64,000 bases of DNA from Rubrivivax sp. (lineage in GTDB: Bacteria > Pseudomonadota > Gammaproteobacteria > Burkholderiales > Burkholderiaceae_C), in assembly GCA_019635285.1 (NCBI GenBank), contig JAHBZS010000014.1:36628-100627 (forward strand), written 5' to 3'. The translations under genes and the position numbers were made by a program. The notes under the pieces are model-generated. The model saw only the letters and a program-made list of their open reading frames with translations, did no database searches and was not told the DNA's origin. How positions within the stretch are numbered: the first letter of the stretch is position 1; each line of letters starts with the position of its first letter. Shown piece after piece: positions 1 to 64,000 of this stretch.

Positions 1-899
1 GGCTGGGGGCATTCATCGACGACCTGCGTGAACTGGTGATGTGCCGTGCGTTGCGTTCGTTCCCGCACCTGGCCAACGACTTCGCCATGATGTGCATCCT
101 GGCTCAATACCCGCACGAGATGCTCGGTGGGCGGCGGCACCTTAGCGACCAATCGGCAGCCACGTGGCGCAAGACGCACGGCGTCGCGCAATGGACCTTC
201 GGCTGCGGCTTGTATGGAAGCCGCGAGGAAGTGCGCTATCAGCGGCGCATGCTGCGCAAGGTGCTGGGGCGCTACGGCATGATCCAGTTCATCGGCGCAG
301 CCATCCGCGACGACTGGTACGGGCGGCTGGTGCGCAAGGCCGCGCCGATCGCGAATCGCATGCTGGGCAAGTCCCCCGAGTTCACCAACGTGATGATCCC
401 TGCGATCAACCTGTATCGCGGCATCCCCACCGACGAGTTCGTGCGCCAGGCCTACTTCAAGTCGCACACGCAGAAGCCGGCGACCGACATCGATCCGGCG
501 CGCGACCGCTGCGGCATGGTGTGGATCGGACCGGTGGTGCCGTTCACCTCGACGCATGTGCTGAAGGCGCTGTCGCTGACCAAGCGCATCTTCGATCGGC
601 ACGAGTTTGACTTCTTCGTGGAGGTCATCGTCGAAAGCGCCCGCTCGGTCATCGTGCTGGTGGGCGTGTTCTATCAGCGCGAGGACCCCGCCGACGCTGC
701 GCGTGCGAAAGCCTGGTACGACGAAGCCCTGGCGGCCTACACCGAGCACGGTTATCCCCCGTACCGCGCGACGACCATGAGCACCCCACACGCCCTGGAC
801 GCCAACCCGCGTGTTCGAGATCTGCTGGCTTCGATCAAGCGTGCAGTCGACCCGCAGAACCTGCTGGCACCGGGCCGGTACGGCACGCCGATGCGCTAG
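1..899 (+). CDS. FAD-linked oxidase, vanillyl-alcohol oxidase/4-cresol dehydrogenase type (5' truncated by window edge)
   Basis: The frame is open from base 3 and no stop separates it from the window start, so this is the C-terminal ~298 residues of a larger protein. The sequence ends with DPQNLLAPGRYG, the usual closing motif of VAO/PCMH-family flavoproteins, and the stretch around FTNVMIPAINLYRGIPTDE and MVWIGPVVPFTS resembles 4-cresol dehydrogenase or vanillyl-alcohol oxidase substrate-cap regions. Family members oxidise para-hydroxylated benzylic compounds or related alcohols with covalent or tight FAD. The FAD-binding half lies outside the window. The gene sits 24 bases before a thioester-reductase-like SDR and an acyl ligase, probably in one transcript. 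Substrate unknown. Confidence 0.75.
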   Translation, partial: LGAFIDDLRELVMCRALRSFPHLANDFAMMCILAQYPHEMLGGRRHLSDQSAATWRKTHGVAQWTFGCGLYGSREEVRYQRRMLRKVLGRYGMIQFIGAAIRDDWYGRLVRKAAPIANRMLGKSPEFTNVMIPAINLYRGIPTDEFVRQAYFKSHTQKPATDIDPARDRCGMVWIGPVVPFTSTHVLKALSLTKRIFDRHEFDFFVEVIVESARSVIVLVGVFYQREDPADAARAKAWYDEALAAYTEHGYPPYRATTMSTPHALDANPRVRDLLASIKRAVDPQNLLAPGRYGTPMR

Positions 900-923
900 C
901 TTGAAACCTGGCTCACTCGACCT

Positions 924-2048
924 GTGCGACGCATCTTCCTGACAGGCTGTACCGGCACCATCGGCAGCGCCATCGTGCCGCGTCTGCTCGAGGGCACCGA
1001 TGACCGGGTGACGCTGCTCATCCGCGCCCGCGACGACGCGGATCTGCAGTCCCGCCTGCAGGCGATGCATGAATACTGGGGCACGAGCCGCACGGACCAA
1101 GCACGCCTTCATGCCTTGCGCGGCGACATCGAACTGGTGGACTTCGGCCTGAGTCCCGCCGAGGTCGATGTGCTTGCGCAGTCGACGACCCACATCGTCC
1201 ACGCGGCCGCGAGCGTGAAGCTCAACATGACGATCGAGCAGGCACGGTCGACGGCCGTGCGGCCGACACGCACGATCCTGGACCTGGCACGTCGCGCTGC
1301 AGACGCGGGCGCGCTGCGCAAGCTGGACATGGTCAGCACCGTGGGGGTCTGGGGCCGGACACCAGGCGCCATGCCCGAACGGCCACTGCCGGAGGTGCGT
1401 GAGTTCCACAACACCTACGAGGAAGCCAAGGCGGAAGCCGAACGGGTGATCTGGCAGGAAGGCGCGGACCTGCCCGTCACGGTGCACCGGCCGAGCATGG
1501 TGGTGGGCGATTCGCGCAACGGCCGCGTGATTCACTTCCAGGTCTTCTATCACCTCTGCGAATTTCTGTCGGGGGCGCGCACCTTCGGCGTCATGCCTCC
1601 CCTCGGCGACACGCGGCTGGACACGGTTCCCGTGGACTGGGTGGCCAACGCCATCGTCTGGGCCAGCCGCACGTCCGAGACGGTGGGGCGGATCCTTCAC
1701 CTGTGCAGCGGGCCTGCGCACGCATTGGCCTTGCCGCCGCTGCAGGACGTTGTGCGCGAACTTTGGGCCGAGCGGGGCCGGCGCCTGCCGCGGCTGCGCA
1801 CCGTCAGTCAGAAGCGGCTTGAAACGGCGGTGCCGGTCATCGGGGCCCTGGTCGGCGCCAAGCGCCGGCGTGCTCTGCAGGCGCTGCCGGCGGTGCTGGC
1901 CTACCTGGCGGAGAACCAGGCCTTTGCGAACGAGCAGACGGCCGCCACGTTGGCGGCGGCCGGCCTGCCGTTGCCACTGCCCCGAGACTACCTGCGCGCC
2001 GTCCTGGCCTACTACCTGGACGTCCGGGAATCCGGAAAGCGAGCTTGA
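924..2048 (+). CDS. Extended SDR, thioester-reductase-like NAD(P)-binding protein
   Basis: A 374-residue protein beginning with GTG. The N-terminal glycine motif TGCTGTIGSAIVPRLL is a Rossmann NAD(P) site, and the active-site region NTYEEAKAEAERV supplies a YxxxK pair. Overall it matches the NAD_binding_4 / male-sterility-like family of thioester and fatty acyl-CoA reductases rather than a classic sugar epimerase. Such enzymes reduce acyl thioesters to aldehydes. The TTG start of the next gene, an AMP-forming acyl ligase, overlaps the stop of this one, so the two are translationally coupled. Together they could activate and reduce a carboxylic acid, an inference from adjacency only. Confidence 0.75.
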   Translation: MRRIFLTGCTGTIGSAIVPRLLEGTDDRVTLLIRARDDADLQSRLQAMHEYWGTSRTDQARLHALRGDIELVDFGLSPAEVDVLAQSTTHIVHAAASVKLNMTIEQARSTAVRPTRTILDLARRAADAGALRKLDMVSTVGVWGRTPGAMPERPLPEVREFHNTYEEAKAEAERVIWQEGADLPVTVHRPSMVVGDSRNGRVIHFQVFYHLCEFLSGARTFGVMPPLGDTRLDTVPVDWVANAIVWASRTSETVGRILHLCSGPAHALALPPLQDVVRELWAERGRRLPRLRTVSQKRLETAVPVIGALVGAKRRRALQALPAVLAYLAENQAFANEQTAATLAAAGLPLPLPRDYLRAVLAYYLDVRESGKRA

Positions 2049-3811
2049 GCCCCGCGGGCGCCACCTTGCCTGCCCTGCTGGCGCACCGTGCGGCAGCGAC
2101 ACCGCGGGCCATCGCCTACAGAGTGGACGACGCGCGAGGCGGCTGGCAGTCGACCGGTTGGGCCGAATTCGCAGATCAAGTGCAGGTGCTCGCGGGGCGC
2201 CTGCAAGACGCCGGCCTGCGCCATGGCGATCGGCTGGCGATCATCTGTCCGGTGTCGCTGCAGTGGGAGCTCATCCACCACGCCGCGCTGGCATTGGGCG
2301 CGGTGGTGGTCGGGCTGGACACGCACGACCTGCCCGCTCGCGTCGCGGCAATGGCCGCCAAGGCCGAAGTCTCGGCCTTCGCCATCAGCGACGGCCGCTC
2401 GCTGAGCGCACTCGGACCGGCGGACTGGCAACGCACGCGCTTCGTGCTCGCGCTGGACGAAGCACTGCAACTGCCTGCACCGGTTCGCCGCCTGGACTGG
2501 CACGATGTCACGGCCCCAGCGCCTTCCCGCGCCGTCATGCCCGCCGTGCACCCGGGGGATCTGGCGACGATCATCTTCACCTCCGGCACCACGGGCGAAC
2601 CGAAAGGCATTGCCTATCGGCACGAGCAGGTGTGCCTGGCCATCGATGCCATCCGCGATGCCTTCCCCTTTGCGGGCCCAGGCACCCGCTTGCTGTGCTG
2701 GCTGCCCCTGTCCAATCTGTTTCAGCGCATCGTCAATCTGGCGGCGGTCGCCACGGGCACCACCACCTACCTGTGGGCCGATCCGCGCCGCGTGATGGAG
2801 GCCTTGCCTCGCGTCGAGCCCGATGTCTTCATCGGCGTGCCGCGCTTCTTCGAGAAGCTGCATGAAGGCATCACCGCCCGCATTGCTGGACAAGGCCGTA
2901 CGGCGCGGGCGCTGGTGGGCTGGGCCTGGCAGACGGGCCGGGAGTTCAGCACGCGCCAGCGCTCCGGGCGACCCTCGGGAGTCGGCCTGAAGCTGAGGCA
3001 CGCGCTGGCCGACCGGCTGGTGCTGCGCCGCATCCGCAGTGTCATGGGGCAGCGGCTGCGTTGCATGGTGACGGGCTCGGCGCCGGCATCGAAGCACCTA
3101 CTGGAGGAATTTCACGCCCTGGGCTGGCTGGTGCTGGAGGCCTACGGCATGAGCGAGAACGTCGTGCCGATCGCCATGAATCGCATCGACAGGTTCCGCT
3201 TTGGCACGGTGGGCCAGCCGGTCTCGGGCAACGACATCCGCGTGCGCGAGGACGGTGCCGTGCTCGTGCGCGGATCAGGTGTGTTCGAGGGCTACCTGAA
3301 TGAGGGTGCCAAGGCCGCGGCCGCGCGCGACGCCGACGGCTTCTACGCGACCGGCGATCTGGGCGCTTTCGACACCGACGGCTTCCTGACCCTGACGGGC
3401 CGCGACGGCGACTTGATCAAGACATCGACCGGCAGGCGCATCGCGCCAGCAGCCGTCGAAGCGGCGTTGCGGTCGGTGCCCGGCATCGACCAGGCCGTGC
3501 TCATGGGCAATGGGCGCAAGCTGCCGATTGCCCTGTGCGCGTTGACCACGCCGACCACCGACCACGACATGCTGGCGTCGCTGGCTGAACGGCTGACTGC
3601 GGCGCTGGCACCCATCAACGAACGCGACCGACCCGCAGGCCTGGCCTTCCTGCAGCGGCCGTTGAGCCTGGAAACCGGCGAGCTGACACCCAATCTCAAA
3701 CTGCGGCGCGCTGCGATCGAGAAGCTGCACGAAGAGTTGCTGGGCCGGCTGGACACCAGGCTGGCGCGCCGCGACGCGGTGGCGCCGGCCGGCCTTCCCT
3801 TCGTCTGGTAG
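2045..3811 (+). CDS. AMP-dependent acyl-CoA synthetase / ligase
   Basis: A 588-residue ANL-superfamily adenylating enzyme. The phosphate-binding motif IIFTSGTTGEPKG is near residue 180, the A5 motif EAYGMSEN near 365, and YATGDLGAFDTDGFLTLTGRDGDLIK near 440-460 supplies the ATP-ribose aspartate and the hinge. The length and long-chain ligase-like layout suggest a fatty or aryl acid substrate. The start is taken as TTG because it overlaps the preceding stop (TTGA); an ATG further in would remove N-terminal sequence. The C-terminal catalytic-lysine region is short and divergent (GELTPNLKLRRAAI), as in long-chain acyl-CoA synthetases. Its partner is the coupled reductase upstream. Confidence 0.85.
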   Translation: MSPAGATLPALLAHRAAATPRAIAYRVDDARGGWQSTGWAEFADQVQVLAGRLQDAGLRHGDRLAIICPVSLQWELIHHAALALGAVVVGLDTHDLPARVAAMAAKAEVSAFAISDGRSLSALGPADWQRTRFVLALDEALQLPAPVRRLDWHDVTAPAPSRAVMPAVHPGDLATIIFTSGTTGEPKGIAYRHEQVCLAIDAIRDAFPFAGPGTRLLCWLPLSNLFQRIVNLAAVATGTTTYLWADPRRVMEALPRVEPDVFIGVPRFFEKLHEGITARIAGQGRTARALVGWAWQTGREFSTRQRSGRPSGVGLKLRHALADRLVLRRIRSVMGQRLRCMVTGSAPASKHLLEEFHALGWLVLEAYGMSENVVPIAMNRIDRFRFGTVGQPVSGNDIRVREDGAVLVRGSGVFEGYLNEGAKAAAARDADGFYATGDLGAFDTDGFLTLTGRDGDLIKTSTGRRIAPAAVEAALRSVPGIDQAVLMGNGRKLPIALCALTTPTTDHDMLASLAERLTAALAPINERDRPAGLAFLQRPLSLETGELTPNLKLRRAAIEKLHEELLGRLDTRLARRDAVAPAGLPFVW

Positions 3812-3844
3812 AGGGGGCGCGGCAAGTCGGCCCGCAAAAAGCAA

Positions 3845-3866
3845 GTGGGGGCCCGAGGGCCCCCAC
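3845..3866 (-). terminator. Rho-independent terminator of the PEP-CTERM gene
   Basis: Perfect 10-bp arms (GTGGGGGCCC / GGGCCCCCAC) with a 2-base loop. Read on the minus strand the hairpin is followed by TTGCTTTTTG, giving the U-tract expected downstream of the PEP-CTERM gene that ends at 3888. On the plus strand the following bases are less T-rich, so it would be weaker for the convergent ligase gene. Confidence 0.8.
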
Positions 3867-3887
3867 TGTCTTACTGCGTACCTACTC

Positions 3888-4769
3888 TCAGCCGTTCTTG
3901 CGCGAAGAACGACGGGCCGCGCCCAGCGAGAGCAGCGCCAAACCGACCAGCGCCAGCGAGGTGGGCTCAGGCACGCTGTTCACCGCGAAGATGATGTTGC
4001 CCGAGCCAGAGCCCTTTGCCAGCGGCGTCACGTTGGTCGTGATGCGCGTCTCGCCACCAGCAACAGTCCACGACGTGCCGTTACCACCGGTCAGCGGCGT
4101 CCCCGTGGCCGAGGCCGACAGGTCCACGTCGAACGGCACCGGCGCCTGCCAGAAGCCACCGATGCCCGTCGTGCCAGCCGCCGGCACGAAGTCCAGCAAC
4201 GCATTGAAGGTCGTCGTGGCCACGTTGCCCGGGCCGATCTGCGCCTGACCATTGATGGCCGTGTTCAGCGTCGCCGTGCCCAACTGGAAGTCCGTCGCGT
4301 CCGGAGTGATACCGAACAGATTGGCGGTCGTAGGCGTCGTCGGATTCACGCTACCGGCCCCCGGGCTGCCCCACAGCGTCGCCGTGACGCTCAAGCCCGA
4401 CAGATCTGCGCTGAAGAAGTTGGGGGCGAGCCACGAACCTGTCCCCGTGATCGTGAACAGCGCATAGACGTTGTATTTCTCAGTCACGCCGGACACGGAA
4501 TTGGCGGCGCCGGAGAAGCTCTCCACCAGCAGGAAGCCAGTCTCCGTGAAGTTCCTGGTGGCGCCCACCGAAGGCGAGCCAGCAATTCTCAGCAACGACG
4601 CGAAGTTGGTCGTCGCCTTATCGGTGTCGAACGCGCCGTTCGACGCGCTGAGGGTACCCGCACCGCCATTGGTGGCCGACGGGTTGAGGGTCACGGTATC
4701 GGCGAACACGTTGGTCGCCATCGTGGCCCCAGCCACGCATGCGACCATGGCCAGTCTGTTGAGTTTCAT
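3888..4769 (-). CDS. PEP-CTERM sorting-domain protein
   Basis: A 293-residue exported protein. Residues 1-23 are a Sec signal peptide ending NVFA. The body is rich in Thr, Ser, Gly and Ala and has low similarity to anything I recognise. The C terminus is a textbook PEP-CTERM tripartite tail: VPEPTS, a hydrophobic segment (LALVGLALLSLGAA) and a basic end (RRSSRKNG), the signal cleaved by exosortase. Family members are surface or exopolysaccharide-associated and linked to floc or biofilm formation. An AGGAG ribosome site lies 6 bases before the ATG. A sigma-54 promoter at 4854-4868 and a strong terminator make it a monocistronic unit. No exosortase gene is in the window. Confidence 0.93.
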   Translation of the reverse strand: MKLNRLAMVACVAGATMATNVFADTVTLNPSATNGGAGTLSASNGAFDTDKATTNFASLLRIAGSPSVGATRNFTETGFLLVESFSGAANSVSGVTEKYNVYALFTITGTGSWLAPNFFSADLSGLSVTATLWGSPGAGSVNPTTPTTANLFGITPDATDFQLGTATLNTAINGQAQIGPGNVATTTFNALLDFVPAAGTTGIGGFWQAPVPFDVDLSASATGTPLTGGNGTSWTVAGGETRITTNVTPLAKGSGSGNIIFAVNSVPEPTSLALVGLALLSLGAARRSSRKNG

Positions 4770-4853
4770 TCAATGCTCCTAGAAAGTTGCTGCCGGGGCT
4801 CTGTCACACTTCTTGCGAAGTCGCCGTCTTTAGACGCCGCGCAACCATCAAGA

Positions 4854-4868
4854 GCAAGTGGCATGCCA
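4854..4868 (-). promoter_or_regulatory. Sigma-54 (RpoN) -24/-12 promoter for the PEP-CTERM gene
   Basis: On the minus strand the bases read TGGCAT-N5-TTGC, against the consensus TGGCAC-N5-TTGC, with exact spacing between the GG and GC dinucleotides. It lies about 85 bases upstream of the PEP-CTERM start codon. PrsR, encoded a few kilobases upstream on the same strand, is a sigma-54 activator with an intact GAFTGA loop, and PrsK-PrsR with RpoN is known to control PEP-CTERM genes in floc-forming betaproteobacteria. Confidence 0.8.
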
Positions 4869-4938
4869 AGTTCGGGTCGAATCTCTAACTGCTTGAAAAC
4901 AAAGGGAAATTCGATCGTCTCTAGAAACTCGGTCGGCG

Positions 4939-4972
4939 GGGTGTCTGTCGGCTGTAAAAAACCACGACACCC
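4939..4972. promoter_or_regulatory. Inverted repeat, candidate activator site upstream of the sigma-54 promoter
   Basis: GGGTGTC at 4939-4945 and GACACCC at 4966-4972 form 7-bp inverted arms separated by 20 bases. The element is about 70-105 bp upstream of the -24 box, a normal position for an enhancer-binding protein such as PrsR. It also lies just beyond the end of the acyltransferase gene, but the run of T falls inside the loop rather than after the stem, so it is a poor terminator. Confidence 0.35.
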
Positions 4973-4984
4973 TGGGCGTCGGCG

Positions 4985-5764
4985 CTATTGAGCGACCCTG
5001 TCCGACGGCGACCGCAGCCCACGACGCAGGCGGGTCGTGATGCCGGCTTCTTCTGCTGCCGAAAACCCCAGCGGGTAGAGCGAGCGCTCGCTGTGCATGA
5101 GCTCGGGGTTGCCGCCGAGCTGGCGAATGCTCTGGTGCGCCTGCCACAGGTCCAGCGCCATCAGCACCGCCGGTGCATTCACACGACGGTTGTGCCGCCG
5201 GGGGCCGGCGACCTTGAAGCCGAGCTTGACTTCGTAGTACCGGACATGGCGGGGATTGACCTCGATCAGCAGGGTATCGCAGCCGCGGATGCAGTGCGCC
5301 TGGATGAACGCCACATGGAACAGGGCGGCCAGCACACGCTGCGAACGCAACACGCCCTCCATGGCGAGTTTCGTGAACTCGCACAAGCTCTGCCCGGCGG
5401 CACGCAGCCCATCGGCCTCGGCCTTGAAAAGATCATCGACAAGCAGGCCCTCGGGGGAATCGAAACCCACGGTCAGCGTGCCTACGATTTCGGCCCGATC
5501 GGCCGCCACCAGGGTCAGGCGATCATCGCCGGCGCTTCCCAGCATCGGCCCGACCTGATAGCCCCGGCTGGCATACCGGCGGTTGACCAGAATGTTCGCC
5601 GAGCTTCGCACGCCGTGAGAATCAGCGGCGCGAATCTTGAAACCATCAGGGCCGCCAGCGCTCGCCAATACCTCGCCCGGGTTGAACGGGAAAGCCAACA
5701 GGGACTGCATGCTCGACGATTCTTCCAGAAACGGGGTGGCTTTCACACGCTCTCCGACAGACAA
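4985..5764 (-). CDS. FeeM-like N-acyl amino acid synthase / PEP-CTERM-associated acyltransferase
   Basis: A 259-residue protein of the GNAT-like N-acyl amino acid synthase (FeeM) family, frequently found in exosortase/PEP-CTERM loci. Recognisable are the central block LVDDLFKAEADGLRAAGQSLCEFTKLA, an AALFHVAFIQAH helix, and EVNPRHVRYYEVKLGFK, where an acyl-carrier-binding and catalytic fold is expected. FeeM enzymes transfer a fatty acyl group from acyl-ACP to an amino acid such as tyrosine. The start may lie at Met19 rather than the listed ATG. It lies between prsT and the PEP-CTERM gene on the same strand. The product in this organism is unknown. Confidence 0.7.
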   Translation of the reverse strand: MSVGERVKATPFLEESSSMQSLLAFPFNPGEVLASAGGPDGFKIRAADSHGVRSSANILVNRRYASRGYQVGPMLGSAGDDRLTLVAADRAEIVGTLTVGFDSPEGLLVDDLFKAEADGLRAAGQSLCEFTKLAMEGVLRSQRVLAALFHVAFIQAHCIRGCDTLLIEVNPRHVRYYEVKLGFKVAGPRRHNRRVNAPAVLMALDLWQAHQSIRQLGGNPELMHSERSLYPLGFSAAEEAGITTRLRRGLRSPSDRVAQ

Positions 5765-5841
5765 CTGAAAGCATTGTCGCTGCGAAGCGTTTCAGTCGCG
5801 CCGCCCGGCTGGAATCAGATGTAACAGGTTGCGTGGCCCTG

Positions 5842-8604
5842 CTAAAGGGTCTTGAGAAGCGCGCTCACTTCGGCTTGCCCATTGAACTTGTCACCGAGTT
5901 TGGCCAAGCTGTCCAGTTCGACCTTGGCCTTGGTCTTGTCGCCCGCGGCGATATAGATCTTGGCCAGGTTCAATCGAAAGGTCGAATCGTCCGGCCGCAG
6001 CGCCACGACCTTGGACTGAAGCTCCACGGCCTTCGCGTGCTCGCCTTTCGCTGAGAGAACGGCCGCCAGGGTGTCCATGAAGGGCGGCTGGTTGGGGGCC
6101 AAGGTGGTTGCCTGCTCGGCCAGCTTCAGGGCGTTGTCCGGCCGCTTCAATTGCAGTTCGACCCAGGCCAGGTTGTTCAGGGCAACCACATTCTCGGGCT
6201 GCCGCTGCAGCACCGTCTGCAACTGCTTCTCAGCCAGCGGGAAGTCCTTGGCGGCAATGGCCGTCTCGCCAAGATAGGCGGTGAAGGTCGTGTCGTCCGG
6301 ATTCGATGACAACCAGGTACGCGAGAACTGCTCGGCGTCCTTGGCGCTGCCGGCTGCCAGCATCACCGAATGAAGCTTGATCGCGATCGGCGCCTGCGGC
6401 GCAAGCTGCAGCGCGCGCTTGTACGCGGCAATCGCCGCCGGCCATCCCTTGCGCGAGACCTCGATGTCGCCTTCCATGGACAAGCCGATGGGATCCTTCG
6501 GCCGCTGCTGCTGCACCGAGCGCGCCGTGGCCAGCGCATCCTTGTAGTTCTTGTCGTTGACATTGATCAGGATCAGGCCGCGCTGTGCGTCGAGGTAGTC
6601 CGGCTTGATCTCCAGCGCCTTGCGCAAGCTCTGCTCCGCCGCCTTGTAGTCCTTGGCAGCCGTCTGCGCCTCGGCCAGCCGCACCAGTGGCACCGGCGAC
6701 ATCGGTTGGGCAGCCGCCGCCTTGCCGTAGGTGCCGATCGCCTGATTGACTTCACCCGACAGTTGCTGCACCCGCCCCAGTGCGATCTGCGCATCCAGAT
6801 TGTCAGGAATGGCCGTGACGGCACTCTGCGCTGCCGAGCGCGCCTGTTTGTAGTCTCCGACGCGGACGTAGGTATCGACCAGAAGCAGCCGCGGCGTGGG
6901 GTTGGTGGGTGCAGCCTCGATCGCCTTCTGCAGCCAGGCAACCACCTGATCCCGGTCATTCGTGTTGGCCGCCGCCAGTTGTGCCAACGCCAGCAGCGCC
7001 TGCACATTCTTCGGGTCCTTGCTCAGCAAGGCCTCGAAGCGCTTGCGGGCGTCGTCGGGTCGCTTCTCGGCCATGTCCATGGCCGCCAGGCTCGCAACCG
7101 CGGGGAAGAACGCCGGATCGATCTCCAGCGCGCGTTCGAAGCTCTTGCGGGCGCCGGCGCTGTTCTGCTGCAGCATCTGGATCCTGCCGCGCATGTTGGC
7201 GGCCAGCGGCTTGCCCGGCTGCTTCTTCTCCAGCTGGTCGACTGCCGCGAGGGCCTTGTCGAATTCCTTGCGGCGCAGGTGCGCGCTGATCAATGCCATG
7301 TCCGCGGTCACGCCCGTGTCGCCACCCGCAATGTCCTGCAGTTCATCCAGGCCTGCTTCGGTGCGCCCCGTGGCAAGGCGCGTGACCGCCAGCGCCGTGC
7401 GCTTGCGGGCATCGTTGGGATCGAGCTTCAGCGCTTGAGCGAACGCGTCCTCGGCCTTCTTGGCATCGCCAGTCTGCAGATAGACCTCGCCGGCCAGGGC
7501 GTACATGCCGGCATCGAAGTCGTGCTTCTCATCCAGCGCATTCAGAATCGTCAAGGCCTTGGCAGGCTGCCCGGTGCGCAAGTAGCTTGCGATGAGCATG
7601 CGCCGCGCCATCACGAGGTGCGGCGCATACTGGAGCGCGCGCGTCAGATAGATCTCGGCCTGCCCAGGCGAGCCGCCCTGCAGTTCGGCGGCCCCGGCGA
7701 GTTGCAACACGCGCGGGTCCTTGGGCATCGCCTGCACCAGTTGCCGAGTCAGGTCGCGTGCCGTGGCGTAGTCCTTCTTCTGCAGTGACCAAGTCGCTTC
7801 CAGGAGCTTCGTCGTCGGATGCCTGGGGGCGAGCTTCTTCATCTGCTCGATCTGCTTGCCGGCGTCCTCCAGAGCGCCTTTGCGCATCAACAGTGCGGCC
7901 AACGCGTATTTGGGCAACAGCGATTCGGGAGCCGCCTCAGCCGCGTTTTTGTAGGCGGCCAGCGCCGCCGCATCGTCAGCCTTGCCGTATTGCAGCAGAT
8001 CGCCCTTCAGGAGCCAGGCTTCGGAGTTGCCTGGATCGGCTTGGAGCACCGAATCAGTCGTCACGAGGGCGGCGTCGAAGTCCTGAGCCGACGCCTTGCG
8101 GCGCGCGTCGAGCAACAGCGCCCCTGCAAAGGTCTTGTCCGCAGCGAGCGCCGCGTCAAGTGCACTCTGCGACGGGCCCTGCTGACCCAGCGCGGCATAG
8201 GCGGACGCGAGCGAGGTCTGCAGGCTGGCCTGCGCGCTGGGCTTGGTCAACGCCGCGCCGGAGAACTCGTCCACCAGCTTCTTGGGCTGGCCGAGGAGCA
8301 GCATCACGCGCGCGAGTTCCGGAACGACGAGGTCCTTGGGATACTGCGCGGCCAGCGCCTTGCGCAGTTCGAGCTCGGCGCCGGCCACGTCGCCCTGCCG
8401 CATCAAGGTCGTTCCCAGGAGGAATCTCGCCTCACCGGATTCAGGTTCCTTCTGGAGGACGTTCTTGACCTGAATGGCGGCGGCCTTGAGATCCTTCTTC
8501 TCAAGGTACTCCTTGGCCGAGGCCAGCTGCTTTTCCGAGCTCTCGCTGCCGCAGCCCGCCAGCGCCAGGCCCACGATGATGCTGGTCAAAAGGTGGCGCT
8601 TCAT
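5842..8604 (-). CDS. prsT: PrsT, PEP-CTERM system TPR-repeat lipoprotein
   Basis: A 920-residue protein built almost entirely of tetratricopeptide repeats, about two dozen 34-residue units with recurrent A..LDPN/P motifs. The N terminus (LALAGCGS) is a lipobox, so the mature protein should be lipidated at Cys18 and face the periplasm. Length and position immediately after a PrsR-type regulator match PrsT of XrtA/PEP-CTERM loci, whose role is thought to be scaffolding of exopolysaccharide or surface-protein assembly. A gap of 49 bases separates it from prsR, so prsK-prsR-prsT are probably cotranscribed. Confidence 0.9.
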   Translation of the reverse strand: MKRHLLTSIIVGLALAGCGSESSEKQLASAKEYLEKKDLKAAAIQVKNVLQKEPESGEARFLLGTTLMRQGDVAGAELELRKALAAQYPKDLVVPELARVMLLLGQPKKLVDEFSGAALTKPSAQASLQTSLASAYAALGQQGPSQSALDAALAADKTFAGALLLDARRKASAQDFDAALVTTDSVLQADPGNSEAWLLKGDLLQYGKADDAAALAAYKNAAEAAPESLLPKYALAALLMRKGALEDAGKQIEQMKKLAPRHPTTKLLEATWSLQKKDYATARDLTRQLVQAMPKDPRVLQLAGAAELQGGSPGQAEIYLTRALQYAPHLVMARRMLIASYLRTGQPAKALTILNALDEKHDFDAGMYALAGEVYLQTGDAKKAEDAFAQALKLDPNDARKRTALAVTRLATGRTEAGLDELQDIAGGDTGVTADMALISAHLRRKEFDKALAAVDQLEKKQPGKPLAANMRGRIQMLQQNSAGARKSFERALEIDPAFFPAVASLAAMDMAEKRPDDARKRFEALLSKDPKNVQALLALAQLAAANTNDRDQVVAWLQKAIEAAPTNPTPRLLLVDTYVRVGDYKQARSAAQSAVTAIPDNLDAQIALGRVQQLSGEVNQAIGTYGKAAAAQPMSPVPLVRLAEAQTAAKDYKAAEQSLRKALEIKPDYLDAQRGLILINVNDKNYKDALATARSVQQQRPKDPIGLSMEGDIEVSRKGWPAAIAAYKRALQLAPQAPIAIKLHSVMLAAGSAKDAEQFSRTWLSSNPDDTTFTAYLGETAIAAKDFPLAEKQLQTVLQRQPENVVALNNLAWVELQLKRPDNALKLAEQATTLAPNQPPFMDTLAAVLSAKGEHAKAVELQSKVVALRPDDSTFRLNLAKIYIAAGDKTKAKVELDSLAKLGDKFNGQAEVSALLKTL

Positions 8605-8653
8605 ATCTTCCCGACTGTCTGTAAGAACGTGTAGTGCTGATCCGCCGCCTGGG

Positions 8654-10015
8654 TTACTTCAGCCCCAGGCGGTGCATCAGGTCATAGAGCGTGGGGCGGC
8701 TGATGCCGAGCAATTCGGCCGCTCTGACGATGTGGCCGTTGGCGCGTCCAAGCGCGGCGAGCACGGTCTGCTTCTCGGCGGCATCCCTTGCCGCCCGCAG
8801 ATCGAACTGGTTGTCGGCCCCGTCGTCGTCTACCGGCTTCAAACCCAGGTCGGCTGGAGAGATCTGGTTGCCGTCGGCCATGATCGTCGCTCGCCTGATG
8901 CAGCTCGACAGTTCGCGCACATTGCCCGGCCACGTGTGCGCCTCGATGGCACGCACGGCGTCCTCCGACAGGCCCAAGGAGCCGCGGTTCTGCTCCTGGG
9001 CGAACCGGCGCGCGAAAGCATGGGCCAGCAGGGCCAGATCCCCTACACGCGATCGCAACGGAGGGATGTTGATGACGATCTCGGCCAGCCTGTAGTACAG
9101 GTCCTCGCGGAACCGGCCCTCCTTGACCAGCGCACCAAGATCCTGATGGGTCGCGCAGACGATGCGCACGTCCACCGGAATCTCCTGCCGCCCACCCACG
9201 CGCTCGATCGACCGCTCCTGGATGAACCTGAGCAACTTGGCCTGCAGTGACATCGGCAGATCGCCTATCTCGTCGAGCATCAAGGTGCCCTTGTGCGCGG
9301 ACTCGATGCGGCCCGGTGTCGTCTTCGCCGCGCCGGTGAAGGCGCCCTTCTCGTAGCCGAACAGTTCGCTCTCGAGCAGATTCTCGGGGATGGCCGCGCA
9401 GTTGATGGCCACGAACTTCGCGGCACGCCGCGGCGAGGCTTGATGCAGACCCTGAGCCAGCACTTCCTTGCCGGTGCCGCTTTCCCCCAGCAGCATCACC
9501 GTGGCGGTGCTGCTCGCGACTCTCTCGATCATGCGGCAGATGCGCAGCATCTCCGGGTCACGGGTGATCAGCCCGGACAGCGCGTCCGGCTGATGCATCT
9601 CCCGCAACCGGCGGTTCTCCTTCTGCAGTTCGAAGAGGCGGAACGCGCGCTCCACGGTCAGGCCCAGCAGCTCCGGCTCGAAAGGTTTTGCAAAGAAGTC
9701 GTAGGCCCCCATGGCCACCGCACGCAGCGCGTGGTTCTGGTCGTTCTGCCCCGTCAGCACGATGACCTTGATGTCCGAATCGATCGCCAGAATCTGCTCA
9801 AGCAGCTTGAAACCCTCGGACACCGAGTCGGCATCCGGCGGCAGACCCAGGTCCATGGTGACCACGGCAGGGTTGTATCGCCGCACCTGCACCAGCGCAG
9901 ATTCCCGATCGCCGGCAACCACGGTCTCGAAGCGGTCCATCGACCACTTGATCTGCTTCTGCAGCGCCAGGTCGTCTTCGACGATCAGCAGCGAGCGTGA
10001 GTTGTCGGCAGTCAT
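8654..10015 (-). CDS. prsR: PrsR, sigma-54-dependent PEP-CTERM response regulator
   Basis: A 453-residue NtrC-type regulator. An N-terminal receiver domain (about 1-125) has its phosphoacceptor at Asp55 in VVTMDLGLPP and a conserved Lys in AKPFEP. The AAA+ domain has Walker A GESGTGKE (177-184), the sigma-54 loop GAFTGA (224-229) and a Walker B in GTLMLDEIGDLP. A C-terminal Fis-type helix-turn-helix ends AAELLGISRPTLYDLMHRLGLK. It overlaps prsK by 4 bases (ATGA), so the kinase and regulator are coupled. It is the probable activator of the sigma-54 promoter at 4854-4868. Confidence 0.95.
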   Translation of the reverse strand: MTADNSRSLLIVEDDLALQKQIKWSMDRFETVVAGDRESALVQVRRYNPAVVTMDLGLPPDADSVSEGFKLLEQILAIDSDIKVIVLTGQNDQNHALRAVAMGAYDFFAKPFEPELLGLTVERAFRLFELQKENRRLREMHQPDALSGLITRDPEMLRICRMIERVASSTATVMLLGESGTGKEVLAQGLHQASPRRAAKFVAINCAAIPENLLESELFGYEKGAFTGAAKTTPGRIESAHKGTLMLDEIGDLPMSLQAKLLRFIQERSIERVGGRQEIPVDVRIVCATHQDLGALVKEGRFREDLYYRLAEIVINIPPLRSRVGDLALLAHAFARRFAQEQNRGSLGLSEDAVRAIEAHTWPGNVRELSSCIRRATIMADGNQISPADLGLKPVDDDGADNQFDLRAARDAAEKQTVLAALGRANGHIVRAAELLGISRPTLYDLMHRLGLK

Positions 10016-12129
10016 GTTGTCTTCGATGCCATCAGATCCGAGCCGCCCTGCGCCTCGAAGAGGGGCAGCAGCAAGGTGACCTCGGTACCCACCTCGGGCT
10101 CGCTCTTGACGGCGATCGTGCCGCCAAGCTCCTGCACATACTGGAAGCTCTCGTAGGCACCGATGCCCATGCCCGAAGACTTGGTGCTCTGAAACGGTTT
10201 GAACAGGCGGTCTCGCACGAACTCCTGCGACATGCCATGGCCGGTGTCACCGATCTCGACCCGGGCCTGGCCCCCGTGACGATCCACCTTCAGCCACACG
10301 CGCCCGCTGCTCTTCTCGGTGGCATCCAAAGCGTTCTGCACGACGTGGCCGATGACCCGCTCGAGCCGGTCTTCGTGGCCGCGCGTGAAGACGCGATCGG
10401 CCAAGGCGACTTCGAGCTTGCGCCCCCGCTGGCCCGCATTGGTTTCGATGCGTTGTGCCACGCGACCGAGGTCGACGCCGAAGGCCGTGCCCGGCGGCGT
10501 GGCACCTTCGCGCAGTTGAAGCATGAGTTGACGCATCTTTTCGAGGGAGTTCTCGATTGTCATCAGCATGTCCTGCTGAAACTCCGGATTGGCGTGCAGG
10601 CGCTTGGCGTTTTTCATCAACAGTGACAACTGCGTCACGATGTTTTTCAGGTCGTGCACCACGAATGCGGACATCCGATTGAACGCGTCGAACTTGCGCA
10701 CCTCCAGCAGTGCCTCGGTGGCCTGCATCTGCGCAAGGAAACTCGCCGCTTGGCGACCCGCGGTCTTCAGCAAGTCGTTGACCTCCCAGTTCACGTCGAC
10801 GGTGGTCCGTGCACTCGCCAAGATCGCGAAGCCGATCATGTCGTTGCCGACGCAAAGCGGCACGATGAGCCACGCCCGAGGCAATTCGCGCAGCCATCCG
10901 GGCAGGGTCAACCCATCGTAGCGATGCGGTATCGAGCGGTACTCTTCCAGGTTGACGACCCACCCGGTGCGCAACATGAACTGGCACAGCGGCGAGTCTT
11001 CACGTTCGGGCTCGTCGGACTGGGCCATGTTCCAGCGCGCTGCCTGGCGATAGGCTCCACCCGTGGCGTCCTTCAGCCAGAGACCACCGCCCGGGCTTTC
11101 GAGCATGTCGGCCAGGCCGCGGATGACCTGCTGCCCCGTCTGTTGCGGCTCGCTCTGCGCCGCCGACAGCGTCTGCGTGAAGCGCAGCCACTCTTCCCGA
11201 TAGTCGTAGCGATAGCGGAAGAAATGCTTGCCAAGGAACACCCGCAGCTTCGCGCGTACGGAGCCCGAAATAGCCAGGGTGACCAGTGCCACCACCGCCA
11301 GGAACACCAACCCCACCTGCAGCGCGCGGCCCCACTCGCCACCGAAGAGGCGCACGTAGTAGCCCAGGCCGGAGATGAAGATCAGGTAGACCCCCGCGAT
11401 CAGCAGGGTCGCCGAATGAAACGCCATCTTGCGCGAGACGCTCAGCATGCCGATCTGATCCTTGCCGCGCAGCACGGCGAGCAGCAGCAGCGGCGCCATC
11501 AGCGCGTGTACCGCGCCGCGGATGCTCAGGACATCCGCGTCAAGGCCGTTGAAAAGCACGGCCGTCGAGAAAAGGTACAGGTCGAACAGGAAAGCGCCCG
11601 CCAAACCCAGGCACAGCGGCTTGGCGTTCCAGAGGGCGTCATCCTGCACGTTGCGCAGCAACTGCTCCACCAGCACCAGGGCCAGCACCGGCAACACCAT
11701 CGATATCAGCAGCACCGCGGGCGAACGCTCGTCCAGGCCCTCACCATTAAAAATCACCATCAGCTGCAAGACCGCCGCGGCGACCACCGTGAGCCCGGCC
11801 GCCGCCCCCAACCAGGCCACGACGGCGCCCGGTCTCGTGCCCGAATCTGGCCGCAACAGGCGCAGCAGAAAAAGGAACCAGAAGGCGTAGGCCAGCAGAT
11901 CGGCCACCGCCCCCAAGCGCATGAACACCACCGTGGGTGTGAAGAGATCCGCCAGCCCGAACCACGCCCACAGCGCGGTGGTCACGACCGCCGCAAGCAT
12001 CCATCGCTCCGCGCCCTGCCCCGTCCGGTGCCCATGGCCGGTTCTCCACAGATGCAGCGCCAGTGCGGTATAGGCCACGCCAGCGAGGCCGTAGCTCCAA
12101 GCTGTCAACGCGGTTTGACCACTGTCCAT
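10012..12129 (-). CDS. prsK: PrsK, PEP-CTERM system membrane histidine kinase
   Basis: About 705 residues from the preferred ATG at 12129 (MDSGQ...); an upstream in-frame extension to 12219 is unlikely because the first hydrophobic helix begins right after this ATG. The N-terminal ~300 residues contain 8 or so membrane segments. A GAF-like sensory region follows, then the dimerisation/phosphoacceptor helix SAFVVHDLKNIVTQLS and an HATPase domain with DTGHGMS and SSGMGIGAYES ATP-lid motifs. It phosphorylates PrsR, whose gene starts 4 bases inside its end. The signal sensed is unknown. Confidence 0.93.
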   Translation of the reverse strand: MDSGQTALTAWSYGLAGVAYTALALHLWRTGHGHRTGQGAERWMLAAVVTTALWAWFGLADLFTPTVVFMRLGAVADLLAYAFWFLFLLRLLRPDSGTRPGAVVAWLGAAAGLTVVAAAVLQLMVIFNGEGLDERSPAVLLISMVLPVLALVLVEQLLRNVQDDALWNAKPLCLGLAGAFLFDLYLFSTAVLFNGLDADVLSIRGAVHALMAPLLLLAVLRGKDQIGMLSVSRKMAFHSATLLIAGVYLIFISGLGYYVRLFGGEWGRALQVGLVFLAVVALVTLAISGSVRAKLRVFLGKHFFRYRYDYREEWLRFTQTLSAAQSEPQQTGQQVIRGLADMLESPGGGLWLKDATGGAYRQAARWNMAQSDEPEREDSPLCQFMLRTGWVVNLEEYRSIPHRYDGLTLPGWLRELPRAWLIVPLCVGNDMIGFAILASARTTVDVNWEVNDLLKTAGRQAASFLAQMQATEALLEVRKFDAFNRMSAFVVHDLKNIVTQLSLLMKNAKRLHANPEFQQDMLMTIENSLEKMRQLMLQLREGATPPGTAFGVDLGRVAQRIETNAGQRGRKLEVALADRVFTRGHEDRLERVIGHVVQNALDATEKSSGRVWLKVDRHGGQARVEIGDTGHGMSQEFVRDRLFKPFQSTKSSGMGIGAYESFQYVQELGGTIAVKSEPEVGTEVTLLLPLFEAQGGSDLMASKTT

Positions 12130-12276
12130 GATGTGCAAAGCTCGTGATCGATTCCGTCGTGCGTCGCAACCGCCGGGGGCGACACAATCCGAGTTTAGGA
12201 CCGACAGGCACGCGGACATCCCCTGCTTCCGGGGGTAAATGCCGGGCCTGCGCGCCGCTTTGTGGCGTTGTGCAGC

Positions 12277-13407
12277 TTAGGCGTCGATTCCTTCGCGATC
12301 GTCGCCCCGCACGGGACGACGACTGCTTCGCAGCTTGTGCCACAGATGGGGCACGAGCCGGCGCAACGGCAGGCGCCGCAGATGGTAGCGCGTGAGCAGC
12401 AGCGTGGCGGCCATCGACTGCATCGGCCGCCAGCGGCCGTCTGGTTCGATGGGCAAAAGCACTTGCCCGAACAATGCAAGCAGCCCCGCCCGACGCAGGC
12501 GCCCGGGGCCGATGGACTCCACCGTGCGGATCGTCGCCTGCGGAATCGGCGTGCCGAACCATCGGACACAGAAATGGCAGGCCAGCGCCAAGGGCTCTTC
12601 CAGCCCCAGTTCGCCGGCGCGCACAGGCAAGTCGCGCAGGAATGACGGGTCTGCGCCGAAATGCCTGAGCAGGTTGTCCAGATCAGCCAGGTCGCGAATG
12701 CGGTCGCGAAACTCCGAATCGAAGAACAAGTGCGCCGCGCTGTGCAGCACCTGATCCAGAGGTTGCAGGACCTGCCAGGGCGCCAGTTTCGACGGCCTCG
12801 TCGCGGCAAGCAGCCTGCCGGCATCGACGGCTGCATGTGCCATCGACGGAAGGATGTTGTGATGCAGATCCAGCTCCACCATGAGCAGCGGATGCGTCAT
12901 CGGCGGCGCTTCGTGGCTCCATTCGTAGTAGTAGCGCAGATCGTGGCTGTCCAGGGGTTTTACGTTCCACCCCGCGCGGGCCAAGCGCTCCTGTGCATCG
13001 GCGAGGTGCACCTTGGGCACCAGCACGTCCAGGTCGGAGGGCAAGCGCCCGACGCCCAGCGGCAAGCCCTGCCCGATGTAGGCGGCGCCCTTGAGCAAGA
13101 CCCGCGGGTACGGCGCATCACCCAGCGCCACCGCCACACGCTCCATCGTCCATAGCACGGCCGACGTACGCCACCGGGACAGGCGATGCTCGGCCACCAG
13201 GTGCCGGCGCACTTGTGGGGGCATGTCGTCCAGCAAGCCCGCAGCCAGCAGGCCCTCGGCCAGACGGCCCAGAAGGCGCGTGCGCCTTGCCAGTCGGACC
13301 ACCCGCTCCCATTCGGTCGGCGTCCAACCCTTGGCAAGCAAAGGATCCCGCAAGGCCTGCAGCCACGCCAGCTGTTCGGGCACCAGGCGCTGCGTTGCGT
13401 TGGTCAC
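12277..13407 (-). CDS. Nucleotidyltransferase-fold protein (NTP_transf_5 family)
   Basis: About 376 residues starting at a GTG that overlaps the previous stop (GTGA). The core RVLLKGAAYI...LPSDLDVLVPK contains the G...DxD pattern of the uncharacterised nucleotidyltransferase family PF14907, followed by MVELDLHHNILPS with a further acidic residue. Members of this family are repeatedly encoded beside HprK-like kinases and PqqD-like proteins, as here, in exosortase or peptide-modification loci. The substrate is not known. A 147-base gap with no evident gene separates it from prsK. Confidence 0.75.
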   Translation of the reverse strand: MTNATQRLVPEQLAWLQALRDPLLAKGWTPTEWERVVRLARRTRLLGRLAEGLLAAGLLDDMPPQVRRHLVAEHRLSRWRTSAVLWTMERVAVALGDAPYPRVLLKGAAYIGQGLPLGVGRLPSDLDVLVPKVHLADAQERLARAGWNVKPLDSHDLRYYYEWSHEAPPMTHPLLMVELDLHHNILPSMAHAAVDAGRLLAATRPSKLAPWQVLQPLDQVLHSAAHLFFDSEFRDRIRDLADLDNLLRHFGADPSFLRDLPVRAGELGLEEPLALACHFCVRWFGTPIPQATIRTVESIGPGRLRRAGLLALFGQVLLPIEPDGRWRPMQSMAATLLLTRYHLRRLPLRRLVPHLWHKLRSSRRPVRGDDREGIDA

Positions 13408-14363
13408 ACCGTAGCCGCCGAGCGACGTTCGATCACCTGCGCCCATGCACCGTCAATGGCAACGAGCGCATCTTCCAGGTCGCTGTATACCAATTGCCAG
13501 GCTGGACATGCCCGCACCAGACGCACTGCAGCCTGGAAGCCCGCGGCGCCGAGCAATGCATAGTTGAAGGCATTGAAGGCCAATGCCGGGAATGCGACGT
13601 GCTCGGCGATGGGCTCGAGACGGGTTGCGCTGCCGGCCTCCCAGCGCGGCAAGATGATGGCGCCTGGCCGGGCGCCCACGTGCCTGCGCGCCACGGCTTC
13701 GGGCTGTGGCGCCAGATGGGCCACCGTGCCTTTGCGGGTGTTCGGAAAGGCGGGCCCGAGCACGGCTTCTGGGGTGAACTGCCGAATCACTCCTATCGAT
13801 TGATTCTTCAGCGCAACCGGCTTCAAGATGGCGCGAAATTCTGCCCGCGCCGGATCGAAAGCGCCAAACTCATCGGACAGCAGGCGCCAGCCGCGCTGCG
13901 ACAGGGCCGCCGTCAGCGTGCTCTTGCCGGATCCGGGCAATGCCGGGAGCAACAACGCCAGACCATCTCTCTCCAGCGCGCCCGCATGCAGCAGCAGCAG
14001 ATCATTGAGGCGGCGACCGATCAGCCAGTTGCAACCCCACTCGTACAGCGGCAGCGGTGCGCCGGCGGGAAACGGGTCGAAGGGCCGCTGGCCGTCGCAA
14101 TGGAAGACGACCTGCGGGTTGATCCACCGTCGATATCCGACCGGACGGCGTACATCGACATGCAAGTCAGCCCAGTCTGCTCGATCGACATACGGAAACT
14201 GCCCATAGACCGAGCGCAGTTGTGTGGCGAACGGCCGCGAGTCGCTGCGCGTGCGAATGGTCGCCGCGCCCACATCGATCCACAGGCCATCGCCCGCCAA
14301 CGCACGAGCGACCTCAGCCGCTTCGACCTCAGCCAGTGTGCGACGCGCCCCGGCGGCGCTCAC
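13404..14363 (-). CDS. HprK-related kinase A
   Basis: A 319-residue protein with a P-loop PALPGSGKST at 140-149, preceded by LLLLHAGALE and followed by WRLLSDEFGAFD, the layout of HPr kinase-like proteins of the HPr-rel-A type. HprK itself phosphorylates a serine on HPr; these relatives lack an HPr partner nearby and their target is unknown. It overlaps both neighbours: its ATG sits on the stop of the PqqD-like gene and its stop sits on the GTG of the nucleotidyltransferase. The three are therefore one coupled module. Confidence 0.8.
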   Translation of the reverse strand: MSAAGARRTLAEVEAAEVARALAGDGLWIDVGAATIRTRSDSRPFATQLRSVYGQFPYVDRADWADLHVDVRRPVGYRRWINPQVVFHCDGQRPFDPFPAGAPLPLYEWGCNWLIGRRLNDLLLLHAGALERDGLALLLPALPGSGKSTLTAALSQRGWRLLSDEFGAFDPARAEFRAILKPVALKNQSIGVIRQFTPEAVLGPAFPNTRKGTVAHLAPQPEAVARRHVGARPGAIILPRWEAGSATRLEPIAEHVAFPALAFNAFNYALLGAAGFQAAVRLVRACPAWQLVYSDLEDALVAIDGAWAQVIERRSAATV

Positions 14364-14650
14364 CGCGCCACGCAGTCATCGGGGCGCTGCTCGCGCGCCA
14401 ACCCAGCCTCAATCAAACGCGGCCAGCATGCCTCGACGATCTCGGTAAGCGCGTCGACTGCCAGGCCGGTGTCTGCCGCCAGGCTCATACACACAGACTC
14501 GGTGCTCGCGGCGCCCAAGCTGAGGACCTCCAGAATCGAAGCCGATTCGTCGTTGAGCAACGACGTTTCGCCCGTCGCGGGACTGTAGGCCGCCCAGACA
14601 TGACCCACCGGCTCGATCAGGACACCGTCCCTACGAGCGTAGCGGTTCAT
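14360..14650 (-). CDS. PqqD-like HPr-rel-A system peptide chaperone
   Basis: A 96-residue PqqD-fold protein. The pattern HVWAAYSPATGETSLLNDESASIL followed by LTEIVEACWPRLIEAGLA is typical: a short beta sheet for leader-peptide binding and a C-terminal helical pair. PqqD proteins deliver precursor peptides to modifying enzymes. It overlaps the HprK-like kinase gene by 4 bases and starts 3 bases after the stop of a small exported protein, which could be the client. No radical-SAM enzyme is present in the window. Confidence 0.8.
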   Translation of the reverse strand: MNRYARRDGVLIEPVGHVWAAYSPATGETSLLNDESASILEVLSLGAASTESVCMSLAADTGLAVDALTEIVEACWPRLIEAGLAREQRPDDCVAR

Positions 14651-14653
14651 CGA

Positions 14654-15175
14654 CTAGGCTAGGACATTGATCGAAGCCCAGCACGACGCGGCGACAGCGG
14701 TGCCGCCGGTCTCTATCCCTTGTATCCCGATGATCTTGCCGTCGGCGCCGACGCGGACAGCCACATACTGGCCTGTTCGCACCGGGCTGGCTGACCCTTT
14801 CGTCGGCGTCGACTTGACCACATCCTTGGCTTTGAAGTCCGACATGGTCGAGTTCAAGCATTGCCACTGCGTGCTGCTGAGATAGGGGTCAGGCGTATCG
14901 CTCGCCTTCAGAAAGTTCAGGTCATTGCCCCAGACCCAGGTGCTCGTTTTGCTACCGTTGGTGAGTTTCCACACCTCAACGCGGACCCAGGTGCTCGTAT
15001 CGGCCGGGGCATTGACGGGGTTCGCCACCGCATTGGCCAGACACTGCTGATTCGAGGCCGCCGCATAAACACTGCCGCTGCATAGCGTCAGCGCCGCTGG
15101 CGCGGCAAACGCACCGCGAATCAACCTGCGCCGCGCAGCAGTCACAGCGGTGCGGTCTGTCTGATCATTGTTCAC
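14654..15175 (-). CDS. Small exported protein with Tat-like signal, unknown function
   Basis: About 173 residues. I place the start at the GTG at 15175 because TAGGGAGA lies just upstream; a longer reading to 15214 has no ribosome site. The N terminus has RRRLIRGAFAAPAALTLCSGSVYA, a twin-arginine-like signal followed by a cleavage site. The mature part is a Ser/Thr/Trp-rich domain with scattered Cys and a VAASCWASINVLA end. I do not recognise the family. It is the first gene of the PqqD/HprK/nucleotidyltransferase module and the best candidate for the protein the module acts on. Confidence 0.6.
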   Translation of the reverse strand: MNNDQTDRTAVTAARRRLIRGAFAAPAALTLCSGSVYAAASNQQCLANAVANPVNAPADTSTWVRVEVWKLTNGSKTSTWVWGNDLNFLKASDTPDPYLSSTQWQCLNSTMSDFKAKDVVKSTPTKGSASPVRTGQYVAVRVGADGKIIGIQGIETGGTAVAASCWASINVLA

Positions 15176-15285
15176 CGCAATCTCCCTAAAGTTCGGCGCG
15201 GCACGGCCGGGCAACGATTGTCGCGCATCCCGGCCAGGGCTCGATTCCGACGTTCAAGGGGGAGGTCGAACCGACAAGTGACCAC

Positions 15286-16683
15286 CTACTGCCCCTCACG
15301 GAAAACTATCACGCTAACGGTTTCGATAAGCACAAGCAGATCCAGAACCAGCGAATTGTTCTTTACGTAGTACAGATCAAACTGGTGCTTGCGCCGCGCG
15401 TCGTCCATCGTCGCACCGTAGTGATACCGGACCTGCGCCCAACCGGTCACACCGGGCTTGACCGTATGGCGGATTTCGTAGAACGGAATCTCGCGCTTCA
15501 GTTCCTCGACGAACCCCGGCCGTTCCGGGCGCGGCCCGACCAAACTCATTTCGCCGACCAGAACGCTCCAGAGCTGCGGCAACTCGTCGATGCGCGTCTT
15601 GCGCATGAAGTTGCCGACGCGGGTGACGCGTGGATCGTTCTTGCTCGCCCAGCGCGCCACGCCATCCTTCTCGGCATCGTTGCGCATGCTGCGCAACTTC
15701 AGGCACATGAAGGTCCTTCCCCCCAGACCCACCCGCTCCTGCCTGTAAATCACCGGGCCCGGACTCTCCAGCTTGATGGCGATCATCGCCAGCAGGATCA
15801 CCGGCGACAACAGCACCAGCAACAAGATGGAGCAGACGATGTCAAAGATGCGCTTCAGCACCTGCCGCACATGGCCCTGCACGAAACCGTGCCCGTAGAC
15901 CAGCCAACTGCCCTTCAGACTGTCGATGGGGACCTCGCAGCGCGTCTTCTCCGAATAAGCTGCGAGATCCAGCACCGGGATACCGCGAATCCGGCACGCC
16001 AGAAGTTCATCCATCGGCACACCGCCACCGCGCTGCTCGCGCACCGCAACGATGATCTCCTGCACACGATGGCGGGACACCAATTCGCTGATCGACTGCT
16101 GGCGCGTGAACACCCGGTGGCCGGCGGGCGCATCTGGGGACTCGTTGTCCTCGGAAGTCGGATACAGGCCCACCACGTTTCGCAGATTGCGCGTCGACAA
16201 CGTGAGATCGGACGCGAGTGTCAAAGCCTCCGGGCCGGTACCGACAATCAGCACTCGGGGGTAAGTGCGCACGCGGCGCATGAAGTAGAGCCCGCAGTGC
16301 ACGAATACCAGGCCGACCGCCAGGTAGGCAATCGCCGCCGGCAACAGCTGCTCCACGTAGCCCCGGTCGGCCACGATACGCAAGCTCAGGCTGGTCAGGT
16401 ACCCCCCCACCAGCAAGCAGAACGCGGTGCGCCCCACGGTGGACAGCAGAGGAATCGACACGGGGCGGTACAGGCCCGCAATGCCATACATCAACGCCAT
16501 CACCACGGCAAAAATCGTGGCGCCCACCAGAATCAGCGGCAATTCCGGCACCGCGCCTTGAATCATCCCGTACCGCGTGGTCAGGGACGATGCTGCCAAC
16601 AGGACGGCCAGGAAGCACAAGGCCATGTCCATCACCATCGCCGGCAACGCGCCGGGTGTCAGGGAATGACCGAAAACTCGCAT
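15286..16683 (-). CDS. PEP-CTERM system polyprenyl glycosylphosphotransferase (EpsB/TIGR03013-like)
   Basis: A 465-residue membrane enzyme. Four to five N-terminal membrane segments (about 12-135) are followed by a Rossmann-like domain ([15 protein letters not shown]) and a C-terminal bacterial sugar-transferase domain. That domain has its own helix ([20 protein letters not shown]) and the motifs [25 protein letters not shown] and [11 protein letters not shown]. Such enzymes start exopolysaccharide synthesis by moving a sugar phosphate to undecaprenyl phosphate. This architecture is the one found in XrtA/PEP-CTERM loci. It appears to be transcribed alone, with 110 bases to the next gene. Confidence 0.88.
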
Positions 16684-17038
16684 GGTGATATCGCCTTCTC
16701 GTCGTCACTGCTGCAACAAGGGCCAGTGCTCGCGGGCACTTTGCGTATGCAGCCAGTGCGAAGGATTATGTTGAGCAATGCCAGCAGCCACACCCCCGCA
16801 ACTAAGGGGGACGCCCCTGGATGCGCGGCAAGGATGTCACGGGCGGGGGAGGGAGATGTAAACGCGCGTACCGCCGCCGTAGCGCCGTCCCCTCGCACCC
16901 GGTACGCAACGGGCTCCCGCAGCCCTCGCGGACGGCTCTATGGCTATGGCACGCCGGATGACACCCAGAATCCGAGCGAACCGGATGACATGCGCCCCTT
17001 TTGGTGACGGCGCATGCAACATAGTGCATGTCGCGAAT
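16684..17038. other. 355-bp intergenic region, no gene seen
   Basis: This stretch lies upstream of the sugar transferase (minus) and downstream of the PP0621-like gene (minus). I see no convincing gene, tRNA or strong terminator. It must hold the promoter of the sugar transferase, but I could not find a sigma-54 site with correct spacing or a clear -35/-10 pair. The part around 16760-16800 is less GC-rich than its surroundings. Confidence 0.5.
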
Positions 17039-17284
17039 TCAGTTCGCGCGCGGCCCGGCCAGCCGATGCTGCTCACTGCAGAACATGCCGTCCTTCCCGA
17101 CCAGCGCCTCGCTGAGCGGCAAGTGCACTCCACAGTGGCGGCAATTGACCATCGCCTGGGGGCCCGCCGCGCCCTTCTCGCGGTCGACGCCCTTCTGGGC
17201 GCGGGGCGGCGGCGCGGTCCGGCGGCTGCGGATGAGCAGCCAGACCCCGACCATAACGACGACGATGACGATCAGATACTTCAC
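17039..17284 (-). CDS. PP0621-like small membrane protein with zinc-ribbon-type Cys pairs
   Basis: An 81-residue protein beginning at GTG (VKYLIVIVVVMVGVWLL), an N-terminal membrane anchor. Then comes a basic Pro-rich linker and a C-terminal module CRHCGVHLPLSEALV...MFCSEQHR, with a CxxC pair plus Cys and His for metal binding. This matches the small PP0621 family found next to the CcsA-like and ffh genes in many proteobacteria. Function unknown; a metal-dependent quality-control role is only a guess. It ends 29 bases from the CcsA-like gene. Confidence 0.75.
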   Translation of the reverse strand: MKYLIVIVVVMVGVWLLIRSRRTAPPPRAQKGVDREKGAAGPQAMVNCRHCGVHLPLSEALVGKDGMFCSEQHRLAGPRAN

Positions 17285-17313
17285 AGGCTTGGTTTGCGAG
17301 GACTGGCGCCCGA

Positions 17314-18129
17314 CTACTCTACCGTGCGCCCCAGCACGAACTGCATGACGAAGCGGGATCCGGCGTAGGCCAGCAGCAGCAGCACGGCACCTACATACAA
17401 CCAGCGGGTCGCGCGACGCCCGCGCCAGCCTTGCAGCTTGCGGCCTGCCAGCAGGCCGCCGATCACGGCCCAACCGAGCAGCGAGAACACCGTCTTGTGG
17501 TCCCAGCGCCAGTGCGGGCTGGTCAGCGCGCCCAGGACCAAGGCCGCGCTCAGCACCGCAAAGCCCGCCTCGACAAAGCGGAAGGTCAAACGCTCCAGTT
17601 GCAGCAGGGGCATCCCAAAGGCCAGCGGCGGGCCGCCGGCATGCTGGCGCATGCGCGTTTCCGCGGCGTCCAGCATCGTCGCGTGCAGCACCGCCGCGCC
17701 GAACAGGCCGTAGGCACCCACCCCCAGCACCCAATGCAGTGGCGCCCAGGGCGAGCCGGTCAGCGGCTGCGGCTGGCCCGGCAACGCCCAGGCAAGCAGC
17801 ACCGCGGCAGCCCCCAGCAAAGCCAGCACGCGGCGCACCCCTGGCTGCGGCACCAGCCGGCTCTCCACCGTGTGCACCGCCAGCACGAGCCACACCGTCA
17901 GCGACACCACCGGCCCGAAGCCCAGCCGGGCGCCGCCGCTGTGGCTGCCCAATCCGCTGACGTCCAGCGCCAGCAAGACCGCGTGCAGCAGTACCCCGAC
18001 GATCAGCGCGGACGGCATTCCGCGGCCTTGCGCACGGCCAGGGAATGCCGCCACCACATAGGCCGCTACCGCGGCCGGCGCCAACATCCAGGCCCCGGGG
18101 ATGCCCGTGGAGGCCGACGATAAAATCAT
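17314..18129 (-). CDS. CcsA/YpjD-like inner membrane protein (cytochrome c assembly family)
   Basis: A 271-residue polytopic protein with about eight membrane helices. Conserved CcsA-type features are LHWVLGVGAYGLFGAAVLHA, LERLTFRFVEAGF and HWRWDHKTVFSLLGWAV, where histidines and the WxWDxK motif are expected for heme handling. In gammaproteobacteria and betaproteobacteria the YpjD/CorE-like member is divergently oriented from ffh exactly as here. The start ATG at 18129 is 51 bases from ffh, so the two share a short divergent promoter region. Its precise role in cytochrome c maturation is unproven. Confidence 0.85.
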   Translation of the reverse strand: MILSSASTGIPGAWMLAPAAVAAYVVAAFPGRAQGRGMPSALIVGVLLHAVLLALDVSGLGSHSGGARLGFGPVVSLTVWLVLAVHTVESRLVPQPGVRRVLALLGAAAVLLAWALPGQPQPLTGSPWAPLHWVLGVGAYGLFGAAVLHATMLDAAETRMRQHAGGPPLAFGMPLLQLERLTFRFVEAGFAVLSAALVLGALTSPHWRWDHKTVFSLLGWAVIGGLLAGRKLQGWRGRRATRWLYVGAVLLLLAYAGSRFVMQFVLGRTVE

Positions 18130-18180
18130 CGCGAGAGTGTACTTTCGCGGTCCCGCGCGCTGCGGCTGCCGCCCACCTGC

Positions 18181-19557
18181 ATGGCCTCCACCCTGACTGA
18201 ACGCCTGTCGCGTCTCGTAAAGACGATGCGTGGCGAAGCCCGCATCACCGAAGCCAACGTGCAGGACATGCTGCGCGAGGTGCGCATGGCGCTGCTGGAG
18301 GCCGACGTCGCGCTGCCGGTGGTGCGCGACTTCATCGCCCGGGTCAAGGACAAGGCGCTGGGCCAGGATGTGGTCGGCTCGCTCTCGCCCGGGCAGGCCC
18401 TGGTGGGCATCGTGCACCGCGAACTCACCGCCACCATGGGCGAGCGCGACGACCACGGCGCGCTGAAGCCGGTCGCCGAGCTGAATCTGGCCACCCAGCC
18501 GCCGGCGGTGATCCTGATGGCCGGCCTGCAGGGGGCCGGCAAGACCACCACCACGGCCAAGCTGGCCAAGCACCTGATCGAGAAGCGCAAGAAGAAGGTG
18601 CTCACGGTCTCGGCCGACGTCTACCGGCCGGCGGCCATCGAACAGCTGAAGACCGTGACGCGCCAGGCCGGCGCCGAGTGGTTCGCCTCCACGCCGCAGC
18701 AGAAGCCGCGCGACATCGCGCTGGCCGCGCTCGACCACGCCCGCCGGCACTATTTCGACGTGCTGCTGGTCGACACCGCCGGGCGGCTGGGCATCGACGA
18801 AGCGCTGATGGCCGAAATCCGCGACCTGCACGCCGCGCTCCATCCCGTCGAGACGCTGTTCGTGGTCGACGCGATGCAGGGCCAGGACGCCGTCAACACC
18901 GCCAAGGCCTTCAAGGACGCGCTGCCGCTCACCGGCGTGGTGCTGACCAAGCTCGACGGCGATGCGCGCGGCGGCGCGGCCTTGTCGGTGCGGCAGGTGA
19001 CCGGCGCGCCGATCAAGTTCGCCGGCATCTCCGAAAAGATCGACGGGCTGGAGCAGTTCGACGCCGAACGTCACGCCGGCCGCGTGCTCGGCATGGGCGA
19101 CATCGTCGCGCTGGTCGAGCAGGTGCAGAGCAACGTCGACATCAAGGCGGCGCAGAAGCTGGCCGACAAGGTCAAGAGCGGCGGCAACTTCGACCTGAAC
19201 GACTTCCTCGCGCAGATCACGCAGATGAAGAACATGGGTGGCCTGGCCGGGCTGATGGACAAACTGCCCAGCCAGCTCAGCGCCAAGGCGGCCGGCGCCG
19301 ACATGGACCGCGCCGAACGGGATGTGCGTCGCATGGAAGGCATCATCTGCTCGATGACGCCGCTGGAGCGGCGCAAGCCCGAGCTCATCAAGGCCAGCCG
19401 CAAGCGCCGCATCGCCGCCGGGGCCGGGGTGCAGGTGCAGGAAGTGAACCGCATGCTCAATCAGTTCGACCAGATGCAGGGCATGATGAAAAAGATGAAG
19501 GGCGGCGGCCTGATGAAGATGATGAAGCGCATGGGCGGCGGGGCCTTCCCGCGCTGA
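18181..19557 (+). CDS. ffh: Ffh, signal recognition particle GTPase
   Basis: A 458-residue SRP54 protein. The N domain (1-85) is followed by the G domain with GLQGAGKTTTTAKLA (G1), DTAGRLG (G3), TKLDGDARGGAALS (G4 region) and GISEKIDGLEQFD (G5). The methionine-rich M domain, with MKNMGGLAGLMDKLP, MEGIICSMTPLERRKP and MMKKMKGGGLMKMMKRM at the end, binds 4.5S RNA and signal sequences. Length is normal. It works with FtsY, encoded 1 kb downstream on the opposite strand, in co-translational membrane targeting. Confidence 0.98.
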   Translation: MASTLTERLSRLVKTMRGEARITEANVQDMLREVRMALLEADVALPVVRDFIARVKDKALGQDVVGSLSPGQALVGIVHRELTATMGERDDHGALKPVAELNLATQPPAVILMAGLQGAGKTTTTAKLAKHLIEKRKKKVLTVSADVYRPAAIEQLKTVTRQAGAEWFASTPQQKPRDIALAALDHARRHYFDVLLVDTAGRLGIDEALMAEIRDLHAALHPVETLFVVDAMQGQDAVNTAKAFKDALPLTGVVLTKLDGDARGGAALSVRQVTGAPIKFAGISEKIDGLEQFDAERHAGRVLGMGDIVALVEQVQSNVDIKAAQKLADKVKSGGNFDLNDFLAQITQMKNMGGLAGLMDKLPSQLSAKAAGADMDRAERDVRRMEGIICSMTPLERRKPELIKASRKRRIAAGAGVQVQEVNRMLNQFDQMQGMMKKMKGGGLMKMMKRMGGGAFPR

Positions 19558-19719
19558 CCCGCCCCGCCCCGAGCGCGGAGCATTTCGCGCTTCGGCGGCC
19601 TTTGTCGCCGCAGGGCCGTCGCAGGCAACGGCTGGATACGAATTTCTCGCCTGGCGCGTTGACGCGGAGCAGACACCCGCCTACGGTCGCGGTTACGTCC
19701 GCTGAGCCTTCGACACACC

Positions 19720-20430
19720 ATGGGACTGTCCGACCCGATCTCCGTTCTCGCCGCCTGTCTGGCCCTCGCCTTGCTGGCCCTGCTGTTCTGGCAGCGCCTG
19801 CAGGCCGGCGCACGCCGGACGAACACGCATCGCGAGGCGCTGGATACCGTGCAGGACTGGAAACCCGAGGCCGCACGCGTGCTGACCATCGCCGAGCGCC
19901 GGGCCTACGACCTGCTGCGCAACGCGCTGCCCGGCTTCCTGGTGCTGGCGCAGGTGCCGCTGTCGCGCTTCCTGCGCGTGCCGACCCGTCATTCGCATGC
20001 CGAGTGGATGCAGCGCGTGGGGAGCCTCAGTGCCGACCTGTTGGTCTGCAACGGCGGCTCCCGCGTGCTGGCCGTCATCGACATCTGCCCCGCGGATCAG
20101 AGCGAACGCAGCCGCCGCCGCCATGAACGCATGGCGCGTGTGCTCAAGGCGGCCGGCATCGAGGTGCAGGTGTGGGGCGAGGACCGGCTGCCCAGCGCGG
20201 CCGACGTGCGTGCGCTGCTCGGCAGCGTGCTCGAGCGCTCGGCCGGCGCCAGCGCGGCGCAGCCCAAGGCCATCGGCTCGCGGCCCATGCCACTGATCCC
20301 GGTGGCCGAGATCGAGGAACTGCTGATGCACGGCGACGCCGCGGCGCAGGACACCTCTTTCGAGCCCGTGCCCTCGGCCTTCCTGGACGAGTTCGAACCG
20401 GCGCCGCGGGCCGCGCGCGCCGCCGCCTGA
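19720..20430 (+). CDS. DUF2726 protein with N-terminal membrane anchor
   Basis: A 236-residue protein. Residues 8-24 form one membrane helix. Residues 46-165 match the DUF2726 layout: LTIAERRAYDLLRNALPGFLVLAQVPLSRFL, then a hydrophobic beta core SLSADLLVCN..RVLAVIDI and EVQVWGEDRLPSAADVRALL, a fold related to nucleases. Function is unknown. A 162-base gap separates it from ffh, and its end lies 15 bases from the convergent end of ftsY. Confidence 0.75.
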   Translation: MGLSDPISVLAACLALALLALLFWQRLQAGARRTNTHREALDTVQDWKPEAARVLTIAERRAYDLLRNALPGFLVLAQVPLSRFLRVPTRHSHAEWMQRVGSLSADLLVCNGGSRVLAVIDICPADQSERSRRRHERMARVLKAAGIEVQVWGEDRLPSAADVRALLGSVLERSAGASAAQPKAIGSRPMPLIPVAEIEELLMHGDAAAQDTSFEPVPSAFLDEFEPAPRAARAAA

Positions 20431-20445
20431 GGCAGGACGCCGCGC

Positions 20446-21597
20446 TCAGGCCACCAGCGCCTGGGCGAACTCCAGCGCGTTGAAAGTCTGCAGGTCTTCC
20501 AGCGTCTCGCCGACGCCGATGAAGTAAACCGGCACCACCCGCCCCTGCTGCGCGCCCCAACGCGCGATGGCCGCCAGCACGCCGCCCTTGGCCGTGCCGT
20601 CGAGCTTGGTCACGATCAGGCCGGTCAGCCCCAGCGCCTCGTCGAAGGCCTTGACCTGCGCCAGCGCGTTCTGCCCGGTGTTGCCGTCCACCACCAGCAG
20701 CACCTCGTGCGGCGCGCCGGCCTGCGCCTTGGCGATGGTGCGGCGGATCTTCTTCAGCTCTTCCATCAGGTGCGCCTGCGTCGGCAGCCGGCCGGCCGTG
20801 TCGGCGATGACCACGTCGCAGCCGCGCGCCTTGCCGGCCACCACCGCGTCGAAGCTCACCGCCGCCGGGTCACCGCCCTGCTGGCTGACGATCTCCACCT
20901 GGTTGCGCCCGGCCCACACCTGCAACTGCTCGCGCGCCGCCGCGCGGAAGGTGTCGGCCGCGGCCAGCAGCACCTTGCCATCGGCCTGTGCCAGCCAGCG
21001 CGTCAGCTTGCCGATGCTGGTGGTCTTGCCGGCGCCGTTGACGCCCACCACCATGATCACTGTCGGCACCTCGCGCCCCACCTCCAGCGGCCGCTCCAGC
21101 GGCTTCAGCACCGCGGCCACGGCCTCGACCAGCAGGCCTTTGACCAGCGCAGGATCGGTGGCCTTGCTTTCCTTGACGCGGCGGCGCAGGTCGGTCAGCA
21201 GGTACTCGGTCGCCGGCAGCCCGGTGTCGGCGAGCAGCAGCGCCGACTCCAGTTCCTCGTAGAGCGCCTCGTCGATGCGCACGCCGGTGAACACCTGCGC
21301 GATGCCGGTGCTGGTCTTGCGCAGCCCCTGGCGCAGCCGCTGCATCCAGCCCGCACGGCCCGGCTCGGGCGGGGCGGGCGTGGCCGCCTCTGGCGGCGGC
21401 GGTGCCAACGTCGGGGATGCCGACGCCGGGGATGCCGACGTCGATGCGGCCGACGCTGGCGACGCCTGCGTCGATGGCGCCACGACCGAGCTTGCCTCGG
21501 GCGCCGGCGCCAGCACGCCCGCATCGGACGGGGCAGGCGCATCGTTGGCCACCGGCGTCGCGGGCGCCGGAGCCTTCTTCCTGAAGAAGCTGAACAT
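20446..21597 (-). CDS. ftsY: FtsY, signal recognition particle receptor
   Basis: A 383-residue receptor. The first ~90 residues are a low-complexity Ala/Ser/Pro linker (MFSFFRKKAPAPA...), encoded by short imperfect repeats. The NG domain follows with GVNGAGKTTSIGKL, AADTFRAAAREQL, DTAGRLP, TKLDGTAKGG and GVGETLEDLQTFN. It recruits Ffh-bound ribosomes to the membrane and both GTPases hydrolyse GTP together. The acidic A domain of enteric FtsY is replaced by this neutral linker. Confidence 0.98.
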   Translation of the reverse strand: MFSFFRKKAPAPATPVANDAPAPSDAGVLAPAPEASSVVAPSTQASPASAASTSASPASASPTLAPPPPEAATPAPPEPGRAGWMQRLRQGLRKTSTGIAQVFTGVRIDEALYEELESALLLADTGLPATEYLLTDLRRRVKESKATDPALVKGLLVEAVAAVLKPLERPLEVGREVPTVIMVVGVNGAGKTTSIGKLTRWLAQADGKVLLAAADTFRAAAREQLQVWAGRNQVEIVSQQGGDPAAVSFDAVVAGKARGCDVVIADTAGRLPTQAHLMEELKKIRRTIAKAQAGAPHEVLLVVDGNTGQNALAQVKAFDEALGLTGLIVTKLDGTAKGGVLAAIARWGAQQGRVVPVYFIGVGETLEDLQTFNALEFAQALVA

Positions 21598-21644
21598 ATG
21601 TGATGGTGCGGGGCGTGAGGGGCTGCCCGCCAGGAGGCGTCCGC

Positions 21645-21650
21645 TATAAT
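21645..21650 (+). promoter_or_regulatory. -10 box of the tRNA-Met gene
   Basis: A perfect TATAAT hexamer 11 bases before the tRNA, followed by a GC-rich discriminator as expected for a stringently controlled tRNA promoter. The -35 region around 21622-21627 (GCTGCC) is weak. The promoter lies in the 64-base gap upstream of ftsY, which faces the other way. Confidence 0.6.
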
Positions 21651-21661
21651 TGCGGGCTGCA

Positions 21662-21738
<77 letters not shown>

Positions 21739-21746
21739 ACATACAA

Positions 21747-21778
21747 CCCTTGCCGATCGACGATCCGCAAGGGTTTTT
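21747..21778 (+). terminator. Terminator after tRNA-Met
   Basis: Seven-base arms CCCTTGC (21747-21753) and GCAAGGG (21767-21773), a 13-base loop, and TTTTT immediately after. It lies 9 bases beyond the CCA end of the tRNA. Confidence 0.85.
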
Positions 21779-21831
21779 CGTTCCGTGGCAGGCAGACCGC
21801 CGAAGCCGGTGCGACCTCCAGCCGACATCGG

Positions 21832-22041
21832 TTGCAACACCGACAGCGCGGGGCGGCCCGGCTGCCGGGCCTCACGCTGCTCGCCCATGCCGTGCTCGAC
21901 GACGCGCGCCACCACAGCGCCCATCGGGCCGGCAACGTCGCCTTCTCCTGTCTGCTGGCGGTGTTTCCGCGGCTGCTGGTGGTGGCGGCGACGGCGGGCT
22001 TCCCCGGCCGGCCGGGCGATGCCGCCGGCCCCTGTGGGCGG
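21832..22041 (+). pseudogene. Remnant of a YihY/BrkB-family membrane protein gene (N-terminal part only)
   Basis: In this frame about 60 residues read LTLLAHAVLDDARHHSAHRAG, NVAFSCLLAVFPRLLVVAATAGF and a following loop. This is the signature N terminus of YihY/BrkB inner-membrane proteins, in which a short amphipathic helix is followed by HRAG and a first membrane span. After ~22040 the frame runs into sequence that is only the antisense of the Rrf2 gene, so the remaining ~230 residues are missing. I read it as a truncated relic left between tRNA-Met and the catabolic cluster. Confidence 0.5.
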
Positions 22042-22062
22042 CGGCGCGGGGCGGCGCGCCGC

Positions 22063-22461
22063 TCAGCCCTTGCCGATCATCTTCAGCATCGTGGCCACGG
22101 TGATCGAGCCGAAGGTCGCACGCGCGATCTCGTCGATCTCGGACAGCACCGTCCCCAGTGCACGGTCGACCGCGTTCGTCGGCGCGCCGCTGGAGCCCTC
22201 GCCGCCCAGCCCCTCGAACAGCAGGATCACGTCCAGCAGCGTCAGCCGGCGCGGATTGGCGACGAAGCGGTAGCCGCCGCCGACGCCGCGCACCGATTCG
22301 ACGATGCCGGCGCGCGCCAGCTCCGACAGCACCTTGGCCAGGTGATGCGCCGATTCGCCGTGCTTGGCCGCCACCTCGGCCGCCGGCACCAGTTCGTCCG
22401 GGCGGCCGGCGAACTCGAGCACGCTGTACAGCGCCAGCAGCGTGTTCTTCTGCAGCTTCAT
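22063..22461 (-). CDS. Rrf2-family transcriptional regulator, BadM-like
   Basis: A 132-residue Rrf2 protein: MKLQKNTLLALYSVLEFA at the start, a winged helix with ESAHHLAKVLSELARAGIVESVRGVGGGYR, and a dimerisation helix. It contains no cysteine, so unlike IscR or NsrR it cannot carry the Fe-S cluster through Cys ligands. Its ATG overlaps the stop of the GNAT gene (ATGA). In Rhodopseudomonas palustris the Rrf2 repressor BadM controls benzoyl-CoA reductase genes and pairs with the acetyltransferase BadL. This is the only DNA-binding regulator visible between 22 and 64 kb, so it is the prime candidate for controlling the cluster. Confidence 0.85.
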   Translation of the reverse strand: MKLQKNTLLALYSVLEFAGRPDELVPAAEVAAKHGESAHHLAKVLSELARAGIVESVRGVGGGYRFVANPRRLTLLDVILLFEGLGGEGSSGAPTNAVDRALGTVLSEIDEIARATFGSITVATMLKMIGKG

Positions 22462-22973
22462 CGCGCGCCGGCCTCGGTGCCGTCGGCCGTGCCGATCTCC
22501 AGTTCCAGCGGGATCAGTCTGCCGGCGCGCAGGCCCTGGCTGCGGAAGAAGGACAGGATCAGCGGGTTGTCGTTGGCCAGCATCGTGCGCAGCTTGCGCA
22601 CACCGACGCGCTCGAAGCGCTCGCGGATCGCCCCGAGTAGCAGCGTGCCCACCCCCTTCTGGCGTACGCGCGGCTCGACGTCGATCGCGAACACCCAGCC
22701 GCACGGCGGCGAGCCGAACTCCCAGTCGCGCACTTCGCCGATGATGAAGCCGACGACGCGCCCACCGTATTCCGCCACCAGGAAGTGGCGCACGCCCTGG
22801 CCGGCGACGCCGTAACGGCGGTAGACGCGCTGCCAGTAGTCGGCCTTGTGCAGCCCGGTCACGGTGGCATCCAGGCCGATCACCTCGGGCAGGTCGGCGG
22901 CGCGCGCCGGTCGCACCCGCGGCGCGGCCGGCGCCGCGCGGCGCCGGGTGCTGGTAATCCCTCGGCTGCTCAC
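22458..22973 (-). CDS. GNAT acetyltransferase, BadL-like
   Basis: About 171 residues from a GTG at 22973; the start is uncertain because no strong ribosome site is visible. The GNAT fold shows as VRPARAADLPEVIGLDATVTG, VGFIIGEVRDWEFG, WVFAIDVEPRVRQKGVGTLLL (acetyl-CoA pyrophosphate loop RQKGVG) and LANDNPLILSFFRSQGL. It precedes and overlaps an Rrf2 regulator and is divergent from the aromatic transport operon. In R. palustris BadL acetylates aminobenzoates and the product relieves BadM repression. A similar role here is inference; an alternative is protein acetylation of the CoA ligases. Confidence 0.75.
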   Translation of the reverse strand: MSSRGITSTRRRAAPAAPRVRPARAADLPEVIGLDATVTGLHKADYWQRVYRRYGVAGQGVRHFLVAEYGGRVVGFIIGEVRDWEFGSPPCGWVFAIDVEPRVRQKGVGTLLLGAIRERFERVGVRKLRTMLANDNPLILSFFRSQGLRAGRLIPLELEIGTADGTEAGAR

Positions 22974-22982
22974 GAGCAAAAG

Positions 22983-23025
22983 GCGATCCAGATCAAATCT
23001 GAAAGTCGCATTCCAGTACCACAAT
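22983..23025 (+). promoter_or_regulatory. FNR-like box and -10 of the transporter/pad/hcr operon
   Basis: TTGAT-CTGG-ATCGC on the minus strand at 22983-22996 matches 8 of 10 positions of the FNR/AadR consensus TTGAT-N4-ATCAA. CACAAT at 23020-23025 is a 4/6 match to a -10. The box centre to the first base of the -10 is 30.5 bp, the spacing of a class II FNR promoter with its activator at about -41.5. The predicted start near 23032 serves the gene beginning at 23088. Confidence 0.55.
23008..23019. promoter_or_regulatory. Shared dyad operator, copy C
   Basis: On the minus strand GTACTG-GAATGC, one of three copies in the window of a dyad with consensus GTAYTS-SAATRC. The copies at 41421 and 52663 are followed by GTGTTTTG; here it is followed by GACTTTCA. 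It falls between the FNR-like box and the -10, where a bound repressor would block RNA polymerase. It is also upstream of the GNAT-Rrf2 pair, which would allow autoregulation. Confidence 0.5.
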
Positions 23026-23087
23026 GAGTTTGAAAGCTGGCAACCATTGTAGGGCCTGGCCCCTTGGCAGCCCCGAAGGAGACCGAC

Positions 23088-24251
23088 ATGAGCCTGAAGC
23101 CGCCGCTTCGTTCGTTCGTCCGCCGCGCATTTCCGGCGCTGGCCGCCGCAGCGCTGCTGCAGGCGCCGGCCTTCGCCCAGGAGCCGATCCGCGTCGGCAG
23201 CTTCCTGGCCGTCACCGGCCCGGCGGCCTTCCTCGGCGACCCCGAGCAGAAGACGCTGGATATGCAGATCGACAAGATCAACGCCGATGGCGGTGTGCTC
23301 GGCCGCAAGCTGCAGCTCGTCGCCTACGACTCCGCCGGCGACGCCGAGAAGGCGCGCACCTTCGTCAAGCGCCTGATCGAGCAGGACAAGGTCGACGTGA
23401 TCATCGGCGGCTCGTCCACCGGCGAGACCATGGCCGCGGTGCCGCTGGCCGAGGCGGCGGGCATCCCCTTCGTGTCGCTGGCCGGTGCGGTGGTCATCGT
23501 CGAGCCGGTGAAGAAGTGGGTCTTCAAGACGCCGCACACCGACCGCATGGCCTGCGAGAAGATCTTCGTCGACATGAAGGCGCGCGGCTTCACCAAGGCC
23601 GCATTGATTTCCGGCAGCGGCGGCTTCGACAAGAGCATGCGCGCCGAATGCCTGAAGGTGGTCGGCAACTATGGGCTGCAGATCGTCGCCGACGAGACCT
23701 ACGGCGCCGCCGACACCGACATGACCGCGCAGCTCACCAAGATCAAGGGCAGCGGCGCGCAGGCGGTGCTCAACGCCGGCTTCGGCCAGGGCCCGGCGAT
23801 CGTCACGCGCAACTTCAAGCAACTCGGCGTCGGCTTGCCGCTGTACCAGTCGCACGGCGTCGCGTCGAAGGAATACATCAAGCTCTCGGGCGACGCCGCC
23901 GAGGGCGTGCGCCTGCCCGCTGCGGCGCTGCTGGTGGGCGACCTGCTGCCCGCCGGCGACGCGCAGAAGCCGGTGGTCACCGGCTACCGCAGCGCCTATG
24001 AAGCGAAGTACAAGAGCGACGTCTCGACCTTCGGCGGCCACGCCTACGACGGGCTGATGCTGTACGTCAACGCGGTCAAGGCCGCGGGCTCGACCGACAA
24101 GGCCAAGGTGCGCGACGCGCTGGAGGCGACCAAGGGCTATGTCGGCACCGGCGGCGTGGTCAACATGTCGGCCACCGACCACATGGGGCTGGACCTCAGC
24201 GCCTTCCGCCTGCTCGAGATCAAGGGCGGCGACTGGACACTGGTCAAGTGA
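23088..24251 (+). CDS. ABC transporter substrate-binding protein, LivK/aromatic acid type
   Basis: A 387-residue periplasmic binding protein. The start is the ATG at 23088 with AAGGAGA eight bases upstream. A signal peptide ends PAFAQ, and the mature protein begins EPIRVGSFLAVTGPAAFLGDPEQKTLDM, the hallmark of branched-chain amino acid / aromatic acid binding proteins (Peripla_BP_6). Similar proteins beside anaerobic aromatic genes bind benzoate, 4-hydroxybenzoate or phenylacetate derivatives. It is the first gene of an operon with two permeases and two ATPases, so it delivers substrate to the LivHMGF-type importer. Confidence 0.9.
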   Translation: MSLKPPLRSFVRRAFPALAAAALLQAPAFAQEPIRVGSFLAVTGPAAFLGDPEQKTLDMQIDKINADGGVLGRKLQLVAYDSAGDAEKARTFVKRLIEQDKVDVIIGGSSTGETMAAVPLAEAAGIPFVSLAGAVVIVEPVKKWVFKTPHTDRMACEKIFVDMKARGFTKAALISGSGGFDKSMRAECLKVVGNYGLQIVADETYGAADTDMTAQLTKIKGSGAQAVLNAGFGQGPAIVTRNFKQLGVGLPLYQSHGVASKEYIKLSGDAAEGVRLPAAALLVGDLLPAGDAQKPVVTGYRSAYEAKYKSDVSTFGGHAYDGLMLYVNAVKAAGSTDKAKVRDALEATKGYVGTGGVVNMSATDHMGLDLSAFRLLEIKGGDWTLVK

Positions 24252-24270
24252 GCCGCGCGGGGGCGATGTC

Positions 24271-25155
24271 GTGCAAGGCGCCTGGCTGCAGTTCGTCGCC
24301 GGCGGGCTGACCGCCGGGGCGATCTACGCGCTGGTCGCCCTCGGCTTCTCGATCGTCTACAACACCAGCCACGCGATCAACTTCGCGCAGGGCGAGTTCG
24401 TGATGCTCGGCGGCATGGGCGCGGTGGCGCTGGTCGGCTTCGGCCTGCCGCTGCCGGTCGCGGTGCTCGGCGCGGTGGCCGGCGCCGGCCTTGTCGGTCT
24501 GCTGGTGCAGCGGCTGGCGCTGGAGCCGGCGCAGGTGAGCGGCCGCGCCGACGTGACCACGCTGATCATCATCACCATCGGCGTCTCGCTGTTCCTGCGC
24601 GGCGCCGCACAGGTGGTGTGGGACAAGCGCATCCACCCGCTGCCGGCGTTCTCGGGCAGCGAGCCGCTCAGCTTCGGCGGCGCGAGCCTGCTGCCGCAAA
24701 GCCTGTGGGTGCTGCTCGGCACGAGCTTCGCGGTGCTGTCCTTAAGCTGGTTCTTCGGCCGCACGCTGGCCGGCAAGGCGATGCGCGCGACCGCGATCAA
24801 CGCGCAGGCCGCGCAACTGATGGGCGTGTCGACGCGCGTCGTAATGCGCGCGAGCTATGCGCTGGCCGCGCTGCTGGGCGCCTTCGGCGGCGTGCTGATC
24901 GCGCCGATCGCCTTCACCTCGTACGACGCCGGCGTGATGCTCGGCCTGAAGGGCTTCGCCGCGGCGATGCTCGGCGGGCTCGGCAGCTTCGGCGGCGCGG
25001 TCGCCGGCGGGCTGCTGCTCGGCCTGCTCGAGGCCTTCGGCGCGGGCTTCGTGTCGTCGGCCTACAAGGATGCGATCGCCTTCGTCGTGATCCTGGCGGT
25101 GCTGTTCTTCATGCCCGGGGGGCTGGCCGGTGCGCGCGGCAGCGAGCGTGTCTGA
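24271..25155 (+). CDS. livH: ABC transporter permease, LivH type
   Basis: A 294-residue permease. GTG at 24271 starts a sequence, VQGAWLQFVAGGLTAGAIYAL, that is typical of LivH. About eight membrane helices follow, with the conserved INFAQGEFVMLGGM, MRATAINAQAAQLMGV (the coupling loop to the ATPases) and KGFAAAMLGGLGSFGGAVAGG. It pairs with the LivM-like permease whose GTG overlaps its end. Together they form the membrane channel for the aromatic acid importer. Confidence 0.92.
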   Translation: MQGAWLQFVAGGLTAGAIYALVALGFSIVYNTSHAINFAQGEFVMLGGMGAVALVGFGLPLPVAVLGAVAGAGLVGLLVQRLALEPAQVSGRADVTTLIIITIGVSLFLRGAAQVVWDKRIHPLPAFSGSEPLSFGGASLLPQSLWVLLGTSFAVLSLSWFFGRTLAGKAMRATAINAQAAQLMGVSTRVVMRASYALAALLGAFGGVLIAPIAFTSYDAGVMLGLKGFAAAMLGGLGSFGGAVAGGLLLGLLEAFGAGFVSSAYKDAIAFVVILAVLFFMPGGLAGARGSERV

Positions 25156-26094
25156 GGCGGTCGCGCGGCGCACGGCATGGCCGCGCCTGGGCGCGCTGGC
25201 GCTGTTCGCGCTGCTGCTCGTCGCGGTGCCGCTGCTCGCGCCGAACCCCTACGTGCTCGAAGTCGCGGTGCTGGTCGCGCTGAACGCGATCGTCTGCGTC
25301 GGGCTGAACCTGCTGGTCGGCTACGCCGGCCAGATCAGCCTCGGCCACGCCGGCTTCTTCGCGCTCGGCGGCTACGCCAGCGCGCTGCTCGCCGCGCGCT
25401 TCGGCTGGCCGGTGGTGGTGGCGATGCCGGCGGCGGTGGCCGCGGTCGCGGTGCTGGCCTGGGTCGTCGGCCGGCCGACGCTGCGCTTGAAGGGCCACTA
25501 TCTGGCGATGGCCACGCTCGGCCTGGGCGTGATCGTCTCGATCGTGCTGACCAACGAGGACCGCATCACCGGCGGCCCCGACGGCATGGCGGTGCCGCCG
25601 CTGCAGCTCTTCGGCTGGACGCTGCAGGGCGAGGCCACCTGGTACGCGGTGATCGCGGTCGCGCTGTGGCTGACGGTGTGGGGCGCGCTGAACCTGATCG
25701 ATTCGCCGGTGGGCCGCGCGTTGCGCGCGCTGCACGGCTCGGAGATCGCCGCCGAGACGGCGGGCATCGATTCGGCCAAGTGGAAGCTGCGCGTGTTCGT
25801 GCTGTCCGCCGCCATCGCCGCGGCCGCCGGCGTGCTGACCGCGCACTACGCGGGCTTCCTGACGCCGGCCAAGGCCTCGTTCCTGCACTCGGTCGAGTTG
25901 GTGATCATGGTCGTCTTCGGCGGCATGGCCTCGGTCTGGGGTGCGGTCGTCGGCGCCGCGGTGCTGACGTTGCTGCCGCAGCTGCTGACCGCGCTGAAGG
26001 ACTACGAGATGATGGCCTTCGGCGCGATCCTGATCGCGACGATGATCTTCTTCCCGCGCGGCATCGTGCCGACACTGGCGCGGGCATTCAAGCG

Positions 26095-26098
<4 letters not shown>
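25148..26098 (+). CDS. livM: ABC transporter permease, LivM type
   Basis: About 316 residues from the GTG at 25148, which overlaps the livH stop region. Conserved LivM features are LNLLVGYAGQISLGHAGFFALGGYASA, LKGHYLAMATLGLGVIV, RALRALHGSEIAAETAGID (ATPase coupling loop) and ELVIMVVFGGMASVWGAVVGA. The gene lies between livH and the ATPase livG with 4- to 8-base overlaps, so all are translated as one unit. Confidence 0.92.
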
Positions 26099-26873
<775 letters not shown>

Positions 26874-26877
<4 letters not shown>

Positions 26878-27569
26878 TGCTCGAGGTCGCCGCGCTCGCC
26901 AGCCGCTACGGCCGCATCCCGGCGCTGGACCAGGTGTCGCTGCGCGTCGCCGAAGGCGAACTGGTGGCCATCGTCGGCGCCAACGGCGCCGGCAAGACGA
27001 CGCTGCTGAAGACGCTGTCCGGCGTGCAGCCGGCCAGTGCCGGCAGCGTGCGCTTCCAGGGCGCCGAGATCGTCGCCGAGCGGCCACGCACGCGCGTGCA
27101 GCGCGGCATCGTGCAGGTGCCCGAGGGCCGGCAGGTGTTCGGCCCGTTGAGCGTCGAGGACAACCTCGCGCTCGGCGCCTACGCGCGCGGCTCGGCCGCG
27201 ACCGCCGAGCGCGTCTACGCGATGTTCCCGGTGCTGCACGACAAGAAGCGCGAGCCTGCCGGCACGCTGTCGGGCGGGCAGCAGCAGATGTTGGCCATCG
27301 GCCGCGCGCTGATGGCTGCGCCGAAGCTGCTGCTGCTGGACGAGCCGAGCATGGGCCTGTCGCCGAAGCTGGTGGCCGAGATCTTCGGCCACATCGCCGC
27401 GCTGAAGGCCGGCGGCACGACGATCCTGCTCGTCGACCAGAACGCGCGCGCCGCACTGGCCATCGCCGACCGCGGCTACGTGCTCGAGACCGGCCGCATC
27501 GTCGGCGAAGGCCCGGCCGCCGAGTTGCTGCACGACCCCCAGGTACGCCAGGCGTACCTGGGTCACTGA
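26874..27569 (+). CDS. livF: ABC transporter ATPase, LivF type
   Basis: A 231-residue ATPase starting at GTG (26874) or the adjoining ATG (26877), overlapping livG. Walker A is GANGAGKTTLL, the signature LSGGQQQMLAIGRAL, Walker B LLLLDEPSMGLSP, and LLVDQNARAALAIAD contains the Gln/Asn switch typical of LivF. It completes the LivKHMGF importer. The coding sequence ends in a short tandem duplication (27540-27599). Confidence 0.93.
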
Positions 27570-27599
27570 AGGTGCGCCAGGCGTCGCTAGGCCACTGAA
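27540..27599 (+). repeat. Imperfect tandem duplication (~30 bp x 2) at the end of livF
   Basis: Two adjacent copies of about 30 bases share AGGTRCGCCAGGCGT and GGYCACTGAA. The first copy encodes the last residues of LivF and its stop; the second is non-coding spacer before the thioesterase gene. It looks like a recent local duplication without a function I can name. Confidence 0.7.
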
Positions 27600-27621
27600 T
27601 CGACTTCAAACGGAGCCCCTG

Positions 27622-28029
27622 ATGAAAGCCACGCTGCAACCCGGCCTCAGCGCCGAGACCACCTTCACCGTCGAGCGCGAGCAGACGATCGACTTCATGG
27701 GCGAGGCCGCCCGCGTCTACGCCACGCCGATGCTGGTGCGCGACATCGAGGTCGCCTGCCGCAACCTGCTGCTCGCGCACCTGGACGCGGGCGAGGACTC
27801 GGTCGGCACGCGGGTCGAGATCGACCACATCGGCGCGACGCTGCTCGGCATGCAGGTGACGCTGACCGTGCGCGTGGCCGAGGTCAACGGCCGCGGCGTG
27901 GTGTTCGAGGTCGAGGGCCGCGACGCGGTCGAGCCGATCGTGCGCGGCAAGCATGCGCGCTTCGTCGTCGACGTGGCCAAGACCGGCCAGCGGCTCGCGG
28001 CCAAGGCCGCGAAGGCACGCGGCGGCTGA
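27622..28029 (+). CDS. FlK-like acyl-CoA thioesterase (hotdog fold)
   Basis: A 135-residue single hotdog domain. It preserves the catalytic triad spacing of the fluoroacetyl-CoA thioesterase FlK: Thr35, Glu43 and His69 stand 8 and 26 residues apart, exactly as FlK Thr42, Glu50 and His76. The motifs around them are YATPMLV, VGTRVEIDHIGAT and VFEVEGRDAVEPI. Located between the importer and padB, it may hydrolyse dead-end or excess aromatic acyl-CoA to recover CoA. Fluoroacetate itself is an unlikely substrate. Confidence 0.8.
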   Translation: MKATLQPGLSAETTFTVEREQTIDFMGEAARVYATPMLVRDIEVACRNLLLAHLDAGEDSVGTRVEIDHIGATLLGMQVTLTVRVAEVNGRGVVFEVEGRDAVEPIVRGKHARFVVDVAKTGQRLAAKAAKARGG

Positions 28030-28049
28030 ACGACCGAGCGATTGCAGCG

Positions 28050-30788
28050 ATGACCAAGACCGCCGCCCGCGATGTGAAGCGCGTGCCGACGTACTGCTAC
28101 CAGTGCGTCGCCGGCCCGGACCTGTTGACGGTCAAGGTCGAGGACGGCGTCGCCACCGAGGTCGAGCCGAACTTCTGCGCCGCCGAAGTGCACCCCGGCG
28201 GCGGCAAGGTCTGCGTCAAGGCCTTCGGGCTGATCCAGAAGACCTACAACCCGAACCGCGTGCTCGCGCCGATGAAGCGCAGCAACCCGAAGAAGGGCCG
28301 CGACGAGGACCCCGGTTTCGTCGAGATCTCGTGGGACGAGGCGCTGTCGGCGATCGCCGACAAGCTCAACGCGGTGCGTGCCGAGGGCCTGCTCGACGCG
28401 TCGGGCTATCCGCGCGTGGCCGCCAGCTTCGGCGGCGGCGGCACGCCGCAGTTCTACATGGGCACCTTCCCCGCCTTCCTCTCCGCGTGGGGGCCGGTGG
28501 ACATGGGTTTCGGCTCGGGCCAGGGCGTCAAGTGCTACCACTCCGAGCACCTGTACGGCGAGCTGTGGCACCGCGCGTTCATCGTCGCCGCCGACACGCC
28601 CAGCTGCAACTACCTGATCTCCTGCGGCAACAACATCGAGGCCGCGGGCGGCGTGGTGGGCGTCTGGCGGCACTCGAAGGCGCGCGTGCGCGGCATGAAG
28701 CGCGTGCAGGTCGAGCCGCACCTGTCGATCACCGGCGCCTGCTCGGCGCAGTGGGTGCCGATCCGGCCGAAGACCGACGCCGCCTTCCTGTACGCGCTGA
28801 TCCACGTGATGCTGCACGAGGCGCCGCGCGCGCAGCTCGACCTGCCGCACCTGGCGCAGCGCACCAGCTCGCCTTATCTGGTCGGGCCGCACGGCTACTA
28901 CCTGCGCGAGCGCGCGACGCGCAAGCCGCTGGTCTGGGACGAGGCCGCGGGCCGCGCCACGCCGCACGACGCGCACGGCATCCGCGAGGCCTTGAGCGCC
29001 AGCGTGCAGGTCGATGCGGTCGAGATCGGCGCCGACGGCGACGTGCTGGCCGACGGCCTGCTCGACGGCCAGACCGCGTTCGACAAGCTCGTCGCGCACA
29101 TGGCGCCGTACACGCCCGAGTGGGCGCAGGGCGTCTGCGACGTGCCCGCGGCGACGATGCGCAAGATCGCCAACGAGTACCTGGCCCACGCCTGCATCGG
29201 CCAGACGGTCGAGATCAACGGCAAGGTGATGCCGTTCCGGCCGGTGGCGGTGACGCTGGGCAAGACCGTCAACAACGGCTGGGGCGGCTACGAGTGCTGC
29301 TGGGCGCGCACGCTGCTGGCCACGCTGGTCGGCGCGCTCGAGGTGCCCGGCGGCACGATCGGCACGACGGTGCGGCTGGTCAAGCCGATGTCCGAGCGGC
29401 ACGACAGCGTCAAGCCCGGCCCCGACGGGCTGATGGACTACCCGTTCAACCCGACGTCCAAGGCGCACTGGTCGGCGCAGCCGAACATCCGCAACGCCTA
29501 CAAGACGATGGTGCCGCTGGCCGGCAACAACGCCTGGGCGCAGGCGCTGGGGCCGACGCATTTTTCGTGGATGTTCCTCGACGCCACGCCCAAGGGGCTG
29601 CCGAAGGTCGAGCCGCCGGACGTGTGGTTCGTCTACCGCACCAATCCGGCGATCTCGTTCTGGGACACGCCGGCCATCGGCACGAAGATCGCGCGCTTTC
29701 CGTTCGTCGTCGCCTTCGCCTACACGCGCGACGAGAGCAACCACTACGCCGACATCCTGCTGCCCGACGCCACCGACCTGGAAGGGCTGCAGCTGCTGCG
29801 GCTGGCCGCCACCAAGTACCAGGAGCAGTTCTGGGACCACGAGGGCTTCGCGCTGCGCCAGCCGGTGGTCAAGGCGCGCGGCCAGGCGCGCGACTTCACC
29901 GAGATCTGCACCGAGCTCGCGCGGCGCTGCGGCCTGCTCGAGAAGTACAACGCGGCGATCAACCGCGGCACCTGCGGCGTGCCGTTGAAAGGTGACTACG
30001 GCGACTTCTCGCTCGATCCGGCGTTGCCGCACACGCGCGAAGCCATCTGGGACGCCGCCTGCAAGTCGGCCAGCGCCGAGCTCAGCGAAGGCGCCGAGGT
30101 GCTGGGCCTGGAGTGGTGGAAGGCCCACGGCCTGAAGACGCGCCCGTTCCCGCGCGACCAGTGGTACCTGTACCCGACCATGGTCGAGCGCGGGCTGCGC
30201 TTCGAGATGCCCTACCAGGAGCGGCTGAAGCGCGTCGGCGCCGAACTCGGCCGCCGCCTGCACGAGTCCGACATGCACTGGTGGGACAAGCAGCTCGAGG
30301 AGTACCAGGCGCTGCCGCCGTACAAGGACTTCCCCGGCCTGTGGGAGCAGCGCGTCAGCGCGCTCGGCGGCCAGCCCACCGACTACCCGTTCTGGCTGGT
30401 CACCGCGCGCAGCATGCAGTACGCCTGGGGCGGCAACGTCGGCGTGCAGATGATCCGCGAAGTCGCCGGCAACGTCAGCGGCCACGGCGGCGTGGTCATG
30501 AACCCGGCGGCGGCCGAGCGGTTGGGCATCCGCGAGGGCGAACTGGTCGAGATCGCCACGCCGCAGCGCGCGACGCGCGGCCACGTGGTGCTGCGCCAGG
30601 GCATCCGGCCGGACACGCTGCTGCTGGTGGGCCAGTTCGACCACTGGGTCACGCCGCTGGCCAAGGACTTCGGCGTGCCCAGCCTGAACACGCTGGCCGA
30701 AATGTCGCTGGACCTGACCGACGCCACCGGCTCGGGGGCGGACCTGGTGCGCGTCCGGGTCGGCAAGTCCGGGAGGGCGAAGTCATGA
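28050..30788 (+). CDS. padB: PadB, phenylacetyl-CoA:acceptor oxidoreductase molybdenum subunit
   Basis: A 912-residue DMSO-reductase-family molybdopterin protein. N-terminal cysteines at 16, 19, 43 and 55 can hold a [4Fe-4S] cluster. The molybdopterin and dinucleotide-binding parts include DTPSCNYLISCGNNIE, NPAISFWDTPAIGTKIA and a C-terminal domain with PFWLVTARSMQYAWGGN. Size and the two following genes (Fe-S protein, membrane anchor) match padBCD of Thauera aromatica and Azoarcus. The complex performs the four-electron alpha-oxidation of phenylacetyl-CoA to phenylglyoxylate with quinone as acceptor. No twin-arginine signal is present at the start. The neighbouring ligase and the padE-I genes support the assignment. 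Confidence 0.88.
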   Translation: MTKTAARDVKRVPTYCYQCVAGPDLLTVKVEDGVATEVEPNFCAAEVHPGGGKVCVKAFGLIQKTYNPNRVLAPMKRSNPKKGRDEDPGFVEISWDEALSAIADKLNAVRAEGLLDASGYPRVAASFGGGGTPQFYMGTFPAFLSAWGPVDMGFGSGQGVKCYHSEHLYGELWHRAFIVAADTPSCNYLISCGNNIEAAGGVVGVWRHSKARVRGMKRVQVEPHLSITGACSAQWVPIRPKTDAAFLYALIHVMLHEAPRAQLDLPHLAQRTSSPYLVGPHGYYLRERATRKPLVWDEAAGRATPHDAHGIREALSASVQVDAVEIGADGDVLADGLLDGQTAFDKLVAHMAPYTPEWAQGVCDVPAATMRKIANEYLAHACIGQTVEINGKVMPFRPVAVTLGKTVNNGWGGYECCWARTLLATLVGALEVPGGTIGTTVRLVKPMSERHDSVKPGPDGLMDYPFNPTSKAHWSAQPNIRNAYKTMVPLAGNNAWAQALGPTHFSWMFLDATPKGLPKVEPPDVWFVYRTNPAISFWDTPAIGTKIARFPFVVAFAYTRDESNHYADILLPDATDLEGLQLLRLAATKYQEQFWDHEGFALRQPVVKARGQARDFTEICTELARRCGLLEKYNAAINRGTCGVPLKGDYGDFSLDPALPHTREAIWDAACKSASAELSEGAEVLGLEWWKAHGLKTRPFPRDQWYLYPTMVERGLRFEMPYQERLKRVGAELGRRLHESDMHWWDKQLEEYQALPPYKDFPGLWEQRVSALGGQPTDYPFWLVTARSMQYAWGGNVGVQMIREVAGNVSGHGGVVMNPAAAERLGIREGELVEIATPQRATRGHVVLRQGIRPDTLLLVGQFDHWVTPLAKDFGVPSLNTLAEMSLDLTDATGSGADLVRVRVGKSGRAKS

Positions 30789-31462
30789 CGCGGTGGGCGA
30801 TGGTCGCCGACCTGCGCCGCTGCGTCGGCTGCCAGACCTGCACCGCGGCGTGCAAGCACGCCAACGCGACGCCGCCCGGCGTGCAATGGCGGCGCGTGCT
30901 CGACATGGAGTTCGGCACCTACCCCGACGTGCAGCGCGCGTTCGTGCCGGTCGGCTGCCAGCACTGCGAGGACCCGCCCTGCATGGAGGTGTGCCCGAGC
31001 ACGGCCACCAAGAAGCGCGCCGACGGCATCGTCACCATCGACTACGACCTGTGCATCGGCTGCGCCTACTGCGCCGTCGCCTGCCCGTACCAGGCGCGCT
31101 ACAAGACCGAGCGCGCCAGCTTCGCCTACGGCCGCGCCAGCGAACAAGAACAGGCGCGCTTCGACGAAGGGCGGCTGGGCGTCGCCACCAAGTGCACCTT
31201 CTGCGTCGACCGCATCGACGCCGGCCTGGCCAAGGGGCAGACGCCGGGCGTCGACGCCGAGGCCACGCCGGCCTGCGTCAACGCCTGCATCGCCGAGGCG
31301 CTGGCCTTCGGCGACATCGACGACCCGCAGAGCAATGTCTCGCGCCTGGTGGCCGAGAACCGGCACTTCCGCATGCACGAGGAGCTCGGCACCGGGCCCG
31401 GCTTCTACTATCTGTGGGACCACGCCGACGCTGGCGACAGCGGCGGCGAAGGCCAGCCATGA
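30785..31462 (+). CDS. padC: PadC, phenylacetyl-CoA:acceptor oxidoreductase Fe-S subunit
   Basis: A 225-residue ferredoxin-type subunit, coupled to padB by ATGA. Cys clusters CVGCQTCTAACKHA, CQHCEDPPCMEVCP, CIGCAYCAVACPYQ and CTFCVDRI plus CVNAC give four [4Fe-4S] sites, as in DmsB-like electron-transfer subunits. It carries electrons from the molybdenum subunit to the membrane subunit PadD, whose ATG overlaps its stop. Confidence 0.9.
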   Translation: MTRWAMVADLRRCVGCQTCTAACKHANATPPGVQWRRVLDMEFGTYPDVQRAFVPVGCQHCEDPPCMEVCPSTATKKRADGIVTIDYDLCIGCAYCAVACPYQARYKTERASFAYGRASEQEQARFDEGRLGVATKCTFCVDRIDAGLAKGQTPGVDAEATPACVNACIAEALAFGDIDDPQSNVSRLVAENRHFRMHEELGTGPGFYYLWDHADAGDSGGEGQP

Positions 31463-32280
31463 GCTTCGGCCCGAACCCCTGGCACCAGAGCTCGTGGGAC
31501 GCGCGCGCCGCGGGCAACTTCATGGCCGGCGGCGCCGGCAGCGGGCTGATCGTCGCCGCCGCGCTGGGCGGCGGGCCGGCCTGGCTGTTCCTTGCCGGCG
31601 CGGCGATCGTCGGCATCGGGCTGCTGTGCGTGTGGGCCGAGATCAGCCGCCCCTGGCGCGCGCTCAACGTCTTCTTCCACCCGCGCACCTCGTGGATGAC
31701 GCGCGAGGCGATCGTCGCGCCGGCGCTGATGCTGCTCGCGCTGGCGGCGGCGCTGAGCGCTGGCGCGGCGGCCTGGGGCGCTGCACTGGTGGCGCTGGCC
31801 TTCGTCTACTGCCAGGGCCGCATCCTGCGCGCCGCACGCGGCATCCCGGCCTGGCGCGAGCCGACGATCGTGCCGCTGATCGTCGCCACCGGGCTGGCGG
31901 AAGGCCTGGGCCTGTGGCTGCTGCTGGCCGGACGCGCGGCGCCGCTGGCGACATGGGCCGCGCTCGCCGTCGCGCTGCTGGCGCGCCAGTGGCTGTGGGG
32001 TCGCTGGCGGGCGCGCATCCAGGCCGCGCCGCGTGCGCTGGCCGCGATCGATGCCGCCGGCCGCGGCGTCCAAGCCGGCACGCTGCTGGCGCTGGCGCTG
32101 GCCTTCGCGGCGATGCTCGCGCCGCTGCCGCCTGCTGCGATCTGGGTGCTGCAGGCCGTCGCCGGGCTGGCGGCGCTGGCGGCAGGCTTGTGGTTCAAGT
32201 TCACGCTGGTCACGCGCGCCGCGTTCAACCAGGGCTTCGCGCTGCCGCACCTGCCGGTGCGCGGTGTGCGGCGCAGCTGA
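31459..32280 (+). CDS. padD: PadD, phenylacetyl-CoA:acceptor oxidoreductase membrane subunit
   Basis: A 273-residue protein with about eight hydrophobic segments, of the DmsC type. It starts FGPNPWHQSSWDARAAGNFMAGGAGSGL, the N-terminal pattern of membrane anchors of molybdenum oxidoreductases, and contains EISRPWRALNVFFHPRTSWM. It should anchor PadBC at the cytoplasmic membrane and pass electrons to quinone. It overlaps padC by 4 bases. Confidence 0.85.
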   Translation: MSFGPNPWHQSSWDARAAGNFMAGGAGSGLIVAAALGGGPAWLFLAGAAIVGIGLLCVWAEISRPWRALNVFFHPRTSWMTREAIVAPALMLLALAAALSAGAAAWGAALVALAFVYCQGRILRAARGIPAWREPTIVPLIVATGLAEGLGLWLLLAGRAAPLATWAALAVALLARQWLWGRWRARIQAAPRALAAIDAAGRGVQAGTLLALALAFAAMLAPLPPAAIWVLQAVAGLAALAAGLWFKFTLVTRAAFNQGFALPHLPVRGVRRS

Positions 32281-32297
32281 CTCTCCAGGAGGCCGCC

Positions 32298-33635
32298 ATG
32301 GGCGCACCCAACGAACTCTCGCGTGTCGCCGCCGCCGGCGGCCATCTGCATGCGGCGCAGGAGACGATGTCGCGCGACGAGCTGGCCGCCGTGCAGCTGC
32401 AACGGCTGCGCGCGACACTGGCCAACGCGCACGCCCACGTGCCGTGGCAGCGCGCGCGGCTCGACGCCGCCGGGCTGGAACCGCAGGCACTGCGCAGCCT
32501 GGACGACATCCGCGCGCTGCCGTTCACCACCAAGGCCGACCTGCGCGACCAGTACCCGTTCGGCCTGTTCGCGCGGCCGGTGCAAGGTCTGGCGCGCATC
32601 CACGCGTCGTCGGGCACGACGGGCAAGCCCACCGTCGTCGGCTACACCGCGGGCGATCTCGAGCGCTGGGCCGAGCTGATGGCGCGCTCGCTGTACTGCG
32701 CCGGCGCGCGCCCCGGCGACATCGTGCACAACGCCTACGGCTACGGCCTGTTCACCGGCGGCCTCGGCGCGCACGACGGCGCGACCCGGCTCGGCTGCGC
32801 CGTGGTGCCGGCGTCCGGCGGCGGCAGCGAGCGGCAGGTGGCGCTGATCATGGACTTCCATCCGCGCGTGCTGTGCGCGACGCCGTCCTACGCGCTGGCG
32901 CTGGCCGAGGTCGCCGACAGCCAAGGCATCGATCTGCGCCGCAGCGGTCTGGCGATCGGCCTGTTCGGCGGCGAGCCGTGGAGCGCGGCGATGCGCGCCG
33001 AGATCGACGCGCGCCTCGGGCTGCACGCGACCGACGTCTACGGCCTGTCCGAGATCATGGGCCCGGGCGTGGCCTGCGAATGCGAGCAGCGCGACGGGCT
33101 GCACGGCTGGGAGGACCACTTCCTGTTCGAGGTCATCGACCCCGAAACCGGCGAGCCCGCGGCCGAAGGCGCCGCCGGCGAGCTGGTCATCACCACGCTG
33201 ACCAAGGAAGCGCTGCCGATGCTGCGCTACCGCACCCGCGACATCACGCGCGTCGCGCGCGAGCGCTGCGCCTGCGGCCGCAGCCACCTGCGCATCCTGC
33301 GCGTGGCCGGGCGCAGCGACGACATGATGATCATCCGCGGCGTCAACGTCTATCCGTCGCAGGTCGAGGCGGTGCTGGTCGGCCGGCCGGGCATCGCGCC
33401 GCACTACCAGCTGGTGCTGACGCGCCACGGCCACCTCGACCGGCTGCGCATCGAGGTCGAGGCCGAACCCGGCGTGCCCGAGGGCCGCTTCGGCGAACTC
33501 GCCGCCGACGTGATCCACCACATCAAGTCGCTGATCGGCGTCACCGCCGAAGTCGCGGTGCTGGCGCCCGGCGCGGTGCCGCGCTCGCAGGGCAAGGCAG
33601 TGCGCGTGCGCGACCTGCGTCCGAAGGGAGCCTGA
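32298..33635 (+). CDS. paaK: Phenylacetate-CoA ligase
   Basis: A 445-residue ligase with an AGGAGG ribosome site 6 bases before the ATG. The phosphate loop is [14 protein letters not shown], the aryl-acid active site has [16 protein letters not shown], and [34 protein letters not shown] and [10 protein letters not shown] are the PaaK family C-terminal motifs, including its Cys-containing insert. It converts phenylacetate, CoA and ATP to phenylacetyl-CoA, AMP and PPi. Its place directly after padBCD provides the substrate of that complex. Confidence 0.95.
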
Positions 33636-33637
33636 GC

Positions 33638-34108
33638 GTGGCCAAGCGCTTGCTCTCGCTGCAGGTCAACGGCCGCGAGCACACCCTCGCCGCGGCCGAC
33701 GGCGCGCTGCTGATCGAGGTGCTGCGCGACGCGCTGCAGCTCACCGGCACCAAGCAGGGCTGCGACGGTGGCGAATGCGGCGCCTGCACCGTGCTGGTCG
33801 ACGACCGGCCGCGGCTGGCGTGCTCGACGCTGGCCGCGCAGGTCGAGGGCAGGCGCATCGAGACGGTCGAAGGCCTGGCGAAGCACGGCCGGCTGTCGCC
33901 GGTGCAGCAGGCGTTCCACGACAAGCTGGGCGCACAGTGCGGCTTCTGCACGCCGGGCATGGTGATGGCGTCCGAAGGCCTGCTGCGGCGCAACCCGCAG
34001 CCGACCGTCGACGAGATCAAGACCGCGTTGGGCGGCAACCTGTGCCGCTGCACCGGCTACGTGAAGATCGTCGAATCGGTGCAAGCCGCCGCGGAGGCCG
34101 CGCGATGA
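33638..34108 (+). CDS. hcrC: 4-hydroxybenzoyl-CoA reductase gamma subunit ([2Fe-2S])
   Basis: A 156-residue xanthine-oxidase-family small subunit beginning at GTG. The plant-type cluster is [15 protein letters not shown] plus a fourth Cys, and the second [2Fe-2S] cluster is formed by CGFCTPGM and CRCTGY. These pass electrons from the beta subunit to the molybdenum site. It is followed with a 4-base overlap by the alpha subunit, giving the order hcrCAB. Confidence 0.93.
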
Positions 34109-36441
34109 GCCTTCGCCTGCCCCGCGCCGGCCGCATCGGCGTGCGCACGCCGCTGATCGACGGCATCGACAAGGTCACCGGCCGCGCGAAGTACACGGCC
34201 GACATCGCGGCACATGGTGCGCTGGTCGGGCGCATCCTGCGCAGCCCGCATCCGCACGCGAAGATCGTCTCGATCGACACGCGTGCCGCCGAGGCGCTCG
34301 AAGGCGTGCACGCGGTGTGCACCGGCGACGACACCCCCGTGCCCTTCGGCGTGCTGCCGATCGCCGAGAACGAATATCCGCTGGCGCGCGCCAAGGTGCG
34401 CTACCGCGGCGACCCGGTGGCCGCGGTGGCGGCGATCGACGAAGCCACCGCGGAACGCGCGCTGGCGCTGATCGACGTGCAGTACGAGGTGCTGCCGGCG
34501 TACTTCACGGCCAAGGCGGCGATGAAGGCCGGCGCGGCGGCGATCCACGACGACAAGCCGAACAACATCCTGCGCGAGGTGCATGCCGAGTTCGGCGATT
34601 CGGCCGCCGGCTTCACCGGTGCCGATCTGGTGCGCGAGAAGACCTTCAGCTTCGCCGAGGTCAACCACGCGCACATGGAGCCGAACGCGACGCTGGCCGA
34701 ATACGACCCCGAGCGCGACGGCGTGACGCTGCACACGACGACGCAGGTGCCGTACTACGTGCACCTGAAGGTCGCTGCCTGCCTGCAGATCACCGAGGCG
34801 CAGGTGCGCGTGATCAAGCCCTTCCTCGGCGGCGGCTTCGGCGCGCGCACCGAGTGCCTGCACTTCGAGATCATCGCCGCGCTGCTGGCGCGCAAGGCGC
34901 GCGGCACGGTGCGCCTGCTGCAGACGCGCGAGGAGACCTTCATCGCGCACCGCGGCCGGCCGTGGACGCAGGTGAAGATGAAGATCGGCCTCAAGCGCGA
35001 CGGCCGCATCACCGCGCTCGCGCTGGAGGCGACACAGGCCGGCGGCGCCTATGCCGGCTACGGGATCATCACGATCCTCTACACCGGGGCGCTGATGCAC
35101 GGCATCTACGACATCCCGGCCATCAAGCACGACGCCTGGCGCGTCTACACCAACCTGCCGCCGTGCGGCGCGCAGCGCGGCCATGGAACGGTCGATACGC
35201 GCGCCGCCTTCGAGGCGCTGCTCACCGACATGGCGGCCGAACTCGGTCTCGACGCTTTTGCCGTGCGGCAGAAGAACCTGCTGCCGCAGATCCCGTACCG
35301 CACGATGTACGCGCAGAACGTGCTCAGCTACGGCCTGCCCGACTGCCTGGAGAAAGTGAAGGCGGCGTCGGGCTGGGAGGAGCGCAAGGGGCGTCTGCCC
35401 AAGGGCCGCGGCCTCGGGCTGGCGTGCTCGCACTTCGTCTCGGGCACCTCGACGCCCAAGCACTGGACCGGCGAGCCGCACGCCGTGGTGCAGTTGCGGC
35501 TGGACTTCGACGGCAGCGTGACGCTGTTCACCGGCGCCGCCGACATCGGCCAGGGCTCGAACACCATGGCCGCGCAGTGCGCCGCCGAGGTGCTGCAGGC
35601 CGCGCTGCCGCGCATCCGCGTCGTCTCGGCCGACAGCGCGGTCACGCCCAAGGACAACGGCAGCTACTCATCGCGCGTGACCTTCATGGTCGGCCGCGCG
35701 ACGATCGCCGCGGCGACCGAGCTGAAGACGCTGCTGGTCAAGGCGGCCGCCGGCCGGTTGGAGGCGTCGGAAGCCGACATCGAGCTGCGCGACGAGAGCT
35801 TCTTCATCCGCGGCACCGACCGCGGCCTGAACTGGATCGACACCGTGCGCGCGGCGATGGTCGACAGCGGCGCGGTCACGGTCAAGGGCACCTACACCTG
35901 CCCGATCGAGTTCCAGGGCGACAAGAAGATCCGCGGCAGCGCGATCGGCGCGACGATGGGCTTCTGCTATGCGGCGCAGGTGGTCGAGGCCTCGGTCGAC
36001 GAGCTGAGCGGCAAGGTCAGCGCGCACAAGGTGTGGGTCGCCGTCGACGTCGGCCGTGCGCTGAACCCGCTGGTGGTCGAGGGCCAGACGCAGGGCGGCG
36101 TGTGGATGGGCATGGGCCAGGCGCTGTGCGAGCAGACCGCGTACGACGACGGCCGCATGCTGCACGGCAACCTGCTCGACTACCGCGTGCCGACGATCGC
36201 CGAGAGCCCGGACATCGAGGTCATCATCGTCGAGAGCATCGACCCGAACGGGCCCTTCGGCGCGAAGGAGGCGTCCGAAGGCATGCTCGCCGGCTTCCTG
36301 CCTGCCGTGCGCGAGGCGGTGCAGGAAGCCGTCGGCGTGCGCTGCGACGAGTTTCCGCTGAGCCCCGAGCGCATCGCCGAGCTGCTGGACAAGCGCGACG
36401 CGGCGCAGAAGGCCGCGGCCCGCGCGAAGGAGCCCGCATGA
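34105..36441 (+). CDS. hcrA: 4-hydroxybenzoyl-CoA reductase alpha subunit (molybdenum)
   Basis: A 778-residue xanthine-oxidase-family large subunit, close to the known length of Thauera HcrA. Recognisable are the substrate-channel motif [37 protein letters not shown] (Mo cofactor) and [11 protein letters not shown] with the C-terminal Glu expected at the active site. The enzyme removes the para-hydroxyl group of 4-hydroxybenzoyl-CoA reductively to yield benzoyl-CoA, running in the opposite direction from other members of the family. The diagnostic partner is the beta subunit with its extra cluster. Confidence 0.93.
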
Positions 36442-37412
36442 ACGCGCTCCATGAAGTGCGCATGCTGCGCCCAGTCCACATCGACGACGCGGTGCGCGCG
36501 CTGGCCGAAGACGGCGCACAGCCGCTGGCCGGCGGCACCGATCTGCTGCCGAACCTGCGCCGCGGCATCGGCGCGCCGCGCGCGCTGGTCGACCTGACGG
36601 CGGTGGCCGCGCTCGATGCCGTCGCCGTGCGCTCCGACGGCAGCTTGCGCGTCGGCGCCACCGCAACGCTGGCCGCACTGGCCGACCACGTCGCTCTGCA
36701 CGCCGGCTGGCCGGCGCTGGCCAAGGCGGCCGGCCTCGTCGCCGGCGCGACGCACCGCGAGGCCGCGACGCTGGGCGGCAACCTGTGCCAGGACACGCGC
36801 TGCATGTTCTACAACCAGAGCGAATGGTGGCGCGCCGGCAACGGCTATTGCCTCAAGTACCGCGGCGACAAATGCCACGTCGTCGTCAAGAGCGACCGCT
36901 GCTACGCGACCTATCACGGCGACGTCGCGCCGGCGCTGATCGCGCTGGACGCCAGCGCCGAGATCGTCGGCCCCGGCGGCGCACGCACGCTGCCGCTGGC
37001 GGCGCTGTTCGTCGAGGACGGCAAGCGCCGCCTGACGCTGGCGCCGGGCGAATGGATCACCGCCGTCGTCGTGCCGCCGACCGCCGGCTGGCGCGCCGAC
37101 TATGCGAAGGCGCGGGTGCGCGACGCGGTCGACTTCCCGCTGGCCGGCGCGGCGGTGGCGCTGAAGCGCGACGGCGAGCGGCTGGCCGGGCTGCGCGTGG
37201 CCATCACCGGCACCAACTCGGCGCCGCGGGTCGTGCCCACCGACGCGTTGCTCGGCGGCCCGTGGGACGCCGCGTCCGCGCAGGCGCTGGCCAAGGCGGT
37301 GCAGACGACGAGCAACGTGCTGGCGACCAGCGTCGCGACGGTCAGGTACCGCCGCCGCATGGCGCAGGCGCTGGTGTGCCGGCTCGTCGACGAACTGTGG
37401 GCCGGGGGCTGA
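36438..37412 (+). CDS. hcrB: 4-hydroxybenzoyl-CoA reductase beta subunit (FAD, extra [4Fe-4S])
   Basis: A 324-residue FAD subunit coupled to hcrA by ATGA. FAD contacts are [15 protein letters not shown] and [18 protein letters not shown]. Between residues 122 and 155 lies the insert unique to 4-hydroxybenzoyl-CoA reductases: Cys122, Cys138, Cys146 and Cys155, the very positions that ligate the additional [4Fe-4S] cluster in the Thauera enzyme. This excludes the gene being an ordinary CO dehydrogenase or xanthine dehydrogenase medium subunit. The cluster lets low-potential ferredoxin electrons enter. Confidence 0.95.
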
Positions 37413-37416
37413 GGCG

Positions 37417-39543
37417 ATGATGCGTTGCCCCAAGTGCCGCCAGCCGCTGGCCGAGCAGGACCCGGGGCCGTACCTCTGCTGCGCCGCGGCGCCGGCGCAG
37501 TGGCGCTGCACGCGCTGCGGCCAGCTCAGCGAAGGCTTCGCGTTCCCCTACGGCGCCTGCCCGCGCTGCAGCGGCCGCCTCGAACTGCGCGACGCCGCAC
37601 CCCCCGGCGGCGGTGGCGCGACCGCGACCCTGGAGGCGGTGCGCACCGCGTTCGAGATCGAGCTCGGCGGGCGTGCCTTCTACCAGTGCGCCGCGGTCGA
37701 CTGTGGCGACGCCGAGCTGCGCGCGCTGTTCAGCCGCTTCGCCGCGATGGAAGGCGAGCACATGGAGACGCTGTCGCGGCGCTATCACCTCGACGTGCCC
37801 GCGCCGTCGGCGGCGTTCCGCACCGCCACCGCCGCGGTCCATGCCGGCGCGGCGCCGCCGCAGGATGCCGCCGATCTGTTCGCCCTGGCGATCGCGCTCG
37901 AACAGCGCGCGGCCAGGGTGTTCGGCGAACGCGCTGCGGCGCTGCCGCCCGGCACCGCCGAACGCCGCCTGTACGACGAGCTTGCCGCCGAGGAGCGCGA
38001 GCACGCGCTGCTGCTCGGCCTGGAGTACGCGCGCTGGCGCAGGCGCCTGCCGGCCGGGCCGGCGGTTGCCCGCGAGGCGGGCGTCAACGCCGCCGAGCTG
38101 CTGCTCGCCGGCCATGCCGACGACGCGCCCGCCATCGAATGCGGCGACGAACGCCTCACCTACGGCCAGCTGCGCGACCGCGTCGCGCGGGCCGCCGCGG
38201 TCTGGCATGCACGCGGCCTGCAACCCGGCGACCGCGTCGCGGTCAAGTTGCCCGACGGCATCGACTGGGTGGTGTGCTGGCTCGGCACGATCTGGGCCGG
38301 TGGTGTCGCGGTCGGCGTCAACCCGCAGGTTCCGGCAGCGGAGTGGCAGTACATGCTCGACGAGGCCGGCTTCAACGTCATCGTCGCCGAGAGTGCCGAC
38401 GACACGCCGGCGCCGTGGCATCAGCGTGTCATCACCTTGGCCGAGGGCCGCCATGCCGTCGCCGCCGCCGCGCCGGTACCGCCGATGCCGCTCACCGACG
38501 ACAGCCCGGCGTTCTGGGTGCATTCGTCGGGCACCTCGGGCCGGCCCAAGGCGGTCGTGCACGCGCAGCGCTGCGTGCGCGAGGTCGGCCGCATCTCGGC
38601 CGAGCGCATCGGCATGCGCGCCGGCGATCGGCTGTTCTCCAGTTCGCGGCTGTTCTTCGTCTATCCGCTGGCCAACCTGCTGCTGGCCGGCCTGCGCAAC
38701 GGTGCCACGCTGATCCTCGATCCGGCGTGGCCGACCGCAGCGTCGGTCGCGCAGCGCGTCGCCGCGTCGCGGCCCGACCTGCTGTTCAGCGTGCCGTCGC
38801 TGTACCGCAATCTGCTGCACGAGGGCTTCGCGCCGGGCCTCGCGCAGGCCGGCGTGCGCCTGTGCGTATCGGCCGGCGAGGCGCTGCCGGCGACGCTGCG
38901 CCAGCACTGGCGCGAGGCCAGCGGCTTGCCGATGCTCGACGGCTATGGCGCGTCCGAGGTGCTGGTGCTGGTGCTGACCGCGCGCGACGGCGACGACGGG
39001 CTGTGGCCGTCGCCCGGCGCCGGCATCGAGCCGCTGGACCCGCAGGCCGCTGCGGCCGGCGAGCCGACGCGGCTGCTGGTGCGCAGCCCGATGCTGGCAT
39101 TGGGCTATCTGGACCGTCCGGCCGCGATGGCCGAGAGCTTCCGCGACGGCCGCTTCTGCCCGGCCGACCTGTTCGTGCGCACGGCCGGCGGCGCCTGGCG
39201 CTTCGCCGGGCGCGAGGACGGGCTGGTCAAGATCAAGGGACGCTGGGTCAACCTGCCCGAGCTCGAGGAGCGGCTCGGCGCGCGCTTGGCCGGCCTGCAC
39301 GAGGCCGCCGCGGCATGCGTGCCCGACGCCGACGGCGTCGAATCGGTGGTCTTCTTCTTCGCCGCCGCGGCACATGACGAACCGGCGCTGCGCGCGGCAC
39401 TGGCCGAGCGCATCGGCGCGCTGCCGCATTACCAGCGGCCCGCGCGGCTGGAGCGCGTCGACGCGTTGCCGCGCACGCCCTCCGGCAAGCTGCTGCGCCG
39501 CCGCCTGCGCGAGCGTTCGTTCGATGCGGCGCCTCTGCGATGA
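37417..39543 (+). CDS. Zinc-ribbon / rubrerythrin-like / aryl-CoA ligase fusion, putative 4-hydroxybenzoate-CoA ligase
   Basis: A 708-residue three-part protein in one uninterrupted frame. Residues 1-55 hold Cys4/7, 21/22, 31/34 and 48/51, a zinc-ribbon or rubredoxin-like segment. Residues 73-205 are a ferritin-like four-helix domain with a full di-iron set: Glu80 or 82, Glu112-x2-His115, Glu162 and Glu193-x2-His196. Residues ~220-705 are an adenylating ligase with HSSGTSGRPKAVVHA, DGYGASEVLVL, FAGREDGLVKIKGRWVN and the catalytic Lys in RTPSGKLLRRRL, resembling benzoate-type CoA ligases. Position right after hcrCAB suggests 4-hydroxybenzoate as substrate. I know of no described enzyme with this fusion. 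Confidence 0.85.
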   Translation: MMRCPKCRQPLAEQDPGPYLCCAAAPAQWRCTRCGQLSEGFAFPYGACPRCSGRLELRDAAPPGGGGATATLEAVRTAFEIELGGRAFYQCAAVDCGDAELRALFSRFAAMEGEHMETLSRRYHLDVPAPSAAFRTATAAVHAGAAPPQDAADLFALAIALEQRAARVFGERAAALPPGTAERRLYDELAAEEREHALLLGLEYARWRRRLPAGPAVAREAGVNAAELLLAGHADDAPAIECGDERLTYGQLRDRVARAAAVWHARGLQPGDRVAVKLPDGIDWVVCWLGTIWAGGVAVGVNPQVPAAEWQYMLDEAGFNVIVAESADDTPAPWHQRVITLAEGRHAVAAAAPVPPMPLTDDSPAFWVHSSGTSGRPKAVVHAQRCVREVGRISAERIGMRAGDRLFSSSRLFFVYPLANLLLAGLRNGATLILDPAWPTAASVAQRVAASRPDLLFSVPSLYRNLLHEGFAPGLAQAGVRLCVSAGEALPATLRQHWREASGLPMLDGYGASEVLVLVLTARDGDDGLWPSPGAGIEPLDPQAAAAGEPTRLLVRSPMLALGYLDRPAAMAESFRDGRFCPADLFVRTAGGAWRFAGREDGLVKIKGRWVNLPELEERLGARLAGLHEAAAACVPDADGVESVVFFFAAAAHDEPALRAALAERIGALPHYQRPARLERVDALPRTPSGKLLRRRLRERSFDAAPLR

Positions 39544-39674
39544 GTGCGACGCCGGTCGAGGCCCGCACCGGCAGCGCGCCGGTCAGCGCGATCAACCCCG
39601 TGCTGCGCCCGGGCCCGCTGCGGCGGGCGGTGCCAAGCGCGCAGCCTGAGGCAACGAAAGGACACTGCACATGA
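39540..39674 (+). CDS. Small coupled ORF, 44 residues, unknown
   Basis: An ATG overlapping the ligase stop (ATGA) opens a 44-codon frame that ends by overlapping the ATG of the DUF2249 gene (ATGA again). The product is Pro-, Arg- and Ala-rich with a single Cys near the end and no recognisable fold or signal. Such exact overlap at both ends favours real translation, at least as a coupling device. Chance cannot be excluded in GC-rich DNA. Confidence 0.35.
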   Translation: MSATPVEARTGSAPVSAINPVLRPGPLRRAVPSAQPEATKGHCT

Positions 39675-40009
39675 AGCGCCTGCAACGCGCCGGCGACGCG
39701 CCCGAGCCATCGGGCGGCCCGGCGGCCATGGCCGAGTCCACACCGTCCGAGGCCTGCGCCGGATGCTGGCGCGAGGCCGACGGCACGCATCTGGACGTGC
39801 GTGGCCTGTCGCCGCCGCAGCCGCTGGTGCGCATCCTGCGCGTGCTGCGTACTTTGCCGCGCGATGCGCTGCTCATCGTGCATCACGATCGCGACCCGCT
39901 GATGCTGTACGGCGAGCTGGCGCAGATCGGCTGGGGCGCCGAACGCGTGGCGGGCGAGCCCGGCGAGTTCCGGCTGCGCCTCGCCGCGATCGAGCCCGGC
40001 AAGGGCTGA
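39671..40009 (+). CDS. DUF2249 domain protein
   Basis: A 112-residue protein. The C-terminal ~75 residues match DUF2249: LDVRGLSPPQPLVRILRVLRTLPRDALLIVHHDRDPLMLYGELAQIGW, a TusA-like alpha/beta fold. The N-terminal ~38 residues are a variable tail including CAGC. DUF2249 proteins are often found with hemerythrins, NnrS-like membrane proteins and nitric-oxide or denitrification genes, as in the genes following here. Exact function unknown. An internal ATG at codon 20 (MAEST) could also be the start. Confidence 0.8.
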   Translation: MKRLQRAGDAPEPSGGPAAMAESTPSEACAGCWREADGTHLDVRGLSPPQPLVRILRVLRTLPRDALLIVHHDRDPLMLYGELAQIGWGAERVAGEPGEFRLRLAAIEPGKG

Positions 40010-40016
40010 AGCCACG

Positions 40017-41381
40017 GTGAGCGGCGAGCCCGCCCCGCACGGCGCCAAGCCGGCGCGCCCAAAACTCGGCGGCACCTTCCTCGGCGGCGCGAAGAGCCGG
40101 CTGCTGCCGGCCTCGCTGGTGTTCCGCTTCTTCGGCGCCGCGGTGGTGTTCCACGCGCTCGCCTGGGCCGCGCTGCTCGGCGGCGCGGCGCAGTGGCCGC
40201 TGTGGCGGCGCGGCCTGGGTTGGCCGCTGGCCGCGCTGCATCTGGTCACGCTCGGCACGCTGCTGTGCAGCGCGATCGGCGCGAGCCTGCAGCTGCTGCC
40301 GGTGGCCACGCGCCAGCCGGTGCGCTCACCGCGGCTGGCGGCGTGGCTGTGGTGGCTGTACGTGCCCGGCGTGGCCACGCTCGCGCTCGGCATGGGGCTG
40401 GCGCGGCCGGCCTGGCTGGCCGCCGGTGCGAGCGCGGTGCTGGCGGCGCTGGCGCTGTGGGCGGTGCTGCTGGGCTTCAACCTGCGCGGCGCGCGTGGCA
40501 TGCCGGGCGTCGTGCTGCACGGCTGGGGCGCGCTGGCGGCGCTGGCCTTGCTCGGCGTCAGCGCGGCGGCGCTGGTCGCGCTGTGGCTGGGGCGGCCGTG
40601 GCTCGACGCCGGTGCCGCGCGCGGCCTGCACCTGGTCAGCGGCGCATTCGGCGTGATGGGCCTGCTGGCCTTCGGCCTGGCCTACATCCTGCTGCCGATG
40701 TTCGCGCTGGCCGGCGTGCCCGACGAGCGGCAGCAACTCGCCTCCGGCGCCGCCGCGCTGACCGCGCTAGCCGCGGCGGCGCTGGCCGCGCTGGCGCCGG
40801 TCTACGGCTTCGCGGCGCAGCCGCTGCGCCTCGGCGCGCTGTTCGCCGGCGCCCTGGCCTACGCGCTGCATCTGCGGCTGATGCGCCGCGTGCTCGCCAC
40901 CGGCATGCGCCGTGACCTCGGACGCGGACTGCGCCTGATGCAGCTCGGCTGGGCGGGCCTCGGCGTGGCGCTCGCGCTCGGGCTGGCGCTCGTGCTCGGC
41001 GCGCCGGCCGACGCGCTGGGCCGGCTGTTCGGCATCGCGCTGATCGGCGGCTGGCTGCTCAGCTTCCTGCTCGGCGTGCTGCAGCGCATCCTGCCGTTCC
41101 TGGCGTCGATGCATGCCGCACAGGGCCAACGGCGGTCGCCGACGCCGTCGTCGCTGACCTTGGAGCGCGCGCTGGCGTGGCACTTCCGCGCGCACCTCGC
41201 GGCGCTGGCGCTGCTGGCCGCCGCCGCGCTCACCGACCAGGCGCTGCTCGCCGCGGCGGCCGGTGCGGCCGGGCTGATGGGCGCGCTGGCCTTCGCGGCA
41301 TTCTTCGTGGTGCTGATGCGCCGCCTGGCACAGGCCACCGCCGGCGCCGCCGCGCCCGAACGCAGCCGCGCACAGGCTTGA
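40017..41381 (+). CDS. Polytopic membrane protein, heme-copper oxidase / NnrS-like
   Basis: A 454-residue protein starting at GTG, with about 12 membrane helices. Helix-embedded histidines occur in VVFHALAW, LAALHLVTLGTLLCSAIG, GVVLHGWGAL and ARGLHLVSGAFGVMGLLAFGLAYILLPMF, a pattern reminiscent of NnrS or oxidase subunit I-like proteins that bind heme and copper. It lacks the full set of oxidase ligands that I would want for a catalytic subunit. Coming after a DUF2249 protein and before a hemerythrin, it probably belongs to an oxygen- or NO-response module. Confidence 0.6.
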   Translation: MSGEPAPHGAKPARPKLGGTFLGGAKSRLLPASLVFRFFGAAVVFHALAWAALLGGAAQWPLWRRGLGWPLAALHLVTLGTLLCSAIGASLQLLPVATRQPVRSPRLAAWLWWLYVPGVATLALGMGLARPAWLAAGASAVLAALALWAVLLGFNLRGARGMPGVVLHGWGALAALALLGVSAAALVALWLGRPWLDAGAARGLHLVSGAFGVMGLLAFGLAYILLPMFALAGVPDERQQLASGAAALTALAAAALAALAPVYGFAAQPLRLGALFAGALAYALHLRLMRRVLATGMRRDLGRGLRLMQLGWAGLGVALALGLALVLGAPADALGRLFGIALIGGWLLSFLLGVLQRILPFLASMHAAQGQRRSPTPSSLTLERALAWHFRAHLAALALLAAAALTDQALLAAAAGAAGLMGALAFAAFFVVLMRRLAQATAGAAAPERSRAQA

Positions 41382-41419
41382 TCTGCTGCAAGGAACGGGC
41401 GGGGCGAGGTCGCTATTCT
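41378..41419 (+). promoter_or_regulatory. FNR-like box and -10 of the hemerythrin operon
   Basis: TTGAT-CTGC-TGCAA at 41378-41391 matches 8 of 10 FNR consensus positions; its first base is within the last codons of the preceding gene. TATTCT at 41414-41419 is a 4/6 match to a -10. The box centre lies 29.5 bp before the -10, giving the class II arrangement. The transcript should start near 41426, 56 bases before the hemerythrin ATG. Confidence 0.55.
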
Positions 41420-41420
41420 G

Positions 41421-41432
41421 GTATTCGAATAC
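41421..41432. promoter_or_regulatory. Shared dyad operator, copy A (perfect palindrome)
   Basis: GTATTCGAATAC is a perfect 12-bp palindrome followed by GTGTTTTG. It begins two bases after the -10 and spans the predicted start of transcription, an ideal position for repression. Related copies are at 23008-23019 and 52663-52674. Confidence 0.6.
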
Positions 41433-41481
41433 GTGTTTTGCCGGCGCGCCGCGCGCCAGGCCCCACCACCAGGACATCCGC

Positions 41482-41958
41482 ATGAGCTTCTCGCGCCAGG
41501 TCTCGCAGGCGCTCGACGACGAGCATCGCAGCCACCTCGACCTGCTCGGCCGCGCCGAGCGGGCGTTCGCCCGCGCCGACGACCCCGAGGTGCCGGCGCT
41601 GGCCGCCCGGCTGGTGCGCCAGCTGGAACACGATATCGGCCGCCACTTCGGCTTCGAGGAGGCGCAGTTGTTCCCGCGCATGGCCGACGCCGGCGACGGC
41701 GACCTGGCGGCGCTGCTGGCCGAGGAGCACGCGTCGATCCGCGACGTCGCCGCCGAACTGCTGCCGCTGGCCCGCGCCGCGGCGGCCGGCGCGCTGCCGG
41801 CCGCCGACGCCGCCACGCTGCGGCGGCTGGTGCTGGAGATCGTCGAGCGCCAGGTCGCGCACATCCAGAAGGAGACGATGGCGCTGCTGCCGCTGCTGGA
41901 CGACCTGCTCGACGACGACACCGACCGCGAACTTGCGTTCGACTACGTGGCCGGCTGA
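41482..41958 (+). CDS. Hemerythrin HHE-domain protein
   Basis: A 158-residue four-helix protein. Putative di-iron ligands are His15/His18, His50, His55 with Glu59 in HFGFEEAQLF, His83 in LAEEHASIRD and a later His in VAHIQKETMALLP. Such bacterial hemerythrins bind O2 or NO and may protect or report on oxygen-labile enzymes, which fits the neighbouring benzoyl-CoA reductase. It is the first gene after a promoter carrying both the FNR-like box and the dyad. Confidence 0.9.
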   Translation: MSFSRQVSQALDDEHRSHLDLLGRAERAFARADDPEVPALAARLVRQLEHDIGRHFGFEEAQLFPRMADAGDGDLAALLAEEHASIRDVAAELLPLARAAAAGALPAADAATLRRLVLEIVERQVAHIQKETMALLPLLDDLLDDDTDRELAFDYVAG

Positions 41959-41988
41959 GCAGCTGCCGCATCGCTTGAAGGAGCCGCC

Positions 41989-42996
41989 ATGACGCCGACA
42001 CCCGCCCCCGCCCTGCCCACGATCCGGGCGCTCGCCCCGGCCGACCTGTCCGCCGTGGTGGCGATCGACGCCGCCGGCGAAGGCCGCACGCGCCGCGACT
42101 ACATCGAGCGCCGGCTGCGCGCGGCGCAGCGCGAGCCCGCGCTGCACGCGCAGTTTGCCGCCAGCGACGGTTCGGGCGTCGTCGGCTTCATGCTCGCGCG
42201 CGTGCTGGCCGGCGAGTTCGGCCGGCACCAGCGCACGCTGCGGCTCGAAGCGATGGGCGTGCGCAGCGACCGGCGCGGCCAGGGCACCGGCCGCGCGCTG
42301 TTCGACGCGCTGGCCGCCTGGGGCGCGCGCCACGGCTGCGCGTCGGTCCGCACCACCGCGAGCTGGCAGGACACCGACTTGCTGGCCTGGTTCGACCGGC
42401 TGGGCTTCGAGCTGGCGCCCGAGGTCATCGTGCACAGCCGCGTCGACGGCGCCGCCGAGCGCGACGACGCCGAGCTGCAGATCGAGCCGGCGCGCGAGAT
42501 CGACTACGGCCGGCCCGAGGGCAACGACCACGAACGGCTGGAGCGCGACCGCGCCGACGTGCGCTCGATGACGCCGGCCGACCTGGACGCGATCGTGCGC
42601 ATCGACCGCACCATCACCGGCCGCGACCGGCGCGACTACATGGCGGCGCGGCTGGCCGAGGCGATGGACGACACCAGCGTGCGCGTGTCGCTGACCGCGC
42701 GCTGCGACGGCACCGTGGTCGGCTCGCTGATGGCGCGCGCCGACCTCGGCGACTTCGGCCGCGCCGAGCCGGTGGCGGTGCTCGACACCATCGGCGTCGA
42801 CCCGGACTACGCGCGCCGCGGCGTCGGCGGCGCGCTCGTCTCGCAGCTGTTCGCCAACCTCGGCGCGCTGCGCGTCGAGCGTGTCGAGACGGTGGCCGCG
42901 CTGCGCGACCCGGCGTTGCTGGGCTTCCTGTTCGCGGCCGGCTTCGCGCCGGCGCAACGGCTATCCTTCACGCGGAGCCTGAAGACGGCAGCATGA
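41989..42996 (+). CDS. Tandem double-GNAT acetyltransferase
   Basis: A 335-residue protein made of two GNAT domains (about 10-150 and 190-330) that resemble each other: DYIERRL...VVGFMLARVLAGEFGR versus DYMAARL...VVGSLMARADLGDFGR. Acetyl-CoA loops are RSDRRGQGTGRALFD and DPDYARRGVGGALVS, so both sites look intact. The repeated block also resembles the GNAT at 22458-22973, suggesting duplication within one family. GNATs in R. palustris acetylate aromatic CoA ligases (Pat) or aminobenzoates (BadL); which applies here cannot be read from sequence. Confidence 0.8.
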   Translation: MTPTPAPALPTIRALAPADLSAVVAIDAAGEGRTRRDYIERRLRAAQREPALHAQFAASDGSGVVGFMLARVLAGEFGRHQRTLRLEAMGVRSDRRGQGTGRALFDALAAWGARHGCASVRTTASWQDTDLLAWFDRLGFELAPEVIVHSRVDGAAERDDAELQIEPAREIDYGRPEGNDHERLERDRADVRSMTPADLDAIVRIDRTITGRDRRDYMAARLAEAMDDTSVRVSLTARCDGTVVGSLMARADLGDFGRAEPVAVLDTIGVDPDYARRGVGGALVSQLFANLGALRVERVETVAALRDPALLGFLFAAGFAPAQRLSFTRSLKTAA

Positions 42997-43316
42997 ACCC
43001 GACCCCTATCGACGAAGACCTGGTGCGCGACGCGCTGCGCCAGGTGCTGGACCCCGAGGCCGGCATGAACATCGTCGACCTGGGCCTGGTGTACGGCATC
43101 CAGGTGACGGAGGCCGACGGCGTGCAGTTGCAGATCACGATGACCAGCGCCGCCTGCCCCATGGCCGAGATGATCCTCGACGAGGCGCAGGCCGCGGTCG
43201 AGGCGGTGCTGCCGCCCGCCACGCCGGTGGTGGTCGAGTTGGTGTGGGACCCGCCCTGGACGCCGGAGCGCATGAGCGGCTTCGCGCGCGAGCACTTCGG
43301 CTGGGCGCCGCGGTGA
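42993..43316 (+). CDS. DUF59/MIP18-family metal-sulfur cluster assembly protein
   Basis: A 107-residue DUF59 domain with DLVRDALRQVLDPEAGMNIVDLGLVYGI, the reactive Cys in TSAACPMAEMI, and VELVWDPPWTPERMS. These proteins (SufT, PaaD-like) help mature Fe-S clusters. It is coupled by ATGA to the double-GNAT gene and by GTGA to the next membrane protein. A role in supplying or repairing clusters of the many Fe-S enzymes around it is plausible. Confidence 0.9.
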   Translation: MNPTPIDEDLVRDALRQVLDPEAGMNIVDLGLVYGIQVTEADGVQLQITMTSAACPMAEMILDEAQAAVEAVLPPATPVVVELVWDPPWTPERMSGFAREHFGWAPR

Positions 43317-44410
43317 CCGCGCCGGCGACGCGCGTGCGCCGCGTCGCCTGGCAGCGGCTGCCGCTGCTGCTGCTGGGCTTCGTCGCGCTGTTCGCCGGGC
43401 TGGGTGCGGGTTTGGCGCGGCTCGGCTGGCAACTGCCGGAAGCGGTGGCCGGCGCGGCGGCGCTGCACGGCCCGCTGATGGTGTGCGGCTTCTTCGGCGT
43501 GGTCATCTCGCTGGAGCGGGCGGTGGCCATCGGCCGCGCCTGGGCCTATGGCGCGCCGCTGTTGGCGGGCTTGAGCAGCGCCGCGGCGCTGCACGGCGCG
43601 GCATCGCTGACGCACTGGCTGGCCTTCGGCGCCAGCGCCGTGCTGGTCGTCGCGTCGCTGGACGTGCTGCGCCGCCAGCGCACCGGCTTCAACGCCGTGA
43701 TCGCGCTGGCCGCCGGCTGCTGGCTGGCTGGCTGCGTGCGGTGGGCGCTGGGTGCGCAGGTCTACGCCGTGGTCGGCTGGTGGGTCGCCTTCCTGGTGCT
43801 GACCATCGCCGGCGAGCGGCTGGAGTTGTCGCGCTTCATGCCACCGTCGCGCGCCGCGGCGCGGGTTTTCGCCGGCATCGTGGCGGGTGTGTTGGTGTCG
43901 CTGGCGGCATGGCCCGCCGCCTGGGCGCCACGGCTGTACGGGCTGGCGCTGCTGGCGCTGGCGCTGTGGCTGCTGCGCCAGGACATCGCGCGGCGCACCG
44001 TGCGCCAGAGCGGCCTCACGCGCTTCATCGCCGTGTGCTTGCTCGCCGGCTATTTCTGGCTCGGCGTCGGCGGGGTGCTGATCGCGCTGCACGGACTGGC
44101 ACCGGGCAGCGCGGCCTACGACGCCGCGCTGCACGTGCTGCTGCTCGGCTTCGTGTTCTCGATGGTCTTCGGCCACGCGCCGATCATCTTCCCGGCGGTG
44201 CTGCGCGTGAACCTCGCCTACCACCCGGTCTTCTACGCGCCGCTGGCGCTGCTGCATGCGTCGCTGCTGCTGCGCGTGGCCGGCGACGCCGGCGCGGGGC
44301 ATGACTGGACGCGCTGGGGCGGGCTGCTGTCGGCGCTGGCGCTGCTGGCGTTCATCGCCAACACCGCGACGGCGGTGCTGCGCGGGCGGCACGCCGCCGC
44401 GCGCCGATGA
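43313..44410 (+). CDS. NnrS-like polytopic membrane protein
   Basis: A 365-residue protein starting at GTG with about ten membrane helices. LHGPLMVCGFFGVVISLERAVA near the start and LHVLLLGFVFSMVFGHAPIIFPAVL near the end carry histidines in the arrangement typical of NnrS-type heme/copper membrane proteins, which relieve nitrosative stress in denitrifiers. The cluster partners (hemerythrin, DUF2249, DUF59) support a stress-protection role. It ends 18 bases from the convergent ferredoxin gene. Confidence 0.65.
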   Translation: MTAPATRVRRVAWQRLPLLLLGFVALFAGLGAGLARLGWQLPEAVAGAAALHGPLMVCGFFGVVISLERAVAIGRAWAYGAPLLAGLSSAAALHGAASLTHWLAFGASAVLVVASLDVLRRQRTGFNAVIALAAGCWLAGCVRWALGAQVYAVVGWWVAFLVLTIAGERLELSRFMPPSRAAARVFAGIVAGVLVSLAAWPAAWAPRLYGLALLALALWLLRQDIARRTVRQSGLTRFIAVCLLAGYFWLGVGGVLIALHGLAPGSAAYDAALHVLLLGFVFSMVFGHAPIIFPAVLRVNLAYHPVFYAPLALLHASLLLRVAGDAGAGHDWTRWGGLLSALALLAFIANTATAVLRGRHAAARR

Positions 44411-44427
44411 CGCGGCCGCCGGGGCGC

Positions 44428-44673
44428 TCAGCCGTGCAGCGCCTCGTACTTGGCCTGCAGTTCCTCGGGTGATTCGACGAAGTCCGGGTGCTGCACGATG
44501 CAGTCGGCCGGGCACACCAGCTTGCACTGCGGCTCGTCCTCGGCGCCGACGCATTCGGTGCAGCGCAGCGGGTCGATCACGTAGATCGGGTCGCCGACGG
44601 CGATGGCTTCGTTCGGGCACACCGGCTTGCAGGCGTCGCAGGCGGTGCAGTTGTCGTCGATCAGCAGGGCCAT
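44428..44673 (-). CDS. fdx: 2[4Fe-4S] ferredoxin of benzoyl-CoA reductase
   Basis: An 81-residue ferredoxin with CTACDACKPVCP and CTECVGAEDEPQCKLVCP, two [4Fe-4S] clusters of which the second has the long Cys spacing of the Chromatium/YfhL type, plus a C-terminal helix. In Thauera aromatica such a ferredoxin is encoded in the bcr operon and feeds electrons to benzoyl-CoA reductase. Here it is the last gene of the had-bcr operon, so it likely shuttles electrons from KorAB to BcrABCD and perhaps HcrABC. Confidence 0.92.
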   Translation of the reverse strand: MALLIDDNCTACDACKPVCPNEAIAVGDPIYVIDPLRCTECVGAEDEPQCKLVCPADCIVQHPDFVESPEELQAKYEALHG

Positions 44674-44689
44674 TTATGCACTCCGTGTG

Positions 44690-45523
44690 TCAGGCGGCCA
44701 CGGCCGCGTTCTCCAGTTCCGCGAGCCGCGCGTGGCGGTACGCGCCCCACAGCGCCGCGCCGATGGCGCCGGCGTAGATCGAATCGACGTGCGAGCGCGC
44801 GCTGACGTTGACCTTCTCGTTGACCATTTCCTCCTGGATCGCCGCCAGCAGGCCGGTGTCCAGCGCCAGCCCGCCGGTGAGCAGCGCGACGCCGCTCTTC
44901 ACCCCCGTGACCTTCAGCAGCTTGACGATGCGCGAGGCCATCGACAGGTGGATGCCCTTCAGGATGTCGGGCGTGGCGATGCCGCGGCTGACCATGTTGA
45001 TGACATCGGTCTCGGCCAGCACCGCGCAGATCGAGCTGACCTTCTCCGGATCCTGGCTGCTGCACGACAGCGGGCCGATCTCCTCGACCGCGACGCCCAG
45101 GTAGCGCGCGATGTTCTCCAGGAACTGGCCCGAGCCGCTGGCGCACTGGCTGGTCATCTTGTAGCTCAGCACCTTGCCGCGCTGGTCGACGCTGATGGCG
45201 CGGCCGTTCAGCGCGCCGATGTCGACCACCGCGCGCGCCTCGGGGTCGAGGAACACGCCGCCGCGCGCGTGCGTGGTCATCGAATAGAAGTGGCCGGTGG
45301 CGAACTTGACGTTCTCGCCCTCGCCGGTGGTGGCGGTGTAGTCGACCGCATCTTTCGGCAAGCCCGCGTCCGCGAGCACGCCGTCGTAGCCCTCCTGCGC
45401 CAGCGTCATCGGGTCGCGGCGGCGGATGCGCTCGCAGCGCTTGGCCAGCCACTGCTCGCCGCGGAACAGCACGGTCTTGACGGCGCCGGAGCCGATGTCG
45501 ATGCCGACGGTGGTGATGGTCAT
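44690..45523 (-). CDS. bcrD: BcrD, benzoyl-CoA reductase delta subunit
   Basis: A 277-residue member of the BadF/BadG/BcrA/BcrD ATPase family, close to the 282 residues of Thauera BcrD. The phosphate loop is GIDIGSGAVKTVLF; cysteines in SQCASGSGQFLE and SSICAVLAETD ligate the [4Fe-4S] cluster shared between the A and D subunits. LLTGGLALDTGLL is the adenosine motif. With BcrA it hydrolyses ATP to lower the potential of electrons passed to BcrBC. Its ATG overlaps the end of a 30-codon frame. Confidence 0.95.
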   Translation of the reverse strand: MTITTVGIDIGSGAVKTVLFRGEQWLAKRCERIRRRDPMTLAQEGYDGVLADAGLPKDAVDYTATTGEGENVKFATGHFYSMTTHARGGVFLDPEARAVVDIGALNGRAISVDQRGKVLSYKMTSQCASGSGQFLENIARYLGVAVEEIGPLSCSSQDPEKVSSICAVLAETDVINMVSRGIATPDILKGIHLSMASRIVKLLKVTGVKSGVALLTGGLALDTGLLAAIQEEMVNEKVNVSARSHVDSIYAGAIGAALWGAYRHARLAELENAAVAA

Positions 45524-45612
45524 GATTGCCCCTCGTCCGTTGAGTACACCGGCCGATCCCCCAAGGGGATGCGGACCGGCTTGAGAGCGGCCCGGCGCTC
45601 GGTCCTGCTCAT
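45520..45612 (-). CDS. Micro-ORF of 30 residues between bcrA and bcrD
   Basis: An ATG overlapping the bcrA stop (ATGA) begins a 30-codon frame whose own stop overlaps the bcrD ATG (ATGA). The peptide is basic at the start ([17 protein letters not shown]) and acidic at the end ([12 protein letters not shown]), with no membrane segment. It fills the whole gap between the two ATPase genes, which adjoin directly or closely in the Thauera operon. It may encode a genuine small protein or serve only to keep ribosomes coupled. Confidence 0.45.
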
Positions 45613-46949
45613 GCCCGTGCCTCCGCAGTCTTGCCCTCTTCCACCACCGCGCGGTACGCGAAGGTCGCGCCGCCCAGCGCGCCGGTGTAGATCGAATCGG
45701 GGTTGATGTTCAGCGTCAACTTGCCGTAGTTCTCCTCGACCAGTTCGACCAGCGCCTTGACCGCGGCTTCGTTCTTGGCGACGCCGCCGGTGAAGGTGAA
45801 CTCGTCGCGGATGCCACCCGAGCGCGCCAGGATGCTCATCGCGCGCAGGATGATCGCGCGGTGCAGCCCGGCCATGATGTCCTCGCGCTTGTCGCCGAGC
45901 GCGAGCCGGTCGCGCAGTTCGGCGCCGGCGAACACGGTGCAGGTCGAGTTGATGCGGATCGTCTTCGTGCTCTGCATCGCCAGCGGCCCCAGCTCGTGCA
46001 GCCCCATGTTCATCTCGTCGGCGATGTAGCCCAGGTAGCGCCCGCAGCCGGCCGCGCAGCGGTCGTTCATCTGGAAGCTCTCGACGATGCCGGCCGGGTC
46101 GACCTGGATCGCCTTGGTGTCCTGCCCGCCGATGTCGAGCACGGTGGCGGTGTTCGGGTACATCACGTGCGCGCCCAGGCCGTGGCACAGGATCTCGCTG
46201 CGGATGTGCTCCTTGCTGAACGGCAGCCGCGCGCGGCCGTAGCCGGTGCCTACCGTGTAGGTTTCCACCATCTCGGTGTCGAGCACGCCCTTGATCGGCG
46301 CCTCGACCGCGGCGCGTTTGCTCTGCGTCTCGGGCAGCGCGGCGAAGCTGCGCTCCAGTGCGGCCAGCAGGTGGCGGCGCATCGAGTCGCCGTAGACGCG
46401 GTTCTCGACCTCGATGATCGAGCGGTCGAACAGGTTGAGCAGGAAGTCGTAGCGCAGCCCCATGCTCTTGGCCACTGCCTCGCCCGCGGCCAGGTACTGG
46501 CTGCCGGCGATGTCGCGGAAGAAGTCGCTCTTGCGCTTGGCGCCGGGCGCGAACAGCTCGGGCGCCTCGACCTGCAGCTGCTTGAAGACCACGTCGAGCG
46601 CCTCGCGCACGCCGGCCTGCGCGTCGCCGAAGTTGGTCTTCTCGTGGTTGCGGTGGCAGGTGTCCTCGAGGTCGGCCAGCTGCTCCAGGTACTGCTCGGC
46701 ACGGAAGTCGCGTTCGAGCTGGTTGATGAAGCCGTCCAGCGACCCGTTGAGCGCGCCGCTGCTGCCCAGCGCCTGGCGGAACAGCTGGAAGCGGCCGCTG
46801 AGCAGCGCCTCCTGCTTGGCCACCGCGGCGGCGGTGTCGTAGTTCGAGCGCGAATTGGTGATGCCGCGGCCAAGCACGTTCTGCTGCTCGTCGATGACCA
46901 CCGCCTTGGTGGTCGTCGAGCCGAGGTCGATGCCAATGAAGCAGCGCAT
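45609..46949 (-). CDS. bcrA: BcrA, benzoyl-CoA reductase alpha subunit
   Basis: A 446-residue ATPase subunit similar in length to Thauera BcrA (438). N-terminal phosphate loop [14 protein letters not shown], second-half motifs [13 protein letters not shown], cluster cysteines in [13 protein letters not shown] and [11 protein letters not shown], and the adenosine motif [10 protein letters not shown]. The long insert at residues 60-200 distinguishes it from BcrD and is usual for Thauera/Rhodopseudomonas-type enzymes rather than the Azoarcus Bzd type. It drives two-electron reduction of benzoyl-CoA at the cost of ATP. Confidence 0.96.
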
Positions 46950-46967
46950 GGTGGGTGCTCCTCGCTT

Positions 46968-48338
46968 TCAGTTGGCGGTGATCGGGATGATCGGCGCGCC
47001 GCTCGGGCCCGTCGGCAGCGCGTGGCCGTAGGTGCGCTTCTGCTTGATCATCTGGAAGTAGCTTTCCAGCCGGTTCTTGACGTTGGCGGCCGAGAAGTAG
47101 CGCGGGTCGACCAGGTCGGTCTCGATGAACGCCGCCGGCTTGCCGGTGCGCTTTTCCACCTCGCGCAGCATCAGCAGCTGGCCGGCCGAGAAGCTGTTGC
47201 AGCTCTTGATCGAGTTGATCAGCAGCCCGTCGGCCTGGTACTGCTCCATGTAGTCGCAGATGATCTGGATGCGGCCCGGCAGGCTATGGTTGGTGTAGCA
47301 GCCCAGGCAGTACTCGGCCAGCGATTCGAGCGGGTTCTCCGGGTCGTGGCGGAAGCCGTAGTCGTAGAGCCCGCCGACCTTGGCGTAGGTCGACGACACG
47401 ACCACCGCGCCTTCCTCGTAGAACATCTTCCAGAAGTCGCGGAAGCTGGTCCAGTTGGGCGGGCCTTCGACGATCAGCCGGTACTTCTCCTCGCCCATGT
47501 CGCCATCGGGCGTGACCGGGCCCTTGCCGAGGCGGATGCGCTCGTCGATCTCGCCGCGCAGCACGCGGTAGAACTCGGTGGCTTCGGCCGTGCCGCGGAA
47601 GGCGGTGAAGATCGGGCCGATGTAGTAGACCGCGCCGAAGTAGCCGTCGATCGGGCTGGGCCGGTTCTTCGCGCTCTGCAGCACCTGCACCAGGTCCTGC
47701 TCGGCCTTGGCCGATTCGCGCATGTACTGGCGCAGCCGGTCGATGTCGAACTTGACGCCGCTGACGCGCTCCAGCGTGGGGATCACCGTCTCCTTCAGCT
47801 GCTTGACCACGTACTCGCGCATGCTCGGCGTGATCTTGCCGTCGGCCTGGTACGGCACGTGCAGCATCACCGTCTCGCAGCCGTACTTGTGGCGCACCAG
47901 CTCGAACCACTTCATGAAGGTGAAGCAGCCGGTGTAGCTGAGCAGCAGGACGTCGGGCCGCGGCAGCGGGTCGCCGGTGGGGCCGACCTCGCCGCCCATC
48001 ATCATGCCGAGGTCGGCCTTGACGTAGGTGCAGACGTCCTCGCTCTGGCCGTCGCGCTCGGCGTCCATGATGAACTTGCCGCTCTTCTTGCGCATGCCGT
48101 TCTGCAGCGCGTTCGTCTCGGGCAGGCTGCGCGCGAAGTCGAAGCACATCAGCAGCTCATTCAGGTTGCCCGGCACGAAGGTCGCCGAGACCTTGCGGTT
48201 GTTGGCGCGCGCGGTGGCCAGCTCCATGTAGTTCTTGTTGATCAGCTCCTTCTGCAGCCACATCGCGTCTTCCTTGACGACCTGCGGCTTGGCGGTGGGC
48301 TTGCCGAGCGGCGTCGGCATCGAGATCGGGGTGTTCAT
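46968..48338 (-). CDS. bcrB: BcrB, benzoyl-CoA reductase beta subunit
   Basis: A 456-residue protein of the 2-hydroxyacyl-CoA dehydratase D-component family, with cysteines in LLSYTGCFTFMKW, YCLGCYTNHSLPGR and SIKSCNSFSAGQLL that can ligate an active-site cluster. Its ATG overlaps the bcrC stop. BcrB and BcrC form the module where benzoyl-CoA binds and the ring is reduced to cyclohexa-1,5-diene-1-carbonyl-CoA. It is followed 18 bases later by bcrA. Confidence 0.96.
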   Translation of the reverse strand: MNTPISMPTPLGKPTAKPQVVKEDAMWLQKELINKNYMELATARANNRKVSATFVPGNLNELLMCFDFARSLPETNALQNGMRKKSGKFIMDAERDGQSEDVCTYVKADLGMMMGGEVGPTGDPLPRPDVLLLSYTGCFTFMKWFELVRHKYGCETVMLHVPYQADGKITPSMREYVVKQLKETVIPTLERVSGVKFDIDRLRQYMRESAKAEQDLVQVLQSAKNRPSPIDGYFGAVYYIGPIFTAFRGTAEATEFYRVLRGEIDERIRLGKGPVTPDGDMGEEKYRLIVEGPPNWTSFRDFWKMFYEEGAVVVSSTYAKVGGLYDYGFRHDPENPLESLAEYCLGCYTNHSLPGRIQIICDYMEQYQADGLLINSIKSCNSFSAGQLLMLREVEKRTGKPAAFIETDLVDPRYFSAANVKNRLESYFQMIKQKRTYGHALPTGPSGAPIIPITAN

Positions 48339-49591
48339 GCAGCGCTCCACAACTTGATCGAATCGGCAAAGGTGCCCGCCTGCTCGCGGATCGGCGCCAT
48401 CTGGCCGGTGTTCTCGGCGTACTTGAACGCGGTATGCGCGACGCCGTGCTGGGCCAGCACGTCCTGCAGCATCGGCCGCTCCAGCAGCGCCGGGTCGCAG
48501 AACGACGGCGCCGCGAAGACCACGCCCTCGGCGCCGCGCGTCTTCACCTGCTTGAGCAGGAACACGCCCTTCTCCTCGCGCTTGGTGTCGTACTTGGCCG
48601 CGGTCGAGGCCGAGCGGTGCAGGAAGGCCTTCGACAGCTCGGCCAGCGGGTCGCCGTCGGCGGGCACCTCGTCGAGCAGCCAGCGGCCGACGAGCATGAA
48701 GTCGTCGTCGACGACGTAGCAGCCGGCCATCTCGATGGACTTGATCAGCGCCAACGGCGGCTGCTCGCAGAAGCTGCCGGTGAGCACGACGCGCGCGTTG
48801 TCGCGCTTGGGCCGCTGCAGCTGCTCGGCCGCGGCCAGGTACTGCCGCACCAGTGCGGTGTGCTCCTCCACCGGCAGCACCATGCCGGCGCGCTGCAGCA
48901 GGTAGACCTCGGAGGTCGGCGCCTGCCACGGCTTGGCGGCACGGTAGGCATAGAGGTCACGCAGCGCCTGCCGGTTGTCGTTATAGGCGGCGATCGATGC
49001 GTTCAGCTCGGCGTCGGTGATCGCTCTGCCGCGCAGCTTGCCCAGGTCGTCGCGGATGTGCTGCATCTCCTGGATGTAGAACTTGCCGCCGACGCCGTCC
49101 TCGTAGTTCTGCGGCACGTCGACGTAGCGCACGTACTTGGTCGGAAACAGGATCTGCCACATGCCCGACAGGTTGCGGATGACGTCGCAGATGCTCGGGA
49201 AGAGCATGCCGTCCAGGCAGTCCAGCCGGCCGGTCAGGCCGAGCTCGATGGTCGAGCGCGGGATGCGGCAGATGTAGCTCTGGTAGTAGGCGTCGCCCTG
49301 GATCACCTCGATCTGGTCGCCGCCGCCGAGGATGCCCACCGGCAGCATGCCGGCCGCATGGATGATCTCGCGCGGCACGTACACCGGCATGTAGCCGATC
49401 GCCTTGCGGCCGGGCGCGCCGTCCTTCCAGGCCTTGACGGCGTTGAAGTGCAGGTCCTCGAACAGCGCCTCGCAGCGCGCAACGATTTTCAGGACTTCGG
49501 GTTGGGGTGCGGACTGCCCGCCCGGCCGCCCGACGGGCAGTTGCGCCCCCTCGGGGGGCAGCGAACGCAGTGAGCTTGGGGGTTGTGTCAT
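48335..49591 (-). CDS. bcrC: BcrC, benzoyl-CoA reductase gamma subunit
   Basis: A 418-residue dehydratase-D-type subunit with YICRIPRSTIELGLTGRLDCLDGMLFPSICDV, LTGSFCEQPPLALIKSIE and FAAPSFCDPALLE. It is about 35 residues longer than Thauera BcrC (384): the first ~30 residues (TQPPSSLRSLPPEGAQLPVG and on) are encoded by a REP-like palindrome and look added. The ATG at 49591 overlaps the dch stop. An internal start near codon 30 would give the normal length but would lose the coupling. Confidence 0.94.
   Translation of the reverse strand: MTQPPSSLRSLPPEGAQLPVGRPGGQSAPQPEVLKIVARCEALFEDLHFNAVKAWKDGAPGRKAIGYMPVYVPREIIHAAGMLPVGILGGGDQIEVIQGDAYYQSYICRIPRSTIELGLTGRLDCLDGMLFPSICDVIRNLSGMWQILFPTKYVRYVDVPQNYEDGVGGKFYIQEMQHIRDDLGKLRGRAITDAELNASIAAYNDNRQALRDLYAYRAAKPWQAPTSEVYLLQRAGMVLPVEEHTALVRQYLAAAEQLQRPKRDNARVVLTGSFCEQPPLALIKSIEMAGCYVVDDDFMLVGRWLLDEVPADGDPLAELSKAFLHRSASTAAKYDTKREEKGVFLLKQVKTRGAEGVVFAAPSFCDPALLERPMLQDVLAQHGVAHTAFKYAENTGQMAPIREQAGTFADSIKLWSAA
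49542..49591 (-). repeat. REP-like palindromic element inside the bcrC N terminus
   Basis: GCGCCCCCTCGGGGGGCA at 49543-49560 followed by GCGAACGCAGTGAGCTTGGG is a palindromic element of a kind that I associate with Burkholderiales genomes, usually intergenic. Here it is in frame and codes for PPSSLRSLPPEGA at the beginning of BcrC. This identification is from memory of such repeats, without a search. Confidence 0.5.
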
Positions 49592-50358
49592 CAGCGGTGC
49601 TCCCATTGCGGCTTGCGCTTGGCCAGAAAGGCGACCAACCCTTCGTTGGCGTCGCGCGTGGCCATCAGTTGGTCCAGGTACAGGCGTTCGACCTCGGCGA
49701 GCCGGACGCGCACGTCGCGCCGCAGCGCGCCGCGCGCCGCCGCGGTGGCGCAGGAGAGCGACGCGGCGCTCTTGTCCTGCAGGTGGTCGTGAAACCAGCT
49801 CAGGCCCGTGGCTTCGGGGTCGTCGGCGACGGCCTGCACCAGGCCCTTGCGCTCGGCTTCCGCAGCGGCTATCGAGCGGCCCGAGTACAGCAGGTCCTCG
49901 GCGAATGCTTGGCTGACGCGATATGGCAGCAGCACCGAAGCCGCCGGCGCGAACACGCCGAGCTTCATCTCCGGCTGGCCGAACTGCGCATCGGGCGCGG
50001 CGAAGATCCACGACCCGGCCAGCGCCACCTCGAGCCCGCCGCCCAGGCACTGGCCGCGCACCACCACGATGATCGGCACCGGGAAATCGACCATCGCGAG
50101 GATCAGCGCGTGCAGGCCTGCCAGCATCTGCGCGCACTGCGCAGGCAGGTGCTCGGCGACGCTGGCGCCGAAGCTGAAGTGCGGGCCTTCGTGGTCTAGC
50201 AAGGCGCCGCGCAGCGCGGGGTTGCCGCCATGGGCGAGCAGCGCGCCGTGCAGCGCCGCGATCATCTCGGCGTCGACGATGTTGGCCTTGGGCCGCGCCA
50301 GGCGCAGCCGCAGCAGGCTGCCGTCGGCGTCGAGCCAGTCCTTCAGCGGCGCAGTCAT
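49591..50358 (-). CDS. dch: Cyclohexa-1,5-diene-1-carbonyl-CoA hydratase
   Basis: A 255-residue enoyl-CoA hydratase/isomerase family protein: LRLARPKANIVDAEMIAAL at the start, FSFGASVAEHLP, the oxyanion-hole block VVVRGQCLGGGLEVALAGSWIFAAPDAQFGQPEMKLG. Dch adds water to the dienoyl-CoA made by benzoyl-CoA reductase, giving 6-hydroxycyclohex-1-ene-1-carbonyl-CoA. It lies between oah (6 bases upstream) and bcrC (overlapping). Confidence 0.92.
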   Translation of the reverse strand: MTAPLKDWLDADGSLLRLRLARPKANIVDAEMIAALHGALLAHGGNPALRGALLDHEGPHFSFGASVAEHLPAQCAQMLAGLHALILAMVDFPVPIIVVVRGQCLGGGLEVALAGSWIFAAPDAQFGQPEMKLGVFAPAASVLLPYRVSQAFAEDLLYSGRSIAAAEAERKGLVQAVADDPEATGLSWFHDHLQDKSAASLSCATAAARGALRRDVRVRLAEVERLYLDQLMATRDANEGLVAFLAKRKPQWEHR

Positions 50359-50364
50359 CTCGGC

Positions 50365-51483
50365 TCAGCGCTTGGCCCGCGGCTGGATCTCGTCGTGCAG
50401 CGGCCCGACCCAGCTCTGCCCTGCCGCCAGCTTCTGCCGCAGCAGCACGAAGTCGACCTCGCGGTCTTCCTTCGTGCCCTCGTTGAACGCGGTGAAGCCC
50501 GAGCGCGCCTCGGTCATCATGTTCAGCGCCAGCCAGGCGCGCGCATCTTCCTTGTTGCGGTTCCAGGCCTCGAGCTTGGGCTTGCGCAGTTCCTCCAGCG
50601 TCTTCGTCGTGCAGTCCGGGAAGGTCAGCAGGATCTTCGCGCACAGCGACTCGACCTTCTCGTCGAGCAGCGACAGGTCGACCGTGCCGCGCTTCATCAG
50701 TGCCTTGCCTTCCTCGAGCGCGCCGCCGGTCTTCGGCTCGCCGTAGCAGAAGCGGCCGTACTCGTCGGTCATGCGCTGCGTCTCGACCGTCGGGTTGGCG
50801 ACGAACCTGCCGTCGACCTTCAGCGCCGGCACCACGTCGGTCAGGATGCCCATCTGGTAGGCCTTGTGCGCGCTGAACGGCTCGCACAGCACGCAGGCGG
50901 CCATCGCGCGTTCGGCGCCGACGATCACCGGCAGGAAGTCGGTGGCGCCGCCGATCGGCGCGCTGCCGTGCTTGGGGCCCGCCTGGCCGTAGCGCGCGAG
51001 GTCGCTGGACACGCTGAAGTCGCAGGCCATGCCGATCTCCTGCCCGCCGCCGATGCGCATGCCGTTGACGCGGCAGATCACCGGCTTGTCGCAGGCCAGG
51101 ATGGCACTGACCATGTCGTTGAACAGCCGCATGTACTGGCGGTACTCCTGCGGCTGGCCGGCGTAGTACTCGGCGTACTCCTTGGTGTTGCCGCCGGTGC
51201 AGAAGGCCTTGTCGCCGACGCCGGTGAAGACCACGCAGTTGACCGCGCGGTCGTTGCTGGCCGCGCGCATGGCCAGGATCACGCCCTTGACCATGTCGGT
51301 CGTGTAGCTGTTGTACTGGCCCGGGTTGTCCAGCCAGACCCAGGCGTTGTACAGCCCCGGCACGACGCTGCCGTCGGGGCGGCGGGCCGGGCGCCGCTCG
51401 TAGCGCACGCCGGGCTTGCCGATGTCGTCGACCAGGTCGTGGTTCTTGAACTCGTGCAGCGGCAAGGTCTCGGGGGCGTTCAT
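50365..51483 (-). CDS. oah: 6-oxocyclohex-1-ene-1-carbonyl-CoA hydrolase
   Basis: A 372-residue crotonase-superfamily hydrolase of the usual Oah length (about 377). Key blocks are NPGQYNSYTTDMVKGVILAM, FTGVGDKAFCTGGNTKEYAEYY, RVNGMRIGGGQEIGMACDFSVSSD and GSAPIGGATDFLP. It adds two waters and opens the ring to 3-hydroxypimelyl-CoA. The ATG at 51483 is preceded by AGGAGAACCG. It lies between had and dch in the ring-cleavage operon. Confidence 0.95.
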   Translation of the reverse strand: MNAPETLPLHEFKNHDLVDDIGKPGVRYERRPARRPDGSVVPGLYNAWVWLDNPGQYNSYTTDMVKGVILAMRAASNDRAVNCVVFTGVGDKAFCTGGNTKEYAEYYAGQPQEYRQYMRLFNDMVSAILACDKPVICRVNGMRIGGGQEIGMACDFSVSSDLARYGQAGPKHGSAPIGGATDFLPVIVGAERAMAACVLCEPFSAHKAYQMGILTDVVPALKVDGRFVANPTVETQRMTDEYGRFCYGEPKTGGALEEGKALMKRGTVDLSLLDEKVESLCAKILLTFPDCTTKTLEELRKPKLEAWNRNKEDARAWLALNMMTEARSGFTAFNEGTKEDREVDFVLLRQKLAAGQSWVGPLHDEIQPRAKR

Positions 51484-51524
51484 CGGTTCTCCTTCAGGGC
51501 AGGCCGGCTTGGCGGCTCGGGCAG

Positions 51525-52592
51525 TCAGGGCACCAGCACGGCGCGGCGCGTGATCTCGCGCCGGTGCACCGCGTCGAAGATGCGGTCGATCTCGGCCAGC
51601 GGGTGCAGCTCGACGAAGGGCGCCAGGCGCACCTTGCCGTCCAGCACCAGGTCCAGCGCCGCCGGGTACAGCTCGGGCGGGCAGCCCCAGTTGCCGATCG
51701 CGCGGGCGTCGAAGGCCATCAGGTTGGACAGCCGCAGTTCCACCTTGTCCATCGTGAAGCCGACCACCGCCAGCGTCGCGCCGTGCACCAGCAGGCCGAA
51801 GGCGGTGGACTGGCCGGCAGCCGTGCCCGAGCACTCGAAGATCTTCCATTCGGTGGCGCGCAGGCCGCGCTGGCGCGCGAAGTCGGCCAGTTGCTTCTTC
51901 AGCGCCTTGGCATCGAGTTCCCGCGCGTCCAGCGCCAGCGCGGCACCGCCGTCGGTGACGATGGCGTCCAGCTTGCGGCGGTCGACGTCGATGGCCACGA
52001 CCTCGGCGCCAAAGGCGCGCGCGACCTGCACGCAGTAGCCGCCGACGCCGCCGACGCCGATCACCACCGCCAGGTCGCCGGCTTCGACGCCGGCCCGGCG
52101 CACGGCCTGGTAGGGCGTGGTCAGCGCGTCGGCGACGATGGACACCTGCGGCAGCGTCAGCCCGGCGGCGGCCAGTCGCTGCGTGTCGACCGCGCACAGC
52201 CCGCGCGCCGGCACCACGATGTGCGATGCGAAGCCGCCCTGGATGTCGTTGCCCGGCATCTTCTGCGCGCGGCAGATGGTGCCCAGGCCGCGGCGGCACA
52301 GGTCGCATTCGCCGCAGGGCAGCACGGCCGGCACGATGACTTCGCGGCCCAGCCATTCGCGCGCCAGCTCGCCGGCCTCGACGACATGGCCGCTGACCTC
52401 GTGGCCCAGCGCCAGCGGCAGCGGCTGGTTGGTGCGCACGCCGTCGTAGTAATAGCCGAGGTCGGTATGGCACACGCCGCAGCCGGCGACCGCGACGACC
52501 ACCTCCGCGGGGCCGGGCTCGGGCCGGAAGGCCGCGCGCTGCATCGGCGCACCGGGTTGTGTCATCAGCCAGCGCACGGCGTCGATCGGCAT
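51525..52592 (-). CDS. had: 6-hydroxycyclohex-1-ene-1-carbonyl-CoA dehydrogenase
   Basis: A 355-residue zinc alcohol dehydrogenase from the ATG at 52592 (AGGAGA upstream); a longer frame to 52688 lacks a ribosome site. Catalytic zinc: [14 protein letters not shown] and [10 protein letters not shown]; structural zinc: [18 protein letters not shown]-binding: [15 protein letters not shown]. Had oxidises the Dch product to 6-oxocyclohex-1-ene-1-carbonyl-CoA. It is the first gene of had-oah-dch-bcrCBAD-fdx, reading away from a 240-bp divergent promoter region. Confidence 0.95.
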
Positions 52593-52662
52593 GCAAGCTC
52601 TCCTGGGCGGCGGCGGCCGCGAGGCGCCGCGAGGGTCGGTTCCGGGACACGCTGGTATTCCG

Positions 52663-52674
52663 GTACTGCAATGC
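52663..52674. promoter_or_regulatory. Shared dyad operator, copy B (with an extra half-site pair)
   Basis: GTACTG-CAATGC followed by GTGTTTTG, matching the copies at 23008 and 41421. Eight bases upstream starts a second related pair, GTATTC-CGGTAC (52655-52666), overlapping the first. Relative to the had promoter it covers about +6 to +17, so a repressor here would block elongation or open-complex formation. Confidence 0.55.
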
Positions 52675-52686
52675 GTGTTTTGGGTC

Positions 52687-52727
52687 ATTCTGGCGTGCCG
52701 GCGCGCGAAATCCTTGAACTAGATCAG
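52687..52727 (-). promoter_or_regulatory. FNR-like box and -10 for the had-bcr operon, possibly bidirectional
   Basis: TTGAA-CTAG-ATCAG at 52714-52727 matches 8 of 10 positions of the FNR consensus. On the minus strand CAGAAT at 52692-52687 is a 4/6 match to a -10, 28.5 bp from the box centre, a class II layout that places the start near 52680 for had. The box is nearly symmetric, so it could also activate the plus-strand kor operon, whose -10 near 52750 (TTCACT) is poor. Confidence 0.55.
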
Positions 52728-52832
52728 CGACTCGCGCGACGGCGGCGGATTCACTTGCCACATCGCCCGGGCCTGCCGGCCCGGGCGACCGAACCCGGTC
52801 CAGCCCCGACCAGACCACCAGGGAGCCAGCCC

Positions 52833-54644
52833 TTGTTGAAGCCTGCCGACACCCCTGCGCACGCTGCGAGCGCCGGCCGCAGCTGGTCCGTCGCCCTGGC
52901 CGGCAGCGGCGGCGCCGGCGTGATGACCGCCGGCACGCTGCTGCTGGACGCCGCCGCGCGCGCCGGTCTCTACGGCCTGTTCGTGCGCACCAGCGGGCCG
53001 CAGATCCGCGGCGGCGAGGCGGCCGCGCTGCTGCGCCTTGGGCCGGCGCCGGTCGGCACGCTGGACGACCGCTTCGACCTGCTGCTGGCCATCGACTGGC
53101 AGAACCTGCACCGCTTCGCCGACGAGATCCCGCTCGGCGCCGCGAGCCTGCTGGTCGGCGACGCCGACGAAGGCGAAGCCCCGGCCGCGCTGCTGGCCGG
53201 CGGCGCACGCTGCGTGGCGCTGCCGCTGAAGCGCGTGGCCAAGGCCAGCGGCGGCTGGGTCAACATGGTGGCGCTGGGACTGGCCGGGGCGCTGTCCGGC
53301 GTGCCGCTGGCCGCGATGGAGGCCGCGCTGCGCGAAGGCTGGAAGCGCAGCGCCGACGCGCTGGCCGCCAACCTCGCCGCCCTGCAGCAGGGCGCCGCGC
53401 TGTCGTCGGAGATCGGCGTGCCCAGACCGGAACCGCTGCTTCCCACAGCGCAAGGCGCGCCCGCAGCGCGCTGGCTGCTGTCCGGCAACGAGGCTGCCGG
53501 CTACGGTGCCCTGCGCGGCGGCGTGCGCTTCGTCGCCGCCTATCCCATCACGCCGGCCACCGAACTGCTGGAGTGGATGGCACCGGCGCTGGCCCGCGTC
53601 GGCGGCACGCTGCTGCAGGCCGAGGACGAACTGGCCTCGGTCAACATGATCATCGGCGCGTCGTACGGCGGCGTGCCCGCGCTGACCGCGACCGCCGGTC
53701 CCGGGCTGGCGCTGATGACCGAAGGCATCGGGCTGGCGGTGGCGGCCGAGGTGCCCATCGTCGTCGTCGACGTGATGCGCGGCGGCCCGTCCACCGGCAT
53801 CCCGGCCAAGAGCGAGCAGAGCGACCTCTCGTTCGCCGTCGACGGGCTGCATGGCGACGCACCGCGGCTGGTGCTGGCGCCGAACTCGATCGCCGACTGC
53901 GCACACACCACCGAGTGGGCGGTGCAGCTGGCCGAGACGCTGCAGGCGCCGGCGCTGGTGCTGTCGGACCAGTTCATGGGGCAGTCGCGCTGCGTGGTCG
54001 ACCGTCCCGCGGCGGCCGCGACGCCGGTGCAGCGCCTGTGGGCCACGGCGCCGGCGGACGGCACGCCGTACCGGCGCTACGTGGACACCGCCAGCGGCGT
54101 CTCGCCGATGGCCCGGCCGGGCACGCCGGGCACCGTCTACACCGCCGACGGCCTGGAGCACACCGAACGCGGCATCCCGAGCAGCCAGGCCGCCGACCAC
54201 CTGCGCCAGCTCGACAAGCGCCAGCGCAAGCTGCTGCAGCACGACTACGGTCCGCGCTGGGCCGATGTCGAGGGGGATGCCGAGCTGGCGGTCATCACCT
54301 TCGGCTCCACCACCGGCGCCGCGCGCGAGGCGCTGGCCCGCTGCGCCTCCGCCGGGCTGCCGCTGCGGCTGGTCGCGCTGCGCCTGCTGGCCCCGCTGCG
54401 CAGCGAGGCGCTGGCCGAGGCGCTGCACGGCGTGCGCGAGGTGCTGGTCGTCGAGCAGAACCACGGCGGCCAGCTGCTGCGCTACCTGCGCGGCCGCGCC
54501 GACCTGCCCGGGCGGCCGCGCGGCCTGCACCGGCCGGGCCCGCTGCCGCTGCGCCCGGGTGAACTGGCGGCCGCCTTCACCGACTGGAGCCGGGCCGTGG
54601 CGGCGCCGGCCCAGCAGCCGGCCCCGCAGGAGACGACGCCATGA
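52833..54644 (+). CDS. korA: 2-oxoacid:ferredoxin oxidoreductase, fused gamma-alpha subunit (KorA)
   Basis: About 603 residues. Start is TTG at 52833 (or 52836) with GGGAG upstream; no ATG precedes the conserved region. Residues ~18-190 form the gamma domain (ALAGSGGAGVMTAG...SGPQIRGGEAA) and ~210-600 the alpha domain with FVAAYPITPATELLEWMA, EDELASVNMIIGASYGG, RGGPSTGIPAKSEQSDL and VVEQNHGGQLLRYL. This matches KorA of Thauera aromatica, which with KorB oxidises 2-oxoglutarate to succinyl-CoA and regenerates reduced ferredoxin for benzoyl-CoA reductase. Confidence 0.88.
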   Translation: MLKPADTPAHAASAGRSWSVALAGSGGAGVMTAGTLLLDAAARAGLYGLFVRTSGPQIRGGEAAALLRLGPAPVGTLDDRFDLLLAIDWQNLHRFADEIPLGAASLLVGDADEGEAPAALLAGGARCVALPLKRVAKASGGWVNMVALGLAGALSGVPLAAMEAALREGWKRSADALAANLAALQQGAALSSEIGVPRPEPLLPTAQGAPAARWLLSGNEAAGYGALRGGVRFVAAYPITPATELLEWMAPALARVGGTLLQAEDELASVNMIIGASYGGVPALTATAGPGLALMTEGIGLAVAAEVPIVVVDVMRGGPSTGIPAKSEQSDLSFAVDGLHGDAPRLVLAPNSIADCAHTTEWAVQLAETLQAPALVLSDQFMGQSRCVVDRPAAAATPVQRLWATAPADGTPYRRYVDTASGVSPMARPGTPGTVYTADGLEHTERGIPSSQAADHLRQLDKRQRKLLQHDYGPRWADVEGDAELAVITFGSTTGAAREALARCASAGLPLRLVALRLLAPLRSEALAEALHGVREVLVVEQNHGGQLLRYLRGRADLPGRPRGLHRPGPLPLRPGELAAAFTDWSRAVAAPAQQPAPQETTP

Positions 54645-55474
54645 ACGACATGTGCCCGCCGCCGGTGCTGGGCGCCGGCGACTACAAGAGCGACTACAAG
54701 CCGATCTGGTGCCCCGGCTGCGGCGACTACACGGTGCTGGGTTCGCTGACCAAGGCGCTGGCGATCCTGCAGCGGCCGCCGCACGAGGTGGCGGTGGTCT
54801 CCGGCATCGGCTGCAGTTCGCGCATCCCGGCCTACACCACCTGCTACGGCTTCCATGGCGTGCACGGCCGCGCGCTGGCCGCCGGCACCGGGCTCAAGGT
54901 GGCGCGGCCGGACCTCACCGTCATCGTCGCCGGCGGCGACGGCGACGGCTACTCGATCGGCGGCAACCACTTCCTGCATGCCTGCCGCCGCAACGTGGAC
55001 CTGACCTACCTGGTGATGGACAACCATGTCTACGGCATGACCAAGGGCCAGGCCTCGCCGACCACCGAGCCCGACTGGGACAACAAGCTCTCGCCCGGCG
55101 GCACCGGGCTGCGCGCCTTCCACCCGCTGGTCATCGCGCTCGCCTCGGGCGCCAACTTCGTCGCCCGCGCCTTCTCGGGCGACCCCAACGGCACGGCGGA
55201 GCTGATCGCGCAGGCCATCCGCCACCCCGGCTTCTCGTTCGTCGAGATCCTGAGCCCCTGCGTGACCTTCCGCCCCGAGCAGCGGCAGTGGCGCAACCTG
55301 GTGCACCGCGCCCCGGTGGCCGAGACCGACGACCCGGCGCGCGCCGCGCGCCGCATCATGACCGACGACGGCTTCAACCTCGGCGTGCTGTACGCCGGCA
55401 GCCGCCCGGTCTACGACCGGCCGCGCGCGACCAGCGCGACGCTGGCCGACCTGGAGAAGGAGTTCGCGCTGTGA
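54641..55474 (+). CDS. korB: 2-oxoacid:ferredoxin oxidoreductase beta subunit (KorB)
   Basis: A 277-residue thiamine-diphosphate subunit overlapping korA by ATGA. WCPGCGDYTVLGSLTKAL and SGIGCSSRIP give cluster cysteines; GGDGDGYSIGGNHFLHA is the TPP/Mg motif, and DNHVYGMTKGQASPTT follows as in 2-oxoglutarate ferredoxin oxidoreductases. It supplies low-potential electrons to the ferredoxin encoded after bcrD. Confidence 0.93.
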   Translation: MNDMCPPPVLGAGDYKSDYKPIWCPGCGDYTVLGSLTKALAILQRPPHEVAVVSGIGCSSRIPAYTTCYGFHGVHGRALAAGTGLKVARPDLTVIVAGGDGDGYSIGGNHFLHACRRNVDLTYLVMDNHVYGMTKGQASPTTEPDWDNKLSPGGTGLRAFHPLVIALASGANFVARAFSGDPNGTAELIAQAIRHPGFSFVEILSPCVTFRPEQRQWRNLVHRAPVAETDDPARAARRIMTDDGFNLGVLYAGSRPVYDRPRATSATLADLEKEFAL

Positions 55475-56013
55475 GCCCGCGCCCTGCCCCGCCGGCCGCG
55501 CCGGGAACGCCGCAGACCATCGAGGAGCTGATGCTGCAGGCGCTGGCCATCGAGCGCGAGGCCGTCGCCCGCTACGAGGAACTGGCCGACATGATGGCCA
55601 CGCACAACAACCGCGAGGTCGCCGGGCTGTTCCGGCAGATGGCCGGCTACGAGCGCCACCATGTCGAGCACATCCTGTCGGAGATGGGCTGGGCCGAGGA
55701 CATGGTCGCGCCGCGCCGCGGCGGCATGTGGACGACGCCGGAGTCGCCCGAGGCGGTGCCGATCGAGGAGATGCACTACCTGATGCACCCCTGGCATGCA
55801 CTGCAGCTGGCGCTGGCGGCCGAACGCCGCGCCCAGGGCTTCTTCGCGATGCTGGCGGCCAGCGCCGGCAGCGACGGCGTGCGCCGCGCCGCCGAGCAGA
55901 TGCGCGACGAGGAAGCCGAGCATGTGGCGCTGGTGGAGTCCTGGCTCGCCCGCGTGCAGCGGCCGGCGGACGACTGGGCGGTCGACCCCGACCCGCCGCG
56001 CTACATCGACTGA
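55471..56013 (+). CDS. Rubrerythrin-like ferritin-fold protein
   Basis: A 180-residue protein starting at GTG, overlapping korB. The four-helix domain carries Glu28 or 30, Glu61-x2-His64, Glu118 and Glu148-x2-His151, a complete di-iron set; there is no rubredoxin tail. Such proteins reduce peroxide or scavenge oxygen. Its coupling to an oxygen-sensitive oxidoreductase gene suggests local protection. It is related in fold to the middle domain of the ligase fusion at 37417-39543. Confidence 0.85.
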   Translation: MSPRPAPPAAPGTPQTIEELMLQALAIEREAVARYEELADMMATHNNREVAGLFRQMAGYERHHVEHILSEMGWAEDMVAPRRGGMWTTPESPEAVPIEEMHYLMHPWHALQLALAAERRAQGFFAMLAASAGSDGVRRAAEQMRDEEAEHVALVESWLARVQRPADDWAVDPDPPRYID

Positions 56014-56039
56014 ACGTCGACTCAACGGAGGACACCGCC

Positions 56040-56444
56040 ATGCAGGTGCTGATGCCCGAGGGCTGGAAGCCGCCGATCGGTTATGCCAACGGCGTCGCGG
56101 TCGACGCCGGGCGCATCGTCTTCGTCGCCGGACAGGTGGGCTGGAATGCCGAGCAGGTCTTCGAGTCCGAGGAGCTGCTGCCGCAGTTCGACCAGGCGCT
56201 GGCCAACGTGCTGGCCGTACTGGCGGTGGCCGGCGGCGGGCCCGGGCACATCTGCCGCGTGACCGCCTACTGCTGCGACAAGCCGGCCTACCTGGCCACG
56301 CGCCGCGAGCTCGGCGCCGTCTGGCAGCGGCGCATGGGCCGCCACTACCCGGCGATGAGCATGATCTTCGTCGCCGACCTGCTGGACCACCCGGGCAAGA
56401 TCGAACTGGAGGCCACCGCGGTGCTGCCGGCCGCGCCGCGCTAG
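56040..56444 (+). CDS. RidA-family protein
   Basis: A 134-residue YjgF/YER057c/UK114 protein. The ATG at 56040 follows GGAGG by 9 bases. The core IVFVAGQVGWNAEQVF, FDQALANVLAVLAVAGGGPGHICRVTAYC and HYPAMSMIFVADLL...KIELEATAV is typical, but the Arg that binds carboxylates in imine deaminases is not in its usual RP..R position near the C terminus. It may be a divergent member acting on an aromatic pathway intermediate. It is between the rubrerythrin gene and padE. Confidence 0.88.
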   Translation: MQVLMPEGWKPPIGYANGVAVDAGRIVFVAGQVGWNAEQVFESEELLPQFDQALANVLAVLAVAGGGPGHICRVTAYCCDKPAYLATRRELGAVWQRRMGRHYPAMSMIFVADLLDHPGKIELEATAVLPAAPR

Positions 56445-56462
56445 ACCGGCCGGAGCCAGCAC

Positions 56463-57023
56463 ATGCTGCAGATCGTGATCCAGGGCCGCGGCGGCCAGGG
56501 GGCGCAGACCGCCGGCAACCTGCTGGCGGCGGCCTTCTTCGCGGCCGGCCGCCAGGTGCAGTGTTTCGCCAGCTACGGCGGCGCGCGGCGCGGCACGCCG
56601 GTGAGCTCGATGCTGCGCGTGGACGAGCGCCCGATACGCCTGCGCTGCGACATCGACCGCGCCGACGCGGTGCTGTGCTTCGACGCCAGCCTGCTCGGCC
56701 CGGCGCTGCTGGGCTGTGCCGACGAACGCACGCTGGTCGTCGTCAACGCCGCGCAGCGGGCGGACCACTTCGCGGCCGCGCTGCCGGGACACCATGTGCT
56801 GCCGCTGGACGGCCTGGCCATCGCGCGCCGCCACGGGCTCGGGCGCATCGTCAACTCGGCGCTGATCGGCGGCCTGGCGCGCGCCGTCGGCGCACCGCCG
56901 CTGGCCACGCTGCTGCAGACCCTGCACGAGGGTTCGCCGCGCCAGCGTGAACAGAACCTGGCGGCCTGCCGCGACGGCTGGCAGGCCGTCGACGCGCTGC
57001 TGCACGAGGAGGCCTGCCGATGA
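56463..57023 (+). CDS. padE: Phenylglyoxylate:acceptor oxidoreductase gamma subunit
   Basis: A 186-residue gamma domain of the 2-oxoacid oxidoreductase family: IVIQGRGGQGAQTAGNLLAAAFF, SYGGARRGTPVSSMLRVDE and RIVNSALIGGLARAVGAPPL. With the following three genes it forms a complete TPP-dependent oxidoreductase equivalent to PadEFGHI of Azoarcus evansii, which turns phenylglyoxylate into benzoyl-CoA and CO2. Phenylglyoxylate is the product of PadBCD encoded in the other operon of this window. Confidence 0.82.
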   Translation: MLQIVIQGRGGQGAQTAGNLLAAAFFAAGRQVQCFASYGGARRGTPVSSMLRVDERPIRLRCDIDRADAVLCFDASLLGPALLGCADERTLVVVNAAQRADHFAAALPGHHVLPLDGLAIARRHGLGRIVNSALIGGLARAVGAPPLATLLQTLHEGSPRQREQNLAACRDGWQAVDALLHEEACR

Positions 57024-58726
57024 ATGCGATGCGCGTCGCCACGCCGCCCGCCGCAGCCCCGGCCACCCCCGCGCCGGTGCCGACGACCTGGACCACCGGC
57101 AGCACCGAGGTCTTCAGGACCGGCACCTGGCGCCACGCGCTGCCGCGCCACCTGCAGGCCCCCGCGCCCTGCCACCAGGCCTGCCCGCTGGGCGGCGAGA
57201 TCGCCGAATGGATGGGCCTGGCGCGCGCCGGCGACTGGCTGGGGGCCTGGCGCGTGCTGACGCGGCACAACCCCTTCCCGGCCATCGCCGGGCGCATCTG
57301 CCACCACCCCTGCGAAAGCGCCTGCAACCGCGGCGCCTGGGACGAGGCGCTGTCGATCTGCAAGCTCGAACGTTTCGTCGGCGACGAGGCCATCGCGCAG
57401 GGCTGGGCCTTCGAGCCGCCGCCGGCCGCACGGGCCGGCCATGTCGCCATCGTCGGCGGCGGTCCGGCCGGGCTGTCGGCGGCCTTCCAGCTGCGCCGGC
57501 GCGGCTGGCGCGTTTCGCTGTACGAGGCGGGCGCGCAGCTCGGCGGGCTGATGCGCCACGGCATCCCGCCCTACCGGCTGTCGCGCGCGGTGCTGGACGC
57601 AGAGATCGCGCGCATCGTCGCGCTCGGCGTCGAGGTGCACCTGCAGGCCCCGCTGTCCGGCCCTGCCGATTTGCAGGCGCTGCGCGCGGGCCACGACGCG
57701 GTCTTCGTCGCCACCGGCGCGGCGCTGCCGCGGCGGCTGCCCGGCCTGCCCTACGACGGCCGCCGCGTGCTCGACGGCGCGGCCTACCTGCAGGCCGCCA
57801 GCGCGGGCCGCGCGCCCGCGCTTGGCCCCGCCGTGGTGGTGATCGGCGGCGGCAGTGCGGCGCTGGACGCCGCGCGCAGCGCACGCCGGGCCGGCCACGC
57901 GGTGAGCATCCTCGCGCTGGAGTCGCGCGAGGCGATGCCCGCGCAGCGCGAGGAGGTCGAGGAGGCGCTGGAGGAAGGCATCACGCTGCTCGACGGCGCC
58001 CAACTCGAGCGCCTCGAACAGGTCGAAGCCGGGGCCGACGGCGCCGCGCTGCGCCTGCACTGCCGCCGCGTGCGCCACGTGCCGGCCGCCGGGCGCGCCG
58101 GCTGGCGCGTGGAACCGCTGCCGGAGCCCGGCTTCGTGCTCGCCGCCGATGCGCTGCTGGTCAGCATCGGGCAGGACCCCGACCTGGCGCCCTTCGCCGG
58201 CGTCGTGGCCTGCCAGCCAACGCTGCTGGACAGCGGCCGCGACGGCAGCACGACGACCCCGGGGCTGTGGGCCGGCGGCGACCTGGCCAGCGCGGAGCGC
58301 TTCGCCACCACCGCCGTCGGCATGGGCCGGCGCGCCGCGCTGGCCATCCACCACACGCTGCTGGGCACGGCGCCGCCGGTGGCGCCGTACGAGGAGGTCG
58401 TGGCGCCGCAGGCCATCGCGACCTGGTACCACCCGCATGCGCCGCGCGCCGAGGCCGGCCGGCTGGACGCCGCCGCGCGCCTGGCCGACGGCGCCGAGGT
58501 GCAGCGCGGCCTGGGCGCCGCGCAGGCCCGGGCCGAGGCGGCGCGCTGCTTCTCCTGCGGCCACTGCATCGCCTGCGACAACTGCGTCGCCTACTGCCCC
58601 GACCTCGCGGTGCAGCCCGCGGACAGCGGCGGTTATGCCGTGCTGGCCGACTACTGCAAGGGCTGCGGCCTGTGCGTGCGCGAATGCCCGACCGGCGCGC
58701 TGCGCATGGAGGAGGAGGCGCCGTGA
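57020..58726 (+). CDS. Phenylglyoxylate oxidoreductase FAD subunit fused to a ferredoxin (PadH-PadF type)
   Basis: A 568-residue protein coupled to padE by ATGA. The N-terminal domain (40-130) has GltD-type cysteines in CHQACPLGG and CHHPCESACNRGAWDE. FAD and NAD motifs are VAIVGGGPAGLSAAFQLRRRG and VVVIGGGSAALDAARSA, ending GLWAGGDLASAERFATTAVGMG. Residues ~515-565 hold two [4Fe-4S] clusters: CFSCGHCIACDNCVAYCP and CKGCGLCVRECP. In A. evansii the FAD (PadH) and ferredoxin (PadF) subunits are separate proteins; here they form one chain. Confidence 0.82.
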   Translation: MNAMRVATPPAAAPATPAPVPTTWTTGSTEVFRTGTWRHALPRHLQAPAPCHQACPLGGEIAEWMGLARAGDWLGAWRVLTRHNPFPAIAGRICHHPCESACNRGAWDEALSICKLERFVGDEAIAQGWAFEPPPAARAGHVAIVGGGPAGLSAAFQLRRRGWRVSLYEAGAQLGGLMRHGIPPYRLSRAVLDAEIARIVALGVEVHLQAPLSGPADLQALRAGHDAVFVATGAALPRRLPGLPYDGRRVLDGAAYLQAASAGRAPALGPAVVVIGGGSAALDAARSARRAGHAVSILALESREAMPAQREEVEEALEEGITLLDGAQLERLEQVEAGADGAALRLHCRRVRHVPAAGRAGWRVEPLPEPGFVLAADALLVSIGQDPDLAPFAGVVACQPTLLDSGRDGSTTTPGLWAGGDLASAERFATTAVGMGRRAALAIHHTLLGTAPPVAPYEEVVAPQAIATWYHPHAPRAEAGRLDAAARLADGAEVQRGLGAAQARAEAARCFSCGHCIACDNCVAYCPDLAVQPADSGGYAVLADYCKGCGLCVRECPTGALRMEEEAP

Positions 58727-59898
58727 ATGCACACGAGGCCCGTGACGGCGCCGCTGCCGCGCCGGTGCTGCTGACCGGCAACCACGCCGTGGCCTGGGCG
58801 GCGCGGCTGGCGCGGCCGAAGGTCGTGCCGGTCTACCCGATCACGCCGCAGACCCCGGTGCTGGAACTGCTGACCGACTTCCAGGCCGCCGGCGAGTTCG
58901 ACGCCGAGATCCTGACCGTGGAGTCCGAACATTCGGTGATGTCGGCCTGCATCCCGGCTTCGCTGGCCGGCGTGCGTGTCTTCACCGCCACCGCGTCGCA
59001 GGGCCTGCTGCTGATGCACGAGTTGCTGCACTACGCCGCCGGCGCGCGGGCCCCCATCGTGATGGCCAACGTCAACCGCACGGTGGCCTCGCCCTGGGCC
59101 TTCTGGCCCGACCAGACCGACAGCCTAGCGCAGCGCGACACCGGCTGGGTGCAGTTCTACGTCGAGTCGGCGCAGGAGGCGCTGGACACCGTGCTGCAGG
59201 CCTGGCGCGTGGCCGAGCAGGTGCTGCTGCCGGTGCTGGTCAACCTGGATGCGTTCTACGTCTCGCATGCGCTGGAGCCGGTGGCCGTGCCGGCGCAGGA
59301 ACTGGTCGATGCCTGGCTGCCGCCCTTCGACCCGCCGCAGCGCCTGGACCCGGACCATCCTTCGTCCTGGGGCAACGTCGTCAACCAGGAGATGTACCGG
59401 CGCCACCGCCAGGCGCTGGAGCAGGCCATGGCGCGCGTGCCGCTGCTCGCCGCCGAGGCCGACCGCGAATGGGCCGCGCTGACCGGCCGCGCCTGGGGCG
59501 TGGTCGAGCGCTACCGCTGCGACGGCGCAGCGAGCGTGGTGCTGGCGCTGGGCAGCCTGTGCGGCACCGCACGCGAGGCCGTCGACCTGCTGCGCGCAGA
59601 GGGCCAGGCCGTCGGGCTGCTCAAGCTGCGCCTGTTCCGGCCGCTGCCGGTGGCCGCGCTGCGCGCCGCACTGGCCGGCGTGCACGACCTGCTGGTGCTG
59701 GACCGCGACCATTCGCCCGGCGTCGGCGGCGTGCTGCACCAGGAACTGCGCGCCGCGCTGTACGGCCAGCCCGACGCACCGCGTGTGCACGGGCTGCTGG
59801 CCGGCGTCGGCGGTGTCGACGTGCCGGTGGCGCGCATCGCCGATAGCCTGCGCGGGCTGGCCCAGGCCGCGCCGCGCGGCGAGCCGGCGTGGATGTGA
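58723..59898 (+). CDS. padG: Phenylglyoxylate:acceptor oxidoreductase alpha subunit
   Basis: A 391-residue alpha subunit beginning at GTG in overlap with the preceding gene. GNHAVAWAARLARPKVVPVYPITPQTPVLE, ESEHSVMSACIPASLAGVRVFTATASQGLLLMHE and ANVNRTVASPWAFWPDQTDSL are characteristic of the pyruvate/phenylglyoxylate oxidoreductase alpha family. It forms the catalytic core with the beta subunit PadI. Confidence 0.85.
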   Translation: MNAHEARDGAAAAPVLLTGNHAVAWAARLARPKVVPVYPITPQTPVLELLTDFQAAGEFDAEILTVESEHSVMSACIPASLAGVRVFTATASQGLLLMHELLHYAAGARAPIVMANVNRTVASPWAFWPDQTDSLAQRDTGWVQFYVESAQEALDTVLQAWRVAEQVLLPVLVNLDAFYVSHALEPVAVPAQELVDAWLPPFDPPQRLDPDHPSSWGNVVNQEMYRRHRQALEQAMARVPLLAAEADREWAALTGRAWGVVERYRCDGAASVVLALGSLCGTAREAVDLLRAEGQAVGLLKLRLFRPLPVAALRAALAGVHDLLVLDRDHSPGVGGVLHQELRAALYGQPDAPRVHGLLAGVGGVDVPVARIADSLRGLAQAAPRGEPAWM

Positions 59899-59909
59899 GG
59901 AGCCCTGCG

Positions 59910-60797
59910 ATGGACCCTGCGCTCAACGCCCAGCCGGCCATGATGTGCCCCGGCCACGCCGCCTGCCCGGGCTGCATCGACGCGCTGTCGGCGCGCCACG
60001 TGCTGGCCGGGCTGGGGCCGGATGCGGTGGCCGTGATCCCGCCTTCGTGCATGGCCATCATCGCCGGCCCGCAGCCCTACAGTTCGCTGAAGATCCCCGT
60101 CTACCAGCCCACGCTGGAAGCCAGCGCCGCCGCCGCCAGCGGCCTGCGCCGTGCGCTGGACGCGCAGGGCAGACACGCCACCCAGGTCGTCGTCTTCGCC
60201 GGCGACGGCGGCACCTACGACATCGGGCTGCAGTGCCTGTCGTCGGCCGCGGAGCGCAACGAGGACTTCCTCTATGTCTGCCTGGACAACGAGGGCTACA
60301 TGAACACCGGCGCGCAGAAGTCCTCGTCGACGCCGCACTATGCGTGGACCGGGTCCACGCCGGCCGGCAAGAGCTCGCGCAAGAAGAGCCTGGTCGACAT
60401 CATGGCGGCGCACCGCGTGCCCTGGATCGCCACCGCCAGCGCCGGCCACCTGGCCGACCTGCAGCGCAAGGTGGCGCGTGCGCGCACGCTGCGCGGCACG
60501 CGGCTGCTGCTGCTCCTGATCCCCTGCCTGGACGGCTGGGGCCTGGACGAGGACGCGGGCCTGGCCACCGCGCGGCTGGCCGTCGACAGCGGCGCCTTCC
60601 CGCTGCTGGAGGTCGAGGACGGCGAGCGCTGGACGCTGCAGTCGCAGAAGACACGCCCGATCGCCGACTACCTGGCGCCGCAGCGCCGCTACCGCCACCT
60701 GACGCCGGCGCAGGTGGCCGCGCTGCAGGACGAGATCGACGCCGGCTGGCAGCGCCTGCAGCGGCTGGTGGCGATGTCGCTGCCCGCCGCCGCGTGA
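59910..60797 (+). CDS. padI: Phenylglyoxylate:acceptor oxidoreductase beta subunit (TPP)
   Basis: About 295 residues; start chosen at the ATG at 59910, preceded by GAGGAG. Cluster cysteines lie in CPGHAACPGC and IPPSCMAI; the TPP motif is VFAGDGGTYDIGLQCLSSAAERN with DNEGYMNTGAQ after it. This order of beta-subunit motifs is shared with pyruvate and phenylglyoxylate oxidoreductases. It is the last gene of the kor-pad operon and ends 39 bases from a convergent gene. Confidence 0.86.
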   Translation: MDPALNAQPAMMCPGHAACPGCIDALSARHVLAGLGPDAVAVIPPSCMAIIAGPQPYSSLKIPVYQPTLEASAAAASGLRRALDAQGRHATQVVVFAGDGGTYDIGLQCLSSAAERNEDFLYVCLDNEGYMNTGAQKSSSTPHYAWTGSTPAGKSSRKKSLVDIMAAHRVPWIATASAGHLADLQRKVARARTLRGTRLLLLLIPCLDGWGLDEDAGLATARLAVDSGAFPLLEVEDGERWTLQSQKTRPIADYLAPQRRYRHLTPAQVAALQDEIDAGWQRLQRLVAMSLPAAA

Positions 60798-60836
60798 GAG
60801 GTGACGGCCGGTGTCCTGCGCGCGGCGCGCGGCCTT

Positions 60837-62795
60837 TCAGGTCGCCGACGACGATGACGCCGGGGCAGCCGCCGCCGCCGGCACGAAGGCGTCGGTGTGG
60901 CAGAAGTTCTCGTCCAGCCCCTGCGCAATGAACGAGGGCACCGCCGTCTGCACCATCTGCACCGAGCCGCAGGCGTAGACCTCGAAGCCCTGCAGGTTCG
61001 GGAAGTCGGCCAGCATCGCCTCGTGCACCAGGCCGCGCCGGCCCGGCCAGGGGTCGTCCGGCGCCAGTGCCGAGAGCACCGGCACGAAGTGGAAGTTCGG
61101 GTGCTCCCGCGCCCACTGCTCGGCCAGCGACTCCAGGTACAGGTCGGCGCGCGTGCGCACGCCCCAGTACAGCCACATCGGCCGCTTCAGGCCGCGGCGG
61201 AAGGCGTCCTCGACGATGCTCTTGATCGGCGCGAAGCCGGTGGCGCCGGCGACGAACAGGATGGGCCGCTCGCCTTCGTGCAGCGTGAAGCGGCCCAGCG
61301 GACCCTCGACCTGCAGCAGATCGCCCGCGCGCAGCTGCCCGAAGGCTAGCGTCGTGAAACGGCCGCCCGGCACGCGGCGCACGTGCAGCTCGATGCCGTC
61401 ACCGCTGCCGTCACCGCTCCCGGGTGCCGTGGCGAACGAGTAGGCGCGCCGCGCGCCGTCGGGCAGCACCACGTTCAGGTACTGGCCGGCGCGGTAGTCG
61501 AAGCCACGGCCCGGCGGCAGCGACAGCACCAGCCGCATCACGTCGGGCGCCAGCGGCTCGATGCGCTCGATGCGTGCGGTCTCGCGCTGCAGCGCCGGCG
61601 TGCCGTCCGCGCCCTGCGGCGCGGCCCCCAGCGAGGCCACGTCGACTTCCAGCTCCAGGTCCTCCAGCGCCGTCGCGCAGCACATCAGCGTCTGGCCGCG
61701 CGCGCGCATCGCCTCGGTCAGCGCCGCCGGCTGGTAGGCGCCATGGTCGACGCGGCCGCCGAGCACGCTGCACACGCACACGCCGCAGCCGCCGGCGCGG
61801 CAGTCGTGGGGCAGCGCCAGGCCGGCGCGCAGCCCGGCCTCCAGCAGCGTCTCGCCGGCACGGGCGGACACCGTCACGGCCCCCGGGTGCAGCGTCAGGC
61901 GGTGGCCCGCGCCGGCGCGCCGCGGCGGCAGCCAGGGGGCCGCCAGCAGCAACGCCGTCGCACCCAGCACCAGCAGCCAGACACCGCCGATCGGCCACAG
62001 GTAGACCAGCGGGTACAGCGCGAGCAGGAACCAGTCGAAGGCCAGCACCGTCGGCGCCTGGGCCATCTGCGCCGGCCCGCCCTGGCTCAGCACCGGCTGC
62101 ACCAGCGCCATCGCCACCAGCATGGCCGCGACTGCCAGCGCGATCGGCCGCGGCGGCTGCGTCGTGGCCTTCGGAACCCGCTGCACATGCACCCACAGCA
62201 GCAGCAGCGTCAGCAGCGGCACGCCGATGTGCACGAAGACGAGCAGCGAGAACAGGCGGTCGCTGACATTGGCGTCGACGATGAAGTTGCGCACCAGCGT
62301 GCCGCCGAAGCCGGGCAGCCAGTCCAGCCACTCGAAGCTGGCCTGGGTGACGAACTGCGCCAGCCGGTCCCAGGGCAGCATGTAGCCGTTGACGCCGGCG
62401 GCGAAGACCAGCCACAGCAGCACCACGCCGGTGACCCACGAGAACCAGCGGAAGCCGCGCAGGCGGTCGAAGGCCCAGTGGCGCAGCAGGTGCAGCAGCA
62501 TCGTGACCACCATCGCGTCCGACGCGTAGCGGTGCACGCTGCGCAGCACGCCGCCGGCCCACCACTGGCCGTGGGTCAGCGACTCGACCGAGCGCCAGGC
62601 GCCCTCGACGCTGGTGTCGAAGAAGGCGTACAGGTACAGCCCGCTGCCGCAAACGATCCAGAACAGGAAGAAGGCGAGCGCACCCAGGTGGTACAGCGGG
62701 TTGAGCCGGTCGCCGAAGGCGCGGTTGAACAGCGCCTCGGCCTGCATGAAGCCCAGGCGCAGCCACGTGCGTGGCGACCAGCGTGGCGTGTCCAT
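60837..62795 (-). CDS. Cytochrome b / [2Fe-2S] ferredoxin / FAD-NAD(P) reductase fusion
   Basis: About 652 residues from the ATG at 62795 (a GTG at 62837 is possible). The first ~230 residues are cytochrome b-like: LRSVHRYASDAMVVTMLLHLLRHW and LVFVHIGVPLLTLLLLWVHV supply histidines for two b hemes, with GVNGYMLPWDRLAQFVT as in cytochrome b/b6. Three more helices follow, then a plant-type ferredoxin (CRAGGCGVCVCSVLGG, later Cys in TLMCCA), then a ferredoxin-reductase-type module with RAYSFATAPG, FVAGATGFAPIKSIVEDA and VYACGSVQMVQ. The order implies electron flow between NAD(P)H and membrane hemes or quinone. I know of no characterised enzyme of this layout. Confidence 0.8.
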   Translation of the reverse strand: MDTPRWSPRTWLRLGFMQAEALFNRAFGDRLNPLYHLGALAFFLFWIVCGSGLYLYAFFDTSVEGAWRSVESLTHGQWWAGGVLRSVHRYASDAMVVTMLLHLLRHWAFDRLRGFRWFSWVTGVVLLWLVFAAGVNGYMLPWDRLAQFVTQASFEWLDWLPGFGGTLVRNFIVDANVSDRLFSLLVFVHIGVPLLTLLLLWVHVQRVPKATTQPPRPIALAVAAMLVAMALVQPVLSQGGPAQMAQAPTVLAFDWFLLALYPLVYLWPIGGVWLLVLGATALLLAAPWLPPRRAGAGHRLTLHPGAVTVSARAGETLLEAGLRAGLALPHDCRAGGCGVCVCSVLGGRVDHGAYQPAALTEAMRARGQTLMCCATALEDLELEVDVASLGAAPQGADGTPALQRETARIERIEPLAPDVMRLVLSLPPGRGFDYRAGQYLNVVLPDGARRAYSFATAPGSGDGSGDGIELHVRRVPGGRFTTLAFGQLRAGDLLQVEGPLGRFTLHEGERPILFVAGATGFAPIKSIVEDAFRRGLKRPMWLYWGVRTRADLYLESLAEQWAREHPNFHFVPVLSALAPDDPWPGRRGLVHEAMLADFPNLQGFEVYACGSVQMVQTAVPSFIAQGLDENFCHTDAFVPAAAAAPASSSSAT

Positions 62796-62817
62796 CCCGG
62801 GCCCGGCAGCGCCGGCG

Positions 62818-64000
62818 TCAGTTCGCCGCCGGGGCACGCCAGGCGCGCCACACGACGACCACGAACAACAGCCCGCCGACGATGGCCAGCAGACCGCCCA
62901 GACCCATCAGGCCCATGCCCATCACCTCGCCGGTGCTGCGCAGCACCTGGTCGGCGCCGGCCACCTTGCGCTGCACGCCGTAGCCGCCGGACCAGACCAG
63001 CCCGGCGATGTGCATCAGCTGCCCCAGCGCATACAGCAGCGGCTGCGCGACGGCCAGGCGCCCGCTCGGCGCACGGCCGCCCAGGCGCGGCAGCAGGTGG
63101 TAGACCAGCCCCATCAGCGCCAGCGTGACGCCGACGATGCAGCCGTGGTAGTGGGCGGGTATCTTGACGTTGCTGCCGGCGATGGTGAACCCTATCAGGC
63201 CGCCGAAGCAGAACAGGGCGATCGAGGACAGCAGTGCGGCACGCAGTGGGCGAGTTTCGTCGGCGAGCGGCGCGCCCGAGCGCAAGGCCAGCAGGGCGGC
63301 AAGCGCCACGGGCAGGATGGGCAGTCCGCCTCCCAGTCCCATCGCAAAGGTGAGCAGGTTGCGGTGCTCGACGGCATGCGCCGGCCACAGCAGGTAGGCG
63401 ACGGGTATCGCCACGGCGCACACCGTCGCCAGGAAGAAGCAGAGCAGGGCGATGCGCGGCGTCATCGGCACGCGTGCGCCGCAGGCGCTGGCCAGCCACA
63501 GCCAGGCGACCAGCATGAAGACGGCCCAGATGAACTGCAGGGCGTGGCCGCCGCCCCAGAAGAGGATCTCGTAATAGGCCTTGCCGCTGAGATCACCCGG
63601 CATGGTCAGCCAGGACCAGGCGAAGGCGAGGATGGCGACGACGGCCGGCAACAAGCCGAGCGAGAGGCCGCTGCGCAACGCTTCGGCGCCGTTGCGCGGC
63701 ATGGCCCAGGCGGGCGCGGCGACGAGGCTGCGCCCCACCAGAAGCACCGAGCCGGCGCCGAAGATCACCAGTCCCCAGAGAAAGACCGGGTCTTCGAGCA
63801 CAGGGATGTAATTGGCCATCACCGGTCCGCCTCGGCCGATGAAGGGCGACAGCGTCATGAGCAGGGTGCCCAGGCCGGAAATGACCAGCGCGGCGCGGTT
63901 CAAGCCGAGGGCGCGGGCATTGCCCGATAGCGTCCACAGGATACCGCCGAGGGAGACGAACCACACCAGCACGGACAGATCGACGTGCACCACCAGCGCG
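62818..64000 (-). CDS. Heme-copper oxidase subunit I-like membrane protein (5' end cut off by window)
   Basis: The frame is open to the window edge, giving at least 394 residues. About ten helices remain. Histidines occur in HVDLSVLVWFVSLGG, YYEILFWGGGHALQFIWAVFML, LLWPAHAVEHRNLL and PAHYHGCIVGVTLALMGLVYHLLPRLGG, the arrangement seen in cbb3/NorB-like subunit I proteins. The N-terminal heme ligands lie beyond the window. It ends 22 bases before the cytochrome b fusion gene on the same strand, so the two are probably partners. Confidence 0.7.
   Translation of the reverse strand, partial: ALVVHVDLSVLVWFVSLGGILWTLSGNARALGLNRAALVISGLGTLLMTLSPFIGRGGPVMANYIPVLEDPVFLWGLVIFGAGSVLLVGRSLVAAPAWAMPRNGAEALRSGLSLGLLPAVVAILAFAWSWLTMPGDLSGKAYYEILFWGGGHALQFIWAVFMLVAWLWLASACGARVPMTPRIALLCFFLATVCAVAIPVAYLLWPAHAVEHRNLLTFAMGLGGGLPILPVALAALLALRSGAPLADETRPLRAALLSSIALFCFGGLIGFTIAGSNVKIPAHYHGCIVGVTLALMGLVYHLLPRLGGRAPSGRLAVAQPLLYALGQLMHIAGLVWSGGYGVQRKVAGADQVLRSTGEVMGMGLMGLGGLLAIVGGLLFVVVVWRAWRAPAAN

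Follow-up and report, generated by a model that had tools for sequence, protein, structure and literature searches.

The frame at positions 37417..39543 (+) of the window, the whole stretch of 64,000 nucleotides analysed here, was confirmed by sequence comparison as a genuine single-chain fusion of Cys4 ribbons, a predicted di-iron-type bundle and an aryl-CoA ligase, and judging from the genomes compared this fusion is widespread in Burkholderiales. The frame is uninterrupted over 708 amino acids, and its ATG at 37417 follows the hcrB stop at 37412 after a 4-base gap. Residues 1-57 (37417..37587, +) hold two Cys4 sites, namely ribbon 1 (C4, C7, C21, C22) and the rubredoxin-like ribbon 2 (C31, C34, C48, C51), with CxxC motifs at residues 4, 31, and 48 in addition to C21/C22. 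They are followed by a ferritin-like four-helix bundle (residues 66-209; 37612..38043, +), a linker (residues 210-230; 38044..38106, +) and an aryl-CoA ligase of the ANL class (residues 231-700; 38107..39516, +). A full-chain AlphaFold2 model, built with 51 of the 57 fused copies described below, reached a mean pLDDT of 84.9 and a pTM of 0.76, with low confidence at residues 212-219 of the linker. Together with the Pfam matches, this bears out the earlier note, which had read a Cys-rich segment, a ferritin-fold domain and a ligase in one frame placed four bases behind hcrCAB. A frameshift separating the domains, which that note named as the observation that would speak against it, and an assembly artefact are both ruled out because 57 further copies are fused and because codons 169-277 of the window gene contain no ATG, GTG, or TTG. 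The same lack of start codons rules out a separate ligase made from an internal start. For one genome (G001), the module half and the ligase half were found on two contigs, the ends of which overlap by 26 bases.

The predicted di-iron ligands are E80, E112, H115, E162, E193, and H196 (E112-x2-H115; E193-x2-H196), located where the earlier note had put them. All six fall among the 25 invariant columns of 152 in an alignment of 81 sequences (p about 1e-5 under random placement), and E82 is likewise invariant. All 57 fused copies and all 23 stand-alone modules among the best 80 of 206 relatives retain the six ligands, apart from one fused copy whose E80 would lie past the end of its contig, so that a loss of ligands throughout the homologues, the second outcome held to be damaging, was not seen. 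The set corresponds to the complete six-ligand ferritin/bacterioferritin type. Classical rubrerythrins carry an extra glutamate in helix 3 (E-x2-E), which is absent here (E162-x2-A165, with A165 invariant in the 81 sequences), so that the module lacks this mark of the classical type. Pfam Rubrerythrin (PF02915, cut-off 22.8) scored 21.4 bits on the whole protein and 25.4 bits on the isolated module, and matched all 32 aligned modules at E<=0.01, while RUBY_RBDX reached 12.9 bits on the window protein, below its cut-off of 26.5. An AlphaFold2 model of the module, built with 12 fused and 19 of the 23 stand-alone copies, displayed long helices at residues 67-95, 99-123, 151-174, and 181-209 with a small ribbon before them (mean pLDDT 81.3; residues 1-30 poor). 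In the Foldseek search, 2fzf was the best match (E 1.6e-3, probability 1.00), there being no match at E<=0.001. Sequence similarity to the solved rubrerythrin 1b71 was low (E 2.9). The nearest sequence and fold relatives are rubrerythrin/ferritin-like, and the predicted four-helix bundle with its E..ExxH..E..ExxH pattern is that of this superfamily.

The cysteines of ribbon 2 are present in 53-54 of the 57 fused copies, the misses being truncated or, in L083, out of frame, and those of ribbon 1 in 49-50; L083, with its out-of-frame N-terminus, was counted as having lost the ribbon. Both ribbons are complete in 23 of the 23 stand-alone modules among the best 80 of 206 relatives. With CxxC-x13-CxxC ahead of the bundle, the chain shows the architecture of reverse rubrerythrins, and its spacing of 13 lies inside the 'short-spaced' rubredoxin-like range, given as 10-14 in the available part of PMC5114695. 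Clostridioides difficile revRbr1/2, as described in the accessible sections of PMC7482061, likewise combine an N-terminal rubredoxin-like domain with a C-terminal di-iron four-helix bundle, an order that we read here from sequence and model. Unlike them, the fused protein has an extra ribbon and a ligase, and no helix-3 glutamate.

A more specific assignment, overlooked in the earlier note, comes from NCBIfam. NF009413 (PRK12775), a 'putative trifunctional ... ferritin domain' protein family, covers residues 3-209 via profile positions 798-1000 with 239 bits, and this match equates the N-terminal module with the last ~200 residues, at the C-terminal end, of the 'trifunctional' protein. The gene upstream of many fused copies supplies positions 3-761 of the same profile (1346 bits); with its DHODB-type Fe-S, Fer4_20, and pyridine-nucleotide domains, it can be annotated as an NfnAB-like NAD(P)H/ferredoxin flavoprotein. 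Among the best 80 of 206 relatives, such a gene precedes all 23 stand-alone modules, and in nine of these loci (L108, L113, L116-L119, L121, L125, and L126) the order is NfnAB-like flavoprotein, module, PFOR. These nine operon-like loci are betaproteobacterial, and a ferredoxin often comes next after PFOR. In two genomes the NfnAB-like gene and the module even form one open frame. From the profile match, the adjacency, and the one-frame cases, the sequences identify the module as a partner domain of an NfnAB-like enzyme that is here joined to a ligase. In PRK12775, the flavoprotein is the module's neighbour or part of the same chain; the window gene instead fuses the module to a CoA ligase, and no such flavoprotein was detected in the window genome.

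Upstream of the 57 fused copies among the best 80 of 206 relatives, the first gene that could be recognised is NfnAB-like in 23 (counting L055, with 1070 bases between both matches), hcrB in 18, and a contig edge or another neighbour in 16; twelve of the 23 NfnAB-adjacent copies have hcr genes upstream, too. We searched 38 other fusion genomes of unstated completeness, to which 40 of the 56 fused loci led, for the partner gene. An NfnAB-like gene with both halves was found in 22 (one in two pieces), several of the PFOR-operon type, while 16 yielded no full gene: twelve, including the R. alkalitolerans isolate, had no match at E<=1e-150 and four had only a GltD-type paralogue. The window genome (94.5% complete) revealed no NfnAB-like gene with both halves, only GltD-type matches of 30-36% identity, and no second module was found in it; since the flavoprotein gene was not found there, its module has only the ligase as a partner. 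All 23 copies next to an NfnAB-like gene have an intact ribbon 1, as against 22 of the 28 without one (Fisher p 0.027, uncorrected for descent, and one of the six losses, L083, may be a frame fault). Mean identity of the di-iron part to stand-alone modules is 0.562 without and 0.592 with the adjacent gene (p 6e-4, likewise uncorrected for descent), and the ligase part shows no difference (p 0.45). All eight long branches of the module tree lack the adjacent gene; pairing on the tree left 8 independent pairs and a non-significant link (median p 0.625). In our reading, ribbon 1 is probably there for the flavoprotein, and the di-iron site has a separate function.

The ligase part matches Pfam AMP-binding with 190.7 bits (cut-off 29.9) and the AMP-binding C-terminal domain with 24.4 bits, just under the cut-off of 24.5. 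Among the best 80 of 206 relatives, S371-G375, E514, D584, and R599 are kept in all 57 fused copies, and the catalytic C-terminal K691 in 54, the other three being truncated; the adenylation motifs and the C-terminal lysine thus predict an ANL class I aryl-CoA ligase. Benzoate-CoA ligases are its nearest solved relatives, and fold and core motifs resemble those of benzoate-type enzymes (BadA 4eat, 2v7b; the 3-hydroxybenzoate ligase HbdA model). It differs from them in staying below the cut-offs of TIGR02262 benzoate-CoA ligase (248 against 375.25 bits) and NF053567 HbdA (287.9 against 1000 bits), and in carrying V517/L518 where BadA has H333/I334, the residues named in the PDB title. The fused gene stands directly behind hcrC, the [2Fe-2S] subunit gene (33638..34108, +; Pfam Fer2_2, named by position and homology), hcrA, encoding the alpha subunit of 4-hydroxybenzoyl-CoA reductase (34105..36441, +; TIGR03194, 1282 bits, cut-off 994.55), and hcrB, for the FAD subunit (36438..37412, +; Pfam FAD_binding_5), and from this adjacency we infer 4-hydroxybenzoate as the putative substrate. 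Genes for hcr lie upstream in 30 of 44 judged copies, a copy being judged if hcr was found or at least 6.5 kb of upstream sequence existed, a choice biased towards positives. Acids other than 4-hydroxybenzoate are possible as substrates, because the 14 copies without hcr include L102, beside an aromatic-type sigma-54 activator and a TRAP transporter, and L064, near cytochromes and a multicopper oxidase.

Searching GTDB species genomes gave 271 matching stretches, 206 of which encode relatives; the best 80, in 79 loci, were analysed, with domain borders that are probably off by some residues in the survey, trees, and identities while the counts are unaffected. The architecture search proposed in the earlier note thereby returned 57 fused copies in 56 loci of 50 assemblies by accession, next to 23 loci with the module alone. 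Isolates with the fusion are Ramlibacter monticola, R. lithotrophicus, and R. alkalitolerans. Labels of 49 of the 56 fused loci are Burkholderiales or a family or genus therein, the others being Proteobacteria, Gammaproteobacteria, Pseudomonadota, uncultured bacterium, and one Anaerolineales. The bin with the last label (L072) is probably mis-binned, as about 98% of the residues of its fused gene are the same as in a copy from an Aquabacterium MAG (L071). Several genomes of the window's genus encode full-length or near-full-length fused homologues among 100 relatives, nine of which align at 61-75% identity, and the module, fused or alone, occurs in 25 of 81 genomes of this genus at E<=1e-30. 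Plasmid-borne spread is unsupported, since none of 1057 plasmid records with a match covers 80% of the query. One locus (L058 3-308) carries a second, partial module fragment at a contig end, in another frame and overlapping the start of the fused gene, which may reflect duplication or an assembly fault; it was excluded from the counts.

Fused modules share a mean identity of 62% (minimum 48%), and dN/dS, obtained for 14 of 15 pairs, ranged from 0.08 to 0.46 in the di-iron part and from 0.08 to 0.39 in the ligase, which argues at the codon level for purifying selection on the di-iron part; the highest module value belongs to the pair R. monticola/R. alkalitolerans (0.46, ligase 0.22). The linker evolves fast. 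N224 is found within it in all 57 fused copies, preceded by Met in 10, and in the ligase-only relative L043, whose ATG overlaps the stop of hcrB, the protein begins with MNGAELLL, so the linker motif xNAAELLL (V223-N224-A-A in the window protein) appears to be a surviving relic of the old ligase start. L043 and two further ligase-only relatives (L047, L134) stand behind hcrB at the position of the fused gene, while L042 has lost the module but kept a recognisable linker; the ligase therefore needs no module. Since the three ligase-only rows are nested among fused rows in one ligase tree, which included an outgroup row in the wrong strand (L022), and basal in another tree built without that row, their lack of a module may be original or due to later loss. 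On groups picked after tree inspection, AU tests rejected a single clade of all four ligase-only rows (p 9e-4), and likewise a branch that would separate the fused rows from all others (p 9e-5). In the module tree, all fused modules and three stand-alone ones (L107, L110, L120) form one supported group, which makes a single origin of the fusion likely, though not proven, and because these three sit inside it, re-separation from the ligase may occur, if rarely in our sample. The fusion probably arose by read-through into a ligase gene from a module gene that followed the flavoprotein gene.

As to function, the reading that we prefer, at a little under an even chance, is that the ligase feeding 4-hydroxybenzoyl-CoA reductase (HCR) carries, as a tethered head, a reverse-rubrerythrin-like module that reduces O2/H2O2 and so shields the oxygen-labile HCR/BCR route. 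The ligase would make 4-hydroxybenzoyl-CoA for HCR, the module would receive electrons via its Cys4 site, and the predicted di-iron site would reduce O2 or H2O2, so that oxidants would be kept away from the start of the HCR/BCR route or from the ferredoxin that supplies it. Where encoded, the NfnAB-like protein is the likely electron donor; in the window genome, where its gene was not found, another donor would have to serve. Reverse rubrerythrins are presented in the available text of PMC7482061 as NADH-linked O2 and H2O2 reductases working with a reductase partner, and their domain order is the same; PMC9304861, in the part available, predicts for another system a rubrerythrin that is fed by a bifurcating enzyme. 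Protection of oxygen-labile enzymes, the second suggestion of the earlier note, thus agrees with the kind of module, as far as the accessible sections of PMC7482061 go, and with NfnAB-like flavoprotein, HCR, and PFOR as neighbours. Retention of the six ligands despite the divergence of the fused modules, purifying selection on the di-iron part, hcr upstream of most judged copies, and the hemerythrin, DUF2249, or NnrS-like genes of many fused loci also speak for this reading. Aryl-CoA ligases are described as oxygen-insensitive in the portion of PMC8388817 at hand; the ligase itself would therefore need no shield, and the beneficiary would be HCR/BCR or the electron supply. The absent helix-3 glutamate, the genomes without NfnAB, the copies without hcr, and the module-free ligases count against a tethered reductase, and so does the fact that no result explains the advantage of tethering over a separate protein.

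Its nearest rival, unlikely but deserving attention, treats the module as in essence an NfnAB-like subunit, an adaptor for docking and electron transfer that ties ligase, flavoprotein, and HCR into one low-potential-electron assembly, with O2/peroxide chemistry being secondary. The unbroken adjacency of stand-alone modules to the flavoprotein gene, the nine PFOR loci, and the two one-frame genomes fit it, as do the occasional loss of ribbon 1, the drift of the di-iron part but not of the ligase, and the long branches, all seen where no NfnAB gene adjoins. However, the module persists with intact iron ligands in genomes in which no full NfnAB-like gene was found, and the association tests ignore descent, fade in the eight pairs, and include the possible frame fault of L083. 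Slightly less probable again is an ordinary oxidant-handling module fused by read-through, the tethering itself being functionless: loss of the module from L042, its absence from L043, L047, and L134, the fast linker, and relaxation in the Ramlibacter monticola/alkalitolerans pair would all be expected, but the fusion has been kept in 57 copies and separation (L107, L110, L120) is rare in the sample. An oxygenase, with the di-iron site oxidising the aromatic acid or the CoA ester made from it, is very improbable. COQ7, a di-iron hydroxylase, weakly matched 6 of 32 modules and some fused copies lie away from hcr, yet the closest relatives in sequence and fold are of the rubrerythrin/ferritin kind, and hcr, NfnAB, and PFOR are the genes usually found around it.

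The boldest reading is that of a gate, the main suggestion of the earlier note: O2 or peroxide would oxidise the di-iron or the Cys4 site and thereby turn the ligase off, so that 4-hydroxybenzoate is committed only under anoxic conditions. The module is physically joined to the committing enzyme and its metal site is invariant; against this, the linker is variable in length and sequence and poorly modelled at residues 212-219, so that no conserved hinge is evident, and ligase-only relatives work, or at least persist, at the same position. L042 also lacks the module. No result favours gating, and we consider it improbable. Equally improbable is its extension to a redox-controlled metabolon with the fused chain as organising subunit, the reverse-rubrerythrin-like head of which would dock on an NfnAB-like flavoprotein and HCR while the oxidation state of the di-iron/Cys4 sites decides on commitment of 4-hydroxybenzoate to the anaerobic route by the ligase; if true, this would be a CoA ligase sensing oxygen directly. 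Our preference stays with the tethered oxidant-reducing module.

No description of a fusion between a rubrerythrin module and a CoA ligase was found in the literature searched, mostly without subscription papers, in line with the earlier note, which knew of no such enzyme; nor was a function for the ferritin part of PRK12775 seen described there. Fused Nfn patterns have been reported, with no mention of ferritin in the available part of PMC6405883. In the predicted Rub-Bfu complexes, too, a rubrerythrin would be fed by an NADH/ferredoxin flavoenzyme, but their core is BfuBC rather than NfnAB-like and no ligase appears in the accessible text (PMC9304861). The fusion is a second setting for the PRK12775 ferritin part besides flavoprotein/PFOR operons, and its retention in many related bacteria hints at a new way to protect or wire an oxygen-sensitive pathway. 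How facultative anaerobes at the oxic/anoxic edge run oxygen-labile aromatic reductases is the question addressed, and it can be tested directly, in cultured Ramlibacter too, with a conserved chain that couples a predicted oxidant-reducing di-iron module to the ligase of the committing step.

The window around the fused gene is an anaerobic aromatic-degradation cluster. Upstream of hcr (28050-33635), genes for a Mo-oxidoreductase and its partners are joined by one for a PaaK-like ligase, which scored under the cut-off of its model. Between the hcr and bcr segments (39671..44410, +), DUF2249, hemerythrin-like, GNAT, and SufT-like genes occur with two that we take to be NnrS-like, for which no family match was returned; hemerythrin, DUF2249, or NnrS-like genes were found in 25 of the 56 fused loci among the best 80 of 206 relatives. 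On the minus strand follow a ferredoxin gene (Fer4) and bcrD, bcrA, bcrB, bcrC, dch, and oah (44428..51483, -), the six enzymes matching TIGR models above cut-off. Two 2-oxoacid oxidoreductase sets lie at 52833-55474, presumably korAB, and at 56463-60797; the pad and kor names in the window are our assumption, and the sole PadG model match (58723-59898) is below cut-off. Directly after the korB-like gene, a second rubrerythrin-like protein of 180 amino acids is encoded (55471-56013, +; 2oh3 match at 5e-27), relatives of which occur in 18 of 56 fused loci; a paralogue 72% identical to it stands on contig C68 of the window genome ahead of a second RidA-padE-padH-padG set. Two types of hcrA were distinguished in a comparison that included L042, L031, and L038, the window copy being 88% identical to that of L042 but 54-57% to those of five other neighbours, and because the adjoining ligases do not divide along these types, the sequences suggest exchange of hcr genes. 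Many fused copies are followed on their 3' side by genes for two enoyl-CoA hydratases, a BadH-like SDR, a rubrerythrin-like protein, and an acyl-CoA dehydrogenase (e.g., L035 6114-10259).
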